Assembly: GCA_030645235.1 (NCBI GenBank)
Contig: JAUSMV010000008.1
Coordinates: forward strand, 62,001 to 126,000
Direction: 5' to 3'
DNA from: Parvibaculum sp.
GTDB taxonomy: Bacteria; Pseudomonadota; Alphaproteobacteria; Parvibaculales; Parvibaculaceae
DNA length: 64,000 nucleotides
Position 1 is the first letter of the stretch. Each line of letters opens with the position of its first letter. Position numbers and translations under genes: made by a program. Below are positions 1-64,000 of this stretch, piece after piece. The notes beneath the pieces were generated by a model. It saw only the letters and a list, made by a program, of their open reading frames with translations. It was not told the DNA's origin and did no database searches.

Positions 1-518
1 GAGCGCACGGCGCGCGTTTCCATCCATGTCGCATCCGAGCCGTGATCGGGTTCGGTGAGACCGAAAGCAACACGCACGGTGCCGTTGAGCGAGCCTTTGA
101 GATATTTTTCTTTTTGAGCCGGTGTGCCGAAATCGCGGAACATCAGAACCGTCGGAAAATTGCCGACGATGGAGGACTCATTCTGCAGATCATTGTGGAG
201 ACCGAGACCCTTGGCAGCGAGATGTTCGCGGATCACAGCCATTGCGAGATTGGTGCCGTCCTTGCCGCCGAATTCTTTAGGCAAGCCGTAACGCAAGTGA
301 CCGGCCTGATCGGCAAGCTTGCGCATTTGTCCGAGCAGCTCTTCCCAATCGTGACGCGGCAGGCCCTGATTGTCCCAATCGGTGCGCGCATGTTCGCGGC
401 GATGATCGAAGAAACGCTCATTATCGTCTTTGGCCTGGAGCGGTTTGATTTCTTTCTCGATGAAAGCATCAAGCACGGCCAGATAGTCAGAAATGTCCTT
501 CGGCATATTGAAGTCCAT
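1..518 (-). CDS. Acyl-CoA dehydrogenase, N-terminal part (runs off the left edge)
   Basis: The reverse strand reads as an open frame from an ATG at 518 to the window edge, about 172 codons. It begins MDFNMPKDISDYLAVLDAF. The segment has the all-alpha N-terminal domain of acyl-CoA dehydrogenases, with YGLPKEFGGKDG, and the start of the middle beta domain, with FGLTEPDHGSDA, which is the usual flavin and substrate contact loop. The family oxidises acyl-CoA thioesters to enoyl-CoA with FAD. The start is supported by GGGAGG about 8 bases upstream. The catalytic Glu lies outside the window, so chain-length class cannot be judged. The longer form resembles the ACAD10/11-like bacterial proteins, but that is inference. 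Confidence 0.88.
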   Translation of the reverse strand, partial: MDFNMPKDISDYLAVLDAFIEKEIKPLQAKDDNERFFDHRREHARTDWDNQGLPRHDWEELLGQMRKLADQAGHLRYGLPKEFGGKDGTNLAMAVIREHLAAKGLGLHNDLQNESSIVGNFPTVLMFRDFGTPAQKEKYLKGSLNGTVRVAFGLTEPDHGSDATWMETRAVR

Positions 519-948
519 GTCCTCGTCCTCCCTTTTCAGTTTCTGATTTCAGTTTCATAGATTCCGCTCGGGCCGCGCCTGCTCCCCTTGGAAGCGTCGC
601 TGTTTTGCGCCCTGATATTGTCCCTTGCGCGAGAGAGTGCCTCAGTTTGTGAGACAGCGACAAGCGCTTAACAGGACCTTCCCTTGCGGAAGACGTGTCG
701 ATTTTTTTCACGCGGCACCGCGCATCAGGCCCGCCGCAATGCGGACACAATAGGAGGTGTTTGGCTCTCGCCCGAACCCGTTAAATTTTGCGCGAAATTA
801 ACCATCTCTATGGGTAAGTCACTGGAAAAACACAAGATTTAGCCGTGAACGAAGGGCGAAGACAGAGCGATCATCGATTCGGTCATGCTTCGTTCGTTTA
901 ATATTCCGGCGTTACGGAGGCGCAACGTTAAGGAATTTCAGAGTCTAG
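519..948. other. Divergent intergenic region with no supported gene
   Basis: This stretch separates the minus-strand acyl-CoA dehydrogenase from the plus-strand helicase and must hold both promoters. Around 780-840 it becomes AT-richer (GTTAAATTTTGCGCGAAATT), which suits a promoter for the helicase. I found no convincing paired -35/-10 boxes, RNA gene or terminator. Short frames here have no ribosome-binding site or recognisable protein. Confidence 0.5.
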
Positions 949-3900
949 ATGTTGAGGGAAAAGACGTCCTTGCGTCCGCCCGCATTTGCCCCGAATGTGC
1001 GACACAGGCCGATGAACATTCACACAATCACAAACACGCCCCGCCCTGCCCGCATCACTGCGGTTCTGGGGCCGACCAACACGGGCAAGACGCATCTCGC
1101 GATTGAGCGAATGATGGCGCATAGCTCCGGCATGATCGGATTGCCGCTGCGGCTGCTCGCGCGTGAAATCTATGACCGTGTGGTGCGCATCAAAGGCGCG
1201 CGCGAAGTCGCCCTCATCACCGGCGAAGAAAAAATCATTCCGCCCCATGCGCGTTATTTTATCTGCACGGTTGAAGCGATGCCGCTCGAACGCGCCGTTG
1301 AATTTCTCTGCATTGATGAAATCCAGCTCGCTGCCGACCGCGAGCGCGGCCACACTTTTACTGATCGCCTGCTTCATGCGCGCGGGCTTTCAGAGACCAT
1401 GGTGCTCGGCTCTGAAACCGTGCGCGGGCTCATTCAGAAACTTCTGCCTGACACGATATTCGTCAATCGCCCGCGCTTTTCTGAACTTTCATGGACAGGC
1501 TCAAAGAAGCTGACGCGCCTGCCGCGCCGCTCTGCCATCGTCGCTTTTTCAGCCGACCAGGTTTACGCCATTGCCGAAATGATCCGCCGCCAGCGCGGCG
1601 GCGCCGCTGTTGTGATGGGCGCGCTGTCGCCCCGCACGCGCAATGCGCAGGTCGAACTCTACCAATCGGGCGATGTTGATTTTCTCGTTGCGACCGACGC
1701 CATCGGCATGGGTCTCAACATGGATGTGGATCATGTGGCCTTTGCTTCGACAAGCAAATTTGACGGCGTCACGCATCGTCCGCTGAAAGTCTCCGAGATT
1801 GCGCAGATCGCGGGTCGCGCCGGACGGCACATGAACAATGGCACATTCGGCATCACCGCCGATGCGACGCCCTTGAGCGACGAAATGATCCATCGCGTTG
1901 AAAATCACGAATTTGACGCCGAGCGACTGTTGCAATGGCGCAACCCAAATCCGGAATTTTCCTCGATTGCCGCACTGATAAAGAGCCTCGAAGTGCCCCC
2001 CAATGTCGCGGGTCTCGTCAAAACCGGCACGGGCGAAGACCTTGATGCGCTGATGCGTATGGCTGAAAACGAGGACGTGGCGAGGGCCGCCCGCGCTCCC
2101 AAAGCAATCAAAAAGCTCTGGGACGTCGCGCAAGTGCCCGATTTCCGCAAAACAATGGCGGCAGAACACGCGGCGCTGCTGACACGGCTTTATTTGTTCC
2201 TGAGCGAAGGTGACGGGCGTATTCCGCATAATTGGCTCAACGGACAGCTCGAAAAAGTCGATAGGACCGATGGCGACATAGATACTTTGTCAAAGCGCAT
2301 TGCTCATGTGCGCACCTGGACCTATGTTTCCAACCGCGCAGACTGGGTGCACGACCCTGCGCATTGGCAAGAGCGTGCGCGTGGGATAGAGGATAGGCTT
2401 TCTGATGCTTTGCATGAGCGTCTGACGCAACGGTTCATCGACCGTCGCACCAGTGTTCTGATGAAGCGCCTACGCCAAAACGAGGATCTGATGGCGGCTG
2501 TAAATAGCGACGGCGAAGTTTTGGTGGAGGGCGAATATGTCGGCCGCCTGCAGGGTTTTGTATTTGTGCCTGATCTGAAGGCCGAGGGCGTGCACGCGAG
2601 CGTGTTGCGTGAAGCCTCGGAACCTGTGATTGCGCTCGAAATCGCTGCGCGTGCGGCCCGCCTCATCGCGGCCCCCGATGCCGATATTCAACTATCAGAT
2701 CACGGACGTTTGGTCTGGGACGGCCATCCCGTTGCAGAACTCAAAACCTCTGACGTGCCGCTCAGCCCGCGCGTCGAGCTGATTGCCGGTGAGGAACTGA
2801 ACGGCGTCAGCCGTGAAAGCGTGCTCGCCAGGCTCGAAGCCTGGACGAAGGCGCATTTTGCCGCTGTGCTCGCGCCGCTCGTCACGCTGCGCGACGCCGA
2901 AGACATTGAAGGTCTTGCCCGCGGTATCGCCTTCCGTCTCATTGAAAATTTCGGCTCGCTCAATCGCGAAACCGTGTCGGAAGATGTGCGCGCGCTCGAT
3001 CAGGCGGCGCGCGGACAGTTGCGCAAATATGGTGTGCGTTTTGGCGGCTATTCGATTTTCATGCCCGCGCTTTTGAAACCCTCACCTGCGCGCGCGCTGC
3101 TGATCCTCTGGGCCTTGTCGCGCAAAGACGTGGCCGATGGTTTTGCCGATCTGCCGCAACCGCCGACCGCGGGTCTCACATCCGTGCCCGCTGCGCCTGA
3201 AGCGCCGCAGGGCTTTTATGATGCGCTGGGCTTCCGCGTCTCAGGCGGCCGCGCTGTGCGGCTCGATATGCTGGAGCGCATTGCTGACCTCATCCGTCCC
3301 GTCATCACAGCACGCCATTACAATGGCGGCTTCATCGTGACACCGGCGATGATGTCGCTGGTGGGCTGCTCGGGCGAAGAATTTTCAAACCTGCTGAAAG
3401 GCCTCGGCTATCGCGCGCGCGTTGAAAAAATAAAGCCGCCCAAGATCGAAGAAAAACCGGCCGAGCCTGCGAAGTTTATTGTCGAAACGAAATCGTCGGG
3501 CGTTGTGGAAGCACCTGTCGCTGAAGCTGTTGCGGAAGCACCTGTTGAAGTGGTCGCTGAAGAACCGGCAGAAGCTGTCGAAGCTGAAGCCGTGGCCGAG
3601 GCCGAGGCAGAAGCCGCCGCACCGCAAGCAACAGAAGCTGTCGCAACCGATGCTGTCGCTGCCACTGATGATGCCGACATGGTCGAGCTTGAAATCTGGC
3701 GCCCGCAACGTCGCCATAAGCCCGAGCAACAAGTGCAACGCCAGCGCCGTCCGCGCCGCAAGCCCGAAGGGGCTGTTGCAGGCGCACCCGCTGAAGCCGG
3801 TGCCGCGCCCGCAGGCGGCGAAGCAAGGCCCGCCGATGCCGCACGCCCCTCGCGCCGCGACCGCAACAAAGGCAAATACGACGCTTTCGGCAAAGGCAAG

Positions 3901-4146
3901 GAAGCCGGTGCTGCCGCGCCCGCTGGCGATCGCCCGCAAGGCGAGCGCAAGGAAGGCTTCAAGGGCAAGCGCCGCGATGAGCGCAACAAGGGCGGTGATC
4001 GCCGTGATGACCGCAAGGGCGGCAATAAGGGTGGTGAGCGCCGCGAGTGGAGCTCTGCCCCGCCGCCGCGCCGCGAACGCGAGATCGATCCGGATTCACC
4101 CTTTGCCGCGCTTGCCGTGCTGAAAGAGCGCGGCCTCGGCAAATAG
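949..4146 (+). CDS. Suv3-type superfamily 2 RNA helicase with long charged C-terminal tail
   Basis: A 1065-residue DExH helicase of the mitochondrial SUV3 type, which unwinds RNA using ATP and in mitochondria partners an exoribonuclease. Walker A GPTNTGKTH is at residues 41-49, the Walker B box DEIQ at 123-126, ATDAIGMGLNM near 249-259 and motif VI QIAGRAGR at 286-293. After the helicase core comes a large alpha-helical middle region. From about residue 830 there is an Ala/Glu/Val-rich stretch and then a strongly basic Lys/Arg/Gly tail, probably unstructured and RNA-binding. The start is uncertain: ATG 949 or ATG 1012 (MNIHTITNT), neither with a strong ribosome-binding site. It heads a block with an S4 RNA-binding protein 4 bases downstream, suggesting a shared RNA role. 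Confidence 0.9.
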   Translation: MLREKTSLRPPAFAPNVRHRPMNIHTITNTPRPARITAVLGPTNTGKTHLAIERMMAHSSGMIGLPLRLLAREIYDRVVRIKGAREVALITGEEKIIPPHARYFICTVEAMPLERAVEFLCIDEIQLAADRERGHTFTDRLLHARGLSETMVLGSETVRGLIQKLLPDTIFVNRPRFSELSWTGSKKLTRLPRRSAIVAFSADQVYAIAEMIRRQRGGAAVVMGALSPRTRNAQVELYQSGDVDFLVATDAIGMGLNMDVDHVAFASTSKFDGVTHRPLKVSEIAQIAGRAGRHMNNGTFGITADATPLSDEMIHRVENHEFDAERLLQWRNPNPEFSSIAALIKSLEVPPNVAGLVKTGTGEDLDALMRMAENEDVARAARAPKAIKKLWDVAQVPDFRKTMAAEHAALLTRLYLFLSEGDGRIPHNWLNGQLEKVDRTDGDIDTLSKRIAHVRTWTYVSNRADWVHDPAHWQERARGIEDRLSDALHERLTQRFIDRRTSVLMKRLRQNEDLMAAVNSDGEVLVEGEYVGRLQGFVFVPDLKAEGVHASVLREASEPVIALEIAARAARLIAAPDADIQLSDHGRLVWDGHPVAELKTSDVPLSPRVELIAGEELNGVSRESVLARLEAWTKAHFAAVLAPLVTLRDAEDIEGLARGIAFRLIENFGSLNRETVSEDVRALDQAARGQLRKYGVRFGGYSIFMPALLKPSPARALLILWALSRKDVADGFADLPQPPTAGLTSVPAAPEAPQGFYDALGFRVSGGRAVRLDMLERIADLIRPVITARHYNGGFIVTPAMMSLVGCSGEEFSNLLKGLGYRARVEKIKPPKIEEKPAEPAKFIVETKSSGVVEAPVAEAVAEAPVEVVAEEPAEAVEAEAVAEAEAEAAAPQATEAVATDAVAATDDADMVELEIWRPQRRHKPEQQVQRQRRPRRKPEGAVAGAPAEAGAAPAGGEARPADAARPSRRDRNKGKYDAFGKGKEAGAAAPAGDRPQGERKEGFKGKRRDERNKGGDRRDDRKGGNKGGERREWSSAPPPRREREIDPDSPFAALAVLKERGLGK

Positions 4147-4150
4147 GCCT

Positions 4151-4567
4151 GTGGCGATACCAATGGCGACAGGTGAACCCAAACCGGCAGAGCAGCGTAT
4201 TGATCGTTGGCTGTGGTTTGCCCGCATCCTGAAAAGCCGCACACTCGCCGCCTCGCTCGTCTCGTCGGGCAAATTGCGCGTGAACACCGAACGCATCGAC
4301 AAGCCTGCGCGTCACGTGAAGCCCGGCGATGTGCTGACATTTCCGCTCGGCAATCATGTGCGCGTGCTGAAGGTGCTGGACGCAGGCACACGGCGCGGGC
4401 CAGCCCCCGAAGCCCAGCGTCTCTATGAAGACCTCGCTCCCTTGCAAGCCAAACCCGCAACCGACGAGCTGCCCGATGCGGCACGCGAGCGCGGCGCAGG
4501 CCGCCCCACCAAAAAAGAGCGCCGCGACCGCGATGCCTTTCACGGGTTTCACGAAGATGAGAAGTGA
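4151..4567 (+). CDS. S4-domain RNA-binding protein, Hsp15-like
   Basis: A small basic protein of 138 residues from GTG 4151, or 134 from ATG 4163. The N-terminal S4 domain begins with RIDRWLWFARILKSRT and continues through SGKLRVN and KPGDVLTF, the typical alpha-L RNA-binding fold of Hsp15 (HslR), which binds stalled 50S subunits carrying peptidyl-tRNA. The C-terminus is a charged tail (RPTKKERRDRDAF). It starts 4 bases after the helicase stop, so the two are almost certainly cotranscribed. An AGG lies 3 bases before the GTG, and the downstream ATG has no clear site. The HslR family call is firm; the cellular role here is inferred. Confidence 0.85.
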   Translation: MAIPMATGEPKPAEQRIDRWLWFARILKSRTLAASLVSSGKLRVNTERIDKPARHVKPGDVLTFPLGNHVRVLKVLDAGTRRGPAPEAQRLYEDLAPLQAKPATDELPDAARERGAGRPTKKERRDRDAFHGFHEDEK

Positions 4568-4640
4568 AACTGTGCCGCGAACAATAAGTGGGACAAATCG
4601 CGGCGTTGCAGGCGCAAAGCCTTTCCTTTAGGCAGTCAGC

Positions 4641-5114
4641 ATGTTTGACAAGATCAAAAGTTTTTTGACGGGCGACACCGCGCCGTCCAAAGCCGGTCAG
4701 TTCGACGCGTTGCAAATCGCGGTCGTCGCTTTGCTGATCCGCGCCGCTTCGACCGCCGACGCCAGGTTTGACGCAACAGAGCGCGCCGCCATCAGCGCCA
4801 TGGTCTCAACCTATTTTGAACTTTCGCCTGCCAAAGTGAGCGAACTGATCGAGACGGCCACCAAAGCTGAGGCCGACACACTCGATCTGCATCGCTGGGT
4901 ACAAGCTATTAAGAAGCACTATGATGAAGAGGCCCGCATCACTCTCATTGAGAAAATGTGGGAAGTGGTTTACGCCGACGGGGTTCTCGACGATTACGAG
5001 GCCAACCTGTTGCGGCGGGTCGCGGGCCTGATATACGTTCCCGACCGAGAATCCGGTCATGCACGTTTACGCGCCATGGCCAGGCTTGGTCTGACACCGC
5101 CTTCTGGTAATTAA
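4641..5114 (+). CDS. TerB-like tellurite-resistance family protein
   Basis: A 157-residue all-helical protein. The central part (DARFDATERAAISAM, then a second acidic motif DGVLDDYEANLLRRVAGL) matches the TerB/DjlA-like metal-associated helical fold. TerB proteins occur in tellurite and phage-related stress loci, but in alphaproteobacteria single TerB-like genes of this length are common next to fdxA and need have nothing to do with tellurite. It sits 73 bases after the S4 gene and 63 bases before the ferredoxin, so it is probably within the same transcription unit. No signal peptide or membrane segment is visible. Confidence 0.75.
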   Translation: MFDKIKSFLTGDTAPSKAGQFDALQIAVVALLIRAASTADARFDATERAAISAMVSTYFELSPAKVSELIETATKAEADTLDLHRWVQAIKKHYDEEARITLIEKMWEVVYADGVLDDYEANLLRRVAGLIYVPDRESGHARLRAMARLGLTPPSGN

Positions 5115-5177
5115 GACCGCAAGCCGCTATCTAAAACTTGCCGAAGGCCAAAGGGCCGACAAGGCTGGGAGAGTTCG

Positions 5178-5516
5178 ATGACTTATGTTGTGACCGACGC
5201 CTGTATCAAGTGCAAATACATGGATTGCGTCGAAGTGTGCCCTGTCGATTGCTTCTATGAGGGCGAGAACATGCTCGTCATTCATCCCGATGAATGCATC
5301 GATTGCGGCGTCTGCGAACCCGAATGCCCCGCCGAAGCGATCAAACCCGACACCGAGACCGGCCTTGAGCAATGGCTGGAACTGAACGCCGAATATGCGG
5401 TGCGCTGGCCCAATATCACGATCAAGCGCGAGGCCCCGGCGGATGCTGATGACTGGCAGGGCAAGCCCGGCAAGTTTGAAAACCACTTCAGTGCCGAACC
5501 CGGCGAAGGCGACTGA
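5178..5516 (+). CDS. fdxA: Ferredoxin FdxA, 7Fe-8S type
   Basis: A 112-residue ferredoxin. Cysteines fall at 9, 12, 17, 21 and 25 in the first half ([14 protein letters not shown]), then a CxxCxxCxxxCP run ([12 protein letters not shown]) in the second half. This spacing matches Azotobacter-type FdxA carrying one [3Fe-4S] and one [4Fe-4S] cluster. The acidic tail ending in EPGEGD is normal for the family. A good ribosome-binding site (GGGAGAG) sits 4 bases before the ATG. It is a low-potential electron carrier; its redox partner is not in the window. Confidence 0.95.
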
Positions 5517-6073
5517 GATCTGGCCTGAGACCCCTCTCATCTGACCTGCGACATATGGTCAGCATGCACCCTAAAAACCCCTATCTTACTGACTGCACAT
5601 GCATTTTGCGCGTGGCGGCTTCCTTTTGGGCGTATTTTGTGGTATTCTGCTACCCAGAGTGAAATCCCGCGAAACATAAAGCGCGAACCGACGAAAAACG
5701 CCGCTCCGGCCAAGGGCTCTTTGTTCGTTTAGGTCTTTGATCCAGAGCCTTTGCTACAGTCAATTTGAGCCTGGTTTGCTCATTTTGACGAATTAAGCCT
5801 TGTCCCCGCTAACCGTATGACAGGCGCTTGAGAGTATTATGCAAAAGGTCGAAACCGACCAAGCTCCCGACGATGTCCCAACCGGCATCAGCGGTGAGAG
5901 GGCTGAGTTTTTGCAATTTTCATTGCATGGGCCCGATGGTCGGTCCTTAACGGCTTTTTCCAGCGTTTTACCGAGGCAAGCAGGCGTTGTTTCGCAACGC
6001 GCAGCAGACCGGCCGGACTTTTGACATGAAGCCCCGTCGGCACCCGGATCAGGTCCGGATTATAGGAAAGGCT
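5517..6073. other. Leader region upstream of the CarD gene
   Basis: 557 bases lie between fdxA and the CarD start chosen here. A short frame at 5839-6024 begins after a weak GAGAG site but encodes nothing recognisable. A small stem-loop (GCGTTG, loop TTTCG, CAACGC) lies at 5984-6000, shortly before the CarD start. The length of this leader suggests a separate promoter for the CarD gene, but I could not identify one with confidence. Confidence 0.45.
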
Positions 6074-7327
6074 ATGGCGAGCAAAATGACGAAGCCCCAG
6101 AAATCCGCAAAATCAGCCCCTTCCAAATCGGCCCCCGCCAAATCAAACGTAAAGCCGACAAAGGCAGCAAAACCCGTGACCTCAAAAACATCAGCCGCAA
6201 AGCCCGCCGCCAAAGCGCCCGCCGCCAAGGCAAAGGCAGCGGCAAAACCTGCCGCTAAGGCCGCAGCAAAGCCCGCCGCGAAAGCCGCACCCAAAGTGGC
6301 TGCAAAGCCCGCCGCCAAAGCGGGTGCGAAGCCTGCCGCCAAAGCGCCCGCAAAGCCCGCCGCCAAGGCCGCGGCCCCCGCCGCGAAAGCCAAACCCGCC
6401 GCCAAGCTCGACACCGTCAAAGTGAGCGCCAAGGCACCGGAAAAACCCGCCGCCAAAGCGCCCGCCAAGGGCGCGGCCAAACCGGCTGACAAAGCCAGCG
6501 ACAAGATTGCCGCCTTCAAAGCGGGCGTCGCCAAGAGCGCGGCCAAAGCCGCTGCCAAGCCCGCCAAAGAGACCAAGACCCCCCCGAAAGGCACGGCGAA
6601 AGCCGCGCCCCATGTTGCATCGAAAGTAAACAGTAGCTCTATGAAGAAACCTGAGGCCGCCAAGACCCCCGTGAAAGCCGATGCCGCGCCGGTGAAACCT
6701 GCCGCCAAAATCGAAGTCAAAGCCGACGTGAAGGCCGAGGTAAAGCCCGAGGCGCCGAAAGAAAAGAAGCCGAACCCGCGTTCGATTTTCAAATCCAAAG
6801 AATATGTCGTCTATCCCGCCCATGGCGTCGGCCAGATCCTCGACATCGAAGAACAGGAAGTGGCGGGCCACCGCCTCGAACTCTTCGTCATCAATTTCGA
6901 AAAAGAAAAAATGACGCTGCGCGTGCCCACCCATAAATGGGAAGCCGTCGGCATGCGCAAACTCGCTGACGCAAGCCTCGTCGATAATGCGATCGAAACA
7001 CTGCGCGGCCGTGCCCGTATCAAACGCACCATGTGGAGCCGCCGCGCGCAGGAATATGAAGCCAAGATCAATTCAGGCGATCTGATCTCGATTGCCGAAG
7101 TGGTCCGCGACCTCTATCGCTCCGAGCGCCAGCCCGAACAGTCCTATTCCGAACGTCAGCTCTATGAAGCCGCGCTTGAGCGCATGGCGCGCGAAGTGGC
7201 CGTTGTGGAACGCATCGAAGACGATGCCGCCGTGAAGAAGGTCGAAGCCGCCCTGCAAAGCGGTTCGGGCCGCAGCGAGAAAATCGCCGCGCCCGTCGCA
7301 ACAACAGAAGAACCGGAAGCCGCTTAA
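6074..7327 (+). CDS. CarD-family RNA-polymerase-binding regulator with Lys/Ala-rich histone-H1-like N-terminus
   Basis: 417 residues. Residues 1 to about 235 are a low-complexity array of Lys, Ala and Pro (repeats such as KPAAKA and KAAAKP), like histone H1 or bacterial HctB tails. The CarD domain begins near residue 240 (YVVYPAHGVGQILDIEEQEV) and includes the RNA-polymerase-interacting domain and the helical DNA-contacting part (MRKLADASLVDNAIETLRG, then RAKINS-like helices). CarD/CdnL proteins bind the RNA polymerase beta subunit and stabilise open complexes. I chose ATG 6074 because AGGAAAG lies 4 bases upstream; frames open to 5987 but lack a site. A strong terminator follows. The tail could bind DNA non-specifically. 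Confidence 0.9.
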   Translation: MASKMTKPQKSAKSAPSKSAPAKSNVKPTKAAKPVTSKTSAAKPAAKAPAAKAKAAAKPAAKAAAKPAAKAAPKVAAKPAAKAGAKPAAKAPAKPAAKAAAPAAKAKPAAKLDTVKVSAKAPEKPAAKAPAKGAAKPADKASDKIAAFKAGVAKSAAKAAAKPAKETKTPPKGTAKAAPHVASKVNSSSMKKPEAAKTPVKADAAPVKPAAKIEVKADVKAEVKPEAPKEKKPNPRSIFKSKEYVVYPAHGVGQILDIEEQEVAGHRLELFVINFEKEKMTLRVPTHKWEAVGMRKLADASLVDNAIETLRGRARIKRTMWSRRAQEYEAKINSGDLISIAEVVRDLYRSERQPEQSYSERQLYEAALERMAREVAVVERIEDDAAVKKVEAALQSGSGRSEKIAAPVATTEEPEAA

Positions 7328-7350
7328 TTTTTGAAGCAGCCAAAATCAGA

Positions 7351-7381
7351 AAGGCCCGCTCATATGAGCGGGCCTTTTTTT
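7351..7381 (+). terminator. Intrinsic terminator after the CarD gene
   Basis: A near-perfect GC-rich hairpin AGGCCCGCTC-ATAT-GAGCGGGCCT is followed at once by a run of T. It lies 24 bases after the CarD stop and also faces the end of the minus-strand gene at 7404, so it may work in both directions. Confidence 0.93.
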
Positions 7382-7403
7382 GCCTGAACCTGAATGTCCG
7401 TCG

Positions 7404-8504
7404 TCAGAACGACCATGTGATACCGCCGCCGGCATAAAAGCCCAACTCGGAATGAAACGAGACACGCGCCGGGGTCCGCGTCGTCACACCGCCGACCACA
7501 CCTCCGAAATCCGGAGCGGCAATGCCTGCCACCTTGCTGTCATAGTCAACACCCGCAAAGCCCCGCATGGCCAAAGCAGGGAGCCATTTGTAAGTCAGGC
7601 TGACTTCCGTGTTTGCAACAAAGGGTGTCGCATTGTCACTGCCGGACGCGGTACCTGTTCCGGTTAAAATTCCAAACAAGGTATCATTGATGATGTCGGT
7701 TCCGTCGAACGAGGTATGACGTCTGGCAAGCCCCGCCGAACCGCCAAGCCCCAGACTCACCACCGGGGTCACATCGAATTTCAAATCAACACCTGCCCGC
7801 AGGCCATAGTCGGTCGAGCGCAACGACGTGTCAGCCGTATAAAACGAAAGCTCAGGGTGCGCACCGAGCTGCAGAACCTGAGCCATCGCCTGATCGGTTC
7901 GCGTCTCGCCGCCGAAAAGCGTCAGCGACGGCGTCAGCAAGATCTGGTCCACGCGATATTCACCAGCGATCCTGCCGCCGATCTGCCAATCGGAATGTTC
8001 AGCCGAGACATTGGATGCGACGTGACAAACCTGACCAATGCTGCAGACATAGCCGGCATTCGCCCCCGTGCCGTCAAGCATCAGCCTCGCGACGCCACCA
8101 TCTGTGAAATCGACAATACCTGTCTCCCCGCCCGTCGCACGGCCATAACGCCCCACAAATTCCACCCGCGTATTGGCGCCCATCAACGTGTCAGACAAGG
8201 CCGGCGGCAGAAAATATCCGACCGTCCCCTGCAGCCTGTAACCGTCAAGATGCTGATCAAGGCTCTGAAACGTGCCGCCGTCAGAAAATATCGGATTAGT
8301 GACCTTGCGAAAGCCGAGCCCGTAATCAGGCAGATTGACCGCCTGCCACGCGACGTCGCCGGACACATACCAGCCATCGGCTTTTACCCCGGCTTCCGGC
8401 ATCTTCGAGGCCGAAGCTTCGTCCGCATACGCTATGTCGGCATGAATCACACCCGTCGCACCGGCGAATGTCAAAAACGCCAGAGCGAATAAATTCCTTC
8501 TCAT
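7404..8504 (-). CDS. Putative outer-membrane beta-barrel protein, function unknown
   Basis: 366 residues from ATG 8504, which has GGGGG 9 bases upstream; an upstream TTG at 8525 has a weaker site. The N-terminus is a signal peptide (MRRNLFALAFLTFAGATGV, cleaved near ADIAYADEA). The rest shows alternating hydrophobic and polar residues, many Gly and aromatic residues, and a C-terminal Phe (GGGITWSF), all typical of an outer-membrane beta-barrel assembled by BAM. Two cysteines lie in VCSIGQVCH, perhaps a disulfide in an extracellular loop. I do not recognise a specific porin or transporter family. The gene stands alone, with 103 bases to the M48 gene upstream. Confidence 0.7.
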   Translation of the reverse strand: MRRNLFALAFLTFAGATGVIHADIAYADEASASKMPEAGVKADGWYVSGDVAWQAVNLPDYGLGFRKVTNPIFSDGGTFQSLDQHLDGYRLQGTVGYFLPPALSDTLMGANTRVEFVGRYGRATGGETGIVDFTDGGVARLMLDGTGANAGYVCSIGQVCHVASNVSAEHSDWQIGGRIAGEYRVDQILLTPSLTLFGGETRTDQAMAQVLQLGAHPELSFYTADTSLRSTDYGLRAGVDLKFDVTPVVSLGLGGSAGLARRHTSFDGTDIINDTLFGILTGTGTASGSDNATPFVANTEVSLTYKWLPALAMRGFAGVDYDSKVAGIAAPDFGGVVGGVTTRTPARVSFHSELGFYAGGGITWSF

Positions 8505-8607
8505 TGAACAAGCCCCCAAATTCAATTTTCAGGGCAGGACTTTAACAGGTCAGCCCTGGGCAATCTGCGCCAGCAATGCAACACATTAGGAATATTATAA
8601 CACCGTC

Positions 8608-10062
8608 TCACTCGGCGATAATCTTCACACTCTGACCGACTTTGAGCGCTGCACTGGCAGGCATTCCATTGAGCGCGCGGAAGCGCTCCACTTTATAATC
8701 CGCAAATGGCATGCGCGAGCTGAGCGAGGCCACCGTATCGCCTGCCCGCACTTTCACGATCTTCACACGCATCGGCTTGACGGCATTTGCTTCCGCCCGT
8801 GAGATCAGACGAAAGCTTGCCGCGATGCGATCGAGGTCCGCCTGATAGCGCGGGCTTGTCTGTCTTTGTTCGCCCATCAGAAAGCGATAGACCGTCCCGT
8901 CAGGCGCTTCGATTGCCACAAGCGTGGCATTGAAGGCACCGATAATTGTTGTCGCGCGCGCGGCTTTGAGGCCATTGACGGAAAATATCTCAACCGGCGA
9001 AAGCGCCACACCGACCGCCCAGACATTGGCGAGATATTTGCCGATGCTGACATTGGCCGCCTTTTTGGCGCTGTCGAATTTCGCCAATGATTTTTGCGGG
9101 CCGGACGCGAGCACCGCCGCCGCCCCGTTGGTGAGGCGAAACCCTGCCGGCACATCAAAGCGGAAACGGCCAACAGGATGAATAAAAGTCCGGTCACGGA
9201 CGATCCCCTGTTCGGGACTGTCGCCATAAACCATGCCGTTGATCGCACGAAAAAGCGCCGCCTGATTACGCTCTCCCTGATCGCCCGGCATCTGGCTCGC
9301 GGCGGCTTCGCGCCGCGCGGCGGCAACGCGCTCAGGTGTCGCCGGATGGCTCGCAAGCCAATCGGCTTTACCACCACCGGAAGCACCCGCAAGCATGGCC
9401 TCAAGCCTGCTGTTCTGATCCATCGTGGTCAGAAAATCACCCTGCGCGTAAGGATCATATCCGGCACCTGCAAGATAATGGACACCGAGCGTATCGGCCT
9501 CATATTCCTGATCACGCGAATAACCCGCGAGCAAGCCCTGACTTCCGAGGCCCACAGCCTGATTAACCGCACCATTACCGACAACGGCACCAAGCACCGC
9601 ACCGAGCACCGACGTCCCTAAAGCCGCTGTCTGGCGCTGCGCCCCGTGGCGTGCAATCACATGGCCGATTTCATGGCCGAGCACGCCCGCAAGCTCCGCC
9701 TCATCATTCACAAGCGACAGCAAACCGCGCGTCACATAAACGTAACCGCCCGGCAGTGCGAAAGCATTGACGACAGGCGAATTGAGCACCGTGACGCGAT
9801 AAGGCTGCGTCGGCATTTGCGTCGCAGCGGTGATGCGCCGCGTGACACCGGCCACATAGAGGCCGACAGTCTGATCACCATAGACACCGCCATAAGCCGC
9901 AACGATTTTGGGATGCGCATTCGCGCCGACCGCCGCCTCGTCTTCCGACGACATAAGCGTCGCCAGTTGCGTTTTGCCGGTTGCCTGATTGGTGACGCAA
10001 CCTGAAACAGCGAGTGACAAGCCAAGCAGCGTGAACGAGAACAAAACCCTCTTGCGCAACAT
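8608..10062 (-). CDS. M48-family metalloprotease lipoprotein with C-terminal LysM-like domain
   Basis: Zinc protease: HEIGH with neighbouring residues (VLGHEIGHVIARHG) near residues 130-138, and the third ligand in a downstream EYEAD. The N-terminus has a lipobox (LAVSGC), so it should be a lipoprotein facing the periplasm, related to BepA/LoiP, which clear misfolded outer-membrane proteins. The last 50 residues (VKIVKVRAGDTVASLSSRM and LKVGQSVKIIAE) look like a LysM peptidoglycan-binding domain, an added feature compared with short M48 proteins. ATG 10062 is preferred (GAGG 6 bases upstream); a GTG at 10074 overlapping the previous stop is possible. The nuclease-like gene just upstream is translationally close. 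Confidence 0.9.
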   Translation of the reverse strand: MLRKRVLFSFTLLGLSLAVSGCVTNQATGKTQLATLMSSEDEAAVGANAHPKIVAAYGGVYGDQTVGLYVAGVTRRITAATQMPTQPYRVTVLNSPVVNAFALPGGYVYVTRGLLSLVNDEAELAGVLGHEIGHVIARHGAQRQTAALGTSVLGAVLGAVVGNGAVNQAVGLGSQGLLAGYSRDQEYEADTLGVHYLAGAGYDPYAQGDFLTTMDQNSRLEAMLAGASGGGKADWLASHPATPERVAAARREAAASQMPGDQGERNQAALFRAINGMVYGDSPEQGIVRDRTFIHPVGRFRFDVPAGFRLTNGAAAVLASGPQKSLAKFDSAKKAANVSIGKYLANVWAVGVALSPVEIFSVNGLKAARATTIIGAFNATLVAIEAPDGTVYRFLMGEQRQTSPRYQADLDRIAASFRLISRAEANAVKPMRVKIVKVRAGDTVASLSSRMPFADYKVERFRALNGMPASAALKVGQSVKIIAE

Positions 10063-10070
10063 CAGATACC

Positions 10071-10892
10071 TCACTCCTCAACCGGACCCTGCCCTAAAAA
10101 CTCCAGCTGTTCGGGACAGGTGAGAATCAACTCGGGGCCGTTATAGCGCGTCAGAAACCCGCGCACGCGCACCCGCTCACCGATCACTTTGAGCCTCTCA
10201 CCGGGCTTTGCGCTGAAGCGCATATCGGTAAAGAGCTTAACGTCGGCGGGCGCCACTGTCACCGTGAAGTCGGTTTTCCAATCAGCACCGAAATTGAGAT
10301 AAAGCCGCCCGCCGCGATAGACAGCGTCACGCACCACACCTTCCGCCAAAACGAAAGTGCCTTCGCGGGCATAGAGCGCGTCCATATTGTTTGCACCGAT
10401 CAGAGAATATTCCGGCAAGCGCCATAACCCGCGCCCGCCCGCCCGCGCCTCATCCTCAAGCGCCAGCAATGCGCTGACGCAGTCGCGCATATCGGCACGC
10501 GGATGAACACGCGCCCATCCGGCGCTCACCAGTTGCGCTTCGAGAAGCCCGCCCGCCCTGAGGCGCACAAGCCCCTGCAAGCGGCCATAACGATCTTTGG
10601 ATTTTGCAGCGGGATGGAGTGCGACGGGACCACGCGCCTTATCGCTGATGATTTTGGTCCATTGCGCCAAAGCTTGCGAATGAACCGGCGGCTCCAGCGT
10701 CACAAGGCGCAAGGCACGCCCGTCTTTAAGCGTCAGCGTGCCATCGGGCGCGATGGCGCTGATCTCAACGGTTTCGGATGTGACCGGGCCACAAGCCGCA
10801 TGAGCGGGCACAATGGAAAGCGCACAGATGACAAAAGCAACGAGGACAACAGCAAAGAGGGCAGAGCGCATATTGAAAATGCAGCCCGCCAT
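10071..10892 (-). CDS. Exported thermonuclease-like (SNase domain) protein
   Basis: 273 residues with a signal peptide (MRSALFAVVLVAFVICAL ... PAHA). The middle region resembles the staphylococcal nuclease fold: VEISAIAPDGTLTLKDGRAL, RLVTLEPP, DRYGRLQGLV and LVSAGWARVHP. The classical catalytic set (Arg, Glu, Arg) is only partly visible, so activity is uncertain. An OB-like C-terminal half (VKLFTDMRFSAKPGE, GERVRVRGFLTRYNG) follows. It begins 5 bases after the response-regulator stop, and its own stop lies within 10 bases of the M48 start, so the three form one transcription unit. Confidence 0.75.
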   Translation of the reverse strand: MAGCIFNMRSALFAVVLVAFVICALSIVPAHAACGPVTSETVEISAIAPDGTLTLKDGRALRLVTLEPPVHSQALAQWTKIISDKARGPVALHPAAKSKDRYGRLQGLVRLRAGGLLEAQLVSAGWARVHPRADMRDCVSALLALEDEARAGGRGLWRLPEYSLIGANNMDALYAREGTFVLAEGVVRDAVYRGGRLYLNFGADWKTDFTVTVAPADVKLFTDMRFSAKPGERLKVIGERVRVRGFLTRYNGPELILTCPEQLEFLGQGPVEE

Positions 10893-10897
10893 GTCGC

Positions 10898-11554
10898 CTA
10901 TCCCTGACCGGTCAATGCGGCAGACCCTGTGCGCGCGGCTTGCAGGGCAATGATGGCCGCTTCCGTGCGGTTGCGCACGCCGAGCGCCTGCAGGATCGCG
11001 TTGACGTGAAGCTTCACGGTGGCGACCGAAATGCCGAGTTCGCGCGCAATCTCCTGATTGGAGCGACCCTTGCCCAATTCGAGCAGCACTTCGTTCTGGC
11101 GCGGCGTCAGCCTGTCCTGCTTATTGTTGTAGAAAGCCTCGGGCGCCTCAGCAAAGCCTTCATGCCGCGTCGCGAGCAACGCATCGGGCACATAGCGTCC
11201 GCCCATTTCAATGAGGCTCAGAGCATTCATCACGAGCCTGGTGCCAAGCGCCTTGGGCACAAAGCCACGCACGCCAAGCTCCATCACTTCGCGGATGAAA
11301 GAAGGATTATCGCGGTCGCTGAAAATCGCGATGCGCACACCATCGGCAACAAAACGACGGATCAGGTCCGACCGTTCAGGTGTATTCGTACCGGTGATTT
11401 CAGCAAGCACCAGATCAAAGCCCGAGGGATCGGCACGCATCAATGCATCAGGCGCGGCATCAACCGTAATCGCCGGCGCACCCTCAAGCTGGGAGACGAG
11501 GCCACGCAGGCCCTCGCAGAACACAGGCTGCTCGCCAACGATCAGAATTTTCAT
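10898..11554 (-). CDS. LuxR/FixJ-type response regulator with degenerate receiver
   Basis: 218 residues from ATG 11554, which has GGAGG 8 bases upstream. An N-terminal receiver-like fold (MKILIVGEQPVFCEGLRGL) is followed by a C-terminal LuxR HTH (LTPRQNEVLLELGKGRSN, then QEIARELGISVATVKLHV). The usual acidic pair DD after the first strand is replaced by Gly-Glu, and the phosphorylated Asp is replaced by Glu (FDLVLAEITG). It may therefore act without phosphorylation. No histidine kinase is next to it. It precedes the nuclease-like and M48 genes on the same strand and may regulate them, which is inference. Confidence 0.88.
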   Translation of the reverse strand: MKILIVGEQPVFCEGLRGLVSQLEGAPAITVDAAPDALMRADPSGFDLVLAEITGTNTPERSDLIRRFVADGVRIAIFSDRDNPSFIREVMELGVRGFVPKALGTRLVMNALSLIEMGGRYVPDALLATRHEGFAEAPEAFYNNKQDRLTPRQNEVLLELGKGRSNQEIARELGISVATVKLHVNAILQALGVRNRTEAAIIALQAARTGSAALTGQG

Positions 11555-12060
11555 ACCTGCGCCCTCCGGCAACCGAGAAAGGAGAGCTGCCCGGCGGGAG
11601 CAACCGAAGCCCGAAACTCAACCATGACGTGTAAAAAAAGCAATATGCGGCCCGTTTTGCTAAAATATGTATCTATTTCTGTACCAATCCCGGAATGAGG
11701 TAAAGCAGAGGATTGATAGTATCCGTCGGATGAAGCGCTACTTTTTATAGCCGACATATATATTGAAATAGGCCAAAAGTTCTGTGCGCCGTTCTGAATA
11801 GATTCAAAGACTATGTCGCGGTCCAAAGATACAACCAGAAAAAAGCTGAGAAACCCTCACTCTTTCGTCTTTTGTAGCAGGTCCAGGACCCGTTTCGGAT
11901 GCCGCAAATTGACCCGTTTCAAAACATTGCGGGAGGAGTCCGGCTCAAGTAGGGTGCAAAAATTGAGGCGCACCTGTGCTCAGAACACGTCTGTTCCACC
12001 GTCCCGCATCACTAAACCGTGACAATGACGAAGGCAAAATAGAACGTGCTGACACGAAAC
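11555..12060. other. AT-rich intergenic region between the LuxR-type gene and tRNA-Arg
   Basis: About 500 bases with visibly lower GC than the genes. It must hold the promoter of the LuxR-type operon (minus strand) and of tRNA-Arg (plus strand). The AT-rich core is at 11640-11780. A frame at 11813-12022 would give a basic 69-residue peptide but has no site or similarity I can recognise. No repeat, terminator or attachment-site duplicate was seen. Confidence 0.5.
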
Positions 12061-12137
12061 GGCTCCGTAGCTCAGCTGGATAGAGCACCAGATTCCTAAT
12101 CTGGGGGTCGCGCGTTCGAATCGCGCCGGAGTCACCA
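12061..12137 (+). tRNA. tRNA-Arg (anticodon CCT)
   Basis: A full cloverleaf. The acceptor stem GGCTCCG pairs with CGGAGTC with one G-U pair. There is a D arm (GCTC..GAGC), an anticodon stem CCAGA/TCTGG with 7-base loop TTCCTAA, and a T arm with GTTCGAATC. The loop places CCT as anticodon, reading AGG codons. The CCA end is encoded. Confidence 0.97.
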
Positions 12138-12177
12138 TCCATAAAACTCCACCCCCAACAACCCGGAGATATACGGC

Positions 12178-12396
12178 ATGAGAATCTGGAAAGGGTCGGC
12201 AACAACGTCCGCCAAGCAGAGCATCTACAAAACCATCAGCTGGCGCGTGACGGCAAGTGCGGACACATTCCTGATTGCCTGGTTTGTGACCGGCGAACCG
12301 ATGATGGGCGGCGCCATCGCTGTCGGCGAGGTCCTGACCAAACTCGTTTGGTACTATTTGCATGAGCGTATCTGGGCTCACATCAATGTGACCTGA
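12178..12396 (+). CDS. DUF2061 small membrane protein
   Basis: 72 residues, full length for DUF2061. The N-terminal part QSIYKTISWRVTASADTFLI leads into a hydrophobic helix, and the second helix is GGAIAVGEVLTKLVWYYLHE, ending with ERIWAHINV. Members are two-helix inner-membrane proteins of unknown function, sometimes fused to or beside sulfate-assimilation genes. A ribosome-binding site GGAG sits 9 bases before the ATG. It begins 41 bases after tRNA-Arg and ends 4 bases before a vestigial permease end on the other strand. Confidence 0.9.
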   Translation: MRIWKGSATTSAKQSIYKTISWRVTASADTFLIAWFVTGEPMMGGAIAVGEVLTKLVWYYLHERIWAHINVT

Positions 12397-12399
12397 GCC

Positions 12400-12435
12400 T
12401 CACGCGTAGCGCAGCGCCTCTATGGGATCGAGACT
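12400..12435 (-). pseudogene. Vestigial 3' end of a second MacB/FtsX-type permease gene
   Basis: Read on the minus strand these 36 bases encode S-L-D-P-I-E-A-L-R-Y-A-stop. LDPIEALRY is the signature C-terminus of MacB-type permeases and is also how the intact gene at 12437-13639 ends (LDPIEALRYE-stop). The two stretches are nearly identical in DNA but differ at third positions and at the last sense codon, so this looks like a remnant of a paralogous gene rather than a fresh duplication. It starts one base after the intact gene's stop. Confidence 0.7.
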
Positions 12436-12436
12436 C

Positions 12437-13639
12437 TTATTCGTAGCGAAGCGCCTCGATGGGATCGAGGCGGGCGGCATTGCGCGCGGGAAAATAACCA
12501 AAGACCACGCCGACAAGCGCCGAGAAAACAAAGGCAATGCCGATGATCGGCAGGTTGAGCACAAAGGGAATGGCGACAAAAGACGCCACCACGGCTGAGA
12601 TAATCAGCCCAAGGATAATCCCTACAAGCCCGCCCGCAAGCGACAGAGCGCCCGCTTCGACAAGAAACTGCAACAGAACTTCGCGCTCATAAGCACCGAT
12701 GGCAAGGCGGATACCGATTTCGCGCGTGCGCTCGGTCACTGATACAAGCATGATGTTCATAATACCGATACCGCCGACAAGCAGACTGATCGCGGCGACC
12801 GCACCGAGAAACGCCGTCAGCAATGCCGTTGTGCCTGCGACCAGCGCGGCGATCTCGCGCATATCCTGCACCTGAAAATCATCCGTCTTGCCTTGCGTGA
12901 TGTGACGACGCTGCTGCAAAAGCGCGATTGCTGCGGCTTTCACCTTATCGATATTGCTGCCATCGCTCGCCGACAGAAAGATCACGGAAATATCATCCGT
13001 GCCTGAGATGCGCCGCTGAAAGGCAAGAAGCGGCATCAGGACCACATCATCCTGATCCTGCCCGAAAGTCGAGGAGCCCTTGGCCTCAAGCACGCCGATC
13101 ACCTGACACGAGCTGGCGCCGAGCCGCAATCGTGTGCCGATGGGATCCTGCGAGCCGTAGAGCTTGCGATGCACCGTCTCGCCGATGACGCAAACCGTGC
13201 GGCCTGCGCGGATTTCCGTCTCGTCAAAGACGCGGCCTGTTGAAACATCCCATTGGCGCACTTTGAAATAAGCGTCTGTCGCGCCTGATACCGATGTCGT
13301 CCAATTGGCATTGGCATAGACGGCCCGCACGGGCGAAGACGCCATCGGCGCCACGGCATCCAATCCCGTCACATTGCGCGCAAGCGCATCCGCATCTGCC
13401 GCCTTGAAGTTGGGCGCCCCCGCTGTCGGCCCGCGCTGACGCGCGCCGGGAAACACCATCAGCAGATTTTTACCGAGACCTGAAATATCGGCCGAGACTT
13501 TTTTCTGTGCACCGCCGCCCAGCGTCACCATCGCGATGACGGCAGCCACGCCGATGATGATGCCGAGCATGGTGAGGGCCGAGCGCAAAAAATTACGCCG
13601 GATTTCACGCGCCGACAGGATCAGGGTTTCAAGAAGCAT
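12437..13639 (-). CDS. MacB-like ABC transporter permease (FtsX/MacB_PCD family)
   Basis: 400 residues from ATG 13639, supported by GGAGG 8 bases upstream. The first membrane helix is in SALTMLGIIIGVAAVIAMV. A large periplasmic domain follows (residues about 45-265), then three C-terminal helices: AFLGAVAAISLLVGGIGIMN, ALSLAGGLVGIILGLIISAV and IIGIAFVFSALVGVVFGYFP. It ends in the conserved LDPIEALRYE. This is the membrane subunit of a MacAB-type mechanotransmission exporter for macrolides, peptides or lipids. It overlaps the ATPase gene by 11 bases, so the two are coupled. ATPase and permease are separate proteins here, unlike E. coli MacB where they are fused. Confidence 0.92.
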   Translation of the reverse strand: MLLETLILSAREIRRNFLRSALTMLGIIIGVAAVIAMVTLGGGAQKKVSADISGLGKNLLMVFPGARQRGPTAGAPNFKAADADALARNVTGLDAVAPMASSPVRAVYANANWTTSVSGATDAYFKVRQWDVSTGRVFDETEIRAGRTVCVIGETVHRKLYGSQDPIGTRLRLGASSCQVIGVLEAKGSSTFGQDQDDVVLMPLLAFQRRISGTDDISVIFLSASDGSNIDKVKAAAIALLQQRRHITQGKTDDFQVQDMREIAALVAGTTALLTAFLGAVAAISLLVGGIGIMNIMLVSVTERTREIGIRLAIGAYEREVLLQFLVEAGALSLAGGLVGIILGLIISAVVASFVAIPFVLNLPIIGIAFVFSALVGVVFGYFPARNAARLDPIEALRYE

Positions 13640-14354
13640 TTTTTCTGCCTCCGCCTTTTGTCGCGCTGTCAGACGCAATAAGCCCGTCGCGGAAAATCAC
13701 GGCACGATTGGCAAAGGCCGCCATATCGGCTTCATGCGTCACCATGACAATAGTGATGTTCTGCTCGACATTGAGCCGCACCAGAAGCTCCATGATCTCA
13801 CTGGACCGTTGCGTATCAAGATTGCCTGTCGGCTCATCAGCCAGCAACACAGCAGGCTCGCTGGCAATCGCGCGTGCAATTGCCACGCGCTGCTGCTGAC
13901 CGCCCGACAATTCAGCCGATGTATGTCCCGCGCGATCGGCAAGACCCACAGCGTCGAGTGCCGCCAGCGCACGCTCATGCCGCTCGCGCCGCGGCAAGCC
14001 GCGATAGATGAGCGGCAGCTCGACATTTTCAAGCGCTGTTGTGCGCTTGAGAAGATTAAAGCCCTGAAAGACAAAACCGAGATAATGACGACGCAGCAAC
14101 GCCCGCTGATCGCGCGTGAGGGTGCCGACACTGACGCCGCGAAAGAGATATTCACCATCGCTCGGCGTATCGAGGCAACCGATAATGTTCATGCAGGTCG
14201 ACTTGCCCGACCCGCTCGGCCCCATGATCGCAACAAATTCGCCGTCGCGTATGATGAGATCAACACCGGCAAGGGCACGCACTTCGCTTTCGCCCGTGCC
14301 GTAGATTTTGCGCACGGCGCGAAATTCAACAAGCGCGTGAGGCGCAGCGCTCAC
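13629..14354 (-). CDS. MacB-like ABC transporter ATP-binding protein
   Basis: 241 residues of the MacB/LolD ATPase class. Walker A GPSGSGKST, Q-loop VFQGFNLL, signature LSGGQQQR, Walker B AVLLADEPTG followed by NLD, and the switch His in VMVTHE are all intact. It powers the adjacent permease. Its start overlaps the MacA-like stop by 4 bases (ATGA type) and its 3' end overlaps the permease start, which indicates a tightly coupled three-gene operon. Substrate specificity cannot be read from the ATPase. Confidence 0.95.
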   Translation of the reverse strand: MSAAPHALVEFRAVRKIYGTGESEVRALAGVDLIIRDGEFVAIMGPSGSGKSTCMNIIGCLDTPSDGEYLFRGVSVGTLTRDQRALLRRHYLGFVFQGFNLLKRTTALENVELPLIYRGLPRRERHERALAALDAVGLADRAGHTSAELSGGQQQRVAIARAIASEPAVLLADEPTGNLDTQRSSEIMELLVRLNVEQNITIVMVTHEADMAAFANRAVIFRDGLIASDSATKGGGRKNAS

Positions 14355-15580
14355 TGTTGCGTGCCCTCGGCTTTGACATCGGTGAGAACCGTGTCGCCTT
14401 CCGCCACATCGCCTTTCAGCACTTCGGTGAGCTGTCCGTTGGTGAGGCCAAGCTGGAGCGCCACCGATTGCGGCTCATCCTCTTTCAGCACCCAAACGGA
14501 TTTTGAAATATAACCACTCTCAGTCACGGGCGTTGCCGCCGCCGCCATGCCGGGCGGCGTGAAACGTGTCGCACCGTTGGGCACAAGCAAGACGTTCTTG
14601 CGCTCGACAGTGACGATTTCAGCCGTCGCTGTCATGCCGGGGCGCAGCGTCATGTCAGAATTATCAATCTCAAGCACGGCGACATAGGAGACCACATTGC
14701 TTGTTGTCGTCGAGGCAAAACGCAGCTTTTTGATTTTCGCCTGAAACAAACGATTTGGATAAGCATCGACCGTGAAGGTGGCAAGCTGACCATCGCGCAC
14801 CTGCCCCACATCGGCCTCGTCCACATTGACCTGCAATTCCATGCGGCGCAGATCATCGGCGAGCGTGAAGAGTGTCGGCGTCTCAAACGTCGCGGCAACC
14901 GTCTGGCCGGGCTCAATGTTGCGCTCAATCACAACGCCGTCGATGGGCGAGCGGATGACGGCTTTGGACAAAGCGGTTTCGTCCGCCGCCCGCGCCGCCT
15001 CATTGGCTTTGACGCGCGCCTGACCGCCGACATAATTGGCTTCGGCCCGCTTCAGATCAGCAAGCGCACTGTCCAGATCAAGCTGCGAAATGGCGTTCGT
15101 TTGAATAAGGCTCTTATAGCGTTTCCATTTCGCTGCCGTCTCAATGCGTGTCGCTTCATATTGCAAAAGCGTCGCGCGGCTTTCATCAAGCGTCGCGTCG
15201 GATTTGGCCAGCGCATTTTTAAGCGAGGTCGTGTCGATCTCGACAAGAACCTGACCCTTTTTCACTTCGTCATTATAATCCGCCAGCACCTTTTCGATGC
15301 GGCCTGAAATTTCGCTGCCGACAGTGACCGAGGTTTCAGGCTCGACAGTGCCAGTCGCCGTCACGATAACCTTAAGATCGCCCCGCGTTACAAGCTCGCT
15401 GACATATTCAGGCGCAGCATCGCCGCGAAAAAAAGCGAGCCATACAAAGAGCACAAAAACGATAAAACCAACGCCTGCAAAGAGACGCGGGCGCTGACGC
15501 AGCCGCGCGGTCCATGCCTGTCTGGTGCCCGCTGCCGTAAGCCCCAAACGGCTCGCCACGTCTTCATCGCCTTCACTCAC
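14351..15580 (-). CDS. MacA-like periplasmic adaptor subunit (HlyD/RND-MFP family)
   Basis: About 409 residues. A single N-terminal membrane anchor is followed by the first barrel-sandwich half (VTATGTVEPETSVTVGSEIS, VEIDTT), an alpha-helical hairpin (residues about 115-195) and the second half (VIRSPIDGVVIERNIEPG). Then come a beta-barrel and a membrane-proximal domain. It bridges the inner-membrane permease to an outer-membrane TolC-type channel, which is not encoded nearby. A GTG at 15580 lies 7 bases after GGAG and is preferred over the TTG at 15583. First gene of the adaptor-ATPase-permease operon. Confidence 0.92.
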   Translation of the reverse strand: MSEGDEDVASRLGLTAAGTRQAWTARLRQRPRLFAGVGFIVFVLFVWLAFFRGDAAPEYVSELVTRGDLKVIVTATGTVEPETSVTVGSEISGRIEKVLADYNDEVKKGQVLVEIDTTSLKNALAKSDATLDESRATLLQYEATRIETAAKWKRYKSLIQTNAISQLDLDSALADLKRAEANYVGGQARVKANEAARAADETALSKAVIRSPIDGVVIERNIEPGQTVAATFETPTLFTLADDLRRMELQVNVDEADVGQVRDGQLATFTVDAYPNRLFQAKIKKLRFASTTTSNVVSYVAVLEIDNSDMTLRPGMTATAEIVTVERKNVLLVPNGATRFTPPGMAAAATPVTESGYISKSVWVLKEDEPQSVALQLGLTNGQLTEVLKGDVAEGDTVLTDVKAEGTQQ

Positions 15581-15692
15581 CAAATAACTCCGCTTAAGGC
15601 TGTCTTATCGCTCGTTGAACGTCCCGACGGCCTGTTCCCGTCGCTCGCCGGCCTAATGCGCCCATGCTTAGGCGGACAATCGGCCCCAAGCA

Positions 15693-15720
15693 ATAGGTCT
15701 CGCATGCACGCGAGGCCTAT
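15693..15720. repeat. 11-bp inverted repeat in a divergent intergenic region
   Basis: ATAGGTCTCGC and GCGAGGCCTAT are separated by six bases and pair at 10 of 11 positions, the exception being a G-T. No T-run follows on either strand, so it is not a simple terminator. It lies between the MacA-like operon (minus) and the glycosyltransferase (plus), about 110 and 70 bases from the two starts, where an operator or leader structure would be expected. Confidence 0.6.
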
Positions 15721-15791
15721 GACATTGTGGGACATATAATCATTGATACGCCCGGCTCAAGAACGGGAAATGAGGCATATTCGTTTCTGCC

Positions 15792-16826
15792 ATGTCCGAT
15801 CCGCTCACATCCTCATCCCCCGCCCCTGATGCCGCCGCAGAAACCGGCGAGGCCAAGCGCCGTATTCTCATCATCAAACACGGCGCTTTCGGCGATGTAA
15901 TCCAGTCAGACGGTGCGCTGCGCGACATCCGCCAAAACCACAAAAATGACGACATTGCCATTCTGACAACGCCGCCCTATCGCCGCATCTATGAGCGCTG
16001 CCCCTGGATCAACCGCGTGCTCATTGATCCCCGCGCACCCCGCTGGCGGCTTGATCAGATGCTCAAACTCAAAAAGATGCTACAGGCCGAGCATTTCGAC
16101 ATGGTCTATGACCTGCAGGACAGCCCGCGCACCGCCACTTACTATCGCTGGTTTTTCAAAGGCGTGGACTGGTCGGGCACCGCAAAAGGCGCGAGCCATC
16201 CAATGCGGCTCAGGAACCCGAAAAAATACCGTTCACTCGACCGCCATGCCAACCAATTAAAAGATGCGGGCCTCTCCATCCGTTATACACGCCGCCCCAA
16301 TGTGAGCTGGATGGCCGATGACATGGGCGCTTTCTTAAAAAGCGAAGGCGTCGAAGATCCGTTCATTCTGCTGATCCCCGGCTGCTCGATCCGCCATCCG
16401 CAAAAACGCTGGCCCTATTACGCTGAACTCGCGCAGCGCCTGATCGGTGAAGGCTATCAGATCGTCACAGCACCCGGACCCGACGAGATGGATCTGGCCG
16501 CGACCATTCCCGGCCTCACACTCAAAGGCCCGCGCGGCTTCCTCAATTGGTTTGAACTGGCGGGCGTGATGCAACGCGCGGCCTTCATCATCGGCAATGA
16601 TACAGGCCCGAGCCACCTCGCCTCGCATCTCGGCGTACAGGGCCTTGCGCTATTCGGCTCGCACACAACAGCCGAGCGCACCGGCATTGAGCGGGAAAAC
16701 TTCACCGTGATCGAAGTCGTCTCACTCGCCAATCTGCCGGTCGGCCGCGTGCTCGACGAGGTGCACCTGCGGCTTGGCAATGTGCATCCCTCAAGCGCCA
16801 ACAGCGTTCAGTTGAATTCGGTATAG
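15792..16826 (+). CDS. Glycosyltransferase family 9 (heptosyltransferase-like)
   Basis: 344 residues with two Rossmann-like halves of the GT-B fold. N-terminal RRILIIKHGAFGDVIQSDGA is the standard GT9 opening. The donor-site motif GNDTGPSHLASHLG is at residues 268-281, and the preceding PGCSIRHPQKRWP is the usual inter-domain segment. GT9 enzymes transfer heptose or related sugars from ADP-linked donors to lipopolysaccharide core on the cytoplasmic face. The gene converges on a DUF6165 gene and overlaps its 3' end by 19 bases. The acceptor is not known. Confidence 0.92.
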   Translation: MSDPLTSSSPAPDAAAETGEAKRRILIIKHGAFGDVIQSDGALRDIRQNHKNDDIAILTTPPYRRIYERCPWINRVLIDPRAPRWRLDQMLKLKKMLQAEHFDMVYDLQDSPRTATYYRWFFKGVDWSGTAKGASHPMRLRNPKKYRSLDRHANQLKDAGLSIRYTRRPNVSWMADDMGAFLKSEGVEDPFILLIPGCSIRHPQKRWPYYAELAQRLIGEGYQIVTAPGPDEMDLAATIPGLTLKGPRGFLNWFELAGVMQRAAFIIGNDTGPSHLASHLGVQGLALFGSHTTAERTGIERENFTVIEVVSLANLPVGRVLDEVHLRLGNVHPSSANSVQLNSV

Positions 16827-17218
16827 GATTTTTCTTCGATGATCGACGAGCCGGTCAGAAGGTTGATGTCCTTCTTCAGGGCCGCACGCTTGTCGTTCTG
16901 CTTATAGACAGAGCGCGCGAGATCTACGAACTTCTGCCCGAAATCCTTATCCGCCTCGCATTGGCGGATATCATCCTCAATGACCCAAAGTGCTTCATTG
17001 ACGCTCTTGAGCGCCGCTTCAAGCCGCGTCAGCTCGGCACTGGCCGGAATATGGGCCGTGCGCGCTGCTTCCAGCACCGAAAGCTCGTGGCGCACATTCC
17101 TGAGCTTGCCCTCATCCGACATGCGCTCTGACTTGATCGCCAGAATGGTGATCTTGTCGATCAGCTCGCCGGGGCCGACATCGATCAGAATGGGTTTGGG
17201 CGCATCGCTCTTGGTCAT
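16808..17218 (-). CDS. DUF6165 family protein
   Basis: 136 residues from ATG 17218, which has GAGGACGAG just upstream; earlier in-frame starts lack a site. The N-terminal region (PILIDVGPGELIDKITILAI) and the helical remainder with many charged residues match DUF6165, which I know from alphaproteobacteria close to glycosyltransferases and O-antigen genes. Function is unknown; a predicted helical hairpin at residues 40-100 suggests a scaffold or regulator. It converges with, and overlaps by 19 bases, the GT9 gene. Confidence 0.78.
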   Translation of the reverse strand: MTKSDAPKPILIDVGPGELIDKITILAIKSERMSDEGKLRNVRHELSVLEAARTAHIPASAELTRLEAALKSVNEALWVIEDDIRQCEADKDFGQKFVDLARSVYKQNDKRAALKKDINLLTGSSIIEEKSYTEFN

Positions 17219-17377
17219 CTCGTCCTCGCAACTCCGTCCCCCCATGAACTTAATCGCCGGGGACAGGCATTTAGCTTCGCGCTTTTATAGCCAACAGAGG
17301 CGCTAACATGCCAGACTGTTTTTGGTCCGCGCCACGGTCATGCGGATTTTGTCGTCTTTTTGAGTTGAGTGGGGCAC

Positions 17378-17719
17378 ATGTCGCTGATTTCGCGCTTTGT
17401 AGAGCAGCTAAAAAGCAAGCTCACCGAGCCTGAGCAGCGCCTCTCCGCGCGCGCCGGCGATCCCTGGCTCTTTGTCGAAGTCAACGGCCATGACTACCGC
17501 GCCCGCGACTGGTCGGTGGGCGGGGCCTGTCTTCGGGCCTGCGGCGAGGAACTGGCGCTGGGTCAGATCGTGTCCGGCCGCCTGCGCTGGCACAAGCGCG
17601 ACACGGGCCACATCTTCACCGCCGAAATCATGCGGCTCGATCCAAACGGCGACGTGGCCCTGCGCTGGCTGTCGCTACCCGATGCGATCCTCGCCGATAT
17701 GGAACCCGCCGAGCACTGA
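17378..17719 (+). CDS. PilZ-domain protein
   Basis: 113 residues. The N-terminal helix SLISRFVEQLKSKLTEPEQ is followed by a PilZ-like beta-barrel containing RARDWSVGGACLR, the (D/N)xSxxG half of the c-di-GMP motif, and the later strand HIFTAEIMRLDPNGDVALRW. The upstream RxxxR half is less clear (RLSARAGD), so c-di-GMP binding is uncertain. It starts at ATG 17378 with a GGGG stretch just before it; a GTG at 17369 is an alternative. It stands alone. Confidence 0.8.
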   Translation: MSLISRFVEQLKSKLTEPEQRLSARAGDPWLFVEVNGHDYRARDWSVGGACLRACGEELALGQIVSGRLRWHKRDTGHIFTAEIMRLDPNGDVALRWLSLPDAILADMEPAEH

Positions 17720-17827
17720 CGCGCGACAAGGCCGACGCTGGGGAATTTCAACAACCCTCGCAAGCCCTCCCGCCTCAGGCTAGTCTCTCCCCAACGCTAT
17801 TCAAAAACGCGATAGAGGGAGACACAC

Positions 17828-18646
17828 ATGGCCGACGCCGCAGTGAAATACGAAACCATCCTCATCAAAAAAGAAGGGCCTGTTGACTGGGTGACACTCA
17901 ACCGCCCCGACATGCTCAATGCCATCAACCCGACACTGACGGCAGAGCTTCAGGATTATTTTGGTCGTCTTTACACAGACCAAAGCGTGCGCATCGTCGT
18001 CCTCAGAGGCGCAGGCCGCGCCTTCTGCGCCGGACTTGATCTGAAACACCGCGCCGAAAGCAACGACAATAGTTCAGGCGGCGTTGTAACGGGATTGCGC
18101 ACCCAGCGCGCCATCAGCGAAATCGTGATGAAAATGCGCCGCTGCCCGCAGGCGATCATTTCGCTTGTGCATGGTCCGGCCTGCGGCGGCGGCTTTGCTT
18201 TCGCGCTCGCCTCCGACATCCGCATTGCAGGCGAGAGCGCGCGCATGAACGCCGCCTTCATCCGCATCGGACTATCCGCCTGCGATATCGGCGTCTCTTA
18301 CTTTCTGCCGCGCCTCGTCGGCGTCTCGGTTGCATCCGAACTGATGATGACCGGCCGCTTCATCAATGCAGAACGCGCACTCAAAGTGGGCCTCGTCTCT
18401 GACGTCGTGCCCGACGACAAAATGGAAGACGCCGCGCGTGTCTTTATCGATGAAATGCTCGGCACCTCGCCCATCGGTCTCCGCCTCACCAAAGAATGCC
18501 TCAACATGTCGGTGGACGCAGGCAGCCTGGAGGCCGCCGTCGCGATGGAAGACCGCAACCAGATTTTAGCCGCGCAAACCAACGACTTTCGCGAAGGCAT
18601 CGCGGCTTTCCTGCAGAAAAGAAAACCCCAATTTACCAATTCATAG
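17828..18646 (+). CDS. Enoyl-CoA hydratase/isomerase (crotonase superfamily)
   Basis: 272 residues. The oxyanion-hole segments GRAFCAGLDL and HGPACGGGFAFALASDIRIA are intact. Next comes the RIGLSACDIGVSYFLPRLVG segment typical of proteobacterial enoyl-CoA hydratases, with Asp or Ser where one active-site Glu of the mammalian enzyme usually is. It hydrates trans-2-enoyl-CoA or isomerises a double bond in beta-oxidation or aromatic acid breakdown. A strong site (AGGGAGA) lies before the ATG. No partner thiolase is adjacent. Confidence 0.93.
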   Translation: MADAAVKYETILIKKEGPVDWVTLNRPDMLNAINPTLTAELQDYFGRLYTDQSVRIVVLRGAGRAFCAGLDLKHRAESNDNSSGGVVTGLRTQRAISEIVMKMRRCPQAIISLVHGPACGGGFAFALASDIRIAGESARMNAAFIRIGLSACDIGVSYFLPRLVGVSVASELMMTGRFINAERALKVGLVSDVVPDDKMEDAARVFIDEMLGTSPIGLRLTKECLNMSVDAGSLEAAVAMEDRNQILAAQTNDFREGIAAFLQKRKPQFTNS

Positions 18647-18765
18647 CGGATTTGGATGGGCCATAATGACCAAACCCTGGGGCGGCAATTCGGCGCAAGG
18701 CGAATGTAAAAGTGCATTAACCTGATCGGGCTCACAATCGCCGCTCTAAGCGCTCAGGATAGATT

Positions 18766-19356
18766 ATGGCCGGCTTTCAACTGCAATTCATCGATGAGAT
18801 TGAAGACGTGCCGTTTCGCGTCGGCAAAAGCCGCGAGATCTTCGATCACTGGCAGTCACTGCGCGGCGACGGTCCTGTGCCGCGCGCCGAGGATATCAAT
18901 CCCGGTTCGATGAAAAGGCTGTTGCCGGAAATATTCATCTTTGAACTGCCCGATGACGGATCGGTGCGCTACAGGCTGGCGGGCACGCAGGCGGTGATGC
19001 GTCTGGGCTTTGAGCCCAAAGGCATGAACCTGCTCGACATGACGCCGCCCGACACGCGCCCCTATGTGCTCGGCGCCTTCCAGCTTGTCGCGCATCATCA
19101 TGTCGGCGGGCTCGCGCATTTTTCGTCCTCATCAGAGACGCGCAAAAATTACGGGCTCGAACTCGTGCTGCTGCCGATCATCGCTCCGGACGGACAACCG
19201 CCGCGCATCCTGTCGCTGTCAACACGGCTGGAGCCCGACGACGTGCTGCCGGATGAAGGCAGGACGGAAAGCTTTGCCGATGAAGTCGAGAACGCCATCA
19301 TCTTCGACCTGGGGCTCGGCATCCCGTCAGTCCTGCGCGGCGTCGCGCAGGACTGA
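18766..19356 (+). CDS. PAS_5-type (PF07310-like) PAS domain protein
   Basis: 196 residues forming a single PAS fold. Recognisable parts are IFDHWQSLRGDGPVPRAEDI, LLPEIFIFELPDDGSVRYRL (first strands), GTQAVMRLGFEPKGMNLLDM (helical part) and RKNYGLELVLLPIIAPDGQP (last strands). This is the alphaproteobacterial stand-alone PAS family, often found near regulators and cell-envelope genes. The ligand is unknown and no kinase or output domain is attached. It lies 119 bases after the enoyl-CoA hydratase, so cotranscription is uncertain. Confidence 0.85.
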   Translation: MAGFQLQFIDEIEDVPFRVGKSREIFDHWQSLRGDGPVPRAEDINPGSMKRLLPEIFIFELPDDGSVRYRLAGTQAVMRLGFEPKGMNLLDMTPPDTRPYVLGAFQLVAHHHVGGLAHFSSSSETRKNYGLELVLLPIIAPDGQPPRILSLSTRLEPDDVLPDEGRTESFADEVENAIIFDLGLGIPSVLRGVAQD

Positions 19357-19401
19357 CGCCTATGGGCATGCTAGGCTCCTGAAAAGATCAGGAACCTGCC
19401 C

Positions 19402-19848
19402 ATGCGTTTTCCAAGCCTCATCGCCCTTCTCACCTGCCTTACCGCCGCGCCCGCCCTTGCCGGACCGATGCCCGAAGCGGATTACCGCGCCGCGATGGTG
19501 AGCCTCGATGACATCGAGAACCTCGTCACCACAACCATCGAGGCTTTACAAAAAGGCATGAGCCAACAGCAAGCCCGCGAGGCGCTGCCGCATCTGCAGG
19601 AACGCCTGCAATGGATGCGCGACATCAAAGTCACGGCAGGCCGCTATGACAGCACCACGACGCTGCGCAAAATCTCCGATGAACATAAATACGCCCATTG
19701 CCTCATCATGCGCTCAGGATTGATGGACGCGACCTTTCAGGATGTGACGGTCAATGTGTCGATGAAAGCGGGCGGCGCGGCGGACCAAAAACTCCTGCCG
19801 ATGAACAATGATGCTATAGCAAAGCTCAATGCCAAACGTGCCTGCTGA
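19402..19848 (+). CDS. Secreted protein of unknown function
   Basis: 148 residues with a clear signal peptide (MRFPSLIALLTCLTAAPALA) and cleavage before GPMPEADY. The mature part is mostly helical (LDDIENLVTTTIEALQKGMS, LPHLQERLQWMRDI) and ends in a strand-rich half with a C-terminal Cys. I do not recognise a family. It begins 45 bases after the PAS gene, so they may share a transcript. A periplasmic location is inferred. Confidence 0.7.
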   Translation: MRFPSLIALLTCLTAAPALAGPMPEADYRAAMVSLDDIENLVTTTIEALQKGMSQQQAREALPHLQERLQWMRDIKVTAGRYDSTTTLRKISDEHKYAHCLIMRSGLMDATFQDVTVNVSMKAGGAADQKLLPMNNDAIAKLNAKRAC

Positions 19849-19938
19849 AACCATTCACGCCATGCTCAGATAGCGGAATGACATTTGCATTTTATGCACC
19901 TTAAGCGTTAGCCTCAAACGTAAAGGGTGGGGCAATTT

Positions 19939-21225
19939 GTGACGACGAAGCTGCAAACGATAAGACCGGACGCTATTCCGGCCCTGACGGGCTTGCGCTT
20001 TATTGCGGCCTTGCTCGTCCTCATCAGTCACGCAATGCCGAAGATAGTACCGGTCCCCGACCCTACGACGAACGGTTATGTCTTTTTTCATAGCTTTGCT
20101 GGCATTGGCATGCCGTTGTTCTTCGTCTTGTCCGGCTTTGTCATCCAATACAATTACGCAAGCCAGATAAGGGACCAAGGCCTACCTGGAGTCTATAATT
20201 TTCTGGTCACACGCTTTGCGCGCCTCTATCCGCTATTCTTTGTATGCGTCGCTTTTGACCTGACTATCAAGTGGTCTTATCAGCAACTACCGGCACAGAC
20301 GATGTCTGCGCTCCCCTATTACCTCACTTTGACACATAGCTGGTTTTACACGCTGCTGGACGGGCACTCGCTCGTCTTTCTGTTCGGCTGGATGCCACAA
20401 GTGTCCTGGTCTATCAGCACTGAGTGGTTCTTCTACTTAGCCTTTCCATTCATATGCCTTGGCCTGCTTCAACTGAAGTCGCTTCAATCGAAGATAATTT
20501 TGCTGATACTCGTCGCGCTGGCCGGTGCTGCTCTGGTCATTACCGTCGGAACACACACGATCCAACTGAACACGATTGCGGTCGCGCATTTCGGCGAAGC
20601 AGCCAACTATATCGGGCCAACAAAATCCGAATCCTTATTGAATTGGTTCTTGGGGTATTCGCCTTATCCACGCATTTTTGAATTTATGCTGGGCTGCGTT
20701 ATTGCCGACATTCACCTTTCAATGTCCAGAAATGCACCCAGTTCTTTTGAACAAAATCTGGGCATGTATGCTCTTCTCTTTGCCCTTGCCGCGACGCTCT
20801 GCGTCCACAGCATTACCTATCTGCCACTGTTTCAGCATGTGAACTGGTTCCCTCTACTAAAACTCATGCAACATTCGATGGGGTATGGAATTCCGCTTGC
20901 AGCGGTAATTTTCTGCTGCGCCCGCTACAGCAATGTCATCACACGCACCTTGTCGGCGAAATACATGGTCCTCTGCGGTGAAGTTAGCTACTCGATCTAC
21001 ATGCTGCACATGCTCATCATCGGTGCCTTCCGTTGGGAGGCCGCCACGGCGACGAGTTGGCAAATCGGCATTGCCAACAGCCTGCGCATGATCGTCGTCA
21101 TCGCCGCCACCATCGGCCTGTCGCTCATCACCTACACGCTGATCGAAATGCCCGCCAAAAAATGGCTGACACGCAGACTGACCTATCGGCCGAAAACTGT
21201 CGCCACTGCGCCCGTGCATTCATAA
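19939..21225 (+). CDS. Acyltransferase family 3 membrane protein
   Basis: 428 residues from GTG 19939, which has GGTGGGG 6 bases upstream. It is a polytopic inner-membrane O-acyltransferase. It opens PALTGLRFIAALLVLISHAM, with the conserved Arg and the catalytic-type His of the family. About ten hydrophobic helices follow, with the serine/Trp-rich segment WSISTEWFFYLAFPF in the middle. Such enzymes acetylate or acylate O-antigen, exopolysaccharide or lipid headgroups. Its codon use is noticeably less GC-biased than the flanking genes, a possible sign of transfer. It stands alone, with 138 bases to the next gene. Confidence 0.9.
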   Translation: MTTKLQTIRPDAIPALTGLRFIAALLVLISHAMPKIVPVPDPTTNGYVFFHSFAGIGMPLFFVLSGFVIQYNYASQIRDQGLPGVYNFLVTRFARLYPLFFVCVAFDLTIKWSYQQLPAQTMSALPYYLTLTHSWFYTLLDGHSLVFLFGWMPQVSWSISTEWFFYLAFPFICLGLLQLKSLQSKIILLILVALAGAALVITVGTHTIQLNTIAVAHFGEAANYIGPTKSESLLNWFLGYSPYPRIFEFMLGCVIADIHLSMSRNAPSSFEQNLGMYALLFALAATLCVHSITYLPLFQHVNWFPLLKLMQHSMGYGIPLAAVIFCCARYSNVITRTLSAKYMVLCGEVSYSIYMLHMLIIGAFRWEAATATSWQIGIANSLRMIVVIAATIGLSLITYTLIEMPAKKWLTRRLTYRPKTVATAPVHS

Positions 21226-21363
21226 TTTCGCGCCGGAAAGGCTCCCGCCCCCCGCGATATAATGACAAGTTGAAGGGGACCATACCCCCTCGACAAAACC
21301 CCCTATCCATGTCATTTTCCGCCGCGTTTTACTTACATTCCTGAAAGCATTTGGAGGCACGCC

Positions 21364-23214
21364 ATGCCCAGTTACAAGGCGCCGGTCGAGGATTTTCTGT
21401 TTCTGTTTCATGAGCTTCTCGGCATTGAGAAGCGGACCGATTTGCCGGGTTTTGCGGACCTGACACCCGATATGACGCGCGCCATTCTTGAAGGTGGCGC
21501 GAAGTTTTGTGAGGAAGTGCTCCAACCGCTCAATCAGTCGGGCGATGAAGAAGGCTGCGAACTTGAAAACGGCGTTGTGCGCACGCCCAAGGGCTTCAAG
21601 GAAGCCTTCAAGGCCTATGCGGACGGCGGCTGGAACAAGCTGGGCGTCGCCGAAGAACTGGGCGGCGCGAACCTGCCCTCCGTTGTGACTTTCGCGTTCT
21701 CCGAAATGGGCTCATCCGCCAATCAGGCCTTTGCGATGTATCCCGGTCTTTCAGGTGCAGCACTTGGCGCGCTCTGGGCCACCGGCGAAGACTGGATGCG
21801 CGAGCATGTGGCGCAGCGCATGGCCGATGGCGACTGGGCGGGCACGATGTGCCTCACCGAACCCCATTGCGGCACAGACCTGAAACTGATGAAGACCCGC
21901 GCCGTTAAACAGGCCGACGGCTCTTATCGTCTCACCGGCACCAAGATTTTCATCTCGGGCGGCGACCACGACATGACCGAGAACATCATCCATATGGTGA
22001 TCGCGAAACTGCCCAATGAAGACGGCAAATTCGTGGACGATCTCGGCACCGTCAATTTCTTCATGGTCCCGAAAATGCTGGTCGATGAAAAGACCGGCAA
22101 GATCACAGACCGCAACGGCGTCAGCGTCGGCGCTGTCGAAAAGAAAATGGGCATCAAAGGCAACGCCACTTGCGTCATGAATTTTGACAATGCGGTCGCC
22201 TATCACCTCAAGGGCCGCGCCCCGGAAAAGAAAACCGAAGACGGAAAAGTCGTGAAGTCGAAATCCGCCGGTATGGCCGGCATGTTCGGCATGATGAACG
22301 GCGCGCGCATGGGCGTCGGCATTCAGGGCATCGCGGCGGGTGAAGTCGCCTATCAAAACGGTGTGGCCTATGCGAACGATCGCCTCGCGGGCCGCTCGCT
22401 GACGGGCGTGAAAAACCCCGATGGTCCCGCCGATCCGATCATGGTCTTTCCCGATGTGCGCCGCCTGCTGATCGCGTCACGCGCATTCGTGGAAGGCGCA
22501 CGTGCGCTCGCCATGTACACCTCGTTCTTGTTCTCGGTCGCCCGCTCAAGCCCCGATGAAAAAGAACGCCAGGAAGCCGAAGACCTCTCCCAGCTTTTCA
22601 CGCCCGTCATCAAAGCCTATTTCACCGACAAGGGCTTTGAAGCGGCGAATGCCTCGATGCAGGTTTTCGGTGGTCACGGTTATGTGCGTGACAATGGCAT
22701 GGAACAGTTTGTGCGCGATGCGCGCATCAATCAGGTCTATGAAGGCGCCAACGGCATTCAGGCGCTCGATCTCGTCGCGCGCAAGATGACGTCCAAGGGT
22801 GGCCGCGCCACATTGGCTTATTTTGCCAAGCTCGAAGCCTTCATCAAGGAAAACGAAGGCGACGCCGAGATGAAGCCCTATATCGACGCGCTGCGCACAG
22901 GCTATGGCCGCCTCGGCGAGGCCGCAGGCTGGCTGATGGCCAATGCGCCGAAGAACTACGACAATGCGGGCGCTGCCTCCTATGACATCCTCAACATCTT
23001 CGGCACGGTGACACTTGCCTGGATGTGGGCGCAGATGGCGAAGGTCTCGCTCGCCAAGCTCAAATCCGGCGAAGGCAACCCCGACTTCTACAAGCGCAAA
23101 CTGACACTGGCACGCTATTGGGCCGAACGCGAAGTACCGATGACAGCCGGTTGGCTCGAACGGGCCAAAGCGGGCTCGGAAGGCCTGATGGAACTCGACG
23201 CCGTGAACTTCTGA
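21364..23214 (+). CDS. Acyl-CoA dehydrogenase, long C-terminal (DmdC-like) type
   Basis: 616 residues. The N-terminal helical domain, the middle beta domain with CLTEPHCGTDL, and a C-terminal helical domain (FGGHGYVRDNGMEQFVRDAR, YEGANGIQALDL) are all present. The Glu in YEGANG is in the position of the catalytic base of long-chain acyl-CoA dehydrogenases. An extended final domain (residues about 490-600) defines the DmdC/FadE-like class, which includes methylthiopropanoyl-CoA dehydrogenase. Substrate therefore cannot be fixed. A good ribosome-binding site (GGAGGC) precedes the ATG. It ends in a terminator at 23237. Confidence 0.92.
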   Translation: MPSYKAPVEDFLFLFHELLGIEKRTDLPGFADLTPDMTRAILEGGAKFCEEVLQPLNQSGDEEGCELENGVVRTPKGFKEAFKAYADGGWNKLGVAEELGGANLPSVVTFAFSEMGSSANQAFAMYPGLSGAALGALWATGEDWMREHVAQRMADGDWAGTMCLTEPHCGTDLKLMKTRAVKQADGSYRLTGTKIFISGGDHDMTENIIHMVIAKLPNEDGKFVDDLGTVNFFMVPKMLVDEKTGKITDRNGVSVGAVEKKMGIKGNATCVMNFDNAVAYHLKGRAPEKKTEDGKVVKSKSAGMAGMFGMMNGARMGVGIQGIAAGEVAYQNGVAYANDRLAGRSLTGVKNPDGPADPIMVFPDVRRLLIASRAFVEGARALAMYTSFLFSVARSSPDEKERQEAEDLSQLFTPVIKAYFTDKGFEAANASMQVFGGHGYVRDNGMEQFVRDARINQVYEGANGIQALDLVARKMTSKGGRATLAYFAKLEAFIKENEGDAEMKPYIDALRTGYGRLGEAAGWLMANAPKNYDNAGAASYDILNIFGTVTLAWMWAQMAKVSLAKLKSGEGNPDFYKRKLTLARYWAEREVPMTAGWLERAKAGSEGLMELDAVNF

Positions 23215-23236
23215 GGCTCCGGCCACCTGATCAATG

Positions 23237-23267
23237 AGGGCGCTTCCCAAAAGGAAGCGCCCTTTTT
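23237..23267 (+). terminator. Intrinsic terminator after the acyl-CoA dehydrogenase
   Basis: The hairpin GGGCGCTTCC / GGAAGCGCCC with a five-base loop is followed by TTTTTG. It lies 23 bases after the dehydrogenase stop and overlaps the earliest possible start of the downstream antiporter frame, which argues that the antiporter begins further on. Confidence 0.92.
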
Positions 23268-23332
23268 GTTTGCCCTATCGCGTGCGGCAACTTCCCTGCA
23301 CTATAGCGTTTCACCCAAACCGAGGCGCATCT

Positions 23333-25183
23333 GTGACACCCCTTCCCATGCCACCTCCCCATGACGGCGCATCACTGCTGGCCCCCATTATTTTTCTGGC
23401 CGCTGCCGTCATTGCCGTGCCGCTCTTCAAACGATTGAAGCTCGGCTCTGTGGTGGGCTATCTCGTGGCGGGCATTCTCATCGGCCCGTCGGGCTTTGCC
23501 TTCTTTTCAGACAGCGCCTCGGTGCTTGCCTCTGCCGAACTTGGCATTGTCATGCTCCTCTTCATCATCGGGCTGGAGCTGAAACCCTCGCGCCTCTGGA
23601 CAATGCGCCACGATATTTTCGGCTTCGGCCTCGGACAGATCGTGCTTTGCGGCGTGGCGCTGGCGGGCCTTGCGCTGCTTGCCGACATGAATTGGAAAGC
23701 CGCTGTCATTGCCGGCGCAGGTCTCGCCCTTTCATCGACAGCCTTTGCCGTGCCGATAATGGAAGAGCGCAATGATCTCACGCAAACTTACGGCCAGCGC
23801 GCCTTTGCCGTTTTGCTGATGCAGGATCTCGCCATCGTGCCGTTGTTGGCGCTTGTCGCGCTGATGACGCCGGGCGGGGGAGCCGCAACCGGCGGCTGGA
23901 CCGAAACGCTCGGCATTCTTGCCGCCGTTGCCGCCGTCGTCCTCTCCGCGCGCTATTTGCTGAACCCCTTATTCCGCATCCTCGCCAATGCCGACGCGCA
24001 TGAAGTGATGACGGCCGCCGCCCTGCTCGCCGTGCTCGGTGCCGCGTTCATCATGCAGGCCGCGGGCCTCTCCATGGCGATGGGCGCGTTCCTTGCGGGC
24101 GTGTTGCTCGCTGAATCAAGTTTTCGTCACGAGCTGGAAGCCGATATCGAACCTTTCCGCGGTCTCCTTCTCGGTCTCTTCTTCATAGCGATCGGCATGG
24201 GCATCGACGTCAAACTCGTGCTCGCCAATCTGGGCTATATCGCGCTTGTCGTTATCGCGCTGATGGCCACCAAAGCCGTTGTTATTTTCACTCTGTCGCG
24301 CCTCACCGGCTCACCCCGATCGGATGCTTTACGCATTGCCGGCGTGCTGTCGCAAGGCGGCGAATTTGCCTTCGTGCTGTTTGGGGCAGCAGCAACGGCG
24401 GGCATCATGTCGCCTCAAAATTCAAACATCCTGATTGCCAGTGTCACGCTCTCGCTCGCCCTGACGCCGCTCGCCTTCGGTCTCGCCAATTATCTCGCAC
24501 GGCCCAAAGGCATGGATGAAGAAATGGAAGTGGATTTCTCCGACGCCAAAGGCAAAGTGGTCATTATCGGCTTTGGCCGCTTCGGTCAGGTCGTTGCGCA
24601 ATTCTTTTTATCGCAAGGCGTGGAAGTCACCGCGATTGAACGCGACGTGGAGCAAATCCGCGCCGCCTCGCGCTTCGGTTTCCGCGTCTTCTATGGCGAC
24701 GGCACACGGCTTGATGTGTTGCGCGCAGCAGGGGCCGATAACGCAACCCTCATCGCGCTTTGCGTTGTGAAAGCCGAACCATCGGCCAAAATTGTGGCCC
24801 TCGCGCAAGCGCATTTCCCGCTCGCCAAACTTTATGTCCGCGCCTATGACCGCAGGCAGGCACTCACGCTTCTTGGCAAGAATGTCGATTATCAAATCCG
24901 TGAAACCTACGAATCCGCCCTCGCCTTTGGTGTCGCCGCGTTGCAGGCGCTGGGCTTCACGCCGGAAGAAGCACACGAAGTCGAAGCCGATATCCGCCGC
25001 CGCGATGATGAGCGCATGGCACTGCAGTTGGCCGAAGGCGAATTGCTCGCGGGCGTAAACCTTATACATAGCAAGGCCGTTGTCCCCGAACCTCTTGTCA
25101 AACCCAAGCGGCCCTCCAAGGCGCTGAACACAGAAGCCGAAGAAGTGACCAAGGCAGTCAAAGGCGAGGATGTTGTTCTTTGA
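23333..25183 (+). CDS. Kef-type monovalent cation:proton antiporter (CPA2 family)
   Basis: 616 residues from GTG 23333, which has GAGG 7 bases upstream. An earlier in-frame ATG at 23234 lies inside the preceding terminator. Residues about 15-400 carry twelve hydrophobic helices of the CPA2 core, including VVGYLVAGILIGPSGFAFFS, and the C-terminal 200 residues form a TrkA_N/RCK nucleotide-binding domain (VVIIGFGRFGQVVAQFF). Kef-type systems export K+ in exchange for protons and are normally gated by glutathione or nucleotides. The C-terminal tail is charged (RPSKALNTEAEEVTKA). No KefF/KefG accessory gene is adjacent. Confidence 0.93.
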   Translation: MTPLPMPPPHDGASLLAPIIFLAAAVIAVPLFKRLKLGSVVGYLVAGILIGPSGFAFFSDSASVLASAELGIVMLLFIIGLELKPSRLWTMRHDIFGFGLGQIVLCGVALAGLALLADMNWKAAVIAGAGLALSSTAFAVPIMEERNDLTQTYGQRAFAVLLMQDLAIVPLLALVALMTPGGGAATGGWTETLGILAAVAAVVLSARYLLNPLFRILANADAHEVMTAAALLAVLGAAFIMQAAGLSMAMGAFLAGVLLAESSFRHELEADIEPFRGLLLGLFFIAIGMGIDVKLVLANLGYIALVVIALMATKAVVIFTLSRLTGSPRSDALRIAGVLSQGGEFAFVLFGAAATAGIMSPQNSNILIASVTLSLALTPLAFGLANYLARPKGMDEEMEVDFSDAKGKVVIIGFGRFGQVVAQFFLSQGVEVTAIERDVEQIRAASRFGFRVFYGDGTRLDVLRAAGADNATLIALCVVKAEPSAKIVALAQAHFPLAKLYVRAYDRRQALTLLGKNVDYQIRETYESALAFGVAALQALGFTPEEAHEVEADIRRRDDERMALQLAEGELLAGVNLIHSKAVVPEPLVKPKRPSKALNTEAEEVTKAVKGEDVVL

Positions 25184-25264
25184 CGGCGGGGTTCTCTGAT
25201 TGCACCGGACGCCGTTGATCAGTTAGGGTCTGGCCCACAAAATAATCACCTTGAGGAAACATCC

Positions 25265-26032
25265 ATGAAAAATCTCTTCGACGTCAGCGGCAAAGTCGCG
25301 CTCGTCACCGGCGGCTCACGCGGCATCGGCGAAATGATCGCGACCGGCTTTGTGGAAGCAGGCGTCAAAGTCTATATCAGCGCGCGCAAAGCGCAGGTCT
25401 GCAACGAACTGGCCGAAGAACTCTCCAAGCGCGGTACCTGCATCTCACTCCCCGCCGATCTCGGCACCAAAGAGGGTATTGAGTTTCTCGGCAAGGAACT
25501 GTCAAAGCGCGAAGAAAAGCTCGACATTCTCGTGAACAATGCAGGCGCGGCCTGGGGCCAGCCGATTGATGAATACACGGAAGACGGCTGGGACAAGGTG
25601 ATGAACATCAACCTGAAAGGCCCGTTCTTCGTCACACAAAAATTGCTGCCGCTGCTGCGCAAAGCGGGCACGGTGGATAATCCCGCCCGCGTTATCAACA
25701 TTGCCTCCATCAACGGCATCGTTCCGCCGGAGCTTGAGACTTACGCATACTCATCCTCCAAAGCCGGTTGCATCATGCTGACGCGCCACATGGCAGGCCG
25801 TCTTGCGCGCGACCACATCCTCGTCAACGCCATCGCGCCCGGACCCTTCCCGAGCCACATGATGCGCGCCACGCTTGATGCTTTTGGCGACATCATCAGA
25901 GAAGGCAACCCGCTCAAGCGCATCGGTACACCGGAAGACATTGCAGGCGTCGCGATCTTCCTCTCGTCGCGCGCCTCGGCCTACACAACCGGCGCGACGA
26001 TCCCCTGCGATGGCGGCGCTGTGGAAGTCTAG
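25265..26032 (+). CDS. Short-chain dehydrogenase/reductase
   Basis: 255 residues, classical SDR. TGGSRGIG at 15-22 binds the cofactor, NNAG follows in the central strand, the Ser lies in INIASINGI, and the catalytic YSSSK is at 162-166. Its C-terminal half (DHILVNAIAPGPFPSHMMR) and the ending PCDGGAVEV are typical of 3-oxoacyl or hydroxyacyl reductase-like SDRs. A strong site (GAGGAAA) precedes the ATG. It converges with the first of three alpha/beta hydrolases and shares four bases with it. Substrate is unknown; the context of acyl-CoA enzymes favours a 3-hydroxyacyl substrate. Confidence 0.92.
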   Translation: MKNLFDVSGKVALVTGGSRGIGEMIATGFVEAGVKVYISARKAQVCNELAEELSKRGTCISLPADLGTKEGIEFLGKELSKREEKLDILVNNAGAAWGQPIDEYTEDGWDKVMNINLKGPFFVTQKLLPLLRKAGTVDNPARVINIASINGIVPPELETYAYSSSKAGCIMLTRHMAGRLARDHILVNAIAPGPFPSHMMRATLDAFGDIIREGNPLKRIGTPEDIAGVAIFLSSRASAYTTGATIPCDGGAVEV

Positions 26033-27123
26033 GAAAACCACCGCTGACGTTGCTTCGTCAGCCATCTTCTGAAACGTCCGGGTCTGAAACGTCCGGTGGC
26101 AGGTTGCACTTCGGCAATCCCATCGGGCGCGTCAGGCGCGACAACCGCCTGAACGGCAGCAACCACATCCGACACGACCTCGGCCACACTGACCGCAGCA
26201 ATCTCAGCTTCGGCAACCTCCGGCACGAGCTGCACGCCCGTCGCGCGCTCCGCCGCCGCGACAATCGCGTCGGCAATTTGCGGTACCAGCGCCAGCGGCA
26301 AGTCATGCCCCATGCCGTCAATGACGCGGAGCTCCGCCCCTTCAATATTGGCCGCCGTATCTTCACCCGCCGCCATCGGCACCAAGGGATCATTGCGCCC
26401 GTGCAGCACAACAGTCGGCACTTTGATCTGACGCAGACGCGCGCGACGGTCGCCATCGCTCAGCACCGCCGCCATCTGCCGCATCACGCCTTGCGGATAA
26501 TAAGCGCGCGCTGCATCACGCTCGACCCATTCGCGCAAGGTTGCGGCATCGGTCGGGAAACCCGGACTGCCGATCACTTCGTATGTCTTGATGCCCTTGG
26601 CAATCACCGCTTCCGTATCATGTGAATGACCCTGCGACATGAAGAGGCTGAGCACCTTCGGGCGCGGCGGCGGCAACATCGGATTGCCGGAACTCGACAT
26701 GATCGAGGTGAGCGACAGACAGCGCGTCGGATGATCGGCCACCACGTGCTGCGCGATCATGCCACCCATCGACGCGCCGACAATATGCGCTTGCTCAATA
26801 CCCAAAGCATCGAGCAGCCCCACAGCATCATTGCCCATGTCTGACAATGAGTATGGCGCGAAAGCGGATTTTCCCGCCGCTAAGGCAAAGAACGCATCCG
26901 AAAAGGCAAAGGCACGGTCGCGCTCCAGACGTGACGACAGCCCCGCATCGCGATTGTCAAACCGGATGACGCGGTAGCCGCGCGCAACAAGTATCTCGCA
27001 GAGATCGAGCGGCCATTGGGTGAGTTGGGCACCAAGCCCCATGATGAGGAGGATCGCTTCAGCATCATCCGGCCCGAAGCTTTCATATTCGATGTCTAAT
27101 CCATTGGCCTTAATCCGCGGCAT
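26029..27123 (-). CDS. Alpha/beta hydrolase with basic C-terminal extension (tandem paralogue 1)
   Basis: 364 residues. The nucleophile elbow GASMGG has Ser at 118, the acid is in VLHGRNDPLVP, and the His is in IDGMGHDLPL. The N-terminal part (IEYESFGPDDAEAILLIMGL) is shared with the next two genes. Unlike them it carries about 60 extra C-terminal residues, first Val/Ala-rich, then Arg-rich (FRPGRFRRWLTKQRQRWFS). That extension is encoded over a 15-bp tandem repeat. A good site (AGAGG) precedes the ATG. The set resembles epoxide hydrolase or meta-cleavage hydrolase relatives; the substrate is unknown. Confidence 0.88.
   Translation of the reverse strand: MPRIKANGLDIEYESFGPDDAEAILLIMGLGAQLTQWPLDLCEILVARGYRVIRFDNRDAGLSSRLERDRAFAFSDAFFALAAGKSAFAPYSLSDMGNDAVGLLDALGIEQAHIVGASMGGMIAQHVVADHPTRCLSLTSIMSSSGNPMLPPPRPKVLSLFMSQGHSHDTEAVIAKGIKTYEVIGSPGFPTDAATLREWVERDAARAYYPQGVMRQMAAVLSDGDRRARLRQIKVPTVVLHGRNDPLVPMAAGEDTAANIEGAELRVIDGMGHDLPLALVPQIADAIVAAAERATGVQLVPEVAEAEIAAVSVAEVVSDVVAAVQAVVAPDAPDGIAEVQPATGRFRPGRFRRWLTKQRQRWFS
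26068..26096. repeat. 15-bp tandem repeat inside the hydrolase C-terminus
   Basis: TCTGAAACGTCCGG occurs at 26068-26081 and again at 26083-26096, a 15-base period. On the minus strand it encodes repeated RFRPG-type units in the Arg-rich tail of the hydrolase, so the repeat keeps the reading frame and probably lengthened the tail. Confidence 0.75.
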
Positions 27124-27180
27124 GGAACACCTCTGGTGCGCGACATCCTCCCGTCCTCACTATGAGCGCCTTTTGCAAAA

Positions 27181-27215
27181 TAAAAAACCCCGCCTGAGCA
27201 GATCAGTCGGGGTTT
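27181..27215 (-). terminator. Intrinsic terminator between hydrolases 1 and 2
   Basis: On the minus strand AAACCCCG and CGGGGTTT form a stem over a loop of about 15 bases, and the stem runs into a T-rich stretch. It lies 22 bases past the stop of the hydrolase at 27237-28148, so it ends the transcript of hydrolases 2 and 3 and makes hydrolase 1 a separate unit. Confidence 0.8.
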
Positions 27216-27236
27216 CATAAAGGTGTGATGTAAAGA

Positions 27237-28148
27237 CTACTCTGCAGCGGCCTTGCGCTCGGCGCTTTCGGCCAGTTCTGCAATCAACTCGACATAACGC
27301 GGGCAAAGTTCAACCGGCAGATCATGTCCCATACCGTCAATCAGCACGAGTTTCGACCCCGCCACATATTTCGCCGTGTCGATACCGCCGCCCGGCGGCA
27401 CCAGCGGGTCATCATTGCCGTGAATGACAAGGAACGGAAGCTTCACCGATTTCAGCCGCTCGCAACGGCTGCCATCGCCAATGATCGCCGCATATTGGCG
27501 CGACGCCCCTTCGGGATAAAACATGTGATCATATTCGGTCGCGCATTTCTGATAGAGCGCTTCGTCTGACATGGGGTAAGCGGGGCTTTGATAAACGCGC
27601 CGACCCTTCATGTTATGACGGAGCACAACCTCACGCTCGCCGGATGTCGGGCGCTCCTGCAAGGCAACCATGGCCGCATCCGTCGCGCGTGGCACATCAG
27701 GCCCGCCGGTCGATGACATGATCGATGTTGCTGAAATAATTTTCTCAGGATGATTGATCGCCATCGACTGCACAATCATGCCGCCCATAGAGATGCCCAT
27801 GATATGCGCTTGGCTGATGCCGAGCGCATCAAGCAGTCCCATCCCGTCAGCCGCCATATCCGACAGCGTGTACGGAATGTCGGGCTTCGTCCCTTCGCGC
27901 ACGGCCTTCGCCACAAGGCTGATATCGGGAATGCCTTTGAGCTTTTCCGATTTGCCGACATCGCGATTGTCATAGCGGATGACGCGGAAACCGCGTGCCT
28001 TCAATCCGTCCATGAGAGCCACGGGCCAGCTCATCATCGTGGATGTATAACCATTGACCAGCAGCAGCGGCCTGCCATCGGCCGGACCACGATCTTCGTA
28101 ATTGATCGTGATGCCATTGGCTTTGATCGTTTTCATATCGACGCTCAT
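27237..28148 (-). CDS. Alpha/beta hydrolase (tandem paralogue 2)
   Basis: 303 residues from ATG 28148, which has GGAG 8 bases upstream; a GTG at 28157 is possible. The catalytic Ser lies in GISMGGMIVQ, the acid in HGNDDPLVPPGGG and the His in IDGMGHDLPV. The opening KANGITINYEDRGPADGRPL is shared with the neighbours, as are the DNRDVGKS and YTLSDMAADGMGLLDALG segments. It starts just past the stop of hydrolase 3 and is cotranscribed with it. The ending ESAERKAAAE is charged and short. Soluble cytoplasmic enzyme; likely ester or C-C bond hydrolase. Confidence 0.9.
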   Translation of the reverse strand: MSVDMKTIKANGITINYEDRGPADGRPLLLVNGYTSTMMSWPVALMDGLKARGFRVIRYDNRDVGKSEKLKGIPDISLVAKAVREGTKPDIPYTLSDMAADGMGLLDALGISQAHIMGISMGGMIVQSMAINHPEKIISATSIMSSTGGPDVPRATDAAMVALQERPTSGEREVVLRHNMKGRRVYQSPAYPMSDEALYQKCATEYDHMFYPEGASRQYAAIIGDGSRCERLKSVKLPFLVIHGNDDPLVPPGGGIDTAKYVAGSKLVLIDGMGHDLPVELCPRYVELIAELAESAERKAAAE

Positions 28149-28153
28149 CACGC

Positions 28154-29059
28154 TCACTCCGCCGCTTTGGCGCCGCGGGCGCGGGCAACGGCTGACGAGA
28201 CGGCATCGGCATAAGTCTGCACAAGACCGAGCGGGAAATCATGGCCCATGCCGGGCACAACGCGAAGCTCGGCACCGGGAATATTCGCCGCCGTGTCCTT
28301 GCCCCCTTCAACGGGGACGAGGGGGTCGGCTTCACCATGCACAACCACTGTTGCCACGTTGAGTTTTTTGAGCTTCTCGCGGCGATCACCATTGGCCACA
28401 ATCGCGGCCATCTGGCGCGCGACGCCCAGCGGATAGAGCGAGCGGTTGACGTCACGCGAGACCCATTGGCGCAGCGTCACATCATCGGTCGGATAGGCGG
28501 GGCTGCCGATCACCTTCCACGCATTGATGCCGCGCTCAATCGCGCCTTCAATATCGCCCGCAACCGCAGGGGTCATCAGCACAGCCATGGCTTCGGGCTT
28601 TGCCTGCGGCAGTCCGGGGTTGCCCGTGGTGGACATGATGGAGGTGAGTGACAAGGTGACGGCGGGATGATTGATCGCGACGAGCTGCGCAATCATGCCG
28701 CCCATCGACGCACCGACAATATGCGCCTTTTTAATACCGAGGGCTGAGAGAAGACCCACAGCGTCGTTCGCCATATCATCCAGCGTATAAGCAGACTTTG
28801 CAGGCTGGCCCGACATCAGCGCGCCGAAAATCGCTGCCATGTCCGGCATGCCCGCGGCCTCGAACTTCGTCGAAAGGCCGATGTCACGATTGTCAAAACG
28901 CACGACATGAAAGCCGCGTGAGACAAGTTCATTGCAAAACTCGACCGGCCACATGGTCAGTTGTGCGCCAAGCCCCATGATGAGCAGCACTGTCTCATTG
29001 CTCTTGTCGCCGAATGTCTCATATTCAATTGTAATGCCGTTCGCCTGAACCTGCGCCAT
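28154..29059 (-). CDS. Alpha/beta hydrolase (tandem paralogue 3)
   Basis: 301 residues. Nucleophile elbow GASMGGMIAQ, acid in VVHGEADPLVPVEGG, His in PGMGHDFPLGL. The start is supported by AGGGAGA 7 bases before the ATG at 29059. It is the first gene of the pair with hydrolase 2, and its sequence is closest to hydrolase 1 in the elbow region. Three nearly full-length paralogues side by side suggest recent duplication with divergence of substrate range. Confidence 0.9.
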   Translation of the reverse strand: MAQVQANGITIEYETFGDKSNETVLLIMGLGAQLTMWPVEFCNELVSRGFHVVRFDNRDIGLSTKFEAAGMPDMAAIFGALMSGQPAKSAYTLDDMANDAVGLLSALGIKKAHIVGASMGGMIAQLVAINHPAVTLSLTSIMSTTGNPGLPQAKPEAMAVLMTPAVAGDIEGAIERGINAWKVIGSPAYPTDDVTLRQWVSRDVNRSLYPLGVARQMAAIVANGDRREKLKKLNVATVVVHGEADPLVPVEGGKDTAANIPGAELRVVPGMGHDFPLGLVQTYADAVSSAVARARGAKAAE

Positions 29060-29180
29060 GAACCGTCTCCCTGAAGTTGTTTTATGTTCTTTGAAAAAAG
29101 TCTATCAGCCGCCTTGCGTCCTGAGCAGACAAAACACATAATTAATGAAAAACATTAATCAGGAAACGGGGCCGGAGCCA

Positions 29181-30341
29181 ATGCCCGAAGATGAAAAACC
29201 GGATGCGCCTGCGATGCTTGCGGGCCTGAAACTCTACGGGCTGGACCTGTCCTATTTCACAGGCAAGTTCGAGGCCTTTGTCCGTTACAAGAACATCCCG
29301 CATCAGCGCATTGAATTCTCCCTCACGCTGATGCGCGAGATCGCGCGCCGCACGGGTCTGGCCCAAATGCCTGCCGTCGAACTCCCCGACGGGCGCTGGA
29401 TGTCCGACAGCACACCGATGATCGAATGGCTTGATGCCAATACCAACGGCCCGCGCGTCATTCCGGCAGATCCTGTGCAGCAATTTCTGAGCCTGCTTGT
29501 CGAAGACTATGCCGACGAATGGCTCTGGCGACCGGCGCTGCATTATCGCTGGTCATACAAGCCCGACGCGCGCCTCATGGGCCATCGCATCGCCAGCGAA
29601 ATGCTCCGCGATGTACGGGCCCCTCTGTGGCTGCGACGCTTCTTCGTCATTCGCCGCCAGCAACGCGTCTATCTCAGACACGATGGCGTCACGCCCGCCA
29701 CAATCCCGCATATCGAAAGCACCTATCGCCGCAATCTCGCCTTCCTCGACACGATCTTCGCCGCGCGCCCCTTCATGCTGGGTGATCGTCCGACGCTCGC
29801 GGACTTCGGTTTCTTCGCCTCCATGTTCCGCCACTTCGGACTTGATCCCACACCCGCCCGCATCATGCGCGACGAAGCCCCTCATGTGTATGAATGGCTC
29901 GGCCGCATGTGGAACGCCAAAGCCTCAAAACTCAATGGCGCATTGGTTGACGAAGGCACTGTGCCTGCTGACTGGCAACCGATCCTCACCGATATCGGCG
30001 CGAGCTACCTGCCCTATCTCAACGCCAATGCCCGCGCCTATCAAAAGGGCGACACGCATTACAGGTTTGAAACCGAAGGCACCACCTATCACCTGCCCGT
30101 GCATCGCTACCGCGTCTGGTGCCTCGAACGCCTGCAAGGCCGCTGGCGGGCCCTCGCACCCGATATGCAGGCCCGCGTCAGCGCCATTCTCGCCGGCACA
30201 AATTGCATTGAGACGCTTACCACCGTCGCGAATCTAAAATCAGGCTTCGACCCGGATCATCTCTCACCCTTCTTCAAGCCAGGCCATATCTGGTCGGACA
30301 AAAACGGACCAAAGGAAACGCACCATGACCCTCACCTATGA
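29181..30341 (+). CDS. Large glutathione S-transferase-like protein
   Basis: About 386 residues from ATG 29181; ATG 29145 is possible but has no visible site. The N-terminal half has a thioredoxin-like GST domain (KLYGLDLSYFTGKFEAFVRY, then LAQMPAVELPDGRWMSDST). The C-terminal half is a longer helical domain with RPFMLGDRPTLADFGFFASM, the usual GST N-cap region. There are about 150 extra residues compared with a standard GST, so it resembles GST-fold proteins with a modified C-terminus. The first residues lack the usual catalytic Ser, Tyr or Cys in the expected place. It overlaps the next gene by 17 bases. Confidence 0.8.
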   Translation: MPEDEKPDAPAMLAGLKLYGLDLSYFTGKFEAFVRYKNIPHQRIEFSLTLMREIARRTGLAQMPAVELPDGRWMSDSTPMIEWLDANTNGPRVIPADPVQQFLSLLVEDYADEWLWRPALHYRWSYKPDARLMGHRIASEMLRDVRAPLWLRRFFVIRRQQRVYLRHDGVTPATIPHIESTYRRNLAFLDTIFAARPFMLGDRPTLADFGFFASMFRHFGLDPTPARIMRDEAPHVYEWLGRMWNAKASKLNGALVDEGTVPADWQPILTDIGASYLPYLNANARAYQKGDTHYRFETEGTTYHLPVHRYRVWCLERLQGRWRALAPDMQARVSAILAGTNCIETLTTVANLKSGFDPDHLSPFFKPGHIWSDKNGPKETHHDPHL

Positions 30342-30975
30342 CCTCTTCTGGTCCTTCCGCTCGCCCTATTCCTATCTCGCCACACCGCGTCTCGCGGAGC
30401 TTGAGCGTGTTTACGACGTGAAGGCCAATGTGCGGCCCGTCTATCCGATTGCGGTGCGCATGGACGGGTTCTTCAAAACAGTGAACCCCATGTGGCCGCC
30501 CTATCTCATCAAGGACACCTACCGCACCGCCGAAATGTTGGGGCTTCCCTATGCATGGCCCTCGCCCGATCCGGTGCTGATGGACATGAAATCCGGCGAA
30601 GTCCCCAAGGACCAGCCCTATATCTACCGTCTTGTGCGCCTCGGCGCGGCGGCGGCTGAAAAAGGCCACGGCCTCGCCTTTCTCAAGGAAATCAGCACGC
30701 TCATTTTCGGCGGCACACGCAACTGGCACGAAGGCGACCATCTGAAGGACGCAACCGCCCGCGCCGGACTTGATCTTGCCGAACTGGACCGCGCCATCGA
30801 AGCCAATCCCGATCACTACGAGGCCATCATCGTCGCCAATGAGGCCGCCCAGAAGGCAGCAGGCCATTGGGGCGTGCCCTTGATGGTATTCGACGGCGAG
30901 CCCTTTTTCGGGCAGGACCGTATTGATCACCTTGTCTGGCGCATGGAGAAAAAGGGCCTGAAAAAGCGTAGCTGA
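30325..30975 (+). CDS. 2-hydroxychromene-2-carboxylate isomerase family protein (DsbA fold)
   Basis: 216 residues, thioredoxin-like fold of the HCCA isomerase/DsbA group, which uses glutathione to isomerise aromatic ring-fission products. It opens YDLFWSFRSPYSYLATPRL, where SFRSPYSY holds the Ser in the position of the glutathione-activating residue. GVPLMVFDGEPFFGQDRIDH is the C-terminal cis-Pro region. It overlaps the GST-like gene by 17 bases, so they are translated together. A role in aromatic breakdown is inferred from the family. Confidence 0.88.
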   Translation: MTLTYDLFWSFRSPYSYLATPRLAELERVYDVKANVRPVYPIAVRMDGFFKTVNPMWPPYLIKDTYRTAEMLGLPYAWPSPDPVLMDMKSGEVPKDQPYIYRLVRLGAAAAEKGHGLAFLKEISTLIFGGTRNWHEGDHLKDATARAGLDLAELDRAIEANPDHYEAIIVANEAAQKAAGHWGVPLMVFDGEPFFGQDRIDHLVWRMEKKGLKKRS

Positions 30976-31035
30976 CTGGACCTTGACGTCGCGGCCCGTT
31001 AGCCTCCGCCTCGGACTTTAAACGGCGGATCAGAC

Positions 31036-32748
31036 ATGAAGCGCGACTTGGAAGAAATGGCATCGACCGCCTACGATCTTGTGATCGTGGGCGGTGGTGT
31101 GACAGGGGCCACAACGGCATGGGACGCGAGCCTTCGCGGTCTCAAAGTGGCGCTTCTGGAAAAAGATGATTTTGCGCATGCAACCACATCAGGCTCATCC
31201 AAACTCATGCATGGGGGCCTGCGCTATCTCGTCAACGGCGAATTGAAACTCGTGCGTGAATCGCTGCGTGAACGGCGCATCTGGGAAAACATCGCGCCCC
31301 ATATGGTCCATCCGCTCCCCTTCATGCTGCCCACCTATGGCCGCGGCATGAAAAGCGGATTGATCCTCGCCATCGGTCTCCTGTTCTACGACCTCTTGTC
31401 CTATGACCGGAATTTCGTTTCCGACGATGACAAGAAAATTCCGGGCTATCGCACCATCTCGCGCAAGGAAGCGCTGGAGATCATGCCCTCACTCAAGACC
31501 GAAGGCCTGACCGGCGGCAAAATTTATTACGACTGCCAGATGTTTGCGCCTGAACGGCTTTGCCTTGAACATATCGAAGGTGCCGCCGAATATGGCGCAG
31601 ACATCGCCAACTATGCCGAAGTCACAGACTTCACGCGTGAGGGCACGCGCATCACCGGCGTCAACGTCACAGACAAGGCAACGGGCAAAACCCACACCAT
31701 CAATGGCAAGGTGACAATCAACGCCGCCGGACCCTGGGCCGATGAACTCATGCGCTCGGGTGAAAACGGCAAACCCTCGCGCGGCCTCATCCGCTCCAAA
31801 GGCATCCACATCATCACGCGCGAGCTCACCGGCAAAAATGCGCTCGCCATCCAGTCTGACATTGGCGGGCACTTCTTTGTCATCCCGTGGCGCGGCCATA
31901 CGATCATCGGCACGACAGATGCCGTGTTCAAAGATGAACCGGACCGCGTCGGCGTCACCGAAGAGGACATCCGCGACTTTCTCTCTGTCATCAATGACGG
32001 ATTGCCGGGCCTCCATCTGAAGCGCGAAGATGTGCTGCATCACTATGTCGGCATCCGTCCGCTCATTGACAACGACCCCGATGCGACCGGCCCCAAAGAC
32101 AGTTACAAAGCAAGCCGCGAGGCTGAGGTCTGTGACCATAAAGTCCTGAGCGGCATAGACGGTTTCATCTCGGCGCTCGGCGGCAAATGGACGACCTCGC
32201 GCCACCTTGCCGAACAGATCGTCGATATGGCCGCCAAAAAAACGGGCCATACAGCAAAATGCGAAACCCATTGCACGCCCGTATATGGCGGCGAAATCGG
32301 GCGGCTTAAAAGCTTCATCACCCGCGCACAAAAACGCCACGCCCATCTCGGCGCCGACATTGTTGAAAATCTTGTGCATTTCTACGGCAGCCGCATCGAC
32401 GAAGTGCTGGCCACCGCCGACGAAAGGCCCGAGGAGCGCGCGAACCTCCTGCGCCGGATCACTTCCGACAATCCCACCATCGGCGCGCAGATCGTCCATG
32501 CCGTGCGTCACGAAATGGCAACGCATTTATCCGACGTCATCTTCCGCCGCACAGGTCTCGGCACGTTGGGTCATCCAGGCAGCGAGATGCTGAACCGCGT
32601 CGCCGATATCATGGCGCGCGAATTGAATTGGGATGAGACGCGCATCGCCACCGAAATGGCAACGACAAGCAGCCTGTTTGAAACGCAGACGCGCCGCAAT
32701 GAAGGCGACATGCAGAGCGCAAGCATGGCCGAGGCGACCGGCGCATGA
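31036..32748 (+). CDS. glpD: FAD-dependent glycerol-3-phosphate dehydrogenase
   Basis: 570 residues. The FAD-binding Rossmann motif is GGGVTG at 19-24 (DLVIVGGGVTGATTAWDASL). LEKDDFAHATTSGSS and KLMHGGLRYLVNGELKLVRE follow, and GGKWTTSRHLAEQIV is near the middle. The enzyme oxidises sn-glycerol 3-phosphate to dihydroxyacetone phosphate and passes electrons to quinone at the inner membrane. Its C-terminal domain is full length. It heads a three-gene run with a lipid kinase (4-base ATGA overlap) and an alkyl-DHAP-synthase-like flavoprotein. Confidence 0.95.
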   Translation: MKRDLEEMASTAYDLVIVGGGVTGATTAWDASLRGLKVALLEKDDFAHATTSGSSKLMHGGLRYLVNGELKLVRESLRERRIWENIAPHMVHPLPFMLPTYGRGMKSGLILAIGLLFYDLLSYDRNFVSDDDKKIPGYRTISRKEALEIMPSLKTEGLTGGKIYYDCQMFAPERLCLEHIEGAAEYGADIANYAEVTDFTREGTRITGVNVTDKATGKTHTINGKVTINAAGPWADELMRSGENGKPSRGLIRSKGIHIITRELTGKNALAIQSDIGGHFFVIPWRGHTIIGTTDAVFKDEPDRVGVTEEDIRDFLSVINDGLPGLHLKREDVLHHYVGIRPLIDNDPDATGPKDSYKASREAEVCDHKVLSGIDGFISALGGKWTTSRHLAEQIVDMAAKKTGHTAKCETHCTPVYGGEIGRLKSFITRAQKRHAHLGADIVENLVHFYGSRIDEVLATADERPEERANLLRRITSDNPTIGAQIVHAVRHEMATHLSDVIFRRTGLGTLGHPGSEMLNRVADIMARELNWDETRIATEMATTSSLFETQTRRNEGDMQSASMAEATGA

Positions 32749-33710
32749 ACGCTTCCGTCTCCACACCGCACATTGCCGCCATCGTCAATCCGCGCTCCGG
32801 CGGCGGCGCCACAGGTCGCTCATGGCGCCTGATCGCAGCCGGTCTCGAAGCCGAGCTTGGCCCCGTCCGCGCGCATTTCACAAGCTCACCTTCAACGCCG
32901 CGCTATCTGCCTGCGACCGAACTCACACGCGAAGCGCTCAAAGCCGGCGCGCAACTTGTGATCGCGGTGGGCGGCGACGGCACGATCAATGAAGTTATGA
33001 ACGGCTTTTTTGAAAATGGCGTCGCAATCAATCCTGACGCCCATATCGCCATCCTCAACACCGGCACGGGCGGCGACTTTCGCAAGACGTTCGATCTGCC
33101 GCCGGAGCTTGAAGGCTGCATCAAGCGCATCGGTCAGGGCACGACAAAACAAATCGACCTCGGCCTCCTCACCTTCACCAGTGCAGACGGCGGCGAGGGC
33201 ACACGCTATTTCAACAATATCGCGAGCTTCGGCCTGTCCGGCGAAGTCGTGCGCACGATCAACCGCGCCAAATATTCAAAAATATTCGGGGGCGCTTTCG
33301 CGTTCTTCTGGGCAACGCTCAAAGCCTCTTTCTTCTACAAGACAAAACCCGTGCGCATCGTCACCGATGCGGGCTTTGACGAAACCATGAATGTCGGCGT
33401 CTGCGCTGTCGCCAATGGCATGTTCTTCGGCGGCGGCATGATGATCGCGCCAACCGCTGTGCCCGATGACGGCTTGTTCGACATCACCATCATGCGCGAC
33501 ACAACCTTCAGCGATATGCTGTCAGGCGGCGGTTCCATGCGCGACGGCACGCATGTCAACGGGCCTAAAGTGCTGACCCTGCGCGCACGCTCCGTTACCG
33601 CAACACCTGTCGGCCCCGATCCCGTCTTGCTCGATGTGGACGGCGAAGGACCGGGCCGCCTGCCCGCACGATTTGACATCCTACCTGCGGCTATCACGCT
33701 GCGCTGCTGA
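32745..33710 (+). CDS. Diacylglycerol-kinase-family lipid kinase
   Basis: 321 residues of the DAGK_cat/YegS family. NPRSGGG at 15-21 and GGDGTINEV at 76-84 are the ATP-site motifs, followed by ILNTGTGGDFRKTFDLP. The C-terminal half has the beta-rich LCB5/YegS domain (FGGGMMIAPTAVPDDGLFDI and a later PVLLDVDGEGPGRLP). Such kinases phosphorylate diacylglycerol or other lipids at the membrane. The start overlaps the GlpD stop by 4 bases, so it is translationally coupled. The link to glycerol phosphate metabolism is inferred from this. Confidence 0.92.
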   Translation: MNASVSTPHIAAIVNPRSGGGATGRSWRLIAAGLEAELGPVRAHFTSSPSTPRYLPATELTREALKAGAQLVIAVGGDGTINEVMNGFFENGVAINPDAHIAILNTGTGGDFRKTFDLPPELEGCIKRIGQGTTKQIDLGLLTFTSADGGEGTRYFNNIASFGLSGEVVRTINRAKYSKIFGGAFAFFWATLKASFFYKTKPVRIVTDAGFDETMNVGVCAVANGMFFGGGMMIAPTAVPDDGLFDITIMRDTTFSDMLSGGGSMRDGTHVNGPKVLTLRARSVTATPVGPDPVLLDVDGEGPGRLPARFDILPAAITLRC

Positions 33711-33735
33711 CCTCCAACAAAAGGCGAAACAAAAA

Positions 33736-35409
33736 ATGACAATCGAGAGAGCATCGCTGCGTTGGAACGGCTGGGGTCCCGTCAATCAGGAGATTATGCT
33801 GCCCGACAACGCGCCGCAATGGGCCTGGATGGCGGAAGCCATCGGGCTGAAATCTCTGCCCGACACCAAAGCCAAACCACTTGCCGAAATCACAATGGCA
33901 CCGTGCCGCCTGAGCGAAACGATCCTTGAGCGATTGCGCAAAATCGCAGGCGCAGAGCAGGTCAAAACCGACAATTACGAGCGCGCCTTCCATGCGCGCG
34001 GCAAGTCCTATCATGATCTTCTTTATCTCCGCGCCGGCCTCCTCGACATGGCACCCGACGTTGTTGTCTATCCGCGCAATGCCGACGAAGTCCTCGACAT
34101 TGTGAAACTTGCGAGCGTCGAAGACATCACGCTCATCCCGTTCGGCGGCGGCTCGTCTGTCGTCGGCGGCACCAATGCGATGGCGAAGTCACTCGGCGGC
34201 GGCGTCATCACACTTGATACAACATTGATGACGCGCGTGATCCAGATCGACAAAATCGCGATGACCGCGACACTCGAAGCAGGCATCTATGGTCCGGCCC
34301 TCGAAGCCGCGCTGCAAAAACACGGCGTGACACTCGCGCATTATCCGCAGAGCTTTCAGTTCTCGACGCTGGGCGGCTGGATTGCCGCGCGCGGCGCAGG
34401 CCAGCAATCCAACCGCTATGGCAAAGCGGAGAAATGGCTGATCTCGGCAAAGCTCGCGACGCCCAAAGGCATGTGGACAACGGAATCAACGCCAGCCTCC
34501 GCCGCCGGTCCCAATCTCAATCAGCTTGTGGCAGGCTCCGAAGGCACGCTCGGCGTCATCTGCGAAGCGACCGTCAAAATCCATGAGATCCCAGCACGCA
34601 AAGATTATCGCGGCTATCTCTTCAAAGATTTCAAATCCGGCGTCGAAGCCGCACGCCGCATCAACCATGCGGAAATTCCCGTCGCCATGGTCCGCTTGTC
34701 AGACGCCAAGGAAACCTATTTCTTTCAGGCCTTCTCATCGACTTCGTCGCAGACAAGCCTCAAAGCAAAGCTCCAACGCGCCTATTTGAAATATCGCGGC
34801 TTTGGTGAAACCCCCTGCCTCATGCTGGTCGGTCACGAAGGCGATGATGACACCGTTGCCTGGGCGCAATCACGCACAGAAGCGATCTGCACCTCACTCG
34901 GCGCGATGAAGCTTGGCACGAGTGCCGGTCAACGCTGGTATCACGGCCGCTTCGGCTCGCCCTATTCGCGCGACCCGATGATGGATCACGGCATCGGCAT
35001 CGACACGCTCGAAACCTCGACGCGCTGGTCCAACATCGAGAACCTGCGCGAGAAAGTGGTCGCTGCCATTGAAGGCGCGATCAGCGCCAATGTTCCCCAT
35101 GTGGACGGACGCGGCATCGTCATGGCCCATGTCAGCCATTCCTATCCTGACGGTGCGAGCCTCTATTTCACCTTTGTTTTCCCCCGCCAGCTCGACCGCG
35201 AAGTCGCGCAATGGCAGGCGATCAAACGCGCAGCGTCGGACGCACTCTTGGAAAACAAAGGCACGATCAGCCACCATCACGGCGTCGGCGTCGATCACAC
35301 GCCATGGCTCAAAGAAGAAAAGGGCCAGATCGGTTTTGACCTTCTGAAAAAGATCAAAACCGAAATGGACCCCAAGGGCATTATGAATCCGGGGAAACTT
35401 TTAGGTTAG
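33736..35409 (+). CDS. FAD-linked oxidase of the alkyl-DHAP synthase (AGPS) type
   Basis: 557 residues. The vanillyl-alcohol-oxidase-type FAD domain includes VVVYPRNADEVLDIVKLA and LIPFGGGSSVVGGTNAM. The cap domain has PYSRDPMMDHGIGIDTLETS and RWYHGRFGSP, and the active-site HHH tract is at 513-515 (SHHHGVGVDHTPWL). All are hallmarks of alkylglycerone-phosphate synthase, which swaps an acyl group on DHAP for a fatty alcohol to form the ether bond. Short bacterial homologues can be lactate or glycolate oxidases, but the HHH tract and the GlpD/kinase context favour AGPS-like chemistry. ATG 33736 fits better than earlier in-frame starts. Confidence 0.85.
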   Translation: MTIERASLRWNGWGPVNQEIMLPDNAPQWAWMAEAIGLKSLPDTKAKPLAEITMAPCRLSETILERLRKIAGAEQVKTDNYERAFHARGKSYHDLLYLRAGLLDMAPDVVVYPRNADEVLDIVKLASVEDITLIPFGGGSSVVGGTNAMAKSLGGGVITLDTTLMTRVIQIDKIAMTATLEAGIYGPALEAALQKHGVTLAHYPQSFQFSTLGGWIAARGAGQQSNRYGKAEKWLISAKLATPKGMWTTESTPASAAGPNLNQLVAGSEGTLGVICEATVKIHEIPARKDYRGYLFKDFKSGVEAARRINHAEIPVAMVRLSDAKETYFFQAFSSTSSQTSLKAKLQRAYLKYRGFGETPCLMLVGHEGDDDTVAWAQSRTEAICTSLGAMKLGTSAGQRWYHGRFGSPYSRDPMMDHGIGIDTLETSTRWSNIENLREKVVAAIEGAISANVPHVDGRGIVMAHVSHSYPDGASLYFTFVFPRQLDREVAQWQAIKRAASDALLENKGTISHHHGVGVDHTPWLKEEKGQIGFDLLKKIKTEMDPKGIMNPGKLLG

Positions 35410-36989
35410 CCCGCATCCACGATCTTTCTGAGTTCCGCCTTGGCAATCTTTTCAAGCGTCGAACGCGGCAACTCAGCCACGATGCGCACATCACGCGGCA
35501 CTTTGAAATCCGCAAGTCCTTTGCGGCAGGCGGCCATCACCTGATCTTTGAGATCGGCAGGGGCCGCCGCCTCGCCGCCCGGCACGAGCAGAAAGACCAC
35601 GGGCACTTCATCAAGCATCTTGTCTTTGCGCGCAACGACGGCACATTCCTGAATGCCGGGAACGGTCATCACAACGCGTTCGATTTCCGACGCGGCGACG
35701 TTCTCGCCGCCGACTTTCAGCATGTCCTTGTCGCGGTCAGCAAAACGGATATAGCCATCTGCCAGCAACTGCACGCGGTCGCCCGTGATGAAGAAGCCTT
35801 TATCATCAAAGCTCGATTCAGTCGCTTCGGGATTGTTCAAATACTCTTTGAACAAAGAGAGACCCGGAATGCCGCGAATGAGCAACCCGCCAACCTCACC
35901 CACCGCTGTCGGTGTGCCATCATCATCCATAATCGCGATTTCATAGGCAGGCGCGGGCTTGCCGATGGACATGGCAGGCGCGGGCACATGCACGTCTGAG
36001 ACAATCCCGTGTGTGATCGTTTCCGTCATGCCCCACCAGCCGATGGTCTGCACGCGGAAATGCGCATCCGTCGGCAGAGAGGCAACGCCATTGCCCCAGA
36101 GACGATAAAAATGCTTCTCCGGCACCGGATGCTCGGCAAGTGCGCGCAGGCAGAACGGCACCATCGAGGACCATGTGCAGCGATGTTTAAGCGACACCGG
36201 CCAGAAGCGCGAGGCTGAAAAACGCGGCTGCACCACAATCGTCCCGCCGACCCAGAGCGTCGCAAGCACCGAATAGGACTGCGCATTGGTATGAAAGAGC
36301 GGCAGATAGACAAGATGCACATCGGCACCTGTCAACTCTTCATGCACCGCGCACATTTTAGCACCCCAAAGCGCATTGGCATGGGTCCAGACAACGCCTT
36401 TGGGCCGCGAAGTTGTGCCCGACGTATATTGCACACCGATATTGATGTCAGGCTCAGGTGCGCGCAGAGGCAAAGGTTCCGTCGCATAAAGAGAGGCAAA
36501 AGGTTCGGCTCCTTTCGGCAAGGCCGCCGATGCAGGCGTGCCGTTGTCGCTCTCCGTCACCACAAGCCACTTCAATCCTTTGCAGCTTGCCTGCACAAGC
36601 GCCGCAAATTTCGGCTGCGTGATCGCACCGACAGTGCCCGCATGGCTTGAGAAATAATCAAGCTCGTCGGCCACCGAGCGCGCATTAGTGGTGACAGCCA
36701 CTGCACCAAGATGCGCGCAGGCATACCAGGCAATGAGGCTCTCAGGGCAATTGTCGAGATGAACCAGCACACGCTCGCCCGCTTTGACGCCGCGCGCCTT
36801 GAGACCGGCGGCAACCTGCGCGGTCTCACGCGCAAATTGCGCATAGGTCCATGTCCGCCCCTCGCCCTCAAACGGTTCCCAGATCATAAAGGGATGATCG
36901 GGCCGCGCCTTGGCATGTGTGTCGAGCAAATGCGGAATATCGAAACCGGAAAAGGGATGAACCACGGGATTGAGAAGCTTGGGCCTCAT
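35406..36989 (-). CDS. AMP-forming acyl-CoA synthetase
   Basis: 527 residues, ANL superfamily. The P-loop motif is VQYTSGTTSRPKGVVWTHAN; a later GWWGMTETITHG holds the adenylate-binding Thr-Glu pair. The hinge and C-terminal domain carry GDRVQLLADGYIRFADRDKD, MLKVGGENVAASEIE and a final Lys in STLEKIAKAELR, which is the thioesterification lysine. It activates a carboxylic acid to its CoA thioester. Its start overlaps the HSL-type esterase stop by 4 bases (ATGA), so an ester-derived acid may be its substrate. It converges with, and overlaps by 4 bases, the AGPS-type gene. Confidence 0.93.
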   Translation of the reverse strand: MRPKLLNPVVHPFSGFDIPHLLDTHAKARPDHPFMIWEPFEGEGRTWTYAQFARETAQVAAGLKARGVKAGERVLVHLDNCPESLIAWYACAHLGAVAVTTNARSVADELDYFSSHAGTVGAITQPKFAALVQASCKGLKWLVVTESDNGTPASAALPKGAEPFASLYATEPLPLRAPEPDINIGVQYTSGTTSRPKGVVWTHANALWGAKMCAVHEELTGADVHLVYLPLFHTNAQSYSVLATLWVGGTIVVQPRFSASRFWPVSLKHRCTWSSMVPFCLRALAEHPVPEKHFYRLWGNGVASLPTDAHFRVQTIGWWGMTETITHGIVSDVHVPAPAMSIGKPAPAYEIAIMDDDGTPTAVGEVGGLLIRGIPGLSLFKEYLNNPEATESSFDDKGFFITGDRVQLLADGYIRFADRDKDMLKVGGENVAASEIERVVMTVPGIQECAVVARKDKMLDEVPVVFLLVPGGEAAAPADLKDQVMAACRKGLADFKVPRDVRIVAELPRSTLEKIAKAELRKIVDAG

Positions 36990-37921
36990 TTAAGCGCCTC
37001 TTTCAGCGCCTTCGCCGCCGCCTTCACAGCTTCGCGACCCACATCAAACGCCGCCTGCAAATTGAAGAAGCCGTGGATCATGCCATCGTAATTCACATGC
37101 ACCGTGTCAACGCCAGCCGCCTTCAGCGCGTCGGCATAGGCACGACCCTCATCGCGCAAAGGATCAAAGCCCGCCGTCACCACATAAGCCTTGGGCAATC
37201 CAGCAAGCGAGGCGGCTTTCAGGGGCGCGATGCGCGGATCGTTGCGATCAGCGCCTTTGAGGTAATGATCGAAAAACCAGATCATGCCGTCGCGTTCCAG
37301 AAAATATCCGCTCGCATTGGCCGTGTAGGAGGCAGTGTCGATATTCGTGTCGGCGACGGGATAGATCAGAAGCTGGAAGGAAATCTTCGGGCCTTTTTCA
37401 GCTTTGGCAATCTGCGAAACAACAGCGGCGAGATTGCCGCCTGCGCTGTCGCCCGACACCGCAATGCGCGTCACATCCGCCCCGATCGACGCCCCGTTGG
37501 CCGCGACCCATTTCACCGCCGCATAGCAATCATCAACGGCGGCAGGAAACACATGTTCAGGGGCGAGCCGATAATCCACCGCCACGACTTTGCAGCCCGC
37601 CTCATTGGCAAATGAGCGGCAAAGCGCATCATGCGTTTCAAGATCGCCGATCACCCAACCGCCGCCATGGAAATAAACAAGCACCGGCAGAGTGCCGCTG
37701 CCGGCGGCGACCGGCGTGTAAATCCGCACAGGGATCTCGCCTGCGGGTCCGGGAATCGTCCGGTCCTCGACAGAACCGATCGGCACGCCCTGCGCGTCAA
37801 ACGCAGCAGCAAGCCCGCGATACATTTCGCGACCCTCCGCGACCGGCAGATCGATAATCCGCGGTCCCGGATTTGCGGCCATGCCGTCGAGCAATGCTTT
37901 GACTTGCGGATCCAGCGCCAT
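36986..37921 (-). CDS. HSL-type alpha/beta hydrolase (esterase family IV)
   Basis: 311 residues. The family IV oxyanion motif HGGGWVIGD, nucleophile GDSAGGN, acid in a later DPLRDEG and His in YDGMIHGFF are all present, so it should be an active esterase. N-terminal cap region: PVRIYTPVAAGSGTLPVLVY. A strong site (GGGAG) lies before the ATG. The downstream ligase overlaps its stop, which suggests an ester is cleaved and the freed acid activated to a CoA thioester. Confidence 0.93.
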   Translation of the reverse strand: MALDPQVKALLDGMAANPGPRIIDLPVAEGREMYRGLAAAFDAQGVPIGSVEDRTIPGPAGEIPVRIYTPVAAGSGTLPVLVYFHGGGWVIGDLETHDALCRSFANEAGCKVVAVDYRLAPEHVFPAAVDDCYAAVKWVAANGASIGADVTRIAVSGDSAGGNLAAVVSQIAKAEKGPKISFQLLIYPVADTNIDTASYTANASGYFLERDGMIWFFDHYLKGADRNDPRIAPLKAASLAGLPKAYVVTAGFDPLRDEGRAYADALKAAGVDTVHVNYDGMIHGFFNLQAAFDVGREAVKAAAKALKEALK

Positions 37922-38000
37922 TTTTCTCTCCCTGATATTGATCTTCTTTGGCGGGAGTATGGAGGGGCGGACACTGGATCGCCAAGCGAAATGCCAAAGG

Positions 38001-38036
38001 AAAACGCCCCATTGAACTTCCGTTCAAATGGGGCGC
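38001..38036 (-). terminator. Intrinsic terminator after the small gene at 38069
   Basis: On the minus strand CGCCCCATTTGAAC and GTTCAATGGGGCG form a long stem with one extra base and a GGAA loop, followed by TTTT. It lies 33 bases past the stop of the 82-residue gene and before the start of the HSL-type esterase, so it separates the two. Confidence 0.88.
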
Positions 38037-38068
38037 TGTCATCAGGTGACGTTGCGTCAGACGAAAAT

Positions 38069-38317
38069 TTAGTGCAATGCGTGACCGGCCATCGAACGGC
38101 GGCCTTCAACCATGTCAAGCACGACGCCACGGAGTGAACGCCATGCATTCGCGCGCAACTCTTCGCCGATCAGTTCAAGTTCGCTGACTGCCGTATCGGC
38201 ATATTGGATCGCTTTGCGTCCATGTGTATCGACCATATAGGCGGCGAGCAGGTTGAGTTCATGTTCGGTCATCATGGGCTGATGCGTCTCCGGCAAGAGT
38301 GGGTCTGACACCACCAT
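38069..38317 (-). CDS. Small hypothetical protein
   Basis: 82 residues, or 68 from the second in-frame ATG (MTEHELNLLAAYMVDTHGRK). It is helical, with LNLLAAYMVDTHGRKAIQYA and a C-terminal GVVLDMVEGRRSMAGHALH. No family is recognised with certainty. The clean terminator directly after it supports that it is expressed as a monocistronic gene. Starts at 38317, 38275 and 38272 are all possible, since none has a strong ribosome-binding site. Confidence 0.6.
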   Translation of the reverse strand: MVVSDPLLPETHQPMMTEHELNLLAAYMVDTHGRKAIQYADTAVSELELIGEELRANAWRSLRGVVLDMVEGRRSMAGHALH

Positions 38318-38446
38318 CGCAACGCCCGTGCCACGTTAAGAGATTCACTTAACGTAGAAAAATCAAAGACTTAAAGTGGCCGGGCCGCAGCCCGCCCGCC
38401 CCACCTCATTGCCGGGCGGCAAGCTTTGCCGGATACCAGCGGCTCA

Positions 38447-39175
38447 CTAGGGCTCATTATGGGTCCGCACATCGACCTCGAAACTCCAGGCCGCGCGGCG
38501 CTGCCCGTGAAGCATCAGATAAATCTCGGCAATGCCCTCAATATTGATGAGGCGTCCCTCCGCCGCCCGCGCCTTGGCATAATCCGGCACCATCGTCTTG
38601 AGCTTCTCGCCTTCAATGCCGCCGTCGATCACGACATGACCGACATGAATGCCCTTGGGGCCCAGCTCCTTCGCCGCACTCTGCGCAAGATTGCGGAGCG
38701 CGCCCTTGGCCGATGAAAAAGCTGCAAAGCCCGCGCGTCCCCGCATGCTTGACGACGCGCCGGTGAAAATAAGCGATCCGGCTTCGCGCGGCAGCAAATG
38801 TTTCGCCGCTTCCCGCGCAAAGAGAAACGCGCCGAAAGTGCAGACGCGCCAGCACTTTTCGAAATAATCGGCCTCCATGCCCTCAATGCCGCCCGGCATG
38901 TTGTTGCCCGCATTGTAGATCGCGAGATCAACCGGACCCTTAGCCTCGGCATCTGCAAATAATTTGATGATGTCGGCTTCCTCTGTCGCATCGCACTGAA
39001 CCGGCGTTGCCTGTCCGCCATCCGCTTTGATCGCGTCGGCAACAGAGGCGACTTTCGCCAGCGTCCGCCCCGCGACGAAAACATGGAAGCCCTTTGCGCC
39101 CGCCTGCTTTGAAAGCACCGCGCCCAGACCCTCATGCGGGCCGACGCCTAAGATGATTGCTGTCTTGATGGTCAT
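38447..39175 (-). CDS. SDR-family protein with Phe in place of the catalytic Tyr
   Basis: 242 residues of SDR fold. The cofactor loop is unusual (ILGVGPHEGLGAV instead of TGxxxGIG), and the NAG motif is present as YNAGNN. Where the catalytic YxxxK should stand it has FSSAK at 153-157, after TGASSSMRGRAGF. Related proteobacterial SDR proteins with AAFxSAK exist, so this may be a family-wide feature and not a recent mutation. Substrate and direction are unknown; loss of the Tyr may mean a binding or isomerase-type role. A strong site (GGGAGG) lies before the ATG. Confidence 0.85.
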   Translation of the reverse strand: MTIKTAIILGVGPHEGLGAVLSKQAGAKGFHVFVAGRTLAKVASVADAIKADGGQATPVQCDATEEADIIKLFADAEAKGPVDLAIYNAGNNMPGGIEGMEADYFEKCWRVCTFGAFLFAREAAKHLLPREAGSLIFTGASSSMRGRAGFAAFSSAKGALRNLAQSAAKELGPKGIHVGHVVIDGGIEGEKLKTMVPDYAKARAAEGRLINIEGIAEIYLMLHGQRRAAWSFEVDVRTHNEP

Positions 39176-39253
39176 GGTTTCAGCCTCCCGCTATTCAATA
39201 CCGGAAAGCATATGGGTTAGTTCTAATAAAGAACCAACTGTTTTTTGAAAAAA

Positions 39254-39799
39254 TCAGCCCGAAAAACCACCCGCCGCCAGAAACTCAAGTTCATCAGGCG
39301 TCGAAACCCGCCCCAAAACTTCATTGCGATGAGGAAAGCGGCCGAACCGACGAATGATATCGATATGTTCCTCAGCCGATTTCATCACCTCCGGCTGGCC
39401 AAGGGCGGCGAAAAGCGGCAACCCCTCCTCATGATCCGCCAGCACTTCTGAATGCATAAGCGGCATGTAGATCCAGTTGCGTACCGTCACAGGCAGTTCA
39501 ACGTCGAAACGGCGCTTCATCGCCTCGCGCATGACAGACATTGCTTTGGCGTCCTGCGTCCAGGCGCGATGATCATGGCGATAGAGATTGCGTGAAAACT
39601 GATCGAGCACAATGACAAGTGCCAGCGCGCCTGCAGGCTCACTCAGCCAATCATCGAGCCTGCCTGCAACGGCATCATTCAATGTCCCGGCAAACCGGCG
39701 CCTGATCTCATCATCAAAGGCGTCGGACTTTTTCCACCACTTCTCCCATCCGGCCGCAAACCAGAAGTCAAGAACATCGCGCGGCCGGACAGAAGACAT
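39254..39799 (-). CDS. DUF924 family protein
   Basis: 181 residues from ATG 39799. The opening RDVLDFWFAAGWEKWWKKSD and the middle LVIVLDQFSRNLYRHDHRAW, MPLMHSEVLADHEEGLPL and FGRFPHRNEVLGR segments are the standard DUF924 signature. The family is helical, TPR-like and of unknown function, found widely in proteobacteria and eukaryotes. It begins 2 bases after the stop of the feruloyl-CoA-synthase-like gene, which indicates coupled translation. Confidence 0.9.
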   Translation of the reverse strand: MSSVRPRDVLDFWFAAGWEKWWKKSDAFDDEIRRRFAGTLNDAVAGRLDDWLSEPAGALALVIVLDQFSRNLYRHDHRAWTQDAKAMSVMREAMKRRFDVELPVTVRNWIYMPLMHSEVLADHEEGLPLFAALGQPEVMKSAEEHIDIIRRFGRFPHRNEVLGRVSTPDELEFLAAGGFSG

Positions 39800-39801
39800 G
39801 A

Positions 39802-41667
39802 TCAAACGACGATCACGTCAGCGGGCGGTGTCGCTTCATAAAGACGATCGACAAGATGCGCGCGGCGCTCAAGCGTGGCGCGCTGATTGACATAACCTTT
39901 GTCCGTCATTTCATGCCCGTCAATCGACGGCGGCTCGGTCATCAGAATGATGCGCTCGATGCGCGTTGACGATCCGCCACCGGCTTTGTTGTGTTTCGTC
40001 AGATGATCGCGCAAATGCGCCACCACTTTCGGATGCGCCACAATCTCATCAACACTTGCTGTTGCAGGCAGACCCGCCACAGCGCGCGCGGCTTCCACAT
40101 TGGGCCATGCGAGCAGCGCAATGAACGGCTTGTCCAACCCGCAGACCACAGCATCCTGCATCAGCGGCGTGCAGGCGGCCACCACATCGGCACGCAATGT
40201 GCCGGTCGAGACCCATGTGCCCGACGAAAGTTTGAAATCTTCCGTCACGCGGCCGTCGAACACGAGACCTTCTTCGGGACGATCAGGGTCGAGAAATTTC
40301 GCGGCGTCGCCGAGCGAATAGTAACCTTCCTCGTCAAACGCCTCCGCCGTCTTCTTCGGATCATTCAAATAGCCCGGCGTCACGGTCGGCCCTTTGACGC
40401 GCACTTCGAGCTTCGTACCATTGGGCACGAGCTTCAGCGTGATGCCCGGCAGCGGCAAGCCGATCAAGCCGACGCGCTCGGTGATCCAATGCACAACCGT
40501 AATGCCCTGCGTCTCCGTCGCGCCATACATGGTGGTCAGCGGAATGCGATGGCCGGTTTCCGCAATCGCCAGCGCCTGCATCCGGTCATAAATATCGCTT
40601 GAGAGGGTCGCGCCGCCATAGCCCATATATTCGAGCTTGGCGAAGAAGCAACGACGCAGTTCAGGGTCTTTTTCCATCGCATCAGCGAGCATGGCAAAAG
40701 CAACAGGAGCTGAACCGAAGACGCGCGGACTGACGTCATAAAGATTTTTGATCGTCTCACCGAACAAAGCGGGGATCGGCTTGCCATTATCAAGATGCAC
40801 CGTGCCGCCCGCATTGATATTGCCGTTAAAGGCAATGTTACCAGCCGAAATATGGTTCCACGGCATCCAGTCAAGGCTTTGCGGCACATCTTCAGGATCG
40901 GCCTCTTCCGTGCGCAGCGCCTCTTGAGCGGCGACCAACGCCATCATCATGCGATGCGTCTGGAGCGCGCCTTTCGGCATGCCGGTTGAACCCGACGTGA
41001 AAAGATATTTCGCCACCGTATCATGTGTGATCGCATCCATCGAGCGGGCGACATCTTGACTAATCGGTGTCTTGATGAGGTCGGCATAGTTGATTGTCTT
41101 GCGGCCTTCGACTGTGCCTTCAACCGTCACAACTTCCACATCGTCCGGCATCACTGTCGTGATGGCACGCGCGAACACCGCCGCCTTGTCGGCAAACACC
41201 ATTTTCGGTTTTGCCAGAGCCACAACATGACGGAGCTTGGCAAAATCAGCACTCATAATCGAATAAGGCACGCTGACAGGTGCGACAGGCACACCGGCCT
41301 TCATCGCGCCAAGCATCATCACCGCATGGGCAATAGAGTTGCTCGACAGGATCATCAGCGGCGTCGTCTGATCAAGCCCGCGCGCAAGCAGCGCCGACGC
41401 GACTGCGGCTGACGCGCGCGCCGCTTCGCCGTAAGTGATGTAGGACCACTCACCCTTGGCATCACGCTCGCCGATAAAATGACGATTGGGATAGAGCGCC
41501 GCTTTCTCATCCAGCAGATGCACCGTCGAGCGTTTCATCTCACCCAACGGATAATCCGACGCCACATAGATGGTGCCGTCATCCTTGCGCGTCACTGTGA
41601 TCTTCGGCGCTTTCTGTTTCAGCGGCTTGAACGGCGGCAGCGTTTCTTTTTCAACAGGACGGCTCAT
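39802..41667 (-). CDS. Feruloyl-CoA synthase-like AMP-forming ligase
   Basis: 621 residues. The ANL core has P-loop YLFTSGSTGMPKGALQTHRM and a later TTMYGATETQGITV with the adenylate-binding Thr-Glu pair. Overall length and features (a long C-terminal region with STGTLRADVVAACTPLMQDA) match the FerA group that activates ferulate and other aromatic or long side-chain acids. The substrate is a guess from family. The start has GAGGAAA 5 bases upstream. It is the first gene of a pair with DUF924 and runs parallel to the second ligase. Confidence 0.88.
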   Translation of the reverse strand: MSRPVEKETLPPFKPLKQKAPKITVTRKDDGTIYVASDYPLGEMKRSTVHLLDEKAALYPNRHFIGERDAKGEWSYITYGEAARASAAVASALLARGLDQTTPLMILSSNSIAHAVMMLGAMKAGVPVAPVSVPYSIMSADFAKLRHVVALAKPKMVFADKAAVFARAITTVMPDDVEVVTVEGTVEGRKTINYADLIKTPISQDVARSMDAITHDTVAKYLFTSGSTGMPKGALQTHRMMMALVAAQEALRTEEADPEDVPQSLDWMPWNHISAGNIAFNGNINAGGTVHLDNGKPIPALFGETIKNLYDVSPRVFGSAPVAFAMLADAMEKDPELRRCFFAKLEYMGYGGATLSSDIYDRMQALAIAETGHRIPLTTMYGATETQGITVVHWITERVGLIGLPLPGITLKLVPNGTKLEVRVKGPTVTPGYLNDPKKTAEAFDEEGYYSLGDAAKFLDPDRPEEGLVFDGRVTEDFKLSSGTWVSTGTLRADVVAACTPLMQDAVVCGLDKPFIALLAWPNVEAARAVAGLPATASVDEIVAHPKVVAHLRDHLTKHNKAGGGSSTRIERIILMTEPPSIDGHEMTDKGYVNQRATLERRAHLVDRLYEATPPADVIVV

Positions 41668-41777
41668 GAAAGTTTCCTCATATCGATTTTAAAAATATCG
41701 TTGCCGGACCTGACCCCGCAATCCGGAGCCAAGCCCAGTGAATTTCTTTTCTCTGTATCCCCGATCAGGCCGGAGAA

Positions 41778-43349
41778 TTAGTTGACCATCCGGCCGCGGC
41801 CTTCCCAGAAGGGCGCGCGCAATTCACGGCGCAAAATCTTGCCCGACGGGTTGCGCGGCAGCGCGGCAACAAAATCAATCGCCTTGGGCACCTTGAAGCC
41901 CGCAATGCGCGTCTTGGCAAAAGCGATAATGTCAGCAGCCGTTGCACTCGCGCCGGGCTTCAGCACGACGCAGGCGCGCACCGCCTCGCCCCACTTCTCG
42001 TCCGGCACGCCGATCACAGCAACGTCGGCAACAGCGGGATGACCGAACAGCGCGTTTTCAACTTCGGCGGGATAAACATTCTCGCCGCCCGACACGATCA
42101 TGTCTTTGACGCGGTCGTGAATATAGAGATAGCCGTCGGCGTCGAAATAGCCCGCATCGCCTGAGGCGAACCAACCCTCGCCGTTGATCGAATCCTTCGT
42201 CGCTTCCGGCTTGTTCCAATAGGCCTTCATCAGCGTCGGGCCCTTGATCATGATTTCACCGACCGCGCCTTGCGCCACGGGCTTGCCGTTTTCATCGACA
42301 ACACGGATGTCCATCCCCGGATTGACGATACCGCAGGAGCGCAGCTTGCCGAGCTTCGGGTCATGCGCCTCGGGCGGCAGATGCGTCGCCGAACCTGTGG
42401 TTTCCGTCAGACCATAAAGCTGCACGAAATCGCACCCGAACGTGTCCTGCGCCTGACGCAGCACATCTTCGGCAATGGGCGAGGCACCATAGAGAATTTG
42501 CCGGATGGATTTGACATTGGTGGTCTTGATCGCGGGCTGCTGCAACAGAAACAAAATCACCGCAGGCACCATGAAAGCGATGTTGATCTTCTCGCTCTCA
42601 ATGAGCTTGAGGATCACCGCCGGATCAACGTCTTTGAGAATAATATTCTTCGTACCGTGTGTGTTGCCGATCAAACCGATATTGACGCCCGCAACATGGA
42701 ACAAAGGCATGCAGACAAGGCAGACTTCACCGACTTTCCAATCGGCCCAGCCGGAATCTGCGCTGCCTTCAAAAATACCGATATAATTGCGGTTGGTGAG
42801 CTGCACGCCTTTGGGGTGGCCCGTCGTGCCGCTCGTATAAAGCTGGATCACATCATCATCGAGATCGGCCGGCAGCATCGGGTCTGTCGCAGGCGAGGCC
42901 GCGCGCCAGTCATCAAACGAAATCCATGTCGGATGACCGCCATCAAGCGCGATCACACGGCGGACACTGGGGCACTCTGCGAGCACCTGTGCCACCACAT
43001 CGTAAAATTCCGCACCGACAAACAGAAGCTGCGTCTTGGCATCGTTGAGCACATAGGCCACTTCGGGCGGCGCGAGGCGCCAGTTGACACCGACGACAAC
43101 GGCCTTGGCCTTGAAGGCGCCATAGAGCATTTCAAAATAGCGGTCCGAGCTTTTACCGATAAAGCCGATACGGGCGTCGGGTTTGATACCTTCCTTGATC
43201 AGACTTTGCGCCACCTGGCTCGCGCGCGCATCAAGCTCGGCATAGGTCGTGGAGCGGCCTTCAAAGACCTGCGCAATATTCGCGCCATTGGCCCGCGCCT
43301 GATAGCGCGTGATGTCGGCGACCGATTTGATGTGCTCGCGGTTGAACAT
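41778..43349 (-). CDS. AMP-forming acyl-CoA synthetase
   Basis: 523 residues. ANL P-loop IQLYTSGTTGHPKGVQLTNR, adenylate-binding VQLYGLTETTGSATHL, C-terminal hinge GDAGYFDADGYLYIHDRVKD and IVSGGENVYPAEVE, and the final catalytic Lys in NPSGKILRREL. All are intact, so it should activate a fatty or other carboxylic acid. A strong site (GGGGAGGGG) lies before the ATG. It is divergent, with about 180 bases between, from the CMD operon at 43528 and may supply acyl-CoA to it. That link is inference. Confidence 0.93.
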   Translation of the reverse strand: MFNREHIKSVADITRYQARANGANIAQVFEGRSTTYAELDARASQVAQSLIKEGIKPDARIGFIGKSSDRYFEMLYGAFKAKAVVVGVNWRLAPPEVAYVLNDAKTQLLFVGAEFYDVVAQVLAECPSVRRVIALDGGHPTWISFDDWRAASPATDPMLPADLDDDVIQLYTSGTTGHPKGVQLTNRNYIGIFEGSADSGWADWKVGEVCLVCMPLFHVAGVNIGLIGNTHGTKNIILKDVDPAVILKLIESEKINIAFMVPAVILFLLQQPAIKTTNVKSIRQILYGASPIAEDVLRQAQDTFGCDFVQLYGLTETTGSATHLPPEAHDPKLGKLRSCGIVNPGMDIRVVDENGKPVAQGAVGEIMIKGPTLMKAYWNKPEATKDSINGEGWFASGDAGYFDADGYLYIHDRVKDMIVSGGENVYPAEVENALFGHPAVADVAVIGVPDEKWGEAVRACVVLKPGASATAADIIAFAKTRIAGFKVPKAIDFVAALPRNPSGKILRRELRAPFWEGRGRMVN

Positions 43350-43527
43350 GGGTTCCCCTCCCCGGAAACGAAAGATAGCGGAAGGGCACCGGCTTAAACG
43401 CCTTTTAGGGGCCTCATTCCAGATCCGGAGTTTAGCGACGAATTGACGGGGGGCAAGCCGCCGTTAGACTGGCGACAACAAGAATACGCTCCGTCAAGGG
43501 CAGCATAATTTCACAGGGAGACAAATA

Positions 43528-44076
43528 ATGGCCCGCATACCCTATTTCGATCCGGCCCTGGCCACAGGCCGCGCCGCCGAAGCCTACAAAAAACTCCCCG
43601 CTCTCAACATTTTCCGCATGCTCGGCCATTCCGGCGACATGCTCGATGCCTTCATCAAATTCGGCAATGCGATCCTCTATCACACCGACGTGGACCCGAT
43701 CTTACGCGAAATCGCCATCGTCCGCGTCGGCGTACTGAAGAAAGGCAAATACGAAGTCTTCCAGCACGAGCGCATCTCGCGCCAGATCGGCATGGCCGAG
43801 GATAAAATCAAAGCGATCCATACCGGCCCCGACGCACCCGCCTTCAACGAGCTTGAAAAACTGGTGATGCAATTCACCGACGACATTGTCGCCAACACCC
43901 GCGCGTCGGACGCGACCTTCAACGCCATCAGCGCGAAATTGCCCGTGAAGCAGGTGCAGGAGCTTGTGCTGACCATCGGTTACTACACAGCCGTATGCTA
44001 TTTCCTCGAAACCTATGACGTGGACATTGAGGAAAAGGGCAAAGAAGCAACCGTCAACTTAGAGCGTAAATCCTGA
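43528..44076 (+). CDS. Carboxymuconolactone decarboxylase family protein (copy 1)
   Basis: 182 residues, AhpD/CMD fold. The conserved helical core is REIAIVRVGVLKKGKYEVFQ then HERISRQIGMAEDKI. The CMD family includes ring-opening decarboxylases and AhpD-type peroxidase partners; here there is no CxxC in the core, so a peroxidase function is unlikely. A strong site (AGGGAGAC) lies before the ATG. It heads a run of seven co-directional genes, the second copy starting 1 base after its stop. Confidence 0.88.
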   Translation: MARIPYFDPALATGRAAEAYKKLPALNIFRMLGHSGDMLDAFIKFGNAILYHTDVDPILREIAIVRVGVLKKGKYEVFQHERISRQIGMAEDKIKAIHTGPDAPAFNELEKLVMQFTDDIVANTRASDATFNAISAKLPVKQVQELVLTIGYYTAVCYFLETYDVDIEEKGKEATVNLERKS

Positions 44077-44077
44077 T

Positions 44078-44644
44078 ATGGCGCGCCTTCCTTATCCTGA
44101 TCCGGCAAGCCTCCCGCCAGCCAGTCGCGATTTGTTGAGCGGTTTACCGCCGCTCAACATTTTCAGAATGATCGCAGGCAGCGGTCCCTCTTTCGTGCCC
44201 TTCATGTCGCTCATCAATGCCTATCTGAACGAAGGCATATTGAACGCGGAACTGCGCGAACTCGTGATCCTGCGTGTTGGTCATCTGTGCAAATCGGAAT
44301 ATGAGCTGCACCAGCACCGCCGCGTCTCGCGCACGCTTGGCCTTTCGGAAGCCCGCATCACCGCCACAACAGACGCGCTGCCCTCACCGCATTTCACGGC
44401 TGCTGAAAATGCGGCGCTGGCTCTCGCCGACGACCTCACCGCCAACGTCAAAGGCAAAGCGAGCCTTGTGGCAGAAGTGCAAAAGCATCTGGGCGATGCA
44501 GGCACACAAGAACTCATCATCATTATCGGTGTCTATCTCCTCGTCTGCCGCTATCTCGAAACACTGGAAATCGAGATTGAAGACAAGGACATCGAAGGCA
44601 GCGGCCTTGACGAAATCAAACGGAGCCTCTCGCAAAATGTCTGA
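44078..44644 (+). CDS. Carboxymuconolactone decarboxylase family protein (copy 2)
   Basis: 188 residues and a paralogue of the gene before it, with the same core LRELVILRVGHLCKSEYELH then QHRRVSRTLGLSEARI. One Cys is present (HLCKSE) but no CxxC. The two copies probably form a heteromeric assembly, since CMD proteins are usually hexamers or trimers of dimers. It lies between copy 1 and an SDR whose start overlaps its stop. Confidence 0.88.
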   Translation: MARLPYPDPASLPPASRDLLSGLPPLNIFRMIAGSGPSFVPFMSLINAYLNEGILNAELRELVILRVGHLCKSEYELHQHRRVSRTLGLSEARITATTDALPSPHFTAAENAALALADDLTANVKGKASLVAEVQKHLGDAGTQELIIIIGVYLLVCRYLETLEIEIEDKDIEGSGLDEIKRSLSQNV

Positions 44645-45488
44645 GACAGAAACAAAACCGGAGCGCTATATGCGCCCCCTGTCTGCTGAATCGCGCGGCA
44701 ACGCGCCGGGCCGCGGCCGTCTCAAGGGTCGCAAAATTCTCGTCGTCGGCGGCGGCCAACGCACTGTTGACGCTGAAACCGACCCCGTCGGCAATGGCCG
44801 CGCCATGTCGCGCCTCTTTGCGCGCGAGGGGGCAAGCGTCATCGTGGCGGACATGAACCTGACCTCTGCCGAGGAAACGGTCACGATGATCATGAACGAT
44901 GGCGGCAAGGCTCAGGCCGTTCAGGCCGACATCTCGCAGCCTGCCGACATCACCCGCATGGTGACGCAGGCCCATATGACACTCGGCGGGCTCGACGGTC
45001 TCGTCCTCAATGTCGGCATCGGCGTCGGACCTTTGGGACTTGAAGGGGCGAACACGGATGATTGGGACAAGGCGCTCGCGGTCAATCTGCGCGGACCCAT
45101 GCTCATCTGCAAGGACGCTCTGCCGCTCCTTGAGGATGGCGCCTCAATCATCTTTATCTCGTCGATTGCAGGCCTTGTCGCAGGCTCGCGCCTTCCCTCC
45201 TATGACGCCTCCAAAGCAGCCCTTGGCGGTCTCATGCGACACGTCGCGATGGAAGGCACACGCCGCGGCATCCGCGCCAATATCGTGGCGCCGGGCCTTG
45301 TCGATACGCCGCTGGGCCGCCTCGCCACCCAAGGCCGCCCCTCGCGCGGGCGCTCACCCACACCCTTCGGACGACAGGCCACCGGCTGGGAAGTGGCTTA
45401 CGCCGCGCTCTTTTTCATGTCAGACGAAGCCGTCTATGTGAACGCGCAAACACTGGCTGTTGATTGCGGCATGACCGGCATCTCTTAG
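44637..45488 (+). CDS. Short-chain dehydrogenase/reductase with modified cofactor loop
   Basis: 283 residues. The true start is ATG 44637, which overlaps the CMD copy 2 stop by 8 bases; upstream in-frame sequence is another gene's frame. The catalytic YDASK (Y189, K193) and SSIAGLVAG are classical. The N-terminus is extended, and the Gly-rich loop reads VVGGGQRTVDAETDPVGNGR, carrying an insert where classical SDRs have TGxxxGIG. The end is MTGIS. It probably acts on a hydroxy or keto intermediate made by its neighbours. Confidence 0.9.
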   Translation: MSETETKPERYMRPLSAESRGNAPGRGRLKGRKILVVGGGQRTVDAETDPVGNGRAMSRLFAREGASVIVADMNLTSAEETVTMIMNDGGKAQAVQADISQPADITRMVTQAHMTLGGLDGLVLNVGIGVGPLGLEGANTDDWDKALAVNLRGPMLICKDALPLLEDGASIIFISSIAGLVAGSRLPSYDASKAALGGLMRHVAMEGTRRGIRANIVAPGLVDTPLGRLATQGRPSRGRSPTPFGRQATGWEVAYAALFFMSDEAVYVNAQTLAVDCGMTGIS

Positions 45489-45514
45489 ACGACCGCAAGG
45501 CGGGGGGACGACGA

Positions 45515-46912
45515 ATGGGTAAAATTCTCATCAAAGACGGACGTGTCGTGCCGGTGGCAGGCACCGCACAAGAGATCAAAGCCGACGTCCTGATCGACGG
45601 CGGAAAAATTATCGCCATCGCGCCCGATATCAACGCCGATGCTGAAGTGATCGACGCCACAGACTCCATTGTCATGCCGGGCTTTGTCGATACCCACCGC
45701 CATGTCTGGCAGACGCAACTCCGCACGGTCGCAACCGACTGGAGCCTCTTTGATTATTTCGTCGAAATGCGTCTTGGCTATTCGACTTTCTACACCGCCG
45801 AAGACGCCTATCTCGGCAATTATGTCGGTGCGCTCGAAGCGTTAGATGCTGGTATCACAACACTTGTGGACCATTGCCACATATTGAACACGCCTGAACA
45901 TGCCGAGGAAGCCGCGCGCGGCTTGCAGGAATCCGGCATGCGCGCGATCTTTTGCTACGGCACATTTGCCAATGCCCCGCGCGTGCCGATGGATGTGCCG
46001 ACCGACCCTAACTGGCGCTACGCCACCGCGCGCGCCATCCGGCAAGGTCGCCTCGCCGATGACAAAGGCCTCGTGCGTTTCGGCTTTGCGCCTTTTGAGG
46101 CCGAAGCCATGTCGCCGGATGATCTCGCCGCTGAAATCCGCGTCGCGCGTGAGCTGGGCGCCGCCGTCATCTCGCTTCATGCGGCGATGGGACCCTACGC
46201 ATCGGGCATTCCCGTTGTCGAAACGCTGCACAAGTCCGGCCTTCTCGGTCCCGATCTTCTCTTTGTCCATGGGGCCGCCTTCACCGACCACGAGCTGAAA
46301 CTCATCTCAGATTCCGGTGCCGCAATTTCAGCGACGCCCGAAACCGAAATGCAAATGGGCATGGGCTTTCCCGTCGCCTATCGCGCGCAGGCACACAATG
46401 TCAAAACAGGTCTCGGCATCGACATTGTGTCGAACTATGCAGGCGACATGTTCATGCCGATGCGGCTGGGACTGCAAGCCACACGCGCGCTGCGCAACGA
46501 GGAATACGGCACCCGCCAACGTGCGCCGTCAATCATCACACCCAAAGCCTTTGAGGCGCTGCGTCTTGCCACATTGGGCGGCGCGGAAGCCATTCAAATG
46601 AACAAACAAATCGGCTCGCTTGAAGTCGGCAAAGCAGCAGACATTGCCATCATCAGCACGCAGGCGATGCACATGACGCCGTCTTTCGATGCCGTCGGTG
46701 CGATTGTGCTCAACGCACGCCCCACTGACATCACAACGGTGCTCGTGAATGGCCGTGTCGTGAAACGCAACGGCGCACTTGTCGGTGTCGATTGGCCCGT
46801 GCTGCGCAAGCGTTTTGCCGCCTCAGCCGAGCGCATCATGGACGGGTTCAAAACCGTCAACGTGCCGGAACTTGCCGCTTTCGCGCGTCCGATCATGCCG
46901 CATCTGGAATAA
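45515..46912 (+). CDS. Amidohydrolase, ATZ/TRZ-deaminase type
   Basis: 465 residues from ATG 45515, which has a GGGGGG run upstream. The metal ligands start with HxH at 61-63 (FVDTHRHVWQT); further His residues lie in ISLHAAMGPYA and LFVHGAAFTDH, and an Asp in LGIDIVSNYAGD. C-terminal features (LGGAEAIQMNKQIGSLEVGK, ADIAIISTQAMHM) are typical of cytosine or guanine deaminases and chlorohydrolases. It removes an amine, chloride or similar group from a ring. It sits in the CMD/SDR/MBL/GST operon, so its natural substrate may be a cyclic xenobiotic or aromatic intermediate. Confidence 0.9.
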   Translation: MGKILIKDGRVVPVAGTAQEIKADVLIDGGKIIAIAPDINADAEVIDATDSIVMPGFVDTHRHVWQTQLRTVATDWSLFDYFVEMRLGYSTFYTAEDAYLGNYVGALEALDAGITTLVDHCHILNTPEHAEEAARGLQESGMRAIFCYGTFANAPRVPMDVPTDPNWRYATARAIRQGRLADDKGLVRFGFAPFEAEAMSPDDLAAEIRVARELGAAVISLHAAMGPYASGIPVVETLHKSGLLGPDLLFVHGAAFTDHELKLISDSGAAISATPETEMQMGMGFPVAYRAQAHNVKTGLGIDIVSNYAGDMFMPMRLGLQATRALRNEEYGTRQRAPSIITPKAFEALRLATLGGAEAIQMNKQIGSLEVGKAADIAIISTQAMHMTPSFDAVGAIVLNARPTDITTVLVNGRVVKRNGALVGVDWPVLRKRFAASAERIMDGFKTVNVPELAAFARPIMPHLE

Positions 46913-46923
46913 GGGGAAACACC

Positions 46924-47898
46924 ATGTCACTCGGTTTGAGCAAATACCAATATACCAAAGGCCTGCATGATCTCGGCAATGGCGGCTATGCCTGGCTCCA
47001 ACCGGACGGCGGCTGGGGCTGGTCCAATGCCGGTCTCATCACGGATCGCGGTGAATCGCTTCTCGTCGATACGCTCTTCGACGTGCCGCTGACACGCGAC
47101 ATGCTCGCCGCCATGCGCAAGGCCGAACCCGTTGCGGCGGCCAAAATCAAAACCCTCGTCAACACCCATCACAATGGCGACCATTGCTATGGCAATGAAT
47201 GCTGCGAGGGCGCCGAAATCATCGCCCATAAACTCGCCAAAGAAGCGATGACCCATGAAGGGCCGGACCTGCTGGTGGGTTTTTTGAAAGCCGCGCCAGG
47301 CTTGGGCGATTTGGGCACGTTCCTCACCAAATGTTTCGGCGCTTTTGATTTCGCAAGCGTCACGCAAACACTTCCGACCACAACCTTTGAAACCGGGATC
47401 ACCCGTCAGGTCGGCGACAAGACCGTCAAAATCATGCATGTCGGTCCCGCCCACACACCGGGCGACGCACTCGTCTATGTCCCCGAAGACAAAATGGTCT
47501 TCACCGGCGATATTCTCTTCATCGAAGGCCACCCGATCATGTGGGAAGGTCCGATCGGCAACTGGATTGATGCCTGCAACCGCATCATTGCGATGGACGT
47601 TGAAACCGTTGTGCCGGGCCACGGCCCCATCACGGATAAAAAAGGTGTCGCGGCCATGCGCGACTATCTGATCTACACTGAAAAAGAAGCGCGCAAACGC
47701 TATGACGCGGGGCTGTCAGCCTTCGATGCCGCCTGCGACATCGACATGTCGGCTTATGACAATTGGGGCGACGGCGAACGCGTCGTGATCAATGTCGCAA
47801 CGCTCTATAAAGAATTTGCAGGCGACGCGACGCCCAATGAGCCCGCCGCCCTCTTCGGCCAGATGGCGGCGCTGGCCAAAAAGCACGGTCGCCTCTAG
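46924..47898 (+). CDS. Metallo-beta-lactamase-fold hydrolase
   Basis: 324 residues from ATG 46924 (AAGGGGAAACACC upstream). The zinc motif is THHNGDH at 81-87, where the second His of the standard HxHxDH is replaced by Asn. The downstream ligands are in VGPAHTPGD, FTGDILF and PGHGP. N-terminal LQPDGGWGWSNAGLITDRGE is the usual MBL start. Such Asn-containing members still bind metal in some subgroups, but activity should not be assumed. It starts 11 bases after the amidohydrolase stop and is probably cotranscribed. Confidence 0.88.
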   Translation: MSLGLSKYQYTKGLHDLGNGGYAWLQPDGGWGWSNAGLITDRGESLLVDTLFDVPLTRDMLAAMRKAEPVAAAKIKTLVNTHHNGDHCYGNECCEGAEIIAHKLAKEAMTHEGPDLLVGFLKAAPGLGDLGTFLTKCFGAFDFASVTQTLPTTTFETGITRQVGDKTVKIMHVGPAHTPGDALVYVPEDKMVFTGDILFIEGHPIMWEGPIGNWIDACNRIIAMDVETVVPGHGPITDKKGVAAMRDYLIYTEKEARKRYDAGLSAFDAACDIDMSAYDNWGDGERVVINVATLYKEFAGDATPNEPAALFGQMAALAKKHGRL

Positions 47899-47969
47899 GT
47901 CAACAGATCGTAATTGGACTCAAACCGCTCAAAGCGCAATGATCCCCCAAAATAATTTGGGGAGATCCT

Positions 47970-48755
47970 ATGGTCACGCTTTACGAACACCCGCTATCGC
48001 CCTATGCGCAGAAGTGCAAAATCGCGCTGCGCGAAAAAGGCATCGCCTTTGATTTGAAAATGCCCGACGCCATTGGCTCAGGCCAGACAGGCGGCGACTT
48101 CATGGCCGCCAATCCGCGCGGCGAAGTCCCCGCCCTGATCGACGGCGATGTCGCGATTTTCGACTCGACCATCATTCTTGAATATATCGAAGACAAATGG
48201 CCCGCGACGCCGATGCTGCCTGCCGCACCCGCTGACCGTGCGCGGGCCCGCATGATCGAAGAAGTCTGCGACACGCATTATGAAGCGATCAACTGGGGCC
48301 TGAGCGAACTCGCCTATTTCCGCCGCGCCGAAGGCCCGCTTGGCGAGGCACTCCGCGACAAGGCCGCCGACCAGATCGAAATGCTCTATGGCTGGCTGAC
48401 ACGTCAGCTTAAGTCAGCCGACTGGTTCAATGGCACAAGCTTCGGCTGGGCCGATCTCTCGGTCCTGCCTTATGTCGCAGGCTCATCGGGCTTCGGCATC
48501 GCGCCGGACGCAAAGTCTCCGCTCGGCAAATGGTTTGCCCGCGCCCGCGCCCGTGACAGCGTGGCCAAAACACTGGCCGAAGCCGGCAATGCCGCGAGCG
48601 CCATGGAAACCGTTTCCGACATCGTGAAACAGGGCCTCTTCAAACGCGAATACCGCGATCATCGCCTCGAATGGATGATCCGCTCCGGCGGCATCGACGT
48701 CGTCTTGGACGGCCTTGCCAAAAACAACATCCGCTTCAGCAACGATTTTCAGTGA
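47970..48755 (+). CDS. Glutathione S-transferase family protein
   Basis: 261 residues. The N-terminal thioredoxin-like domain begins TLYEHPLSPYAQKCKIALRE with a Ser/Pro/Tyr cluster where glutathione is activated, then RGEVPALIDGDVAIFDSTI. The C-terminal helical domain has WFNGTSFGWADLSVLPYVAG and a basic end. Bacterial GSTs of this kind include beta-etherases and dehalogenases. It lies 71 bases after the MBL gene and 12 bases before a second GST. Confidence 0.9.
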   Translation: MVTLYEHPLSPYAQKCKIALREKGIAFDLKMPDAIGSGQTGGDFMAANPRGEVPALIDGDVAIFDSTIILEYIEDKWPATPMLPAAPADRARARMIEEVCDTHYEAINWGLSELAYFRRAEGPLGEALRDKAADQIEMLYGWLTRQLKSADWFNGTSFGWADLSVLPYVAGSSGFGIAPDAKSPLGKWFARARARDSVAKTLAEAGNAASAMETVSDIVKQGLFKREYRDHRLEWMIRSGGIDVVLDGLAKNNIRFSNDFQ

Positions 48756-48767
48756 GGGACGAGACCC

Positions 48768-49712
48768 ATGCCCGCCAATGCCCAATCCATCATCCTGCAT
48801 CAATATGATGTCTCGCCCTTTTCCGAAAAAGTCCGTGTCGTCCTCGGCATCAAAGGGCTCGAATGGTATGCCTGCGACGAACCCGTCATCATGCCAAAGC
48901 CCGAACTCACAGCGCTCACAGGCGGCTACCGCAAAATCCCTGTGATGCAAATCGGCGCGGATATTTATTGCGACAGCCAGATCATCATTCGCGAATTGGA
49001 AAGCCGCTTCCCGTCGCCCTCCGTCTTTGTCGGCGGCGACAAGGGCCTGGGCTACGGCATCGGCGTCTGGACGGATCGTTCGATTTTCATGAACACCGTC
49101 ACCGTTGTTTTCGGCGGCATGGCGGATGGGGCGAACGAACTTGCCAATGAAGCCTTCCGCAAAGACCGCGAAGCGCTGACCGGTCGTCCCTTCGATGCCA
49201 ATGCGATGAAAATGGGCGCACCGATGATGGCCGAACAGCTCCGCGCCCAGCTCGACTGGATCGAACACCAGCTTGCCGATGGCCGCACCTTCCTCATGGG
49301 CGCAGACGCTGGCATTGCCGATGCGTCGGCCTATTACAATCTCGCCTTCGCGCGCTGGGTCTATCCCGTCTCACTCAAAATTCTCGAAAGCCTCCCCAAA
49401 GTCGCCGCCTGGGAAAAACGCGTGAAAGCCATCGGCCACGGCACCCGCCACGAAATGAGCCGCGAAGAGGCGCTCGACATCGCCAAAGCTGCCACCTCAA
49501 CCGAAAAACCGCATACGGACCCCAACGAACCCAATGGTCTGAAATCCGGCCAACGCGTCACGGTGATGGCGGATGACTATGGTCGCGACCCGATTGTCGG
49601 CGAGCTGGTCTCATCCTCCGCCCAGCATGTCGCCATCAAACGCACAGATGAGCGCGTCGGCGAAGTGACGGTCCATTTCCCCCGTGTCGGCTTTTTCGTG
49701 ATGCCGTCATAA
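48768..49712 (+). CDS. Glutathione S-transferase family protein with extra C-terminal domain
   Basis: 314 residues. The GST core is complete (ILHQYDVSPFSEKVRVVLGI, then LTGGYRKIPVMQIGADIYCD and DGRTFLMGADAGIADASAYY). After about residue 245 there are 70 extra residues (KSGQRVTVMADDYGRDPIVG and VTVHFPRVGFFVMPS) that look like a small beta-barrel and are not part of a standard GST. It starts 12 bases after the previous GST and ends the run of co-directional genes. Confidence 0.88.
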   Translation: MPANAQSIILHQYDVSPFSEKVRVVLGIKGLEWYACDEPVIMPKPELTALTGGYRKIPVMQIGADIYCDSQIIIRELESRFPSPSVFVGGDKGLGYGIGVWTDRSIFMNTVTVVFGGMADGANELANEAFRKDREALTGRPFDANAMKMGAPMMAEQLRAQLDWIEHQLADGRTFLMGADAGIADASAYYNLAFARWVYPVSLKILESLPKVAAWEKRVKAIGHGTRHEMSREEALDIAKAATSTEKPHTDPNEPNGLKSGQRVTVMADDYGRDPIVGELVSSSAQHVAIKRTDERVGEVTVHFPRVGFFVMPS

Positions 49713-49863
49713 GGCCCGGACATCGGGAGCCTCACGGATAGGGGCTCCCGATAATCGGGAATATAGCAAAAATAAGTATAACTGCCCTGCGACAGCCACA
49801 TTGCTTCACGCATATAATAGCAACGGGGTATGTAAGATCAGGACAATGCAGGGAGACATTGAG

Positions 49864-50343
49864 ATGTCTGTCATCAAATTCACGCGCGCGACAAGCCTTG
49901 CGGCCCTTGCCGCTCTCGCTCTTTTCGCCGTCACATCAACCCCTGCCGCCGCGCGCTCCAATGTCAGCGTCGGCATAGGCATTGGCTTTCCCGTCTATGG
50001 CCCGAGCTATGGCGGTTATGGCGGTTACGGCGGCTATTACCGCCCCCATTACCGCCCCTATTATCACCGCCCGCATTATCGTAACTATTACCGTCCCTAT
50101 TATCCGCCCGTGATCTACGCACCGCCGGTCATCTACGCGCCGCCGCCCGCTGTCGTTTACGTGCCGCCGCCGGCCTATTATCAGCAGCCCGTGCAGGCGA
50201 TCCCGACATCGGAAATCTATCGGCGTCCCAACGGGCAATATTGCCGCGAATTTCAATCAACCGTCCGCATCAACGGCGAGTTGCAAAACTCCTACGGCAC
50301 AGCCTGCCAGCAACCCGACGGCGTCTGGCGCATCGTGAATTAA
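49864..50343 (+). CDS. Secreted Tyr/Pro/Gly-rich protein of unknown function
   Basis: 159 residues from ATG 49864, which has GGGAG 8 bases upstream. A signal peptide (ATSLAALAALALFAVTSTPA) is followed by a low-complexity region of Gly-Tyr, Tyr-Arg-Pro and Tyr-Ala-Pro-Pro repeats (residues about 50-120). The C-terminal cysteine-containing segment (PNGQYCREFQSTVRINGELQ, GTACQQPDGVW) resembles the surface-antigen/RcnB-like ends of alphaproteobacterial envelope proteins. Probably periplasmic or surface-exposed. A terminator follows directly. Confidence 0.78.
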   Translation: MSVIKFTRATSLAALAALALFAVTSTPAAARSNVSVGIGIGFPVYGPSYGGYGGYGGYYRPHYRPYYHRPHYRNYYRPYYPPVIYAPPVIYAPPPAVVYVPPPAYYQQPVQAIPTSEIYRRPNGQYCREFQSTVRINGELQNSYGTACQQPDGVWRIVN

Positions 50344-50360
50344 ACCCGTCACATGAAACA

Positions 50361-50394
50361 AAAAAGGCGGAGATTTTTTGTCTCCGCCTTTTCT
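50361..50394 (+). terminator. Intrinsic terminator after the secreted protein
   Basis: AAGGCGGAGA and TCTCCGCCTT form a perfect 10-bp stem over TTTTTTG, followed by TTTC. It lies 21 bases past the stop and separates this gene from the VOC protein. Confidence 0.92.
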
Positions 50395-50431
50395 ATGATC
50401 GGAATGAACCCCCGAAGCGAAAGGACAAGCC

Positions 50432-50911
50432 ATGGCAACGCCCAAAAACATGATCTGCGTTTGGTACGACAAAGACGCCGAGGCCGCCGCCCGCTTCTAC
50501 GCCAAAACGTTTCCCGACAGCGCGGTGAGCGCCGTCCATCTTGCGCCCGGCGACTACCCGTCGGGCAAAGAAGGCCAGGTGCTGACAGTGGAATTTACCG
50601 TCTGCGGCATCCCCTGCATCGGTCTCAATGGCGGGGATGTGTTCAAGCACTCAGAAGCCTTCTCGTTCCAGATCGCCACAGACAATCAGGAAGAAACCGA
50701 CCGCTACTGGAACGCCATTGTCGGCAATGGCGGCGAGGAAAGCATGTGCGGCTGGTGCAGGGACAAATGGGGCATCAATTGGCAGATCACGCCGCGCGTC
50801 CTGACCGACGGCATGGCGGCAGGCGGCGCGGAAGCCAAGCGCGTCTTTGCGGCGATGATGGAAATGGGCAAAATCGACGTCGCGAAAATCGAAGCGGCGC
50901 GTCGCGGTTAA
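50432..50911 (+). CDS. VOC family protein (PhnB-like)
   Basis: 159 residues, a single vicinal-oxygen-chelate module with MICVWYDKDAEAAARFYAKT, the Asp/Glu strand FTVCGIPCIGLNGGDVFKH and the C-terminal CGWCRDKWGINWQITPRVL. This is the PhnB/3-demethylubiquinone-methyltransferase-like subgroup, which is often an unassigned dioxygenase or resistance protein; activity is unknown. A good site (GAAAGGACA) is present. It converges with the GST at 50924, with 12 bases between the stops. Confidence 0.88.
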   Translation: MATPKNMICVWYDKDAEAAARFYAKTFPDSAVSAVHLAPGDYPSGKEGQVLTVEFTVCGIPCIGLNGGDVFKHSEAFSFQIATDNQEETDRYWNAIVGNGGEESMCGWCRDKWGINWQITPRVLTDGMAAGGAEAKRVFAAMMEMGKIDVAKIEAARRG

Positions 50912-50923
50912 TACACGTCGCGG

Positions 50924-51574
50924 TTAAGTCGCGGCTTTGAACACGGCCAGTTGAGCCGCGAAAGCACGCTTGTAAGCGGGCCGCGCTTCACCCCGCGCAA
51001 CATAAGCGGCAAGGTTCGGATGCTCTTCGATCAGGCCCGAACCGCCGAGGCGCTGCAACACAGACACCATCATCAGATCACCTGCATTGAACGCGCCGTC
51101 GAGCCAGTCGGCAGACCCGAGACGCGCGGACAATTCGCCAAGCCGCACACGGACGCGGCCCTCCGCCAGTGCCAAACGCTCCGCATACCAACTCTTGTCA
51201 CGCTCCAGCAGCACAATCATCGAGCGGTCAACAATCACAGGCTCCACCGTGTTCACCGCCGCAAACATCCATGTGATCGCCCGCGCACGGGCCTTTGCAT
51301 CGCGTGGCAACAGACCCGCATGGCGCTCTGCAATGTGAAACACGATGGCACCGGACTCAAACAGCGCCAGATCACCCTCTTCATAAGTCGGGATCTGGCC
51401 GAAGGGATGAAGGGCCAGATGTGCGGGCTCTTTCATTTCAGCAAACGAAACGAGACGCACGTCATATGGCTCGCCCGCTTCTTCCAAAGCCCAGCGCACA
51501 CGCATGTCCCGCGCCAACCCCCGCCCGCGATCAGGCGAGTTTGCAAAAGCGGTGATGATCTGTTTCGCGGACAA
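50924..51574 (-). CDS. Glutathione S-transferase family protein
   Basis: 216 residues. It starts at TTG 51574, which has GGAG 6 bases before it; no ATG is better. GST core: DMRVRWALEEAGEPYDVRLV, HPFGQIPTYEEGDLALFESG, and C-terminal helices with DWLDGAFNAGDLMMVSVLQR. Third gene of a TetR/SRPBCC/GST operon, 12 bases after the SRPBCC stop. Probably detoxifies the compound that releases the TetR regulator, which is an inference from gene order. Confidence 0.9.
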   Translation of the reverse strand: MSAKQIITAFANSPDRGRGLARDMRVRWALEEAGEPYDVRLVSFAEMKEPAHLALHPFGQIPTYEEGDLALFESGAIVFHIAERHAGLLPRDAKARARAITWMFAAVNTVEPVIVDRSMIVLLERDKSWYAERLALAEGRVRVRLGELSARLGSADWLDGAFNAGDLMMVSVLQRLGGSGLIEEHPNLAAYVARGEARPAYKRAFAAQLAVFKAAT

Positions 51575-51586
51575 GAAAAACTCCGC

Positions 51587-52030
51587 TTACTGATTAATGT
51601 CAGGTTCAACAAGCTGCATGAGCTTATAAAGCGAATCCTGCCAGCCATGATAGCAAGCATCCAGCGGGATCATGTCGGGCACGCCTGACTGCTCGATATA
51701 TAATTCAGTGCCCATCGACACGGCCTTCAATGTCACAGTCACGCGCATCTCGCCCGGCATATTCGGATCGTCAAATATGTCCGTATAGACAAGGCGCTCG
51801 CCCGGCACGAGTTCGAGATAGGAGCCGCCGAAGTCGTGGCCGCCGCCCGTCGTGAAATTGCGAAACGACATGCGGTGCTTGCCGCCCACTCTGGCATCAA
51901 GCTCATGCACCGTGCAGAGAAAGCCGTAAGGCGGGATCCAGAACGCAATCGCATCCGGTTCGAGAAAAGCGCGATAGACTTTTTCAGGCTTCGTCGCGAT
52001 GACGCGATGCAGTTTGATGGTGCCGGGCAT
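51587..52030 (-). CDS. SRPBCC/AHSA1-type protein
   Basis: 147 residues from ATG 52030, with AGGA 6 bases upstream. The AHSA1 (START-like) fold begins TIKLHRVIATKPEKVYRAFL and continues WIPPYGFLCTVHELDARVGG, ending GWQDSLYKLMQLVEPDI. This family binds hydrophobic ligands and often accompanies TetR or ArsR regulators. It is separated from the TetR stop by one base, so the two are translated together. Confidence 0.9.
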   Translation of the reverse strand: MPGTIKLHRVIATKPEKVYRAFLEPDAIAFWIPPYGFLCTVHELDARVGGKHRMSFRNFTTGGGHDFGGSYLELVPGERLVYTDIFDDPNMPGEMRVTVTLKAVSMGTELYIEQSGVPDMIPLDACYHGWQDSLYKLMQLVEPDINQ

Positions 52031-52031
52031 G

Positions 52032-52736
52032 TTATGTCCTTTTAGGTTTTTTGGCGGATTGAAGTTCAATGGTCTTGGGCGCGAATAGCAGCTCCACATA
52101 GCGCGTGAGGTGATCGATGCTCTCGGCGGCAACCGCCGCGCCGCCCCGCGCCTTGGCGAGAATGAAAGCGCCCTGCAACACAGCCTGCGTGTGCAGCGCC
52201 AGCGACTTCGCCGTCCAATCGCCGCGCACGCCGCGCGCGCGCATCGCCGCATCGATGTCAGCTTCAAGCGTCGCGGCATGACCGCAAATGCTGCGCGCAC
52301 AGGCCTCGCGAATGGAGGGCGAGGTCTCGTAAACCTCCTGCACCATCGTGCCGACGAGACAGGAAAAATCAGGCACGCCGCCCTGCAGCAGAGACCGGCG
52401 CAAAGCGATATAGCCGAGCACGCGCTCCAGCGGATCGGCATGATCGTGATAAGACGAGGCGGCAAACATCGCAGCGGTTATCTCAGACCAATGATCGGCC
52501 GCCGCCACGCCGAACTCATCCTTGCTCTTAAAGTGATGGAAGAAAGCACCCTTGGTCACGCCCGCCGCCGCGCACAACTCATCCACCGTCGCCGCCGCAT
52601 AACCCTTGGCGCGGATCACAGACAGACCGGCCTCCAACAGCTTCACCCGCGCATCCGGCCTCGCGGGCGCGCTCGCAGCGGTCGGTTTTGCAGCAGTCTT
52701 TTTTGCGGCAGTCGGTTTTACAGCAGCCTTGGCCAT
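52032..52736 (-). CDS. TetR family transcriptional regulator
   Basis: 234 residues. After a basic Lys/Ala-rich N-terminal arm (AVKPTAAKKTAAKPTAAS), the HTH domain runs ARVKLLEAGLSVIRAKGYAA and VTKGAFFHHFKSKDEFGV, where FFHHF is the usual recognition-helix sequence. The C-terminal ligand domain is helical. It is transcribed first in an operon with SRPBCC and GST genes. A palindromic operator 24 bases upstream overlaps its own promoter, so it very probably represses itself and its neighbours. The start has GGGAGG 6 bases upstream. Confidence 0.92.
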   Translation of the reverse strand: MAKAAVKPTAAKKTAAKPTAASAPARPDARVKLLEAGLSVIRAKGYAAATVDELCAAAGVTKGAFFHHFKSKDEFGVAAADHWSEITAAMFAASSYHDHADPLERVLGYIALRRSLLQGGVPDFSCLVGTMVQEVYETSPSIREACARSICGHAATLEADIDAAMRARGVRGDWTAKSLALHTQAVLQGAFILAKARGGAAVAAESIDHLTRYVELLFAPKTIELQSAKKPKRT

Positions 52737-52758
52737 GCCAATCCTCCCTGAGGATTGC

Positions 52759-52787
52759 TACATACCAACTGGTTTGTATGTCGTCAA
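52759..52787 (-). promoter_or_regulatory. TetR promoter with overlapping operator palindrome
   Basis: On the minus strand TTGACG (52787-52782, a good -35 box) is separated by 17 bases from TATGTA (52764-52759, a weaker -10 box). The 22-bp palindrome ACATACcAACtgGTTtGTATGT at 52760-52781 fills the spacer and covers most of the -10 box; 9 of its 11 base pairs are complementary. This is exactly where a TetR dimer would block RNA polymerase. It is 24 bases from the TetR start codon. Confidence 0.8.
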
Positions 52788-53228
52788 GAGGGGCGGAATT
52801 TGGCTGGTTTCGAGGGGGCATCACCCTCCACCATCAATCGTCGCAATGATGCGTGCATTTCATGTCTGCTGAACCGATAGCGGTTTATTTTCGCCTGACG
52901 GAGCCTGGGTAGTTTCCGACCCTTCTGCTCAGCACGAAAATTCGGAAGCATGGCAATAGAGCGGACGAGTGGCAGACTCTAAGTGGAAATGCTCTTTTCA
53001 CGCCCGCGAAAAGAGCAAATTATGATCCGCGAGATTGCCCCACGCAGCCCAACACTCCCAGAAATCGCTTTAATTTTGTGTATGTAGGTTGCATAGACAA
53101 AACCTTACCACTCTTCGCTGAGTGCCGTGGGGGATATGAGTCCGGGGCCTGAGTTGCGCAGGCGCACGCGATGACATGAGCCGGTAGCGGTAGCCTCTAT
53201 TCAGGCGATGAGTGTGGAGTGATAGACA
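52788..53228. other. Intergenic region before the CheB-type gene
   Basis: About 440 bases of mixed, less GC-rich sequence between the TetR promoter and the CheB-type gene. No convincing open frame, repeat or RNA gene is visible, and no clear promoter box could be assigned. It must contain the promoter of the plus-strand CheB-type gene. Confidence 0.45.
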
Positions 53229-53816
53229 ATGACGACTAAGAGTAGCGTCAAAGACTTTCCCATCGTGTGCGTCGGTGGCTCGGCGGGCGGTCTTGACGCT
53301 TACATTCGGCTATTGAAGCACCTGCCCACCGATATGGGTGTCGCCATCGTTATTGTCAGTCATCAGAGGACGCTGGCGACAATGCTCCATCGCATTCTCC
53401 CGTCCTACACGAAGATGCCGGTCGAACTCATTACAGATAAACGGCGTATTCGGCCAAATCATGTGTTCGTTATTCCCGCCCACCGCGACTTGCATGTCTT
53501 GGACGGAAAATTTCGTCTGAAACCGATTTCAAAACCAAGAGGCTGGCCGGATGTAATCACTGTCTGTCTGCGCTCCCTGACCGAGCATTGGCCCGGGAAA
53601 CTCATCGCCGTCATTGTCTCCGGCTATGATGGCGATGGGGCAGCAGCGTTGTGTGGCATAAGAGACGTTGGCGGCACGACGATTGCGCAGAAACTTGATA
53701 CAGCGGCACAGCCCGACATGCCCGAGAGCGCAATAGAAAGCGGGTGTATAGATTTTATTCTGCCACCGGAGGAAATTGCACAAAAAATTGTACAGATTGT
53801 GCATGGCGACAACTAA
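53229..53816 (+). CDS. Orphan CheB-type protein-glutamate methylesterase domain
   Basis: 195 residues, only the CheB methylesterase catalytic domain with no receiver. The catalytic Ser is in GGSAGG (Ser 18), a His in IVSHQRT (His 45), and the Asp in VSGYDGDGAAA (Asp 136). The active-site loop PESAIESGCIDFILPP near the end is also typical. Stand-alone CheB domains demethylate or deamidate chemoreceptors, or regulate other sensory pathways. No chemotaxis gene is nearby. Base composition is lower in GC than the surrounding genes, suggesting a different origin. Confidence 0.9.
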   Translation: MTTKSSVKDFPIVCVGGSAGGLDAYIRLLKHLPTDMGVAIVIVSHQRTLATMLHRILPSYTKMPVELITDKRRIRPNHVFVIPAHRDLHVLDGKFRLKPISKPRGWPDVITVCLRSLTEHWPGKLIAVIVSGYDGDGAAALCGIRDVGGTTIAQKLDTAAQPDMPESAIESGCIDFILPPEEIAQKIVQIVHGDN

Positions 53817-53873
53817 CTGCGAGGGTGCAACCTTGTCAGGCATCATCGGCGACAACAACCATCGTCCCCCCAA

Positions 53874-53903
53874 CAAAAAAGGACGGAGAAAAAATCCCCG
53901 CCC
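53874..53903 (-). terminator. Probable terminator of the SDR gene at 53936
   Basis: On the minus strand GGGCGGGG pairs with CTCCGTCC (two G-U pairs) over a loop of A and T bases and is followed by TTTTTTG. It lies 33 bases past the stop of the SDR gene, as expected for its transcript end. Confidence 0.72.
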
Positions 53904-53935
53904 TCTCCTCATCCAAAATCCGAAAACCAAAAAAA

Positions 53936-54739
53936 TCAGCTCGCCGTCATCCCCCCGTCGATCACAAGCTCCGCACCCGTCATATAGCGCGACTCTTCAC
54001 TCGCCAAAAACACGATACCATTGGCGATGTCGCTGGGCAGGCCCGCATAGCCGATGGGCGTGCCCTGACCGATCAGTTGCGGGTCGAGCGTGTTGGCGCC
54101 CGCCGCAATCGCGGGCATCTGGATCGCGCCCATGCCGTTTTGCGGCATCTTCTGCCAGATCGACGTGTCGATAATGCCGGGATGGACGGAGTTCACCCGC
54201 ACGTTCATTTTCGCCTGCGCACATTCAAGCGCTGCCGCCTTGGTGAAGAGCCTGACCGCGCCCTTGCTCGCGCAATAGCCCGCAAGCCCCGCCGCGCCCT
54301 GCAATCCGGCCACGGACGAAATATTGATGACCGAGCCGCCGCCCGACGCCGCGATCAGCGGCACGCCGTGTTTGACGCCGAAGAACACGCCATCGACATT
54401 GATCGACATTTGCCGCTGCCAGTCTTTGTACTCCATCGTGAAAATATCAGCGGCAATGGCAATGCCCGCATTGTTGACGAGAATGTGGAGTTCTTTTTCA
54501 TGGGCCTTCACATCACCGATCACAGCCGCCCAGCGCGCTTCGTCCGCCACATCCTGCGTCAGCGCGCGCGCCTTGCCGCCCGCTTTCGTGATCAGCGCCA
54601 CCGTCTCGGCGTTCCCCGCCGTGTCCACATCGGTGGCGACCACTGTTGCGCCTTCGGCGGCCAACGCAATCGCCGCGCCGCGCCCGATGCCGCTGCCGGC
54701 CCCCGTCACCAAAGCCACTTTTCCGCTGACCCGTCCCAT
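53936..54739 (-). CDS. Short-chain dehydrogenase/reductase (cyclohexanol-dehydrogenase-like)
   Basis: 267 residues from ATG 54739, with GGGAG 6 bases upstream. TGAGSGIG at 12-19, NNAG, ISSVAGLQGAAG, and YCASK (Tyr 155, Lys 159) are all intact, so it should be an active NAD(P)-dependent alcohol dehydrogenase. A long segment after the active site (PGIIDTSIWQKMPQNGMGAI) resembles 3-alpha-hydroxysteroid and cyclohexanol dehydrogenase types. It is divergent from a TetR regulator. Confidence 0.92.
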   Translation of the reverse strand: MGRVSGKVALVTGAGSGIGRGAAIALAAEGATVVATDVDTAGNAETVALITKAGGKARALTQDVADEARWAAVIGDVKAHEKELHILVNNAGIAIAADIFTMEYKDWQRQMSINVDGVFFGVKHGVPLIAASGGGSVINISSVAGLQGAAGLAGYCASKGAVRLFTKAAALECAQAKMNVRVNSVHPGIIDTSIWQKMPQNGMGAIQMPAIAAGANTLDPQLIGQGTPIGYAGLPSDIANGIVFLASEESRYMTGAELVIDGGMTAS

Positions 54740-54814
54740 GTTTCGCTCCCTGAAATGTTTTGCCCGCCGGGTCTTCCCGATCAGGATTTGTTTGATTGCC
54801 TCCATTTTTAGGGT

Positions 54815-54835
54815 ATTGCCCCTAGGGAAGGCAAT
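54815..54835. repeat. Interrupted dyad in the SDR/TetR divergent region
   Basis: ATTGCC and GGCAAT are separated by nine bases within the 190-base divergent region. A CCCTAGGG palindrome overlaps it with a different centre. It is a candidate operator for the TetR protein at 54930, but the arms are short, so chance is possible. Confidence 0.4.
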
Positions 54836-54929
54836 GCTTTTGGACGCCCTGAAAATGGCCGCTTTCAGGGCCTTTTGGACAGGTCCGCCGCCACGCGGTA
54901 GAAGTCAGGGCATCAGATTAAAGAAGAAC

Positions 54930-55643
54930 TTGGCAATAAATGGACTTCGGTCTATTTTTCTTATCGAAGATAAAGGAGCCCCCCTGAGGCTTGCCGAAGG
55001 GGCCGACACAAGGAAGAGCGCCATTAGCACCATCGACCCCGCCGAAGATGTCCTGAGCGGCACAAGGCGCGCCCGCAAAAAGGAACGCACGCGACGCGAG
55101 ATCTATCGCACCGCGATGAACCTCTTTGCCGAGAGCGGCTATGACGGCGTGACGATCGAAGACATTTGCCGCAACGCTTCCGTCGCCAAGGCGACGTTCT
55201 TTTTGCATTTCGAAAACAAAGCCGCACTCCTCAAAGACTTCAACGACGAGATCACAACCGCGCTGGTCGAGCGCCTCGCAGGCCATGACGGCACGGCGGA
55301 AGAACAGCTCGTGCTGCTCCTGACCGCCTTCCGCGAGGCATGGGAATTGAACGCGCCCGTCATGCAGAAAATGCTGCGCGAATTTATCGACGAGCCGACC
55401 GCGCTTGCCAAAGCCGCTGCCGTCAATGAAAGCGTTGTCGATCTCGTGACGCAGATCGTGCGCCGCGGTCAGGACAAGGGCGAGCTGCGCTCAGGCATCG
55501 CGCCGGAGCTTGCCGCCATTGCCATTGTCTCCACCTGGAGCGCCATTGCCGCCTGGTGGACCGAACATTCCGACATGGTGACAGATACAGCAAGCCTCCA
55601 GATCATCGACATCACACTCAACGGCCTCAGGACCAGACCATGA
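54930..55643 (+). CDS. TetR family transcriptional regulator
   Basis: About 237 residues from a TTG at 54930. The HTH domain is clear: RARKKERTRREIYRTAMNLF, then TIEDICRNASVAKATFFLHF with FFLHF as the recognition helix. The C-terminal ligand domain is helical and ends TLNGLRTRP. The start is unclear: no ATG lies in frame before the domain, and the only good site (AAGGAG) precedes a CTG at 54984. It lies 76 bases before the luciferase-type monooxygenase and is divergent from the SDR, so it probably controls one or both. Confidence 0.85.
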   Translation: MAINGLRSIFLIEDKGAPLRLAEGADTRKSAISTIDPAEDVLSGTRRARKKERTRREIYRTAMNLFAESGYDGVTIEDICRNASVAKATFFLHFENKAALLKDFNDEITTALVERLAGHDGTAEEQLVLLLTAFREAWELNAPVMQKMLREFIDEPTALAKAAAVNESVVDLVTQIVRRGQDKGELRSGIAPELAAIAIVSTWSAIAAWWTEHSDMVTDTASLQIIDITLNGLRTRP

Positions 55644-55719
55644 AGCCCGAACAAGAAACTCAAATCGCAAACCCCAATCACTTCAAAAATTAAACGAAAC
55701 AAATCCAAGGGAGAAATAA

Positions 55720-56937
55720 ATGTCAGGAACCAAAATGCGCTTCGGCGCTTTCATCGCGCCCTTCCATCCGCTCGATGAAAACCCGACGCTGGCGCTTGAG
55801 CGCGACATCGAACTCGTCCAGCACATGGACAAGCTCGGCTATGATGAAGCCTGGATCGGCGAGCATCACTCCGCCGGTTACGAGCTCATCGCCTCACCCG
55901 AACTTTTCATCGCCACGGTGGCCGAGCGCACCAAGCACATCAAACTCGGCACGGGCGTCTCCTCGCTGCCCTATCATCACCCGCTGATGCTGGCTGACCG
56001 CATCAACCAGCTCGATCACATCACGCGCGGCCGCGTCATGTTCGGCGTCGGCCCCGGCGCTCTGCCGTCCGACGCGTTCATGATGGGCATCGAAGTCGCC
56101 AAACAGCGCGACATGATGGATGAAGCGCTCGACGCGATCATCCCGCTCCTGCGCGGTGAAACCGTCACCATGAAGACCGACTGGTTCACACTGAACAATG
56201 CCCGCCTGCAAATGACGCCTTACTCGCGTCCCCATGTGGACATCGCGGTCGCCTCTCAGGTCTCGCCGACAGGCGCGAACGCCGCCGGTCGCCACGGCGT
56301 CGGCCTTCTCTCCATCGGCGCGACATCTGCCGGTGGTTTCAACGCACTCGCCACCAACTGGGCGATCTGCGCTGACACAGCCAAAGACAATGGCAAGACC
56401 ATCGACCGCAACAACTGGCGTCTCGTCGGCCCCGTCCACATTGCCGAGACACGCGAAAAGGCCCGCGAGAACGTCCGCTTCGGTCTCGAAAAATGGCTCT
56501 ATTATTTCCGTGAAGTGGCAGCCCTCCCGCTCGCCCCGACCGACGGCACCGATCCCGTGGACGCGCTCATCGCCTCCGGCATGGCCGTCATCGGCACACC
56601 CGACGATGCCATCGCGCAGATCAGCCGCCTGCAGGAACAGTCCGGCGGCTTCGGCGCTTTCTTGCAGATGGGTCACAACTGGGCCGATTTTGAAAACACG
56701 AAAAAGTCATATGAGATGATGGCGCGTTACGTGTTCCCGAAATTCCAGGACCTGAACTCCGCCCGCGAAGAATCGCTCGACTGGGCCAAGACCAACCGCG
56801 AGACCTTCATGGGTCAGGCGATGATGGCGGTCGGCACACGCGTCGCCCAGCACATCGAGAAAAAGGGCACCGAAAACATCCGCCCCGAAATCCTCGCCGC
56901 CATGGGCCTCGGCAAAAAAGACGACGCGGCAGAGTAA
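55720..56937 (+). CDS. LLM-class flavin-dependent monooxygenase
   Basis: 405 residues of the bacterial-luciferase TIM-barrel family. Features include RFGAFIAPFHPLDENPTLAL, DEAWIGEHHSAGYELIASPE (the typical Glu-His-His), KLGTGVSSLPYHHPLMLADR and a phosphate-binding PSDAFMMG-containing segment. Such enzymes hydroxylate or desulfonate substrates with reduced flavin from a separate reductase, which is not encoded nearby. A strong site (AAGGGAGA) is present. The TetR gene upstream may regulate it. Confidence 0.93.
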   Translation: MSGTKMRFGAFIAPFHPLDENPTLALERDIELVQHMDKLGYDEAWIGEHHSAGYELIASPELFIATVAERTKHIKLGTGVSSLPYHHPLMLADRINQLDHITRGRVMFGVGPGALPSDAFMMGIEVAKQRDMMDEALDAIIPLLRGETVTMKTDWFTLNNARLQMTPYSRPHVDIAVASQVSPTGANAAGRHGVGLLSIGATSAGGFNALATNWAICADTAKDNGKTIDRNNWRLVGPVHIAETREKARENVRFGLEKWLYYFREVAALPLAPTDGTDPVDALIASGMAVIGTPDDAIAQISRLQEQSGGFGAFLQMGHNWADFENTKKSYEMMARYVFPKFQDLNSAREESLDWAKTNRETFMGQAMMAVGTRVAQHIEKKGTENIRPEILAAMGLGKKDDAAE

Positions 56938-56939
56938 AG

Positions 56940-56993
56940 TCCTCTCCCCTCTGTAAAGTCCTCTCCCTCTGGGAGAGGGTTGGGTGAGGGTCT
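56940..56993. repeat. REP-like CTCTCCC element with internal direct and inverted repeat
   Basis: TAAAGTCCTCTCCC occurs twice in a row, and the second copy extends into CTCTCCCTCTGGGAGAGG, a small inverted repeat. This CTCTCC-CT-GGGAGAGG-TTGGGTGAGGG type is a familiar dispersed intergenic element in proteobacteria. It sits between the monooxygenase stop and the terminator at 57020. Confidence 0.75.
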
Positions 56994-57019
56994 TCCTTCC
57001 TTACTCACTTATCAAAAAC

Positions 57020-57052
57020 AAAAAGGCGGCTCCCACGAGCCGCCTTTTCTTT
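57020..57052. terminator. Bidirectional intrinsic terminator between convergent genes
   Basis: AAAAGGCGGCTC and GAGCCGCCTTTT form a strong stem over CCAC with A and T runs on both sides, so it can stop transcripts from the monooxygenase (plus) and the acyl-CoA synthetase (minus). Confidence 0.9.
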
Positions 57053-57065
57053 TACCGATACAAAC

Positions 57066-58865
57066 TCAGAGCTTGAACGCGCCCGAACAAATCTGTTCAT
57101 GCAGATCCTTCGTCAGCGGCACAAATTTTCTCTCCGACGGTGAGTTGAAATAGACAGGCTCCTTGATCGCATTGAGATCAATGCCCTCTTTCACCAAATC
57201 CACTTTGCGATGCTTGAACGTACCCGTCACTTCCATCTCATGGCCGAGACGGATGAAAATGGGCCGCGCATAGTCGGGCAGTTCCTTGGTGATATGCTGA
57301 TGCAGCTTGTCGAGATCGAGGCCCGGATCGCTGACAATCGCCGCCATGCCCGCGCGCCCGTCCGTGCCGGGGATCGTGACGCCATAGACATTGGCTTCCT
57401 TGACACCGGGAAACACAGAGACCGCTTCCGACACTTCATTGGTTGAAACGTTTTCGCCCTTCCAGCGGAACGTATCGCCGATCCGGTCCACGAAATAGAA
57501 ATAGCCGAGCTTGTCCTGCCGCAAAAGATCGCCGGTGCGAAACCACTGATCGCCCTTCTCGAACACATCACGCAGGATTTTCTTTTCGGTCTCTTCTTTT
57601 TTGGCATAGCCGTCAAAGCGGCCTGTCGGCGTATTGGGATCGGTGGAAATCTTGCCCAGCGCCTCGCCCGCTTCACCCGGTTCGCATTTGATGCAAAGCC
57701 CATCCGCCCCGCGCACCACCTGCTCGGTCTCGGTATTGAATTTGACGATTTCCACGTTGAATTTCTTTTTCGCCCAGCTCGGAATGCGCCCTACAGCGCC
57801 CACCGTGCCGTCATAATTCAACAGCGCCACATTGCCTTCGGTCGCGCCGTAAAATTCTAAAACGCGCGGAATGTTGAAACGCTTTTGAAAGGCCGGCCAG
57901 ATTTCAGGCCGCAAACCGTTACCGACGCCGAGACGCAATTTATGTTTGCGCTCTTTGGGATTTTCGTCAGCATTCAGGAGATAACGGCAGAGCTCGCCGA
58001 TATATTGAAACAGCGTCGCATTATACTTCGTGCAATCGGTGAAAAACTCACGCGCCGAGAATTTGCGCCGGATGATCACCGCACCGCCCACCGTCAGCAC
58101 CGACCCGACCGCGCAAACGCCGCCCGCCGAATGGTACAAAGGCAACACGCAATACATACGGTCTTTTTCCGTGGCATTGGTCGCCGCCGCAAAGCCGCCC
58201 ATCATGGTCAGCACACGCACATGCGGCAGGCGCGCGGCTTTAGGGTTGCCCGTCGTGCCGGACGTATAGATGTAAAGCGCCTCATCATTGATCGTGACGT
58301 CCTTGCGCGTATCAGCCGGCAGAGGCTCTGTGGAGAACAGGGCCAGAAGCATGTCGAGATTTTCCATGCCCTGAATGGCCGCGCCCGTCGCCCAGAATTT
58401 CATCGGACGTTCCAGATGACCTTCCGTCGTCGGAATACTGTCGGCAAGCTCCGCGCCGAGGATCACATGCGTGGCCCCGGAAATATTGAGACTATGGGCG
58501 AGCGGTCCTTTGACGAGATTGGTATTGATAAGGGCTGCCGCCGCACCGGCTTTCAAAACGCCGAGCCAGGCGATGAGGTATTCCGGCCGGTTCTCCATCA
58601 TCAGCGCAACGGTGTGGCCTTTGCCCAAGCCTTGCGCCAAAGCCCAGCGCGCATAGCGGTTGGCCTCTTCGTCAAGTTCGCGATAGGTGAGTTTGCGGTC
58701 TTCAAAATAGATCGCGATATTATTGGGCTTTGTCTTCGCAAAGCCCTCAATCATGTCGGGATAGGTGAGCTTCGGATTGTCATAAATGGCCGAGAGTTTC
58801 TTCAGCGAGCGCAAAGCCGCCCGCAAATAAAGAACCTCATTGCCGATCCGCTTGAACAATCCCAT
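57066..58865 (-). CDS. FATP-type long-chain acyl-CoA synthetase
   Basis: 599 residues, AMP-forming. The P-loop YIYTSGTTGNPKAARLPHVR lacks the usual Gly after the Lys, as in fatty acid transport protein homologues, and the Thr-Glu adenylate pair is in VLEFYGATEGNVALLNYDGT. C-terminal GDLLRQDKLGYFYFVDRIGD, TFRWKGENVSTNEVSEAVSV and FKHRKVDLVKEG are as in FATP. The family activates long and very-long-chain fatty acids during uptake. Strong site (GGGGAGGG) before the ATG. It stands alone between convergent and divergent neighbours. Confidence 0.92.
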   Translation of the reverse strand: MGLFKRIGNEVLYLRAALRSLKKLSAIYDNPKLTYPDMIEGFAKTKPNNIAIYFEDRKLTYRELDEEANRYARWALAQGLGKGHTVALMMENRPEYLIAWLGVLKAGAAAALINTNLVKGPLAHSLNISGATHVILGAELADSIPTTEGHLERPMKFWATGAAIQGMENLDMLLALFSTEPLPADTRKDVTINDEALYIYTSGTTGNPKAARLPHVRVLTMMGGFAAATNATEKDRMYCVLPLYHSAGGVCAVGSVLTVGGAVIIRRKFSAREFFTDCTKYNATLFQYIGELCRYLLNADENPKERKHKLRLGVGNGLRPEIWPAFQKRFNIPRVLEFYGATEGNVALLNYDGTVGAVGRIPSWAKKKFNVEIVKFNTETEQVVRGADGLCIKCEPGEAGEALGKISTDPNTPTGRFDGYAKKEETEKKILRDVFEKGDQWFRTGDLLRQDKLGYFYFVDRIGDTFRWKGENVSTNEVSEAVSVFPGVKEANVYGVTIPGTDGRAGMAAIVSDPGLDLDKLHQHITKELPDYARPIFIRLGHEMEVTGTFKHRKVDLVKEGIDLNAIKEPVYFNSPSERKFVPLTKDLHEQICSGAFKL

Positions 58866-59017
58866 CGATAACCCTCCCCGGTCATGCGCCTTTTTTAATA
58901 AAGGCTCTCATGTTTATGCAGGCCAAGCCCCCCTTACGTCAAGAAACTCCCAAACCTTCTAAAACGTCAGGCAATCAGGTCTTTTGCACACCCGAAAATC
59001 ATGGCAGCTTGCCGCCC

Positions 59018-59302
59018 ATGACTTCTGAAACAGAACCCACCCCCGAACTCATTCTTGATGTAATGGGCCAGCAATGCCCGCTACCGGTGCTGCGCGCCAA
59101 AAAGCGCCTGGCCAATCTGGAGCCGGGCGAATTGCTGCGCGTCTTCGTCACCGATCCGGTGAGCCGCATCGACATGCCGCATTTCTGCACAGAATCCGGC
59201 CACACACTTGTCGAGACGCGCGACCGCGGCACATGGATCGAATTCCTGATCCGCCGCGCCCCCCTTATCAAAACAACAGAGACCATCAATCCAACCGAAT
59301 AA
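59018..59302 (+). CDS. TusA-family sulfur carrier protein
   Basis: 94 residues from ATG 59018. The conserved ELILDVMGQQCPLPVLRAKK holds the catalytic Cys (position 20) in CPLP, followed by MPHFCTESGHTLVETR-type strands. The family relays sulfur for tRNA thiolation and cofactor synthesis. No clear ribosome-binding site precedes the ATG, though a frame extending to 58910 has no recognisable sequence before it. It converges with the GNAT gene, with 3 bases between the stops. Confidence 0.9.
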   Translation: MTSETEPTPELILDVMGQQCPLPVLRAKKRLANLEPGELLRVFVTDPVSRIDMPHFCTESGHTLVETRDRGTWIEFLIRRAPLIKTTETINPTE

Positions 59303-59305
59303 ATG

Positions 59306-59881
59306 TCAGGAAAAGTCTTCGGCCAGAATGGCGTAGAGATATTCGTCGCGCCAATGGCCGTGAATGATTTTTGAGCCGCGAAACGCCCCCTCGCGCCGCA
59401 TACCGAGCCGCTCCATCACGCGGGCCGACGCCTTATTGCGCTGATCGCAATGAGCGACAATGCGCTGCAATCCAAGCTCGTTGAACCCCGCATCAAGCAG
59501 TGCGCGCGTCGCTTCGGTGGCCAGACCAAAGCCCCAATAATCCGGATGCAGCGTATAGCCGATTTCGCCGGTGAGATTGTCGCGGTCAATGATGCGCACG
59601 CCCGCCCCGCCGATCACTTCGCGCTTGGGTTTCAGCGTAACGGCGACGTCAAAAATCTCGCGCGGGCGCATCCGCTGATCATCGATAAAACCTTCGATCG
59701 CCTGCTTGCTTTGAGCGAGCGAATTGGGACCCCAGACGAGATAGCGCGCCACCTCTTCCAATGAGGAATAGGCATGCACGGCCTTGAGGTCGCTCTTTTT
59801 GAAATCGCGCAGAATAAGACGCGGCGTTTCAATCGGCAGCTCGATTTGTGGTGCGGCCGGCGCGCGTCCCCGCAGGTTCAT
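59306..59881 (-). CDS. GNAT family N-acetyltransferase (RimJ-like)
   Basis: 191 residues. The GNAT core is visible: IETPRLILRDFKKSDLKAVH at the start, IDRDNLTGEIGYTLHPDYWG in the centre, GLATEATRALLDAGFNELGL for the acetyl-CoA-binding helix, and RMVERLGMRREG-type sequence near the end (ASARVMERLGMRREGAFRGS). This subgroup (Acetyltransf_3) acetylates ribosomal proteins or small molecules. It overlaps the ArsC-type gene by 4 bases (ATGA), so it is translationally coupled. Confidence 0.93.
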   Translation of the reverse strand: MNLRGRAPAAPQIELPIETPRLILRDFKKSDLKAVHAYSSLEEVARYLVWGPNSLAQSKQAIEGFIDDQRMRPREIFDVAVTLKPKREVIGGAGVRIIDRDNLTGEIGYTLHPDYWGFGLATEATRALLDAGFNELGLQRIVAHCDQRNKASARVMERLGMRREGAFRGSKIIHGHWRDEYLYAILAEDFS

Positions 59882-60246
59882 TTGAGCCCCGCTTTCAGCG
59901 CTTTCATTTGCGGCTCTTTGAAACCCGAAATGATCGTGGCATCGCTGACAAAGACAGGCCGCTTGATAAGCGCGGGATGTTCCACCATCAGCGCAATGGC
60001 CCCCGCTTCCGAAAGGGGCGCTTCGGTGAGATCGCCTTTGACCTCATCGCCGAGCGAGCGCCATGTCGTGCTCGCTTTGTTGAGCAACTTGTCGGCGCCC
60101 ACCGCTTTCACAAAGCGCGTGACATCGGCCTTACTCACACCTTCGGTTTTGAAATCGACAAAGCGATGCGCGATTTTTTCGGCCTTGAGCCATGTCAGGG
60201 CTTTGCGGCAGGTATCACAGTTTTTCAAGCCATAGACCGTAATCAC
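59878..60246 (-). CDS. ArsC/Spx-family thioredoxin-fold protein
   Basis: 122 residues from GTG 60246, with GGGGGG 7 bases upstream. The motif MITVYGLKNCDTCRKAL has the CxxC (Cys 10, Cys 13), FVDFKTEGVSKADVTRFV and a later HPALIKRPVFVSDATIISGF. It belongs to the Spx/YffB-type ArsC family and not the true arsenate reductases, which lack the second Cys of CxxC. A redox regulatory or sulfur-transfer role is more likely than arsenic resistance, as no ars genes are near. It is coupled to the GNAT gene. Confidence 0.88.
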   Translation of the reverse strand: MITVYGLKNCDTCRKALTWLKAEKIAHRFVDFKTEGVSKADVTRFVKAVGADKLLNKASTTWRSLGDEVKGDLTEAPLSEAGAIALMVEHPALIKRPVFVSDATIISGFKEPQMKALKAGLK

Positions 60247-60332
60247 TGCAAAGCCCCCCGAAATGCAAATGTCCCGACGCAAGGCATCGGGACATTCAAC
60301 ATAACGGATAGAGGGGTGAAATGCGAAGCGCC

Positions 60333-61133
60333 TCAGGCAGCTTTCTGCAGCTCACCGCCGACAATCTTGCCTTCCATCGCCGATGTGATCGGCTCAATGG
60401 ACTTATAGATCGCGGGCTCGCTCATACCGAGGATCGCACGCACTTCGGCGAGCGGCTTGTTCAGCAGGTTTTCCCAGTCAGCGGCGGGCAGCCACGCGGC
60501 ACGCTTGCCGAGGCGATAGCCTTCACGCACAGCCTTCCAGATACCGAGGCTCGGCGCATCTTTATTGGCCGTATAGGCACCCATCAGCACGATGAGACCA
60601 ATGCCGCGGTTCTTCGTTTGCGCATAGTAGAGCGCGAGCTGCGAAAGTTCGCCGAGACCGTCGCGGCCATAGCCGGTGGTGACATGCCAAAGATCATGGC
60701 TGTCGCGCATCCGGTCGCCGAAAATCTTCTCAGCGCCCTCACGCGCATAGCGACGCGGAGCTTCTTCCGAGGCTTCGACAAGACCGTCAGCCGTAAGGCC
60801 TTCTGAATCCATGAACTTGAAATATTCGCGCCCCAGCGTGCCTTCCGGCAGAGCTTTCAGACGTTCACGGTCATTGAGGATCGCGATGAGGTCGCGCTCT
60901 TCCGCCACGATGCGCTTGCCCGTTTCGGTCTTCATAAAACGCATATACATGCGGTTGTCAGCATCACCGGCCAGCGCATCAATCACCTTGAAGACCTGAC
61001 CCGTATCTTCCTTATTGGCAATCAGCGCCTTCACAGCGCGCCAGGCTTTCAAAGGCTCAACCCGCTTGCGCGGCTGATTTTTGCCAGCAGCCTGAGTGCT
61101 TGTGATATTGGTCACAGTATCGACAGTCGTCAT
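60333..61133 (-). CDS. COQ4-family ubiquinone biosynthesis protein
   Basis: 266 residues from ATG 61133. The family metal motif HDxxH-x11-E is intact: HDLWH at 146-150 and Glu 162 (DSHDLWHVTTGYGRDGLGE). The N-terminal helices (LKAWRAVKALIANKEDTGQV) and the C-terminal LPAADWENLLNKPLAEVRAI are typical. In eukaryotes COQ4 acts at the C1 decarboxylation and hydroxylation step and scaffolds the coenzyme Q complex. In alphaproteobacteria homologues are scattered and less studied. It is divergent from a TetR gene. Confidence 0.9.
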   Translation of the reverse strand: MTTVDTVTNITSTQAAGKNQPRKRVEPLKAWRAVKALIANKEDTGQVFKVIDALAGDADNRMYMRFMKTETGKRIVAEERDLIAILNDRERLKALPEGTLGREYFKFMDSEGLTADGLVEASEEAPRRYAREGAEKIFGDRMRDSHDLWHVTTGYGRDGLGELSQLALYYAQTKNRGIGLIVLMGAYTANKDAPSLGIWKAVREGYRLGKRAAWLPAADWENLLNKPLAEVRAILGMSEPAIYKSIEPITSAMEGKIVGGELQKAA

Positions 61134-61179
61134 GGCCTGAATACCTTTGATAGAATGTCCGCTGATCGTTGTTAGATTA

Positions 61180-61208
61180 AATATGGCCAATGCTGACATA
61201 AATGTCAA
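61180..61208 (-). promoter_or_regulatory. Candidate promoter and dyad upstream of the COQ4 gene
   Basis: On the minus strand TTGACA (61208-61203) is followed after 17 bases by CATATT (61185-61180), an acceptable -10 box. The inverted repeat TGACAT-AA-ATGTCA at 61194-61207 overlaps the -35 box. It sits in the 137-base region shared with the divergent TetR gene and is therefore a candidate operator. No second matched site was seen. Confidence 0.6.
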
Positions 61209-61270
61209 TAGTATTTTGAAACGTGCCGGTCCCCGCCGGAATCCCCCCGAAAACCTGAGGATTTGTTCCC

Positions 61271-61942
61271 TTGCCCGTTGATGAAACCACCATAGCGCCC
61301 GAACGCAAACGCGAAGTTAAGCGGGTCCGCCGCTCCGCCGAAGAAGCGCGTCGCCTTATCCTGGATGCCGCCGAAGAGCGCCTCGCCACACAAGGACCCG
61401 AAGGCATCCGCCTGCAGGACATCGCGCGCGATGTCGGCATTTCACACCCCGCCATCCTCCATCATTTTGAAAGCCGCGAAGGCCTCGTCGCCGCCCTTAT
61501 CGCGCGTACATCGGACGGACTGCGCGACAAAATTCTGGCGGCCCTGAAAAGCAAGCATGGCAGCGACGATCCGCTCAATGCCAATGAGATCATCACCAAT
61601 GTCTTTGAGGCGCTCTCCGACAAGGGCACAGCGCGTCTTCTCTCATGGATGCTGCTCACCGGCCGCGCCCGCGAACGCAGTTCATCCGGCGCCCTCGTCA
61701 CCGAGATTGCCGCAGAGCTTCACAACCAGCGCGTCGAAGGCGCCGCCGCTCATGGTCGCCCGATGCCCGACCGCGAAGACACATTGTTCATCGCCATGCT
61801 GACGGCGAGCGCCGCTTTCGGTGACGCGATCATCGGCCGCGAACTCGCCACAGATGCAGGCCTCGATCAGGCCGGCATCGCCCGCTTCCGCGCCTGGTTC
61901 GCCAAACTCCTCTACGACCATGTCGGCGACACACTCGCCTGA
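61271..61942 (+). CDS. TetR family transcriptional regulator
   Basis: 223 residues from TTG 61271, with GAGG about 10 bases upstream. HTH region: EEARRLILDAAEERLATQGP, then DIARDVGISHPAILHHFESR, where ILHHF is the recognition-helix pattern. The ligand domain is helical (FEALSDKGTARLLSWMLLTG). It is divergent from the COQ4 gene across a dyad-containing region, so it may regulate ubiquinone-related functions or itself. The non-ATG start and modest site suggest a low expression level. Confidence 0.9.
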   Translation: MPVDETTIAPERKREVKRVRRSAEEARRLILDAAEERLATQGPEGIRLQDIARDVGISHPAILHHFESREGLVAALIARTSDGLRDKILAALKSKHGSDDPLNANEIITNVFEALSDKGTARLLSWMLLTGRARERSSSGALVTEIAAELHNQRVEGAAAHGRPMPDREDTLFIAMLTASAAFGDAIIGRELATDAGLDQAGIARFRAWFAKLLYDHVGDTLA

Positions 61943-62308
61943 CGGCTTCCTCTTCCCCTATCCCCGCTTTTTTGAGATTTATCCGCTGCCGGACAAATCA
62001 ATTCACCTCCGTAATGACCGGCAAACCCGTTGCATGTGGAAAACCGGGGATAGGGGATTTCCGGTTTTCTGCTCACTCGGCGGGCTCTACGACAAAAGCT
62101 ACGATCTCTGCATGGAAACACTCGATCTCTTGCAAGAAACACATGTTTTGCGTCGTGTAACCACTATCACTTTGCATCTAAAAAGGACAAAGTGACGCAC
62201 CCCATCAGATGCTCTATACTGCCCCTCTAGGACGGTCGCCGGGCGACGCAAAGTCCGACGACCCTCGAACTGAATGCGTATCGCTTTCACTTTGTTCGGG
62301 AGGAAAAC
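61943..62308. other. Intergenic region before the DUF2189 gene
   Basis: 366 bases with no convincing gene. A short GTCGCC-GG-GCGAC dyad lies near 62230, and the sequence GGGAGGAAAAC just before 62309 is the ribosome-binding site of the next gene. No promoter boxes were confidently assigned. A plus-strand frame at 61821-62195 is a continuation of a frame from the TetR gene and has no site. Confidence 0.5.
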
Positions 62309-63172
62309 ATGACGATCAAGAACCCCGTTGAATGGGGACTGTCGCAAATTTCAAACGCCTTCACAGCACTTGGATCCGCGGCTCCCGCGCTCCATCACAT
62401 GCAGGAGACCATTCATTCTCCCGCGCCCACCATCCGCCGCATCTCCATGCATGATGTGACCGATGCACTTGCCGCAGGCTTTGAAGACTTCGCAACCTTC
62501 CGCAGCGATGTGGTTTTCTTGTGCGTCTTCTATCCGTTGGTCGGCCTGTTGCTCGCGCAAATTCTCTTCGGCAATGAGATGTTGCCGTTGCTCTTTCCCA
62601 TTGCATCCGGCTTTGCACTTGTCGGTCCTTTCGCCGCCATCGGCCTTTACGAAATGAGCCGCCGTCACGAAAAAGGCATGGAGACAAGTTGGTTTCACGC
62701 CTTCGATGTCTTGCGCTCACCGGCCATTGGTTCAATTGCCGCAATGGGTTTATTGCTTGTCGCCATTTTCTTTGCATGGCTTCACACCGCATGGGCGATC
62801 TTTGAACTCACCATGGGACCGGACCTCCCGACCTCGCTCGGCACATTTGCAAATGATGTGCTGACGACCTCTGCCGGTCACGCAATGGCGATCATCGGCA
62901 TCGGCATCGGTTTCGTCTTTGCCCTGATTGCTATGTCAGTGAGCGTCTTTTCGTTCCCGCTTCTGCTCGACCGCGATGTGGGCCTCGACACGGCCTTCTC
63001 AACCTCGATCAAAGCTGTGTGGATGAATTTAGGACCCATGGCGCTTTGGGGTTTCATTGTCGCCAGCACTCTGGTGCTCGGCTCCATCCCCATGCTCATC
63101 GGCCTCGCGGTCGTCATGCCGACCCTGGGCCACGCCACATGGCACCTCTACCGCAAAGTGATCGCCAGCTGA
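62309..63172 (+). CDS. DUF2189 membrane protein
   Basis: 287 residues. After a soluble N-terminus (MTIKNPVEWGLSQISNAFTA), the conserved IRRISMHDVTDALAAGFEDF leads to six hydrophobic helices. The family's signature FVFALIAMSVSVFSFPLLLD and PMALWGFIVASTLVLGSIPM lie in the C-terminal half. Function is unknown; DUF2189 proteins are common single-gene inner-membrane proteins in alphaproteobacteria, often near respiratory genes. A strong ribosome-binding site (GGGAGG) is present. It is followed by a clear terminator. Confidence 0.9.
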   Translation: MTIKNPVEWGLSQISNAFTALGSAAPALHHMQETIHSPAPTIRRISMHDVTDALAAGFEDFATFRSDVVFLCVFYPLVGLLLAQILFGNEMLPLLFPIASGFALVGPFAAIGLYEMSRRHEKGMETSWFHAFDVLRSPAIGSIAAMGLLLVAIFFAWLHTAWAIFELTMGPDLPTSLGTFANDVLTTSAGHAMAIIGIGIGFVFALIAMSVSVFSFPLLLDRDVGLDTAFSTSIKAVWMNLGPMALWGFIVASTLVLGSIPMLIGLAVVMPTLGHATWHLYRKVIAS

Positions 63173-63189
63173 TCACACGCACAAACGCA

Positions 63190-63224
63190 AAAGGACCGGA
63201 CATAAAAGTCCGGTCCTTATTTTA
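63190..63224 (+). terminator. Intrinsic terminator after the DUF2189 gene
   Basis: AAGGACCGGAC and GTCCGGTCCTT form a perfect 11-bp stem over ATAAAA, with A-rich and T-rich sequence on the two sides, so it may work in both directions for the convergent genes at 62309 and 63239. Confidence 0.92.
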
Positions 63225-63238
63225 TGCAATGCAAAAAG

Positions 63239-64000
63239 TTACTGTGCCGCAATGCTTTTTGTCTTCTCTGCGGTCTTCGCGCGTTGTTCGGCAAGCTCCA
63301 TGCGGAGTTGCTTGAACATGCCGGTCGTTTCCTTTGCAAGCTTGCCCGTCACCGCGAGCGAGATCTTGGCATTATTCGTCGCATAGCTGTCATTGCCCCA
63401 TCCCCAAGCGGATGCGAGGTGGCGCTCTTTGGGAACAGTCGCCTCAATCGCGCCATAGGGATAGCCGCTCATCACATCAATGAGCATGGCCGTGCCATAG
63501 CCCTCCAGCGTCACCTGCTGCGACGGCAAAATGAACCCACCGATAATCGTAAGATTGGCAATCTCGAGAAGATTGCTCTTCTCATCAGACGAACTATAGG
63601 TTTCGTAAACAAGCACCGCATCAAGATGCTGACGCGCAGCACCCAAACGGATCTGGCGCATCACCATTGCGGCGCGATCCTCATACTGGTTCACCGTCTG
63701 CTCATATTCCGCACTGGCAGCCGCCGCGACAAGCGGGCTCAACGGAACAAACGTGCCGTAGCTTGCGCCAAGCTCAGCACCGGCCTTGCTCCAGACTTCG
63801 GCTTCCGCACCCGACACCGAACTCAAGGAACCTCTGGAAATGCGCGCCAATCCGATACGCGCAGGGAATGTCAGAGTGGGTTCAACATTCGCCGCTTTGA
63901 TCAACGCCTGATCAAAGGTCTCACTCTTTACCGCTGTTGCAGGCGCCGCCGCTGATTGATACCCGTGCCGCGCGAGATAGTCAGACCCCGACGTTGTCTG
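63239..64000 (-). CDS. Protein of unknown function, truncated by the right edge
   Basis: The minus-strand frame is open from its stop at 63239 to the window edge, at least 253 residues, so the N-terminus lies outside. It includes SDYLARHGYQSAAAPATAVK, FDQALIKAANVEPTLTFPAR, IGLARISRGSLSSVSGAEAE, LDAVLVYETYSSSDEKSNLL and ANLTIIGGFILPSQQVTLEG. It has mixed alpha and beta character and no motif I recognise; a lipoprotein or surface-associated protein is possible, since the pattern resembles envelope stress or curli-type assembly proteins. No catalytic residues can be named. Confidence 0.65.
   Translation of the reverse strand, partial: QTTSGSDYLARHGYQSAAAPATAVKSETFDQALIKAANVEPTLTFPARIGLARISRGSLSSVSGAEAEVWSKAGAELGASYGTFVPLSPLVAAAASAEYEQTVNQYEDRAAMVMRQIRLGAARQHLDAVLVYETYSSSDEKSNLLEIANLTIIGGFILPSQQVTLEGYGTAMLIDVMSGYPYGAIEATVPKERHLASAWGWGNDSYATNNAKISLAVTGKLAKETTGMFKQLRMELAEQRAKTAEKTKSIAAQ

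Follow-up and report, generated by a model that had tools for sequence, protein, structure and literature searches.

Three adjacent genes of Parvibaculum sp., coding for a GlpD-type dehydrogenase, a YegS-type lipid kinase and a flavoprotein related to alkylglycerone-phosphate synthase (AGPS), belong to a class of AGPS-like loci that is marked by GlpD and stands apart from the loci with an acyltransferase or a fatty-acyl reductase. We tentatively favour the reading that this operon is a module for the salvage or cleavage of ether glycerolipids rather than for their synthesis, and give it slightly less than even chances; its substrates, the order of its steps and their direction are what we infer. 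The window, i.e. the whole stretch of 64,000 nucleotides that was analysed, carries the genes in one plus-strand run (Table 1), in agreement with the coordinates, overlap and gap of the preliminary description. In a mechanical list of ORFs the flavoprotein frame begins earlier, at 33634, and a promoter and terminator scan gave no signal above shuffles. Among 385 genomes drawn from the whole class, 14 have a flavoprotein at ≥43% identity, and all three genes occur together in 11 of these, own genome counted; the examination covered 15 of the draw's 24 more distant alphaproteobacterial genomes. Chance adjacency of unrelated genes is ruled out by the conserved linkage among the compared loci.

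Table 1. Genes of the operon and its conserved neighbours, in positions of the window
Feature	Positions	Strand	Remarks
Alpha/beta hydrolase	26029-27123	-	divergent; family c5 (416-472 bits for the three hydrolases)
Alpha/beta hydrolase	27237-28157	-	divergent; family c5
Alpha/beta hydrolase	28154-29059	-	divergent; family c5; Abhydrolase_1
DsbA-domain protein	30325-30975	+	PF01323; upstream of glpD; family c11, 413 bits
glpD	31036-32748	+	570 aa
YegS-type lipid kinase	32745-33710	+	321 aa; overlaps glpD by 4 bases (ATGA)
AGPS-like flavoprotein	33736-35409	+	557 aa; ATG at 33736, 25 bases past the kinase stop
Acyl-CoA ligase-like gene	35406-36989	-	PF00501 + PF13193; convergent, 4-base overlap with the flavoprotein stop; top of four window matches to family c6, 728 bits
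LipP1-type hormone-sensitive-lipase family hydrolase	36986-37921	-	NF058653, 416.8 bits (cut-off 350); family c7, 550 bits

The first gene product is a GlpD (EC 1.1.5.3) by its DAO fold and DAO_C domain (PF01266 + PF16901) and by the residues aligned with H50, R54, Y55, R317, R332, K354 and T356 of E. coli GlpD, which we take to be active-site residues; its score stays below the NCBIfam GlpD equivalog cut-off (309.2 vs 360 bits). Of nine other alphaproteobacterial genomes that we searched, seven have no GlpD besides that of the operon; in its own genome it is the only full-length match, the other being a stretch of 40 residues (E 8.8e-4). As sole GlpD it would also serve ordinary glycerol-3-phosphate oxidation, which counts against salvage. 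The kinase (DAGK_cat and YegS_C, PF00781 + PF19279) has a GGDGT motif and scores 127.2 bits with TIGR00147 (cut-off 118.65), which places it among the YegS/Rv2252/BmrU lipid kinases; we propose alkylglycerol (or diacylglycerol) as its substrate. The flavoprotein consists of FAD_binding_4 and FAD-oxidase_C domains, and its closest solved structures are AGPS of Dictyostelium (2uuu, 333 bits) and guinea pig (4bby, 277 bits), followed by a D-lactate dehydrogenase at 115 bits. Its R320, R412, Y477, H513 and H515 align with guinea-pig R419, R515, Y578, H615 and H617, presumably the catalytic Tyr, the phosphate/substrate Arg and the His set. Domains, nearest structures and the HHH/Tyr/Arg set thus assign it to the broad AGPS family, as the preliminary description had suggested from an HHH tract at residues 513-515, which is indeed there. 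The phylogeny proposed in that description as a check agrees: the flavoprotein groups with AGPS, and the DLD/GlcD-type paralogues of its own genome fall outside the family at 100/100. A D-lactate or glycolate oxidase is therefore ruled out by structure matches and tree placement.

We compared 141 AGPS-like loci (one duplicate dropped). The named loci are the top 80 in similarity to Dictyostelium AGPS, and many rows are relatives, so that the classes cannot be read as an unbiased census; class labels rest on score thresholds of our choice, and genes were called by longest ORF, by which some are missed in G+C-rich DNA. Among the matches listed, GlpD lies within 6 kb at 77 of the 141 loci, 70 of which, from several phyla, also carry a YegS/DGK or FGGY kinase; the linkage that the preliminary description proposed to survey is thus conserved across phyla. 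A type-S acyltransferase and/or a fatty-acyl reductase (FAR) was found at 28 of the 141 loci, among the matches listed. At one of these (L072) there is only the acyltransferase, ≥4.6 kb away; it was set aside, and of the remaining 27 loci, the type-S class, the acyltransferase is present at 24 and a reductase, either a NAD_binding_4 FAR or an HMGR-like (FcrA-type) one, at 21. Among the matches listed, none of the 141 loci has both gene sets and none of the 77 GlpD loci has any match to an acyltransferase or FAR nearby. The window is a member of the GlpD class. L061 is the sole alphaproteobacterial row of 15 that is without a nearby GlpD or kinase, and in its flavoprotein both the Tyr and the HHH are lost as well.

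The preliminary description had implied a biosynthetic direction. GlpD would then provide DHAP, an unlinked acyltransferase would convert it to acyl-DHAP and the flavoprotein would install the ether bond; alkane or wax metabolism would deliver the fatty alcohol, and the kinase would return lipid phosphates. We regard this as unlikely, though a serious candidate: the bacterial AGPS loci with an acyltransferase or FAR form another clade, and none of them has GlpD among the matches listed. The own genome gave no match to PF00368 and no strong one to PF07993 (best 42.8 bits, vs 160 bits in a type-S locus), and its five PF01553 proteins have open frames of ≤413 aa, hence no acyltransferase of PlsB/GNPAT size. 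However, one of the five (L186) reaches 125 bits against the type-S profile (the search with FAR and acyltransferase profiles of this class covered the window and loci L179-L189), which speaks for synthesis and against salvage. The retention of the AGPS catalytic residues also fits synthesis; acyltransferase and fatty alcohol could moreover come from unlinked genes or alkane oxidation. SDR-type reductases, possible alkyl-DHAP reductases, also occur, in the window at 25265-26032 (family c4, 331 bits) and elsewhere, and this too counts against salvage. At several type-S loci an SDR lies directly beside AGPS, whereas the nearest one in the window is ~5 kb from glpD, and SDRs near other loci are ≤34% identical to seven comparable type-S SDRs.

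Type-S flavoproteins and eukaryotic AGPS form one clade with 100/100 support, from which the window protein is excluded; neither this position nor its neighbours, with no acyltransferase or FAR in the window operon, mark it as an orthologue of the biosynthetic AGPS. The type-S class looks biosynthetic, like the Myxococcus xanthus ether-lipid operon MXAN_1676-MXAN_1674, where the AGPS homologue is accompanied by a FAR/GNPAT-like protein and a protein of the NAD-dependent epimerase family (PMC9131029). In AU tests, joining the alphaproteobacterial clade to the biosynthetic one (p 0.059) and uniting the three GlpD-linked groups as one clade (p 0.193) were both not rejected, and the base of the tree is unresolved. 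The first of these AU results counts against the salvage reading, and so does a Chloroflexi row (L114) that carries GlpD yet falls beside the biosynthetic clade. With the eukaryotic enzymes the window flavoprotein shares the two-domain FAD architecture, the N-terminal WNGWG, the HHH, the Tyr and two active-site Arg; it differs from them in its partners and at fourteen class-typical positions, where all three GlpD-linked groups consistently depart from the biosynthetic clade in the alignment (for example, in guinea-pig numbering, D303 to Q, M321 to Q, V527 to T, Y595 to W and S632 to G). A further AGPS-like clade was found beside carboxylate-uptake genes. These positions and the existence of that clade would fit a flavoprotein that uses only the AGPS scaffold and catalyses a new reaction, with another nucleophile or on a different glycerol ether, for instance an aryl or short-chain one. 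We consider this improbable: the catalytic residues are retained, the kinase and GlpD partners suggest a substrate of the glycerol-3-phosphate type, and several of the fourteen positions are common to the third clade as well and may be ancestral.

The linked set, regarded as notable in the preliminary description, has counterparts among described genes. A cluster with AGPS-like, GlpD-like and YegS-like genes, PA3026-PA3023 of P. aeruginosa, was noticed in 2021; it is controlled by GliR, an AraC-type regulator that co-activates it with phospholipase C PlcA (PMC8151288). By the side-by-side presence of AGPS-like, GlpD-like and kinase genes the window operon is a cluster of this kind, and differs in that PA3026-PA3023 has an additional FGGY kinase and the AraC regulator; the flavoproteins of PA3026-type loci compared here are 32-37% identical to that of the window and have HQH in place of HHH in 8/8 aligned. 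We found the order AGPS-GlpD-FGGY at 12 loci outside the class, and at 4 of these a DGK-type kinase follows, which is the PA3026-PA3023 arrangement (our 'Gammaproteobacteria', L083-L094, are of the same phylum but another class and have the PA3026-type gene order). The P. aeruginosa authors propose a forward route that starts at glycerol and ends at alkylglycerone phosphate, and a PA3026-PA3024 deletion had no growth phenotype in the media tested (PMC8151288); both count against salvage, as does mammalian GPD2, which supplies DHAP for ether lipids (PMC9830446) and sets a precedent for synthesis. A search for literature on ether lipids of P. aeruginosa gave nothing useful. A mycobacterial table lists Rv2249c (glpD1), Rv2250c, Rv2251 and Rv2252 in sequence (PMC4564863), so that a flavoprotein and a diacylglycerol kinase adjoin glpD1 there as well. 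Among the matches listed, Mycobacterium, Nocardia, Rhodococcus and Streptomyces carry AGPS-like and DGK genes with GlpD on the opposite strand; unlike in the window, GlpD and a TetR regulator are divergent in the mycobacterial set and this GlpD is of a separate lineage. The top-ranked results of our literature search contained no report of the two-class split, of a catabolic reading, of ether cleavage by an AGPS homologue or of cleavage as the physiological direction of AGPS.

The surroundings of the alphaproteobacterial operon are conserved, by profiles built from the compared loci themselves and with Pfam names taken from one representative per neighbour family: c5 occurs near 22/23 alphaproteobacterial and 3/119 other loci, c6 near 20/23 and 3/119, c7 near 22/23 and 1/119, and c11 near 21/23 and 0/119. 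An acyl-CoA dehydrogenase and an enoyl-CoA hydratase are encoded in the window too. The lipase and acyl-CoA ligase genes nearby could also point to general glycerolipid turnover with ester substrates, in which mono- or diacylglycerol products would be handled by the YegS/DGK kinase and GlpD, lysophosphatidate would become acyl-DHAP and the flavoprotein would hydrolyse or exchange the acyl group. This is quite improbable, since simple esterases need no oxidation and an ether enzyme with covalent flavin chemistry would be superfluous; the HHH/Tyr/Arg set retained in the window also counts against it.

In the salvage that we favour, neighbouring lipases would free 1-O-alkylglycerol from ether lipids, the YegS-type kinase would convert it to 1-O-alkyl-glycerol-3-phosphate and the GlpD-type enzyme would oxidize this to 1-O-alkyl-DHAP, with electrons passing to the quinone pool. 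The AGPS-like flavoprotein would then run its covalent FAD-substrate chemistry in reverse and let water or a fatty acid take the place of the alkoxy group; the products, a fatty alcohol and DHAP or acyl-DHAP, would feed central and beta-oxidation metabolism. We prefer this to synthesis because the GlpD class stands apart from the acyltransferase/FAR class, because searches of the own genome gave no strong fatty-acyl-CoA reductase of two kinds and no PlsB/GNPAT-sized acyltransferase, and because the alphaproteobacterial operon lies among conserved lipases, hydrolases and acyl-CoA ligases. We also count for it the co-activation with PlcA, the losses in L061 and the occurrence of GlpD beside AGPS in three gene orders: rather than a single clade, the GlpDs of the clusters make up three separate lineages, each with its own arrangement. 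AGPS is known as a synthetic enzyme, which counts against this reading. At the equivalents of E. coli GlpD 57 and 61, E and F of the non-cluster GlpDs are mostly replaced by A/V/G and V/L/I in all three cluster groups (some retain F or Y at 61). G predominates at position 59, where every actinobacterial and gammaproteobacterial-type row and 9/13 alphaproteobacterial ones have it. These changes could make room for a larger substrate; they were chosen post hoc from the alignment and carry little weight.

Ether cleavage of alkylglycerols, the outcome proposed here, is otherwise the work of alkylglycerol monooxygenase (AGMO), a tetrahydrobiopterin-dependent membrane enzyme that two sources call the only one known to cleave these ethers (PMC3617469, PMC7911779). 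A search for AGMO-type hydroxylases gave two FA_hydroxylase-family proteins with open frames of 291 and 316 aa, from which nothing follows. With a little less confidence than for the operon itself, we suggest that the kinase, a GlpD-type oxidation step and an AGPS-like flavoenzyme working in reverse might constitute a widespread, oxygen-independent bacterial pathway of alkylglycerol ether cleavage, which on the same reading would extend over Parvibaculum and relatives, Pseudomonas-type Gammaproteobacteria, mycobacteria and other Actinomycetota. If so, it would be the second known route beside AGMO. Bacterial AGPS homologues are counted as potential for ether-lipid synthesis, for example in a Black Sea metagenome survey (PMC11868695); if one large AGPS class is catabolic, such counts mispredict the makers of ether lipids. 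The split suggests a simple annotation rule, namely to check beside the gene for GlpD and a kinase or for an acyltransferase and a fatty-acyl reductase. A catabolic class would also provide a concrete enzymatic route by which ether lipids could be consumed in soils, sediments and hosts.

The GlpD, lipid kinase and flavoprotein genes of the window (31036-35409; host genome 3.83 Mb) lie on the plus strand with the 4-base overlap and 25-base gap given in the preliminary description. The top solved relatives of the flavoprotein are alkylglycerone-phosphate synthase (AGPS) from Dictyostelium (333 bits) and guinea pig (277 bits); D-lactate dehydrogenase scores 115 bits. A WNGWG motif occurs near its N-terminus, and R320, R412, Y477 and the previously noticed HHH tract (H513-H515) align with guinea-pig R419, R515, Y578 and H615-H617, which we take to be the key positions known from the AGPS literature. 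GlcD/DLD-type paralogues of the same genome carry EHG instead of HHH. Assignment of the flavoprotein to this oxidase type was rejected, as these proteins were placed, fully supported, outside the AGPS family and the flavoprotein grouped with AGPS-like clades.

Positions of the genes discussed, in the window and in compared loci (L-numbers)
Feature	Sequence	Positions	Strand	Remark
glpD	window	31036-32748	+	domain assignment clear
YegS/DGK-type lipid kinase	window	32745-33710	+	ATGA overlap with glpD; domain assignment clear
AGPS-like flavoprotein	window	33736-35409	+	25-base gap after kinase; domain assignment clear
SDR	window	25265-26032		SDR family c4, 331 bits
GST-like protein	window	29145-30341		beta-etherase match, 21 bits (cut-off 440)
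Acyl-CoA ligase-like	window	35406-36989	-	adjoins lipase-family gene
Acyl-CoA ligase-like	window	39802-41667	-	
Acyl-CoA ligase-like	window	41778-43349	-	
Acyl-CoA ligase-like	window	57066-58865	-	
AGPS-like	L061	8007-9722		genome G353
AGPS-like, third clade	L081	6007-7614		
AGPS-like, third clade	L082	6241-7584		
AGPS-like, third clade	L096	8065-9822		
FcrA-type	L099	6926-8143		
FcrA-type	L100	7107-8252		
FcrA-type	L102	3976-5178		
FcrA-type	L103	3472-4725		
FcrA-type	L115	3899-5053		

We compared 141 AGPS-like loci (L144 was dropped as a copy of L054). Dictyostelium AGPS was the first row of the locus scan and also brought in loci without GlpD; the sample includes the best 80 named loci by similarity to it and is no unbiased census. 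Among the matches listed, 77 loci had GlpD within 6 kb, 28 had acyltransferase or fatty-acyl reductase (FAR) partners, 36 had neither set and none had both; no GlpD locus had any acyltransferase or FAR hit, and a kinase was present in 70 of the 77 and beside 3 of the 28. One of the 28, L072, was included solely via an acyltransferase at least 4.6 kb away and was set apart. In the remaining 27 (type-S loci), again among the matches listed, an acyltransferase occurred in 24 and a reductase of either kind in 21, with a PlsC-type acyltransferase directly upstream of the AGPS gene on the same strand in 23; its PF01553 label comes from one representative tested. A frequent partner is a protein of ∼900 residues with NAD_binding_4 and HAD domains (representative tested), the alternative being an HMG-CoA-reductase-like protein. 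Expression experiments identified a protein of the latter sort, FcrA, as a fatty-acyl-CoA reductase; an ether-lipid role was suggested and an AGPS gene noted near one (PMC11948995). FcrA-type genes adjoin acyltransferase and AGPS genes in five loci from Verrucomicrobiota, Planctomycetota, KSB1 and one uncultured bacterium (see table), which look like bacterial ether-lipid synthesis operons.

Two AGPS trees were calculated, a quick one of 83 rows and a careful one of 51 rows with a long-branched third clade left out. Eukaryotic AGPS and the acyltransferase/FAR loci formed one clade (SH-aLRT 99 with 83 rows; 100/100 with 51), which also includes a few rows lacking both gene sets. The window joined the alphaproteobacterial GlpD loci in a clade (99; 100/98), and gammaproteobacterial-type and actinobacterial GlpD loci formed two further clades. 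As to their mutual order, a single GlpD-linked clade was not rejected (p 0.193); joining the alphaproteobacterial to the biosynthetic clade gave p 0.059. In both trees L114, a GlpD-bearing locus from Chloroflexi, was placed next to the biosynthetic clade. The latter differs from all three GlpD-linked groups at fourteen alignment positions, although several, being common to the third clade, may be ancestral. The third clade retains the Arg/Tyr/HHH set (Tyr and HHH in 13/13 rows); L081 neighbours a CaiB-type CoA transferase and a tripartite tricarboxylate transporter, and L082 hydroxyacid-type dehydrogenases. Further AGPS-like plasmid hits, outside the tree sampling, come from Xanthobacter dioxanivorans and Sphingopyxis macrogoltabida, names that suggest ether or PEG degradation; together with the third clade these may be ether-carboxylate cleaving enzymes.

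Ether-lipid synthesis requires enzymes for making acyl-DHAP and fatty alcohol, and loci with such genes belong to a class other than the window's. This speaks against the synthetic direction implied by the preliminary description, as does the lack of acyltransferase and FAR hits in the GlpD loci listed. The oxidising enzyme and the kinase of the GlpD class fit the order of a breakdown: the kinase would phosphorylate the substrate, GlpD would then oxidise the 2-hydroxyl, and the flavoprotein would exchange the alkoxy group by AGPS chemistry. AGPS acts by way of a covalent adduct with FAD, and an activity that phosphorylates alkylglycerol is known. From gene content, which cannot prove direction, we tentatively predict a salvage or cleavage role for the GlpD-class operon. 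Synthesis by the operon appears less likely, even though mammalian GlpD-type enzymes can supply DHAP for it (PMC9830446) and conversion of glycerol into alkylglycerone phosphate was suggested for the Pseudomonas aeruginosa cluster (PMC8151288); other reactions make up the remaining probability. In Myxococcus xanthus, whose ether lipids decrease slightly when MXAN_1676 is disrupted (PMC9131029), MXAN_1676-1674 match the acyltransferase/FAR class and not the GlpD class.

Profile searches of the window genome found no PF00368 protein and weak PF07993 matches (best 42.8 bits), which scored at most 16 bits against the type-S FAR profile, run on the window and loci L179-L189. There are five PF01553 proteins, none with an open frame longer than 413 aa, and the best reaches 125 bits against the type-S acyltransferase profile, run on the same sequences as the FAR profile. 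Other reductases or an unlinked supply are compatible with these searches. Besides the SDR in the table, three more window ORFs match family c4 less well; these SDRs could be usable as alkyl-DHAP reductases, which counts against a catabolic reading. The family is broad: none of seven comparable type-S SDRs exceeds 34% identity with those of other loci.

A full-length flavoprotein copy was present in 24 of 27 genomes of the genus (own included). An AGPS-like protein was found at E ≤ 1e-60 in 38 of 385 alphaproteobacterial genomes drawn and, phylum-wide, at E ≤ 1e-50 in 16 of 299 (own included). Identity reached at least 43% in 14 alphaproteobacterial genomes, and in 11 of these all three genes lie together; G030 lacks the kinase, G087 GlpD and G353 both. 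GlpD was near the AGPS-like gene in none of 15 checked among the 24 more distant genomes. In G030 and G034 (same family; L040, L039) GlpD and AGPS-like genes adjoin with no kinase between, G030 having a second GlpD match elsewhere. Neither GlpD nor a kinase lies near the G353 gene (L061), whose product has lost HHH and the catalytic Tyr and kept the two Arg. Twelve loci among the phylum-wide matches, from another class and taken as Gammaproteobacteria, show the order AGPS-GlpD-FGGY kinase, with a DGK-type kinase behind in four. The AGPS-like proteins of PA3026-type clusters (L083-L094) have HQH where the window has HHH (8/8 aligned). Among the matches listed, many Actinomycetota genomes (Mycobacterium, Nocardia, Rhodococcus, Streptomyces, Actinomadura and others) carry AGPS-like and DGK genes with GlpD on the opposite strand, and on plasmid records of Streptomyces fungicidicus and Tsukamurella the AGPS-like and YegS/DGK genes are divergent from a TetR regulator and GlpD. 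For Mycobacterium tuberculosis, a published table lists glpD1 (Rv2249c), a regulator (Rv2250c), a flavoprotein (Rv2251) and a diacylglycerol kinase (Rv2252) in this order; within a set of regulated genes they have values between 2.1 and 2.3 in the table's own units (PMC4564863).

Cluster GlpDs split into three lineages, one for each group, and occur in three gene orders, suggesting repeated GlpD-AGPS pairing or ancient divergence. The operon GlpD is the sole one in the window genome and in 7 of the 9 further alphaproteobacterial genomes examined for it (G030 and G087 have two matches each); two matches occur in 9 of 11 gammaproteobacterial-type genomes and two to three in seven Actinomycetota genomes (of L132, L133, L138, L143, L152, L158 and L171). 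Residues aligned with E. coli GlpD H50, R54, Y55, R317, R332, K354 and T356, presumably its functional positions, are identical in all rows aligned.

Neighbours of 23 alphaproteobacterial loci (one duplicate; five family codes) were compared with those of 119 other AGPS-like loci, using profiles built from the compared loci themselves. Alpha/beta hydrolases (22/23 versus 3/119), a LipP1-type lipase (22/23 versus 1/119), a DsbA-domain protein (21/23 versus 0/119) and an acyl-CoA ligase (20/23 versus 3/119) were found, all represented in the window together with further acyl-CoA ligases, an acyl-CoA dehydrogenase and an enoyl-CoA hydratase. The four ligase-like genes within 24 kb are a dense region of fatty-acid or xenobiotic activation. 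The GST-like gene, whose beta-etherase match is weak, ends 17 bases within the DsbA-domain gene directly upstream of glpD. In P. aeruginosa, AraC-type GliR activates PA3026-PA3023 together with phospholipase C PlcA; strains deleted for PA3026-PA3024 showed no phenotype in the media used (PMC8151288).

A linked gene set had been called notable: its spread is broad across phyla, but the linkage is already known from P. aeruginosa (PMC8151288). No paper among the top literature matches, a sample with few subscription papers, described how widespread it is, the split into two classes or a catabolic role. As PMC3617469 and PMC7911779 call alkylglycerol monooxygenase the only enzyme known to cleave alkylglycerol ethers, ether cleavage by the GlpD-class route would be new.
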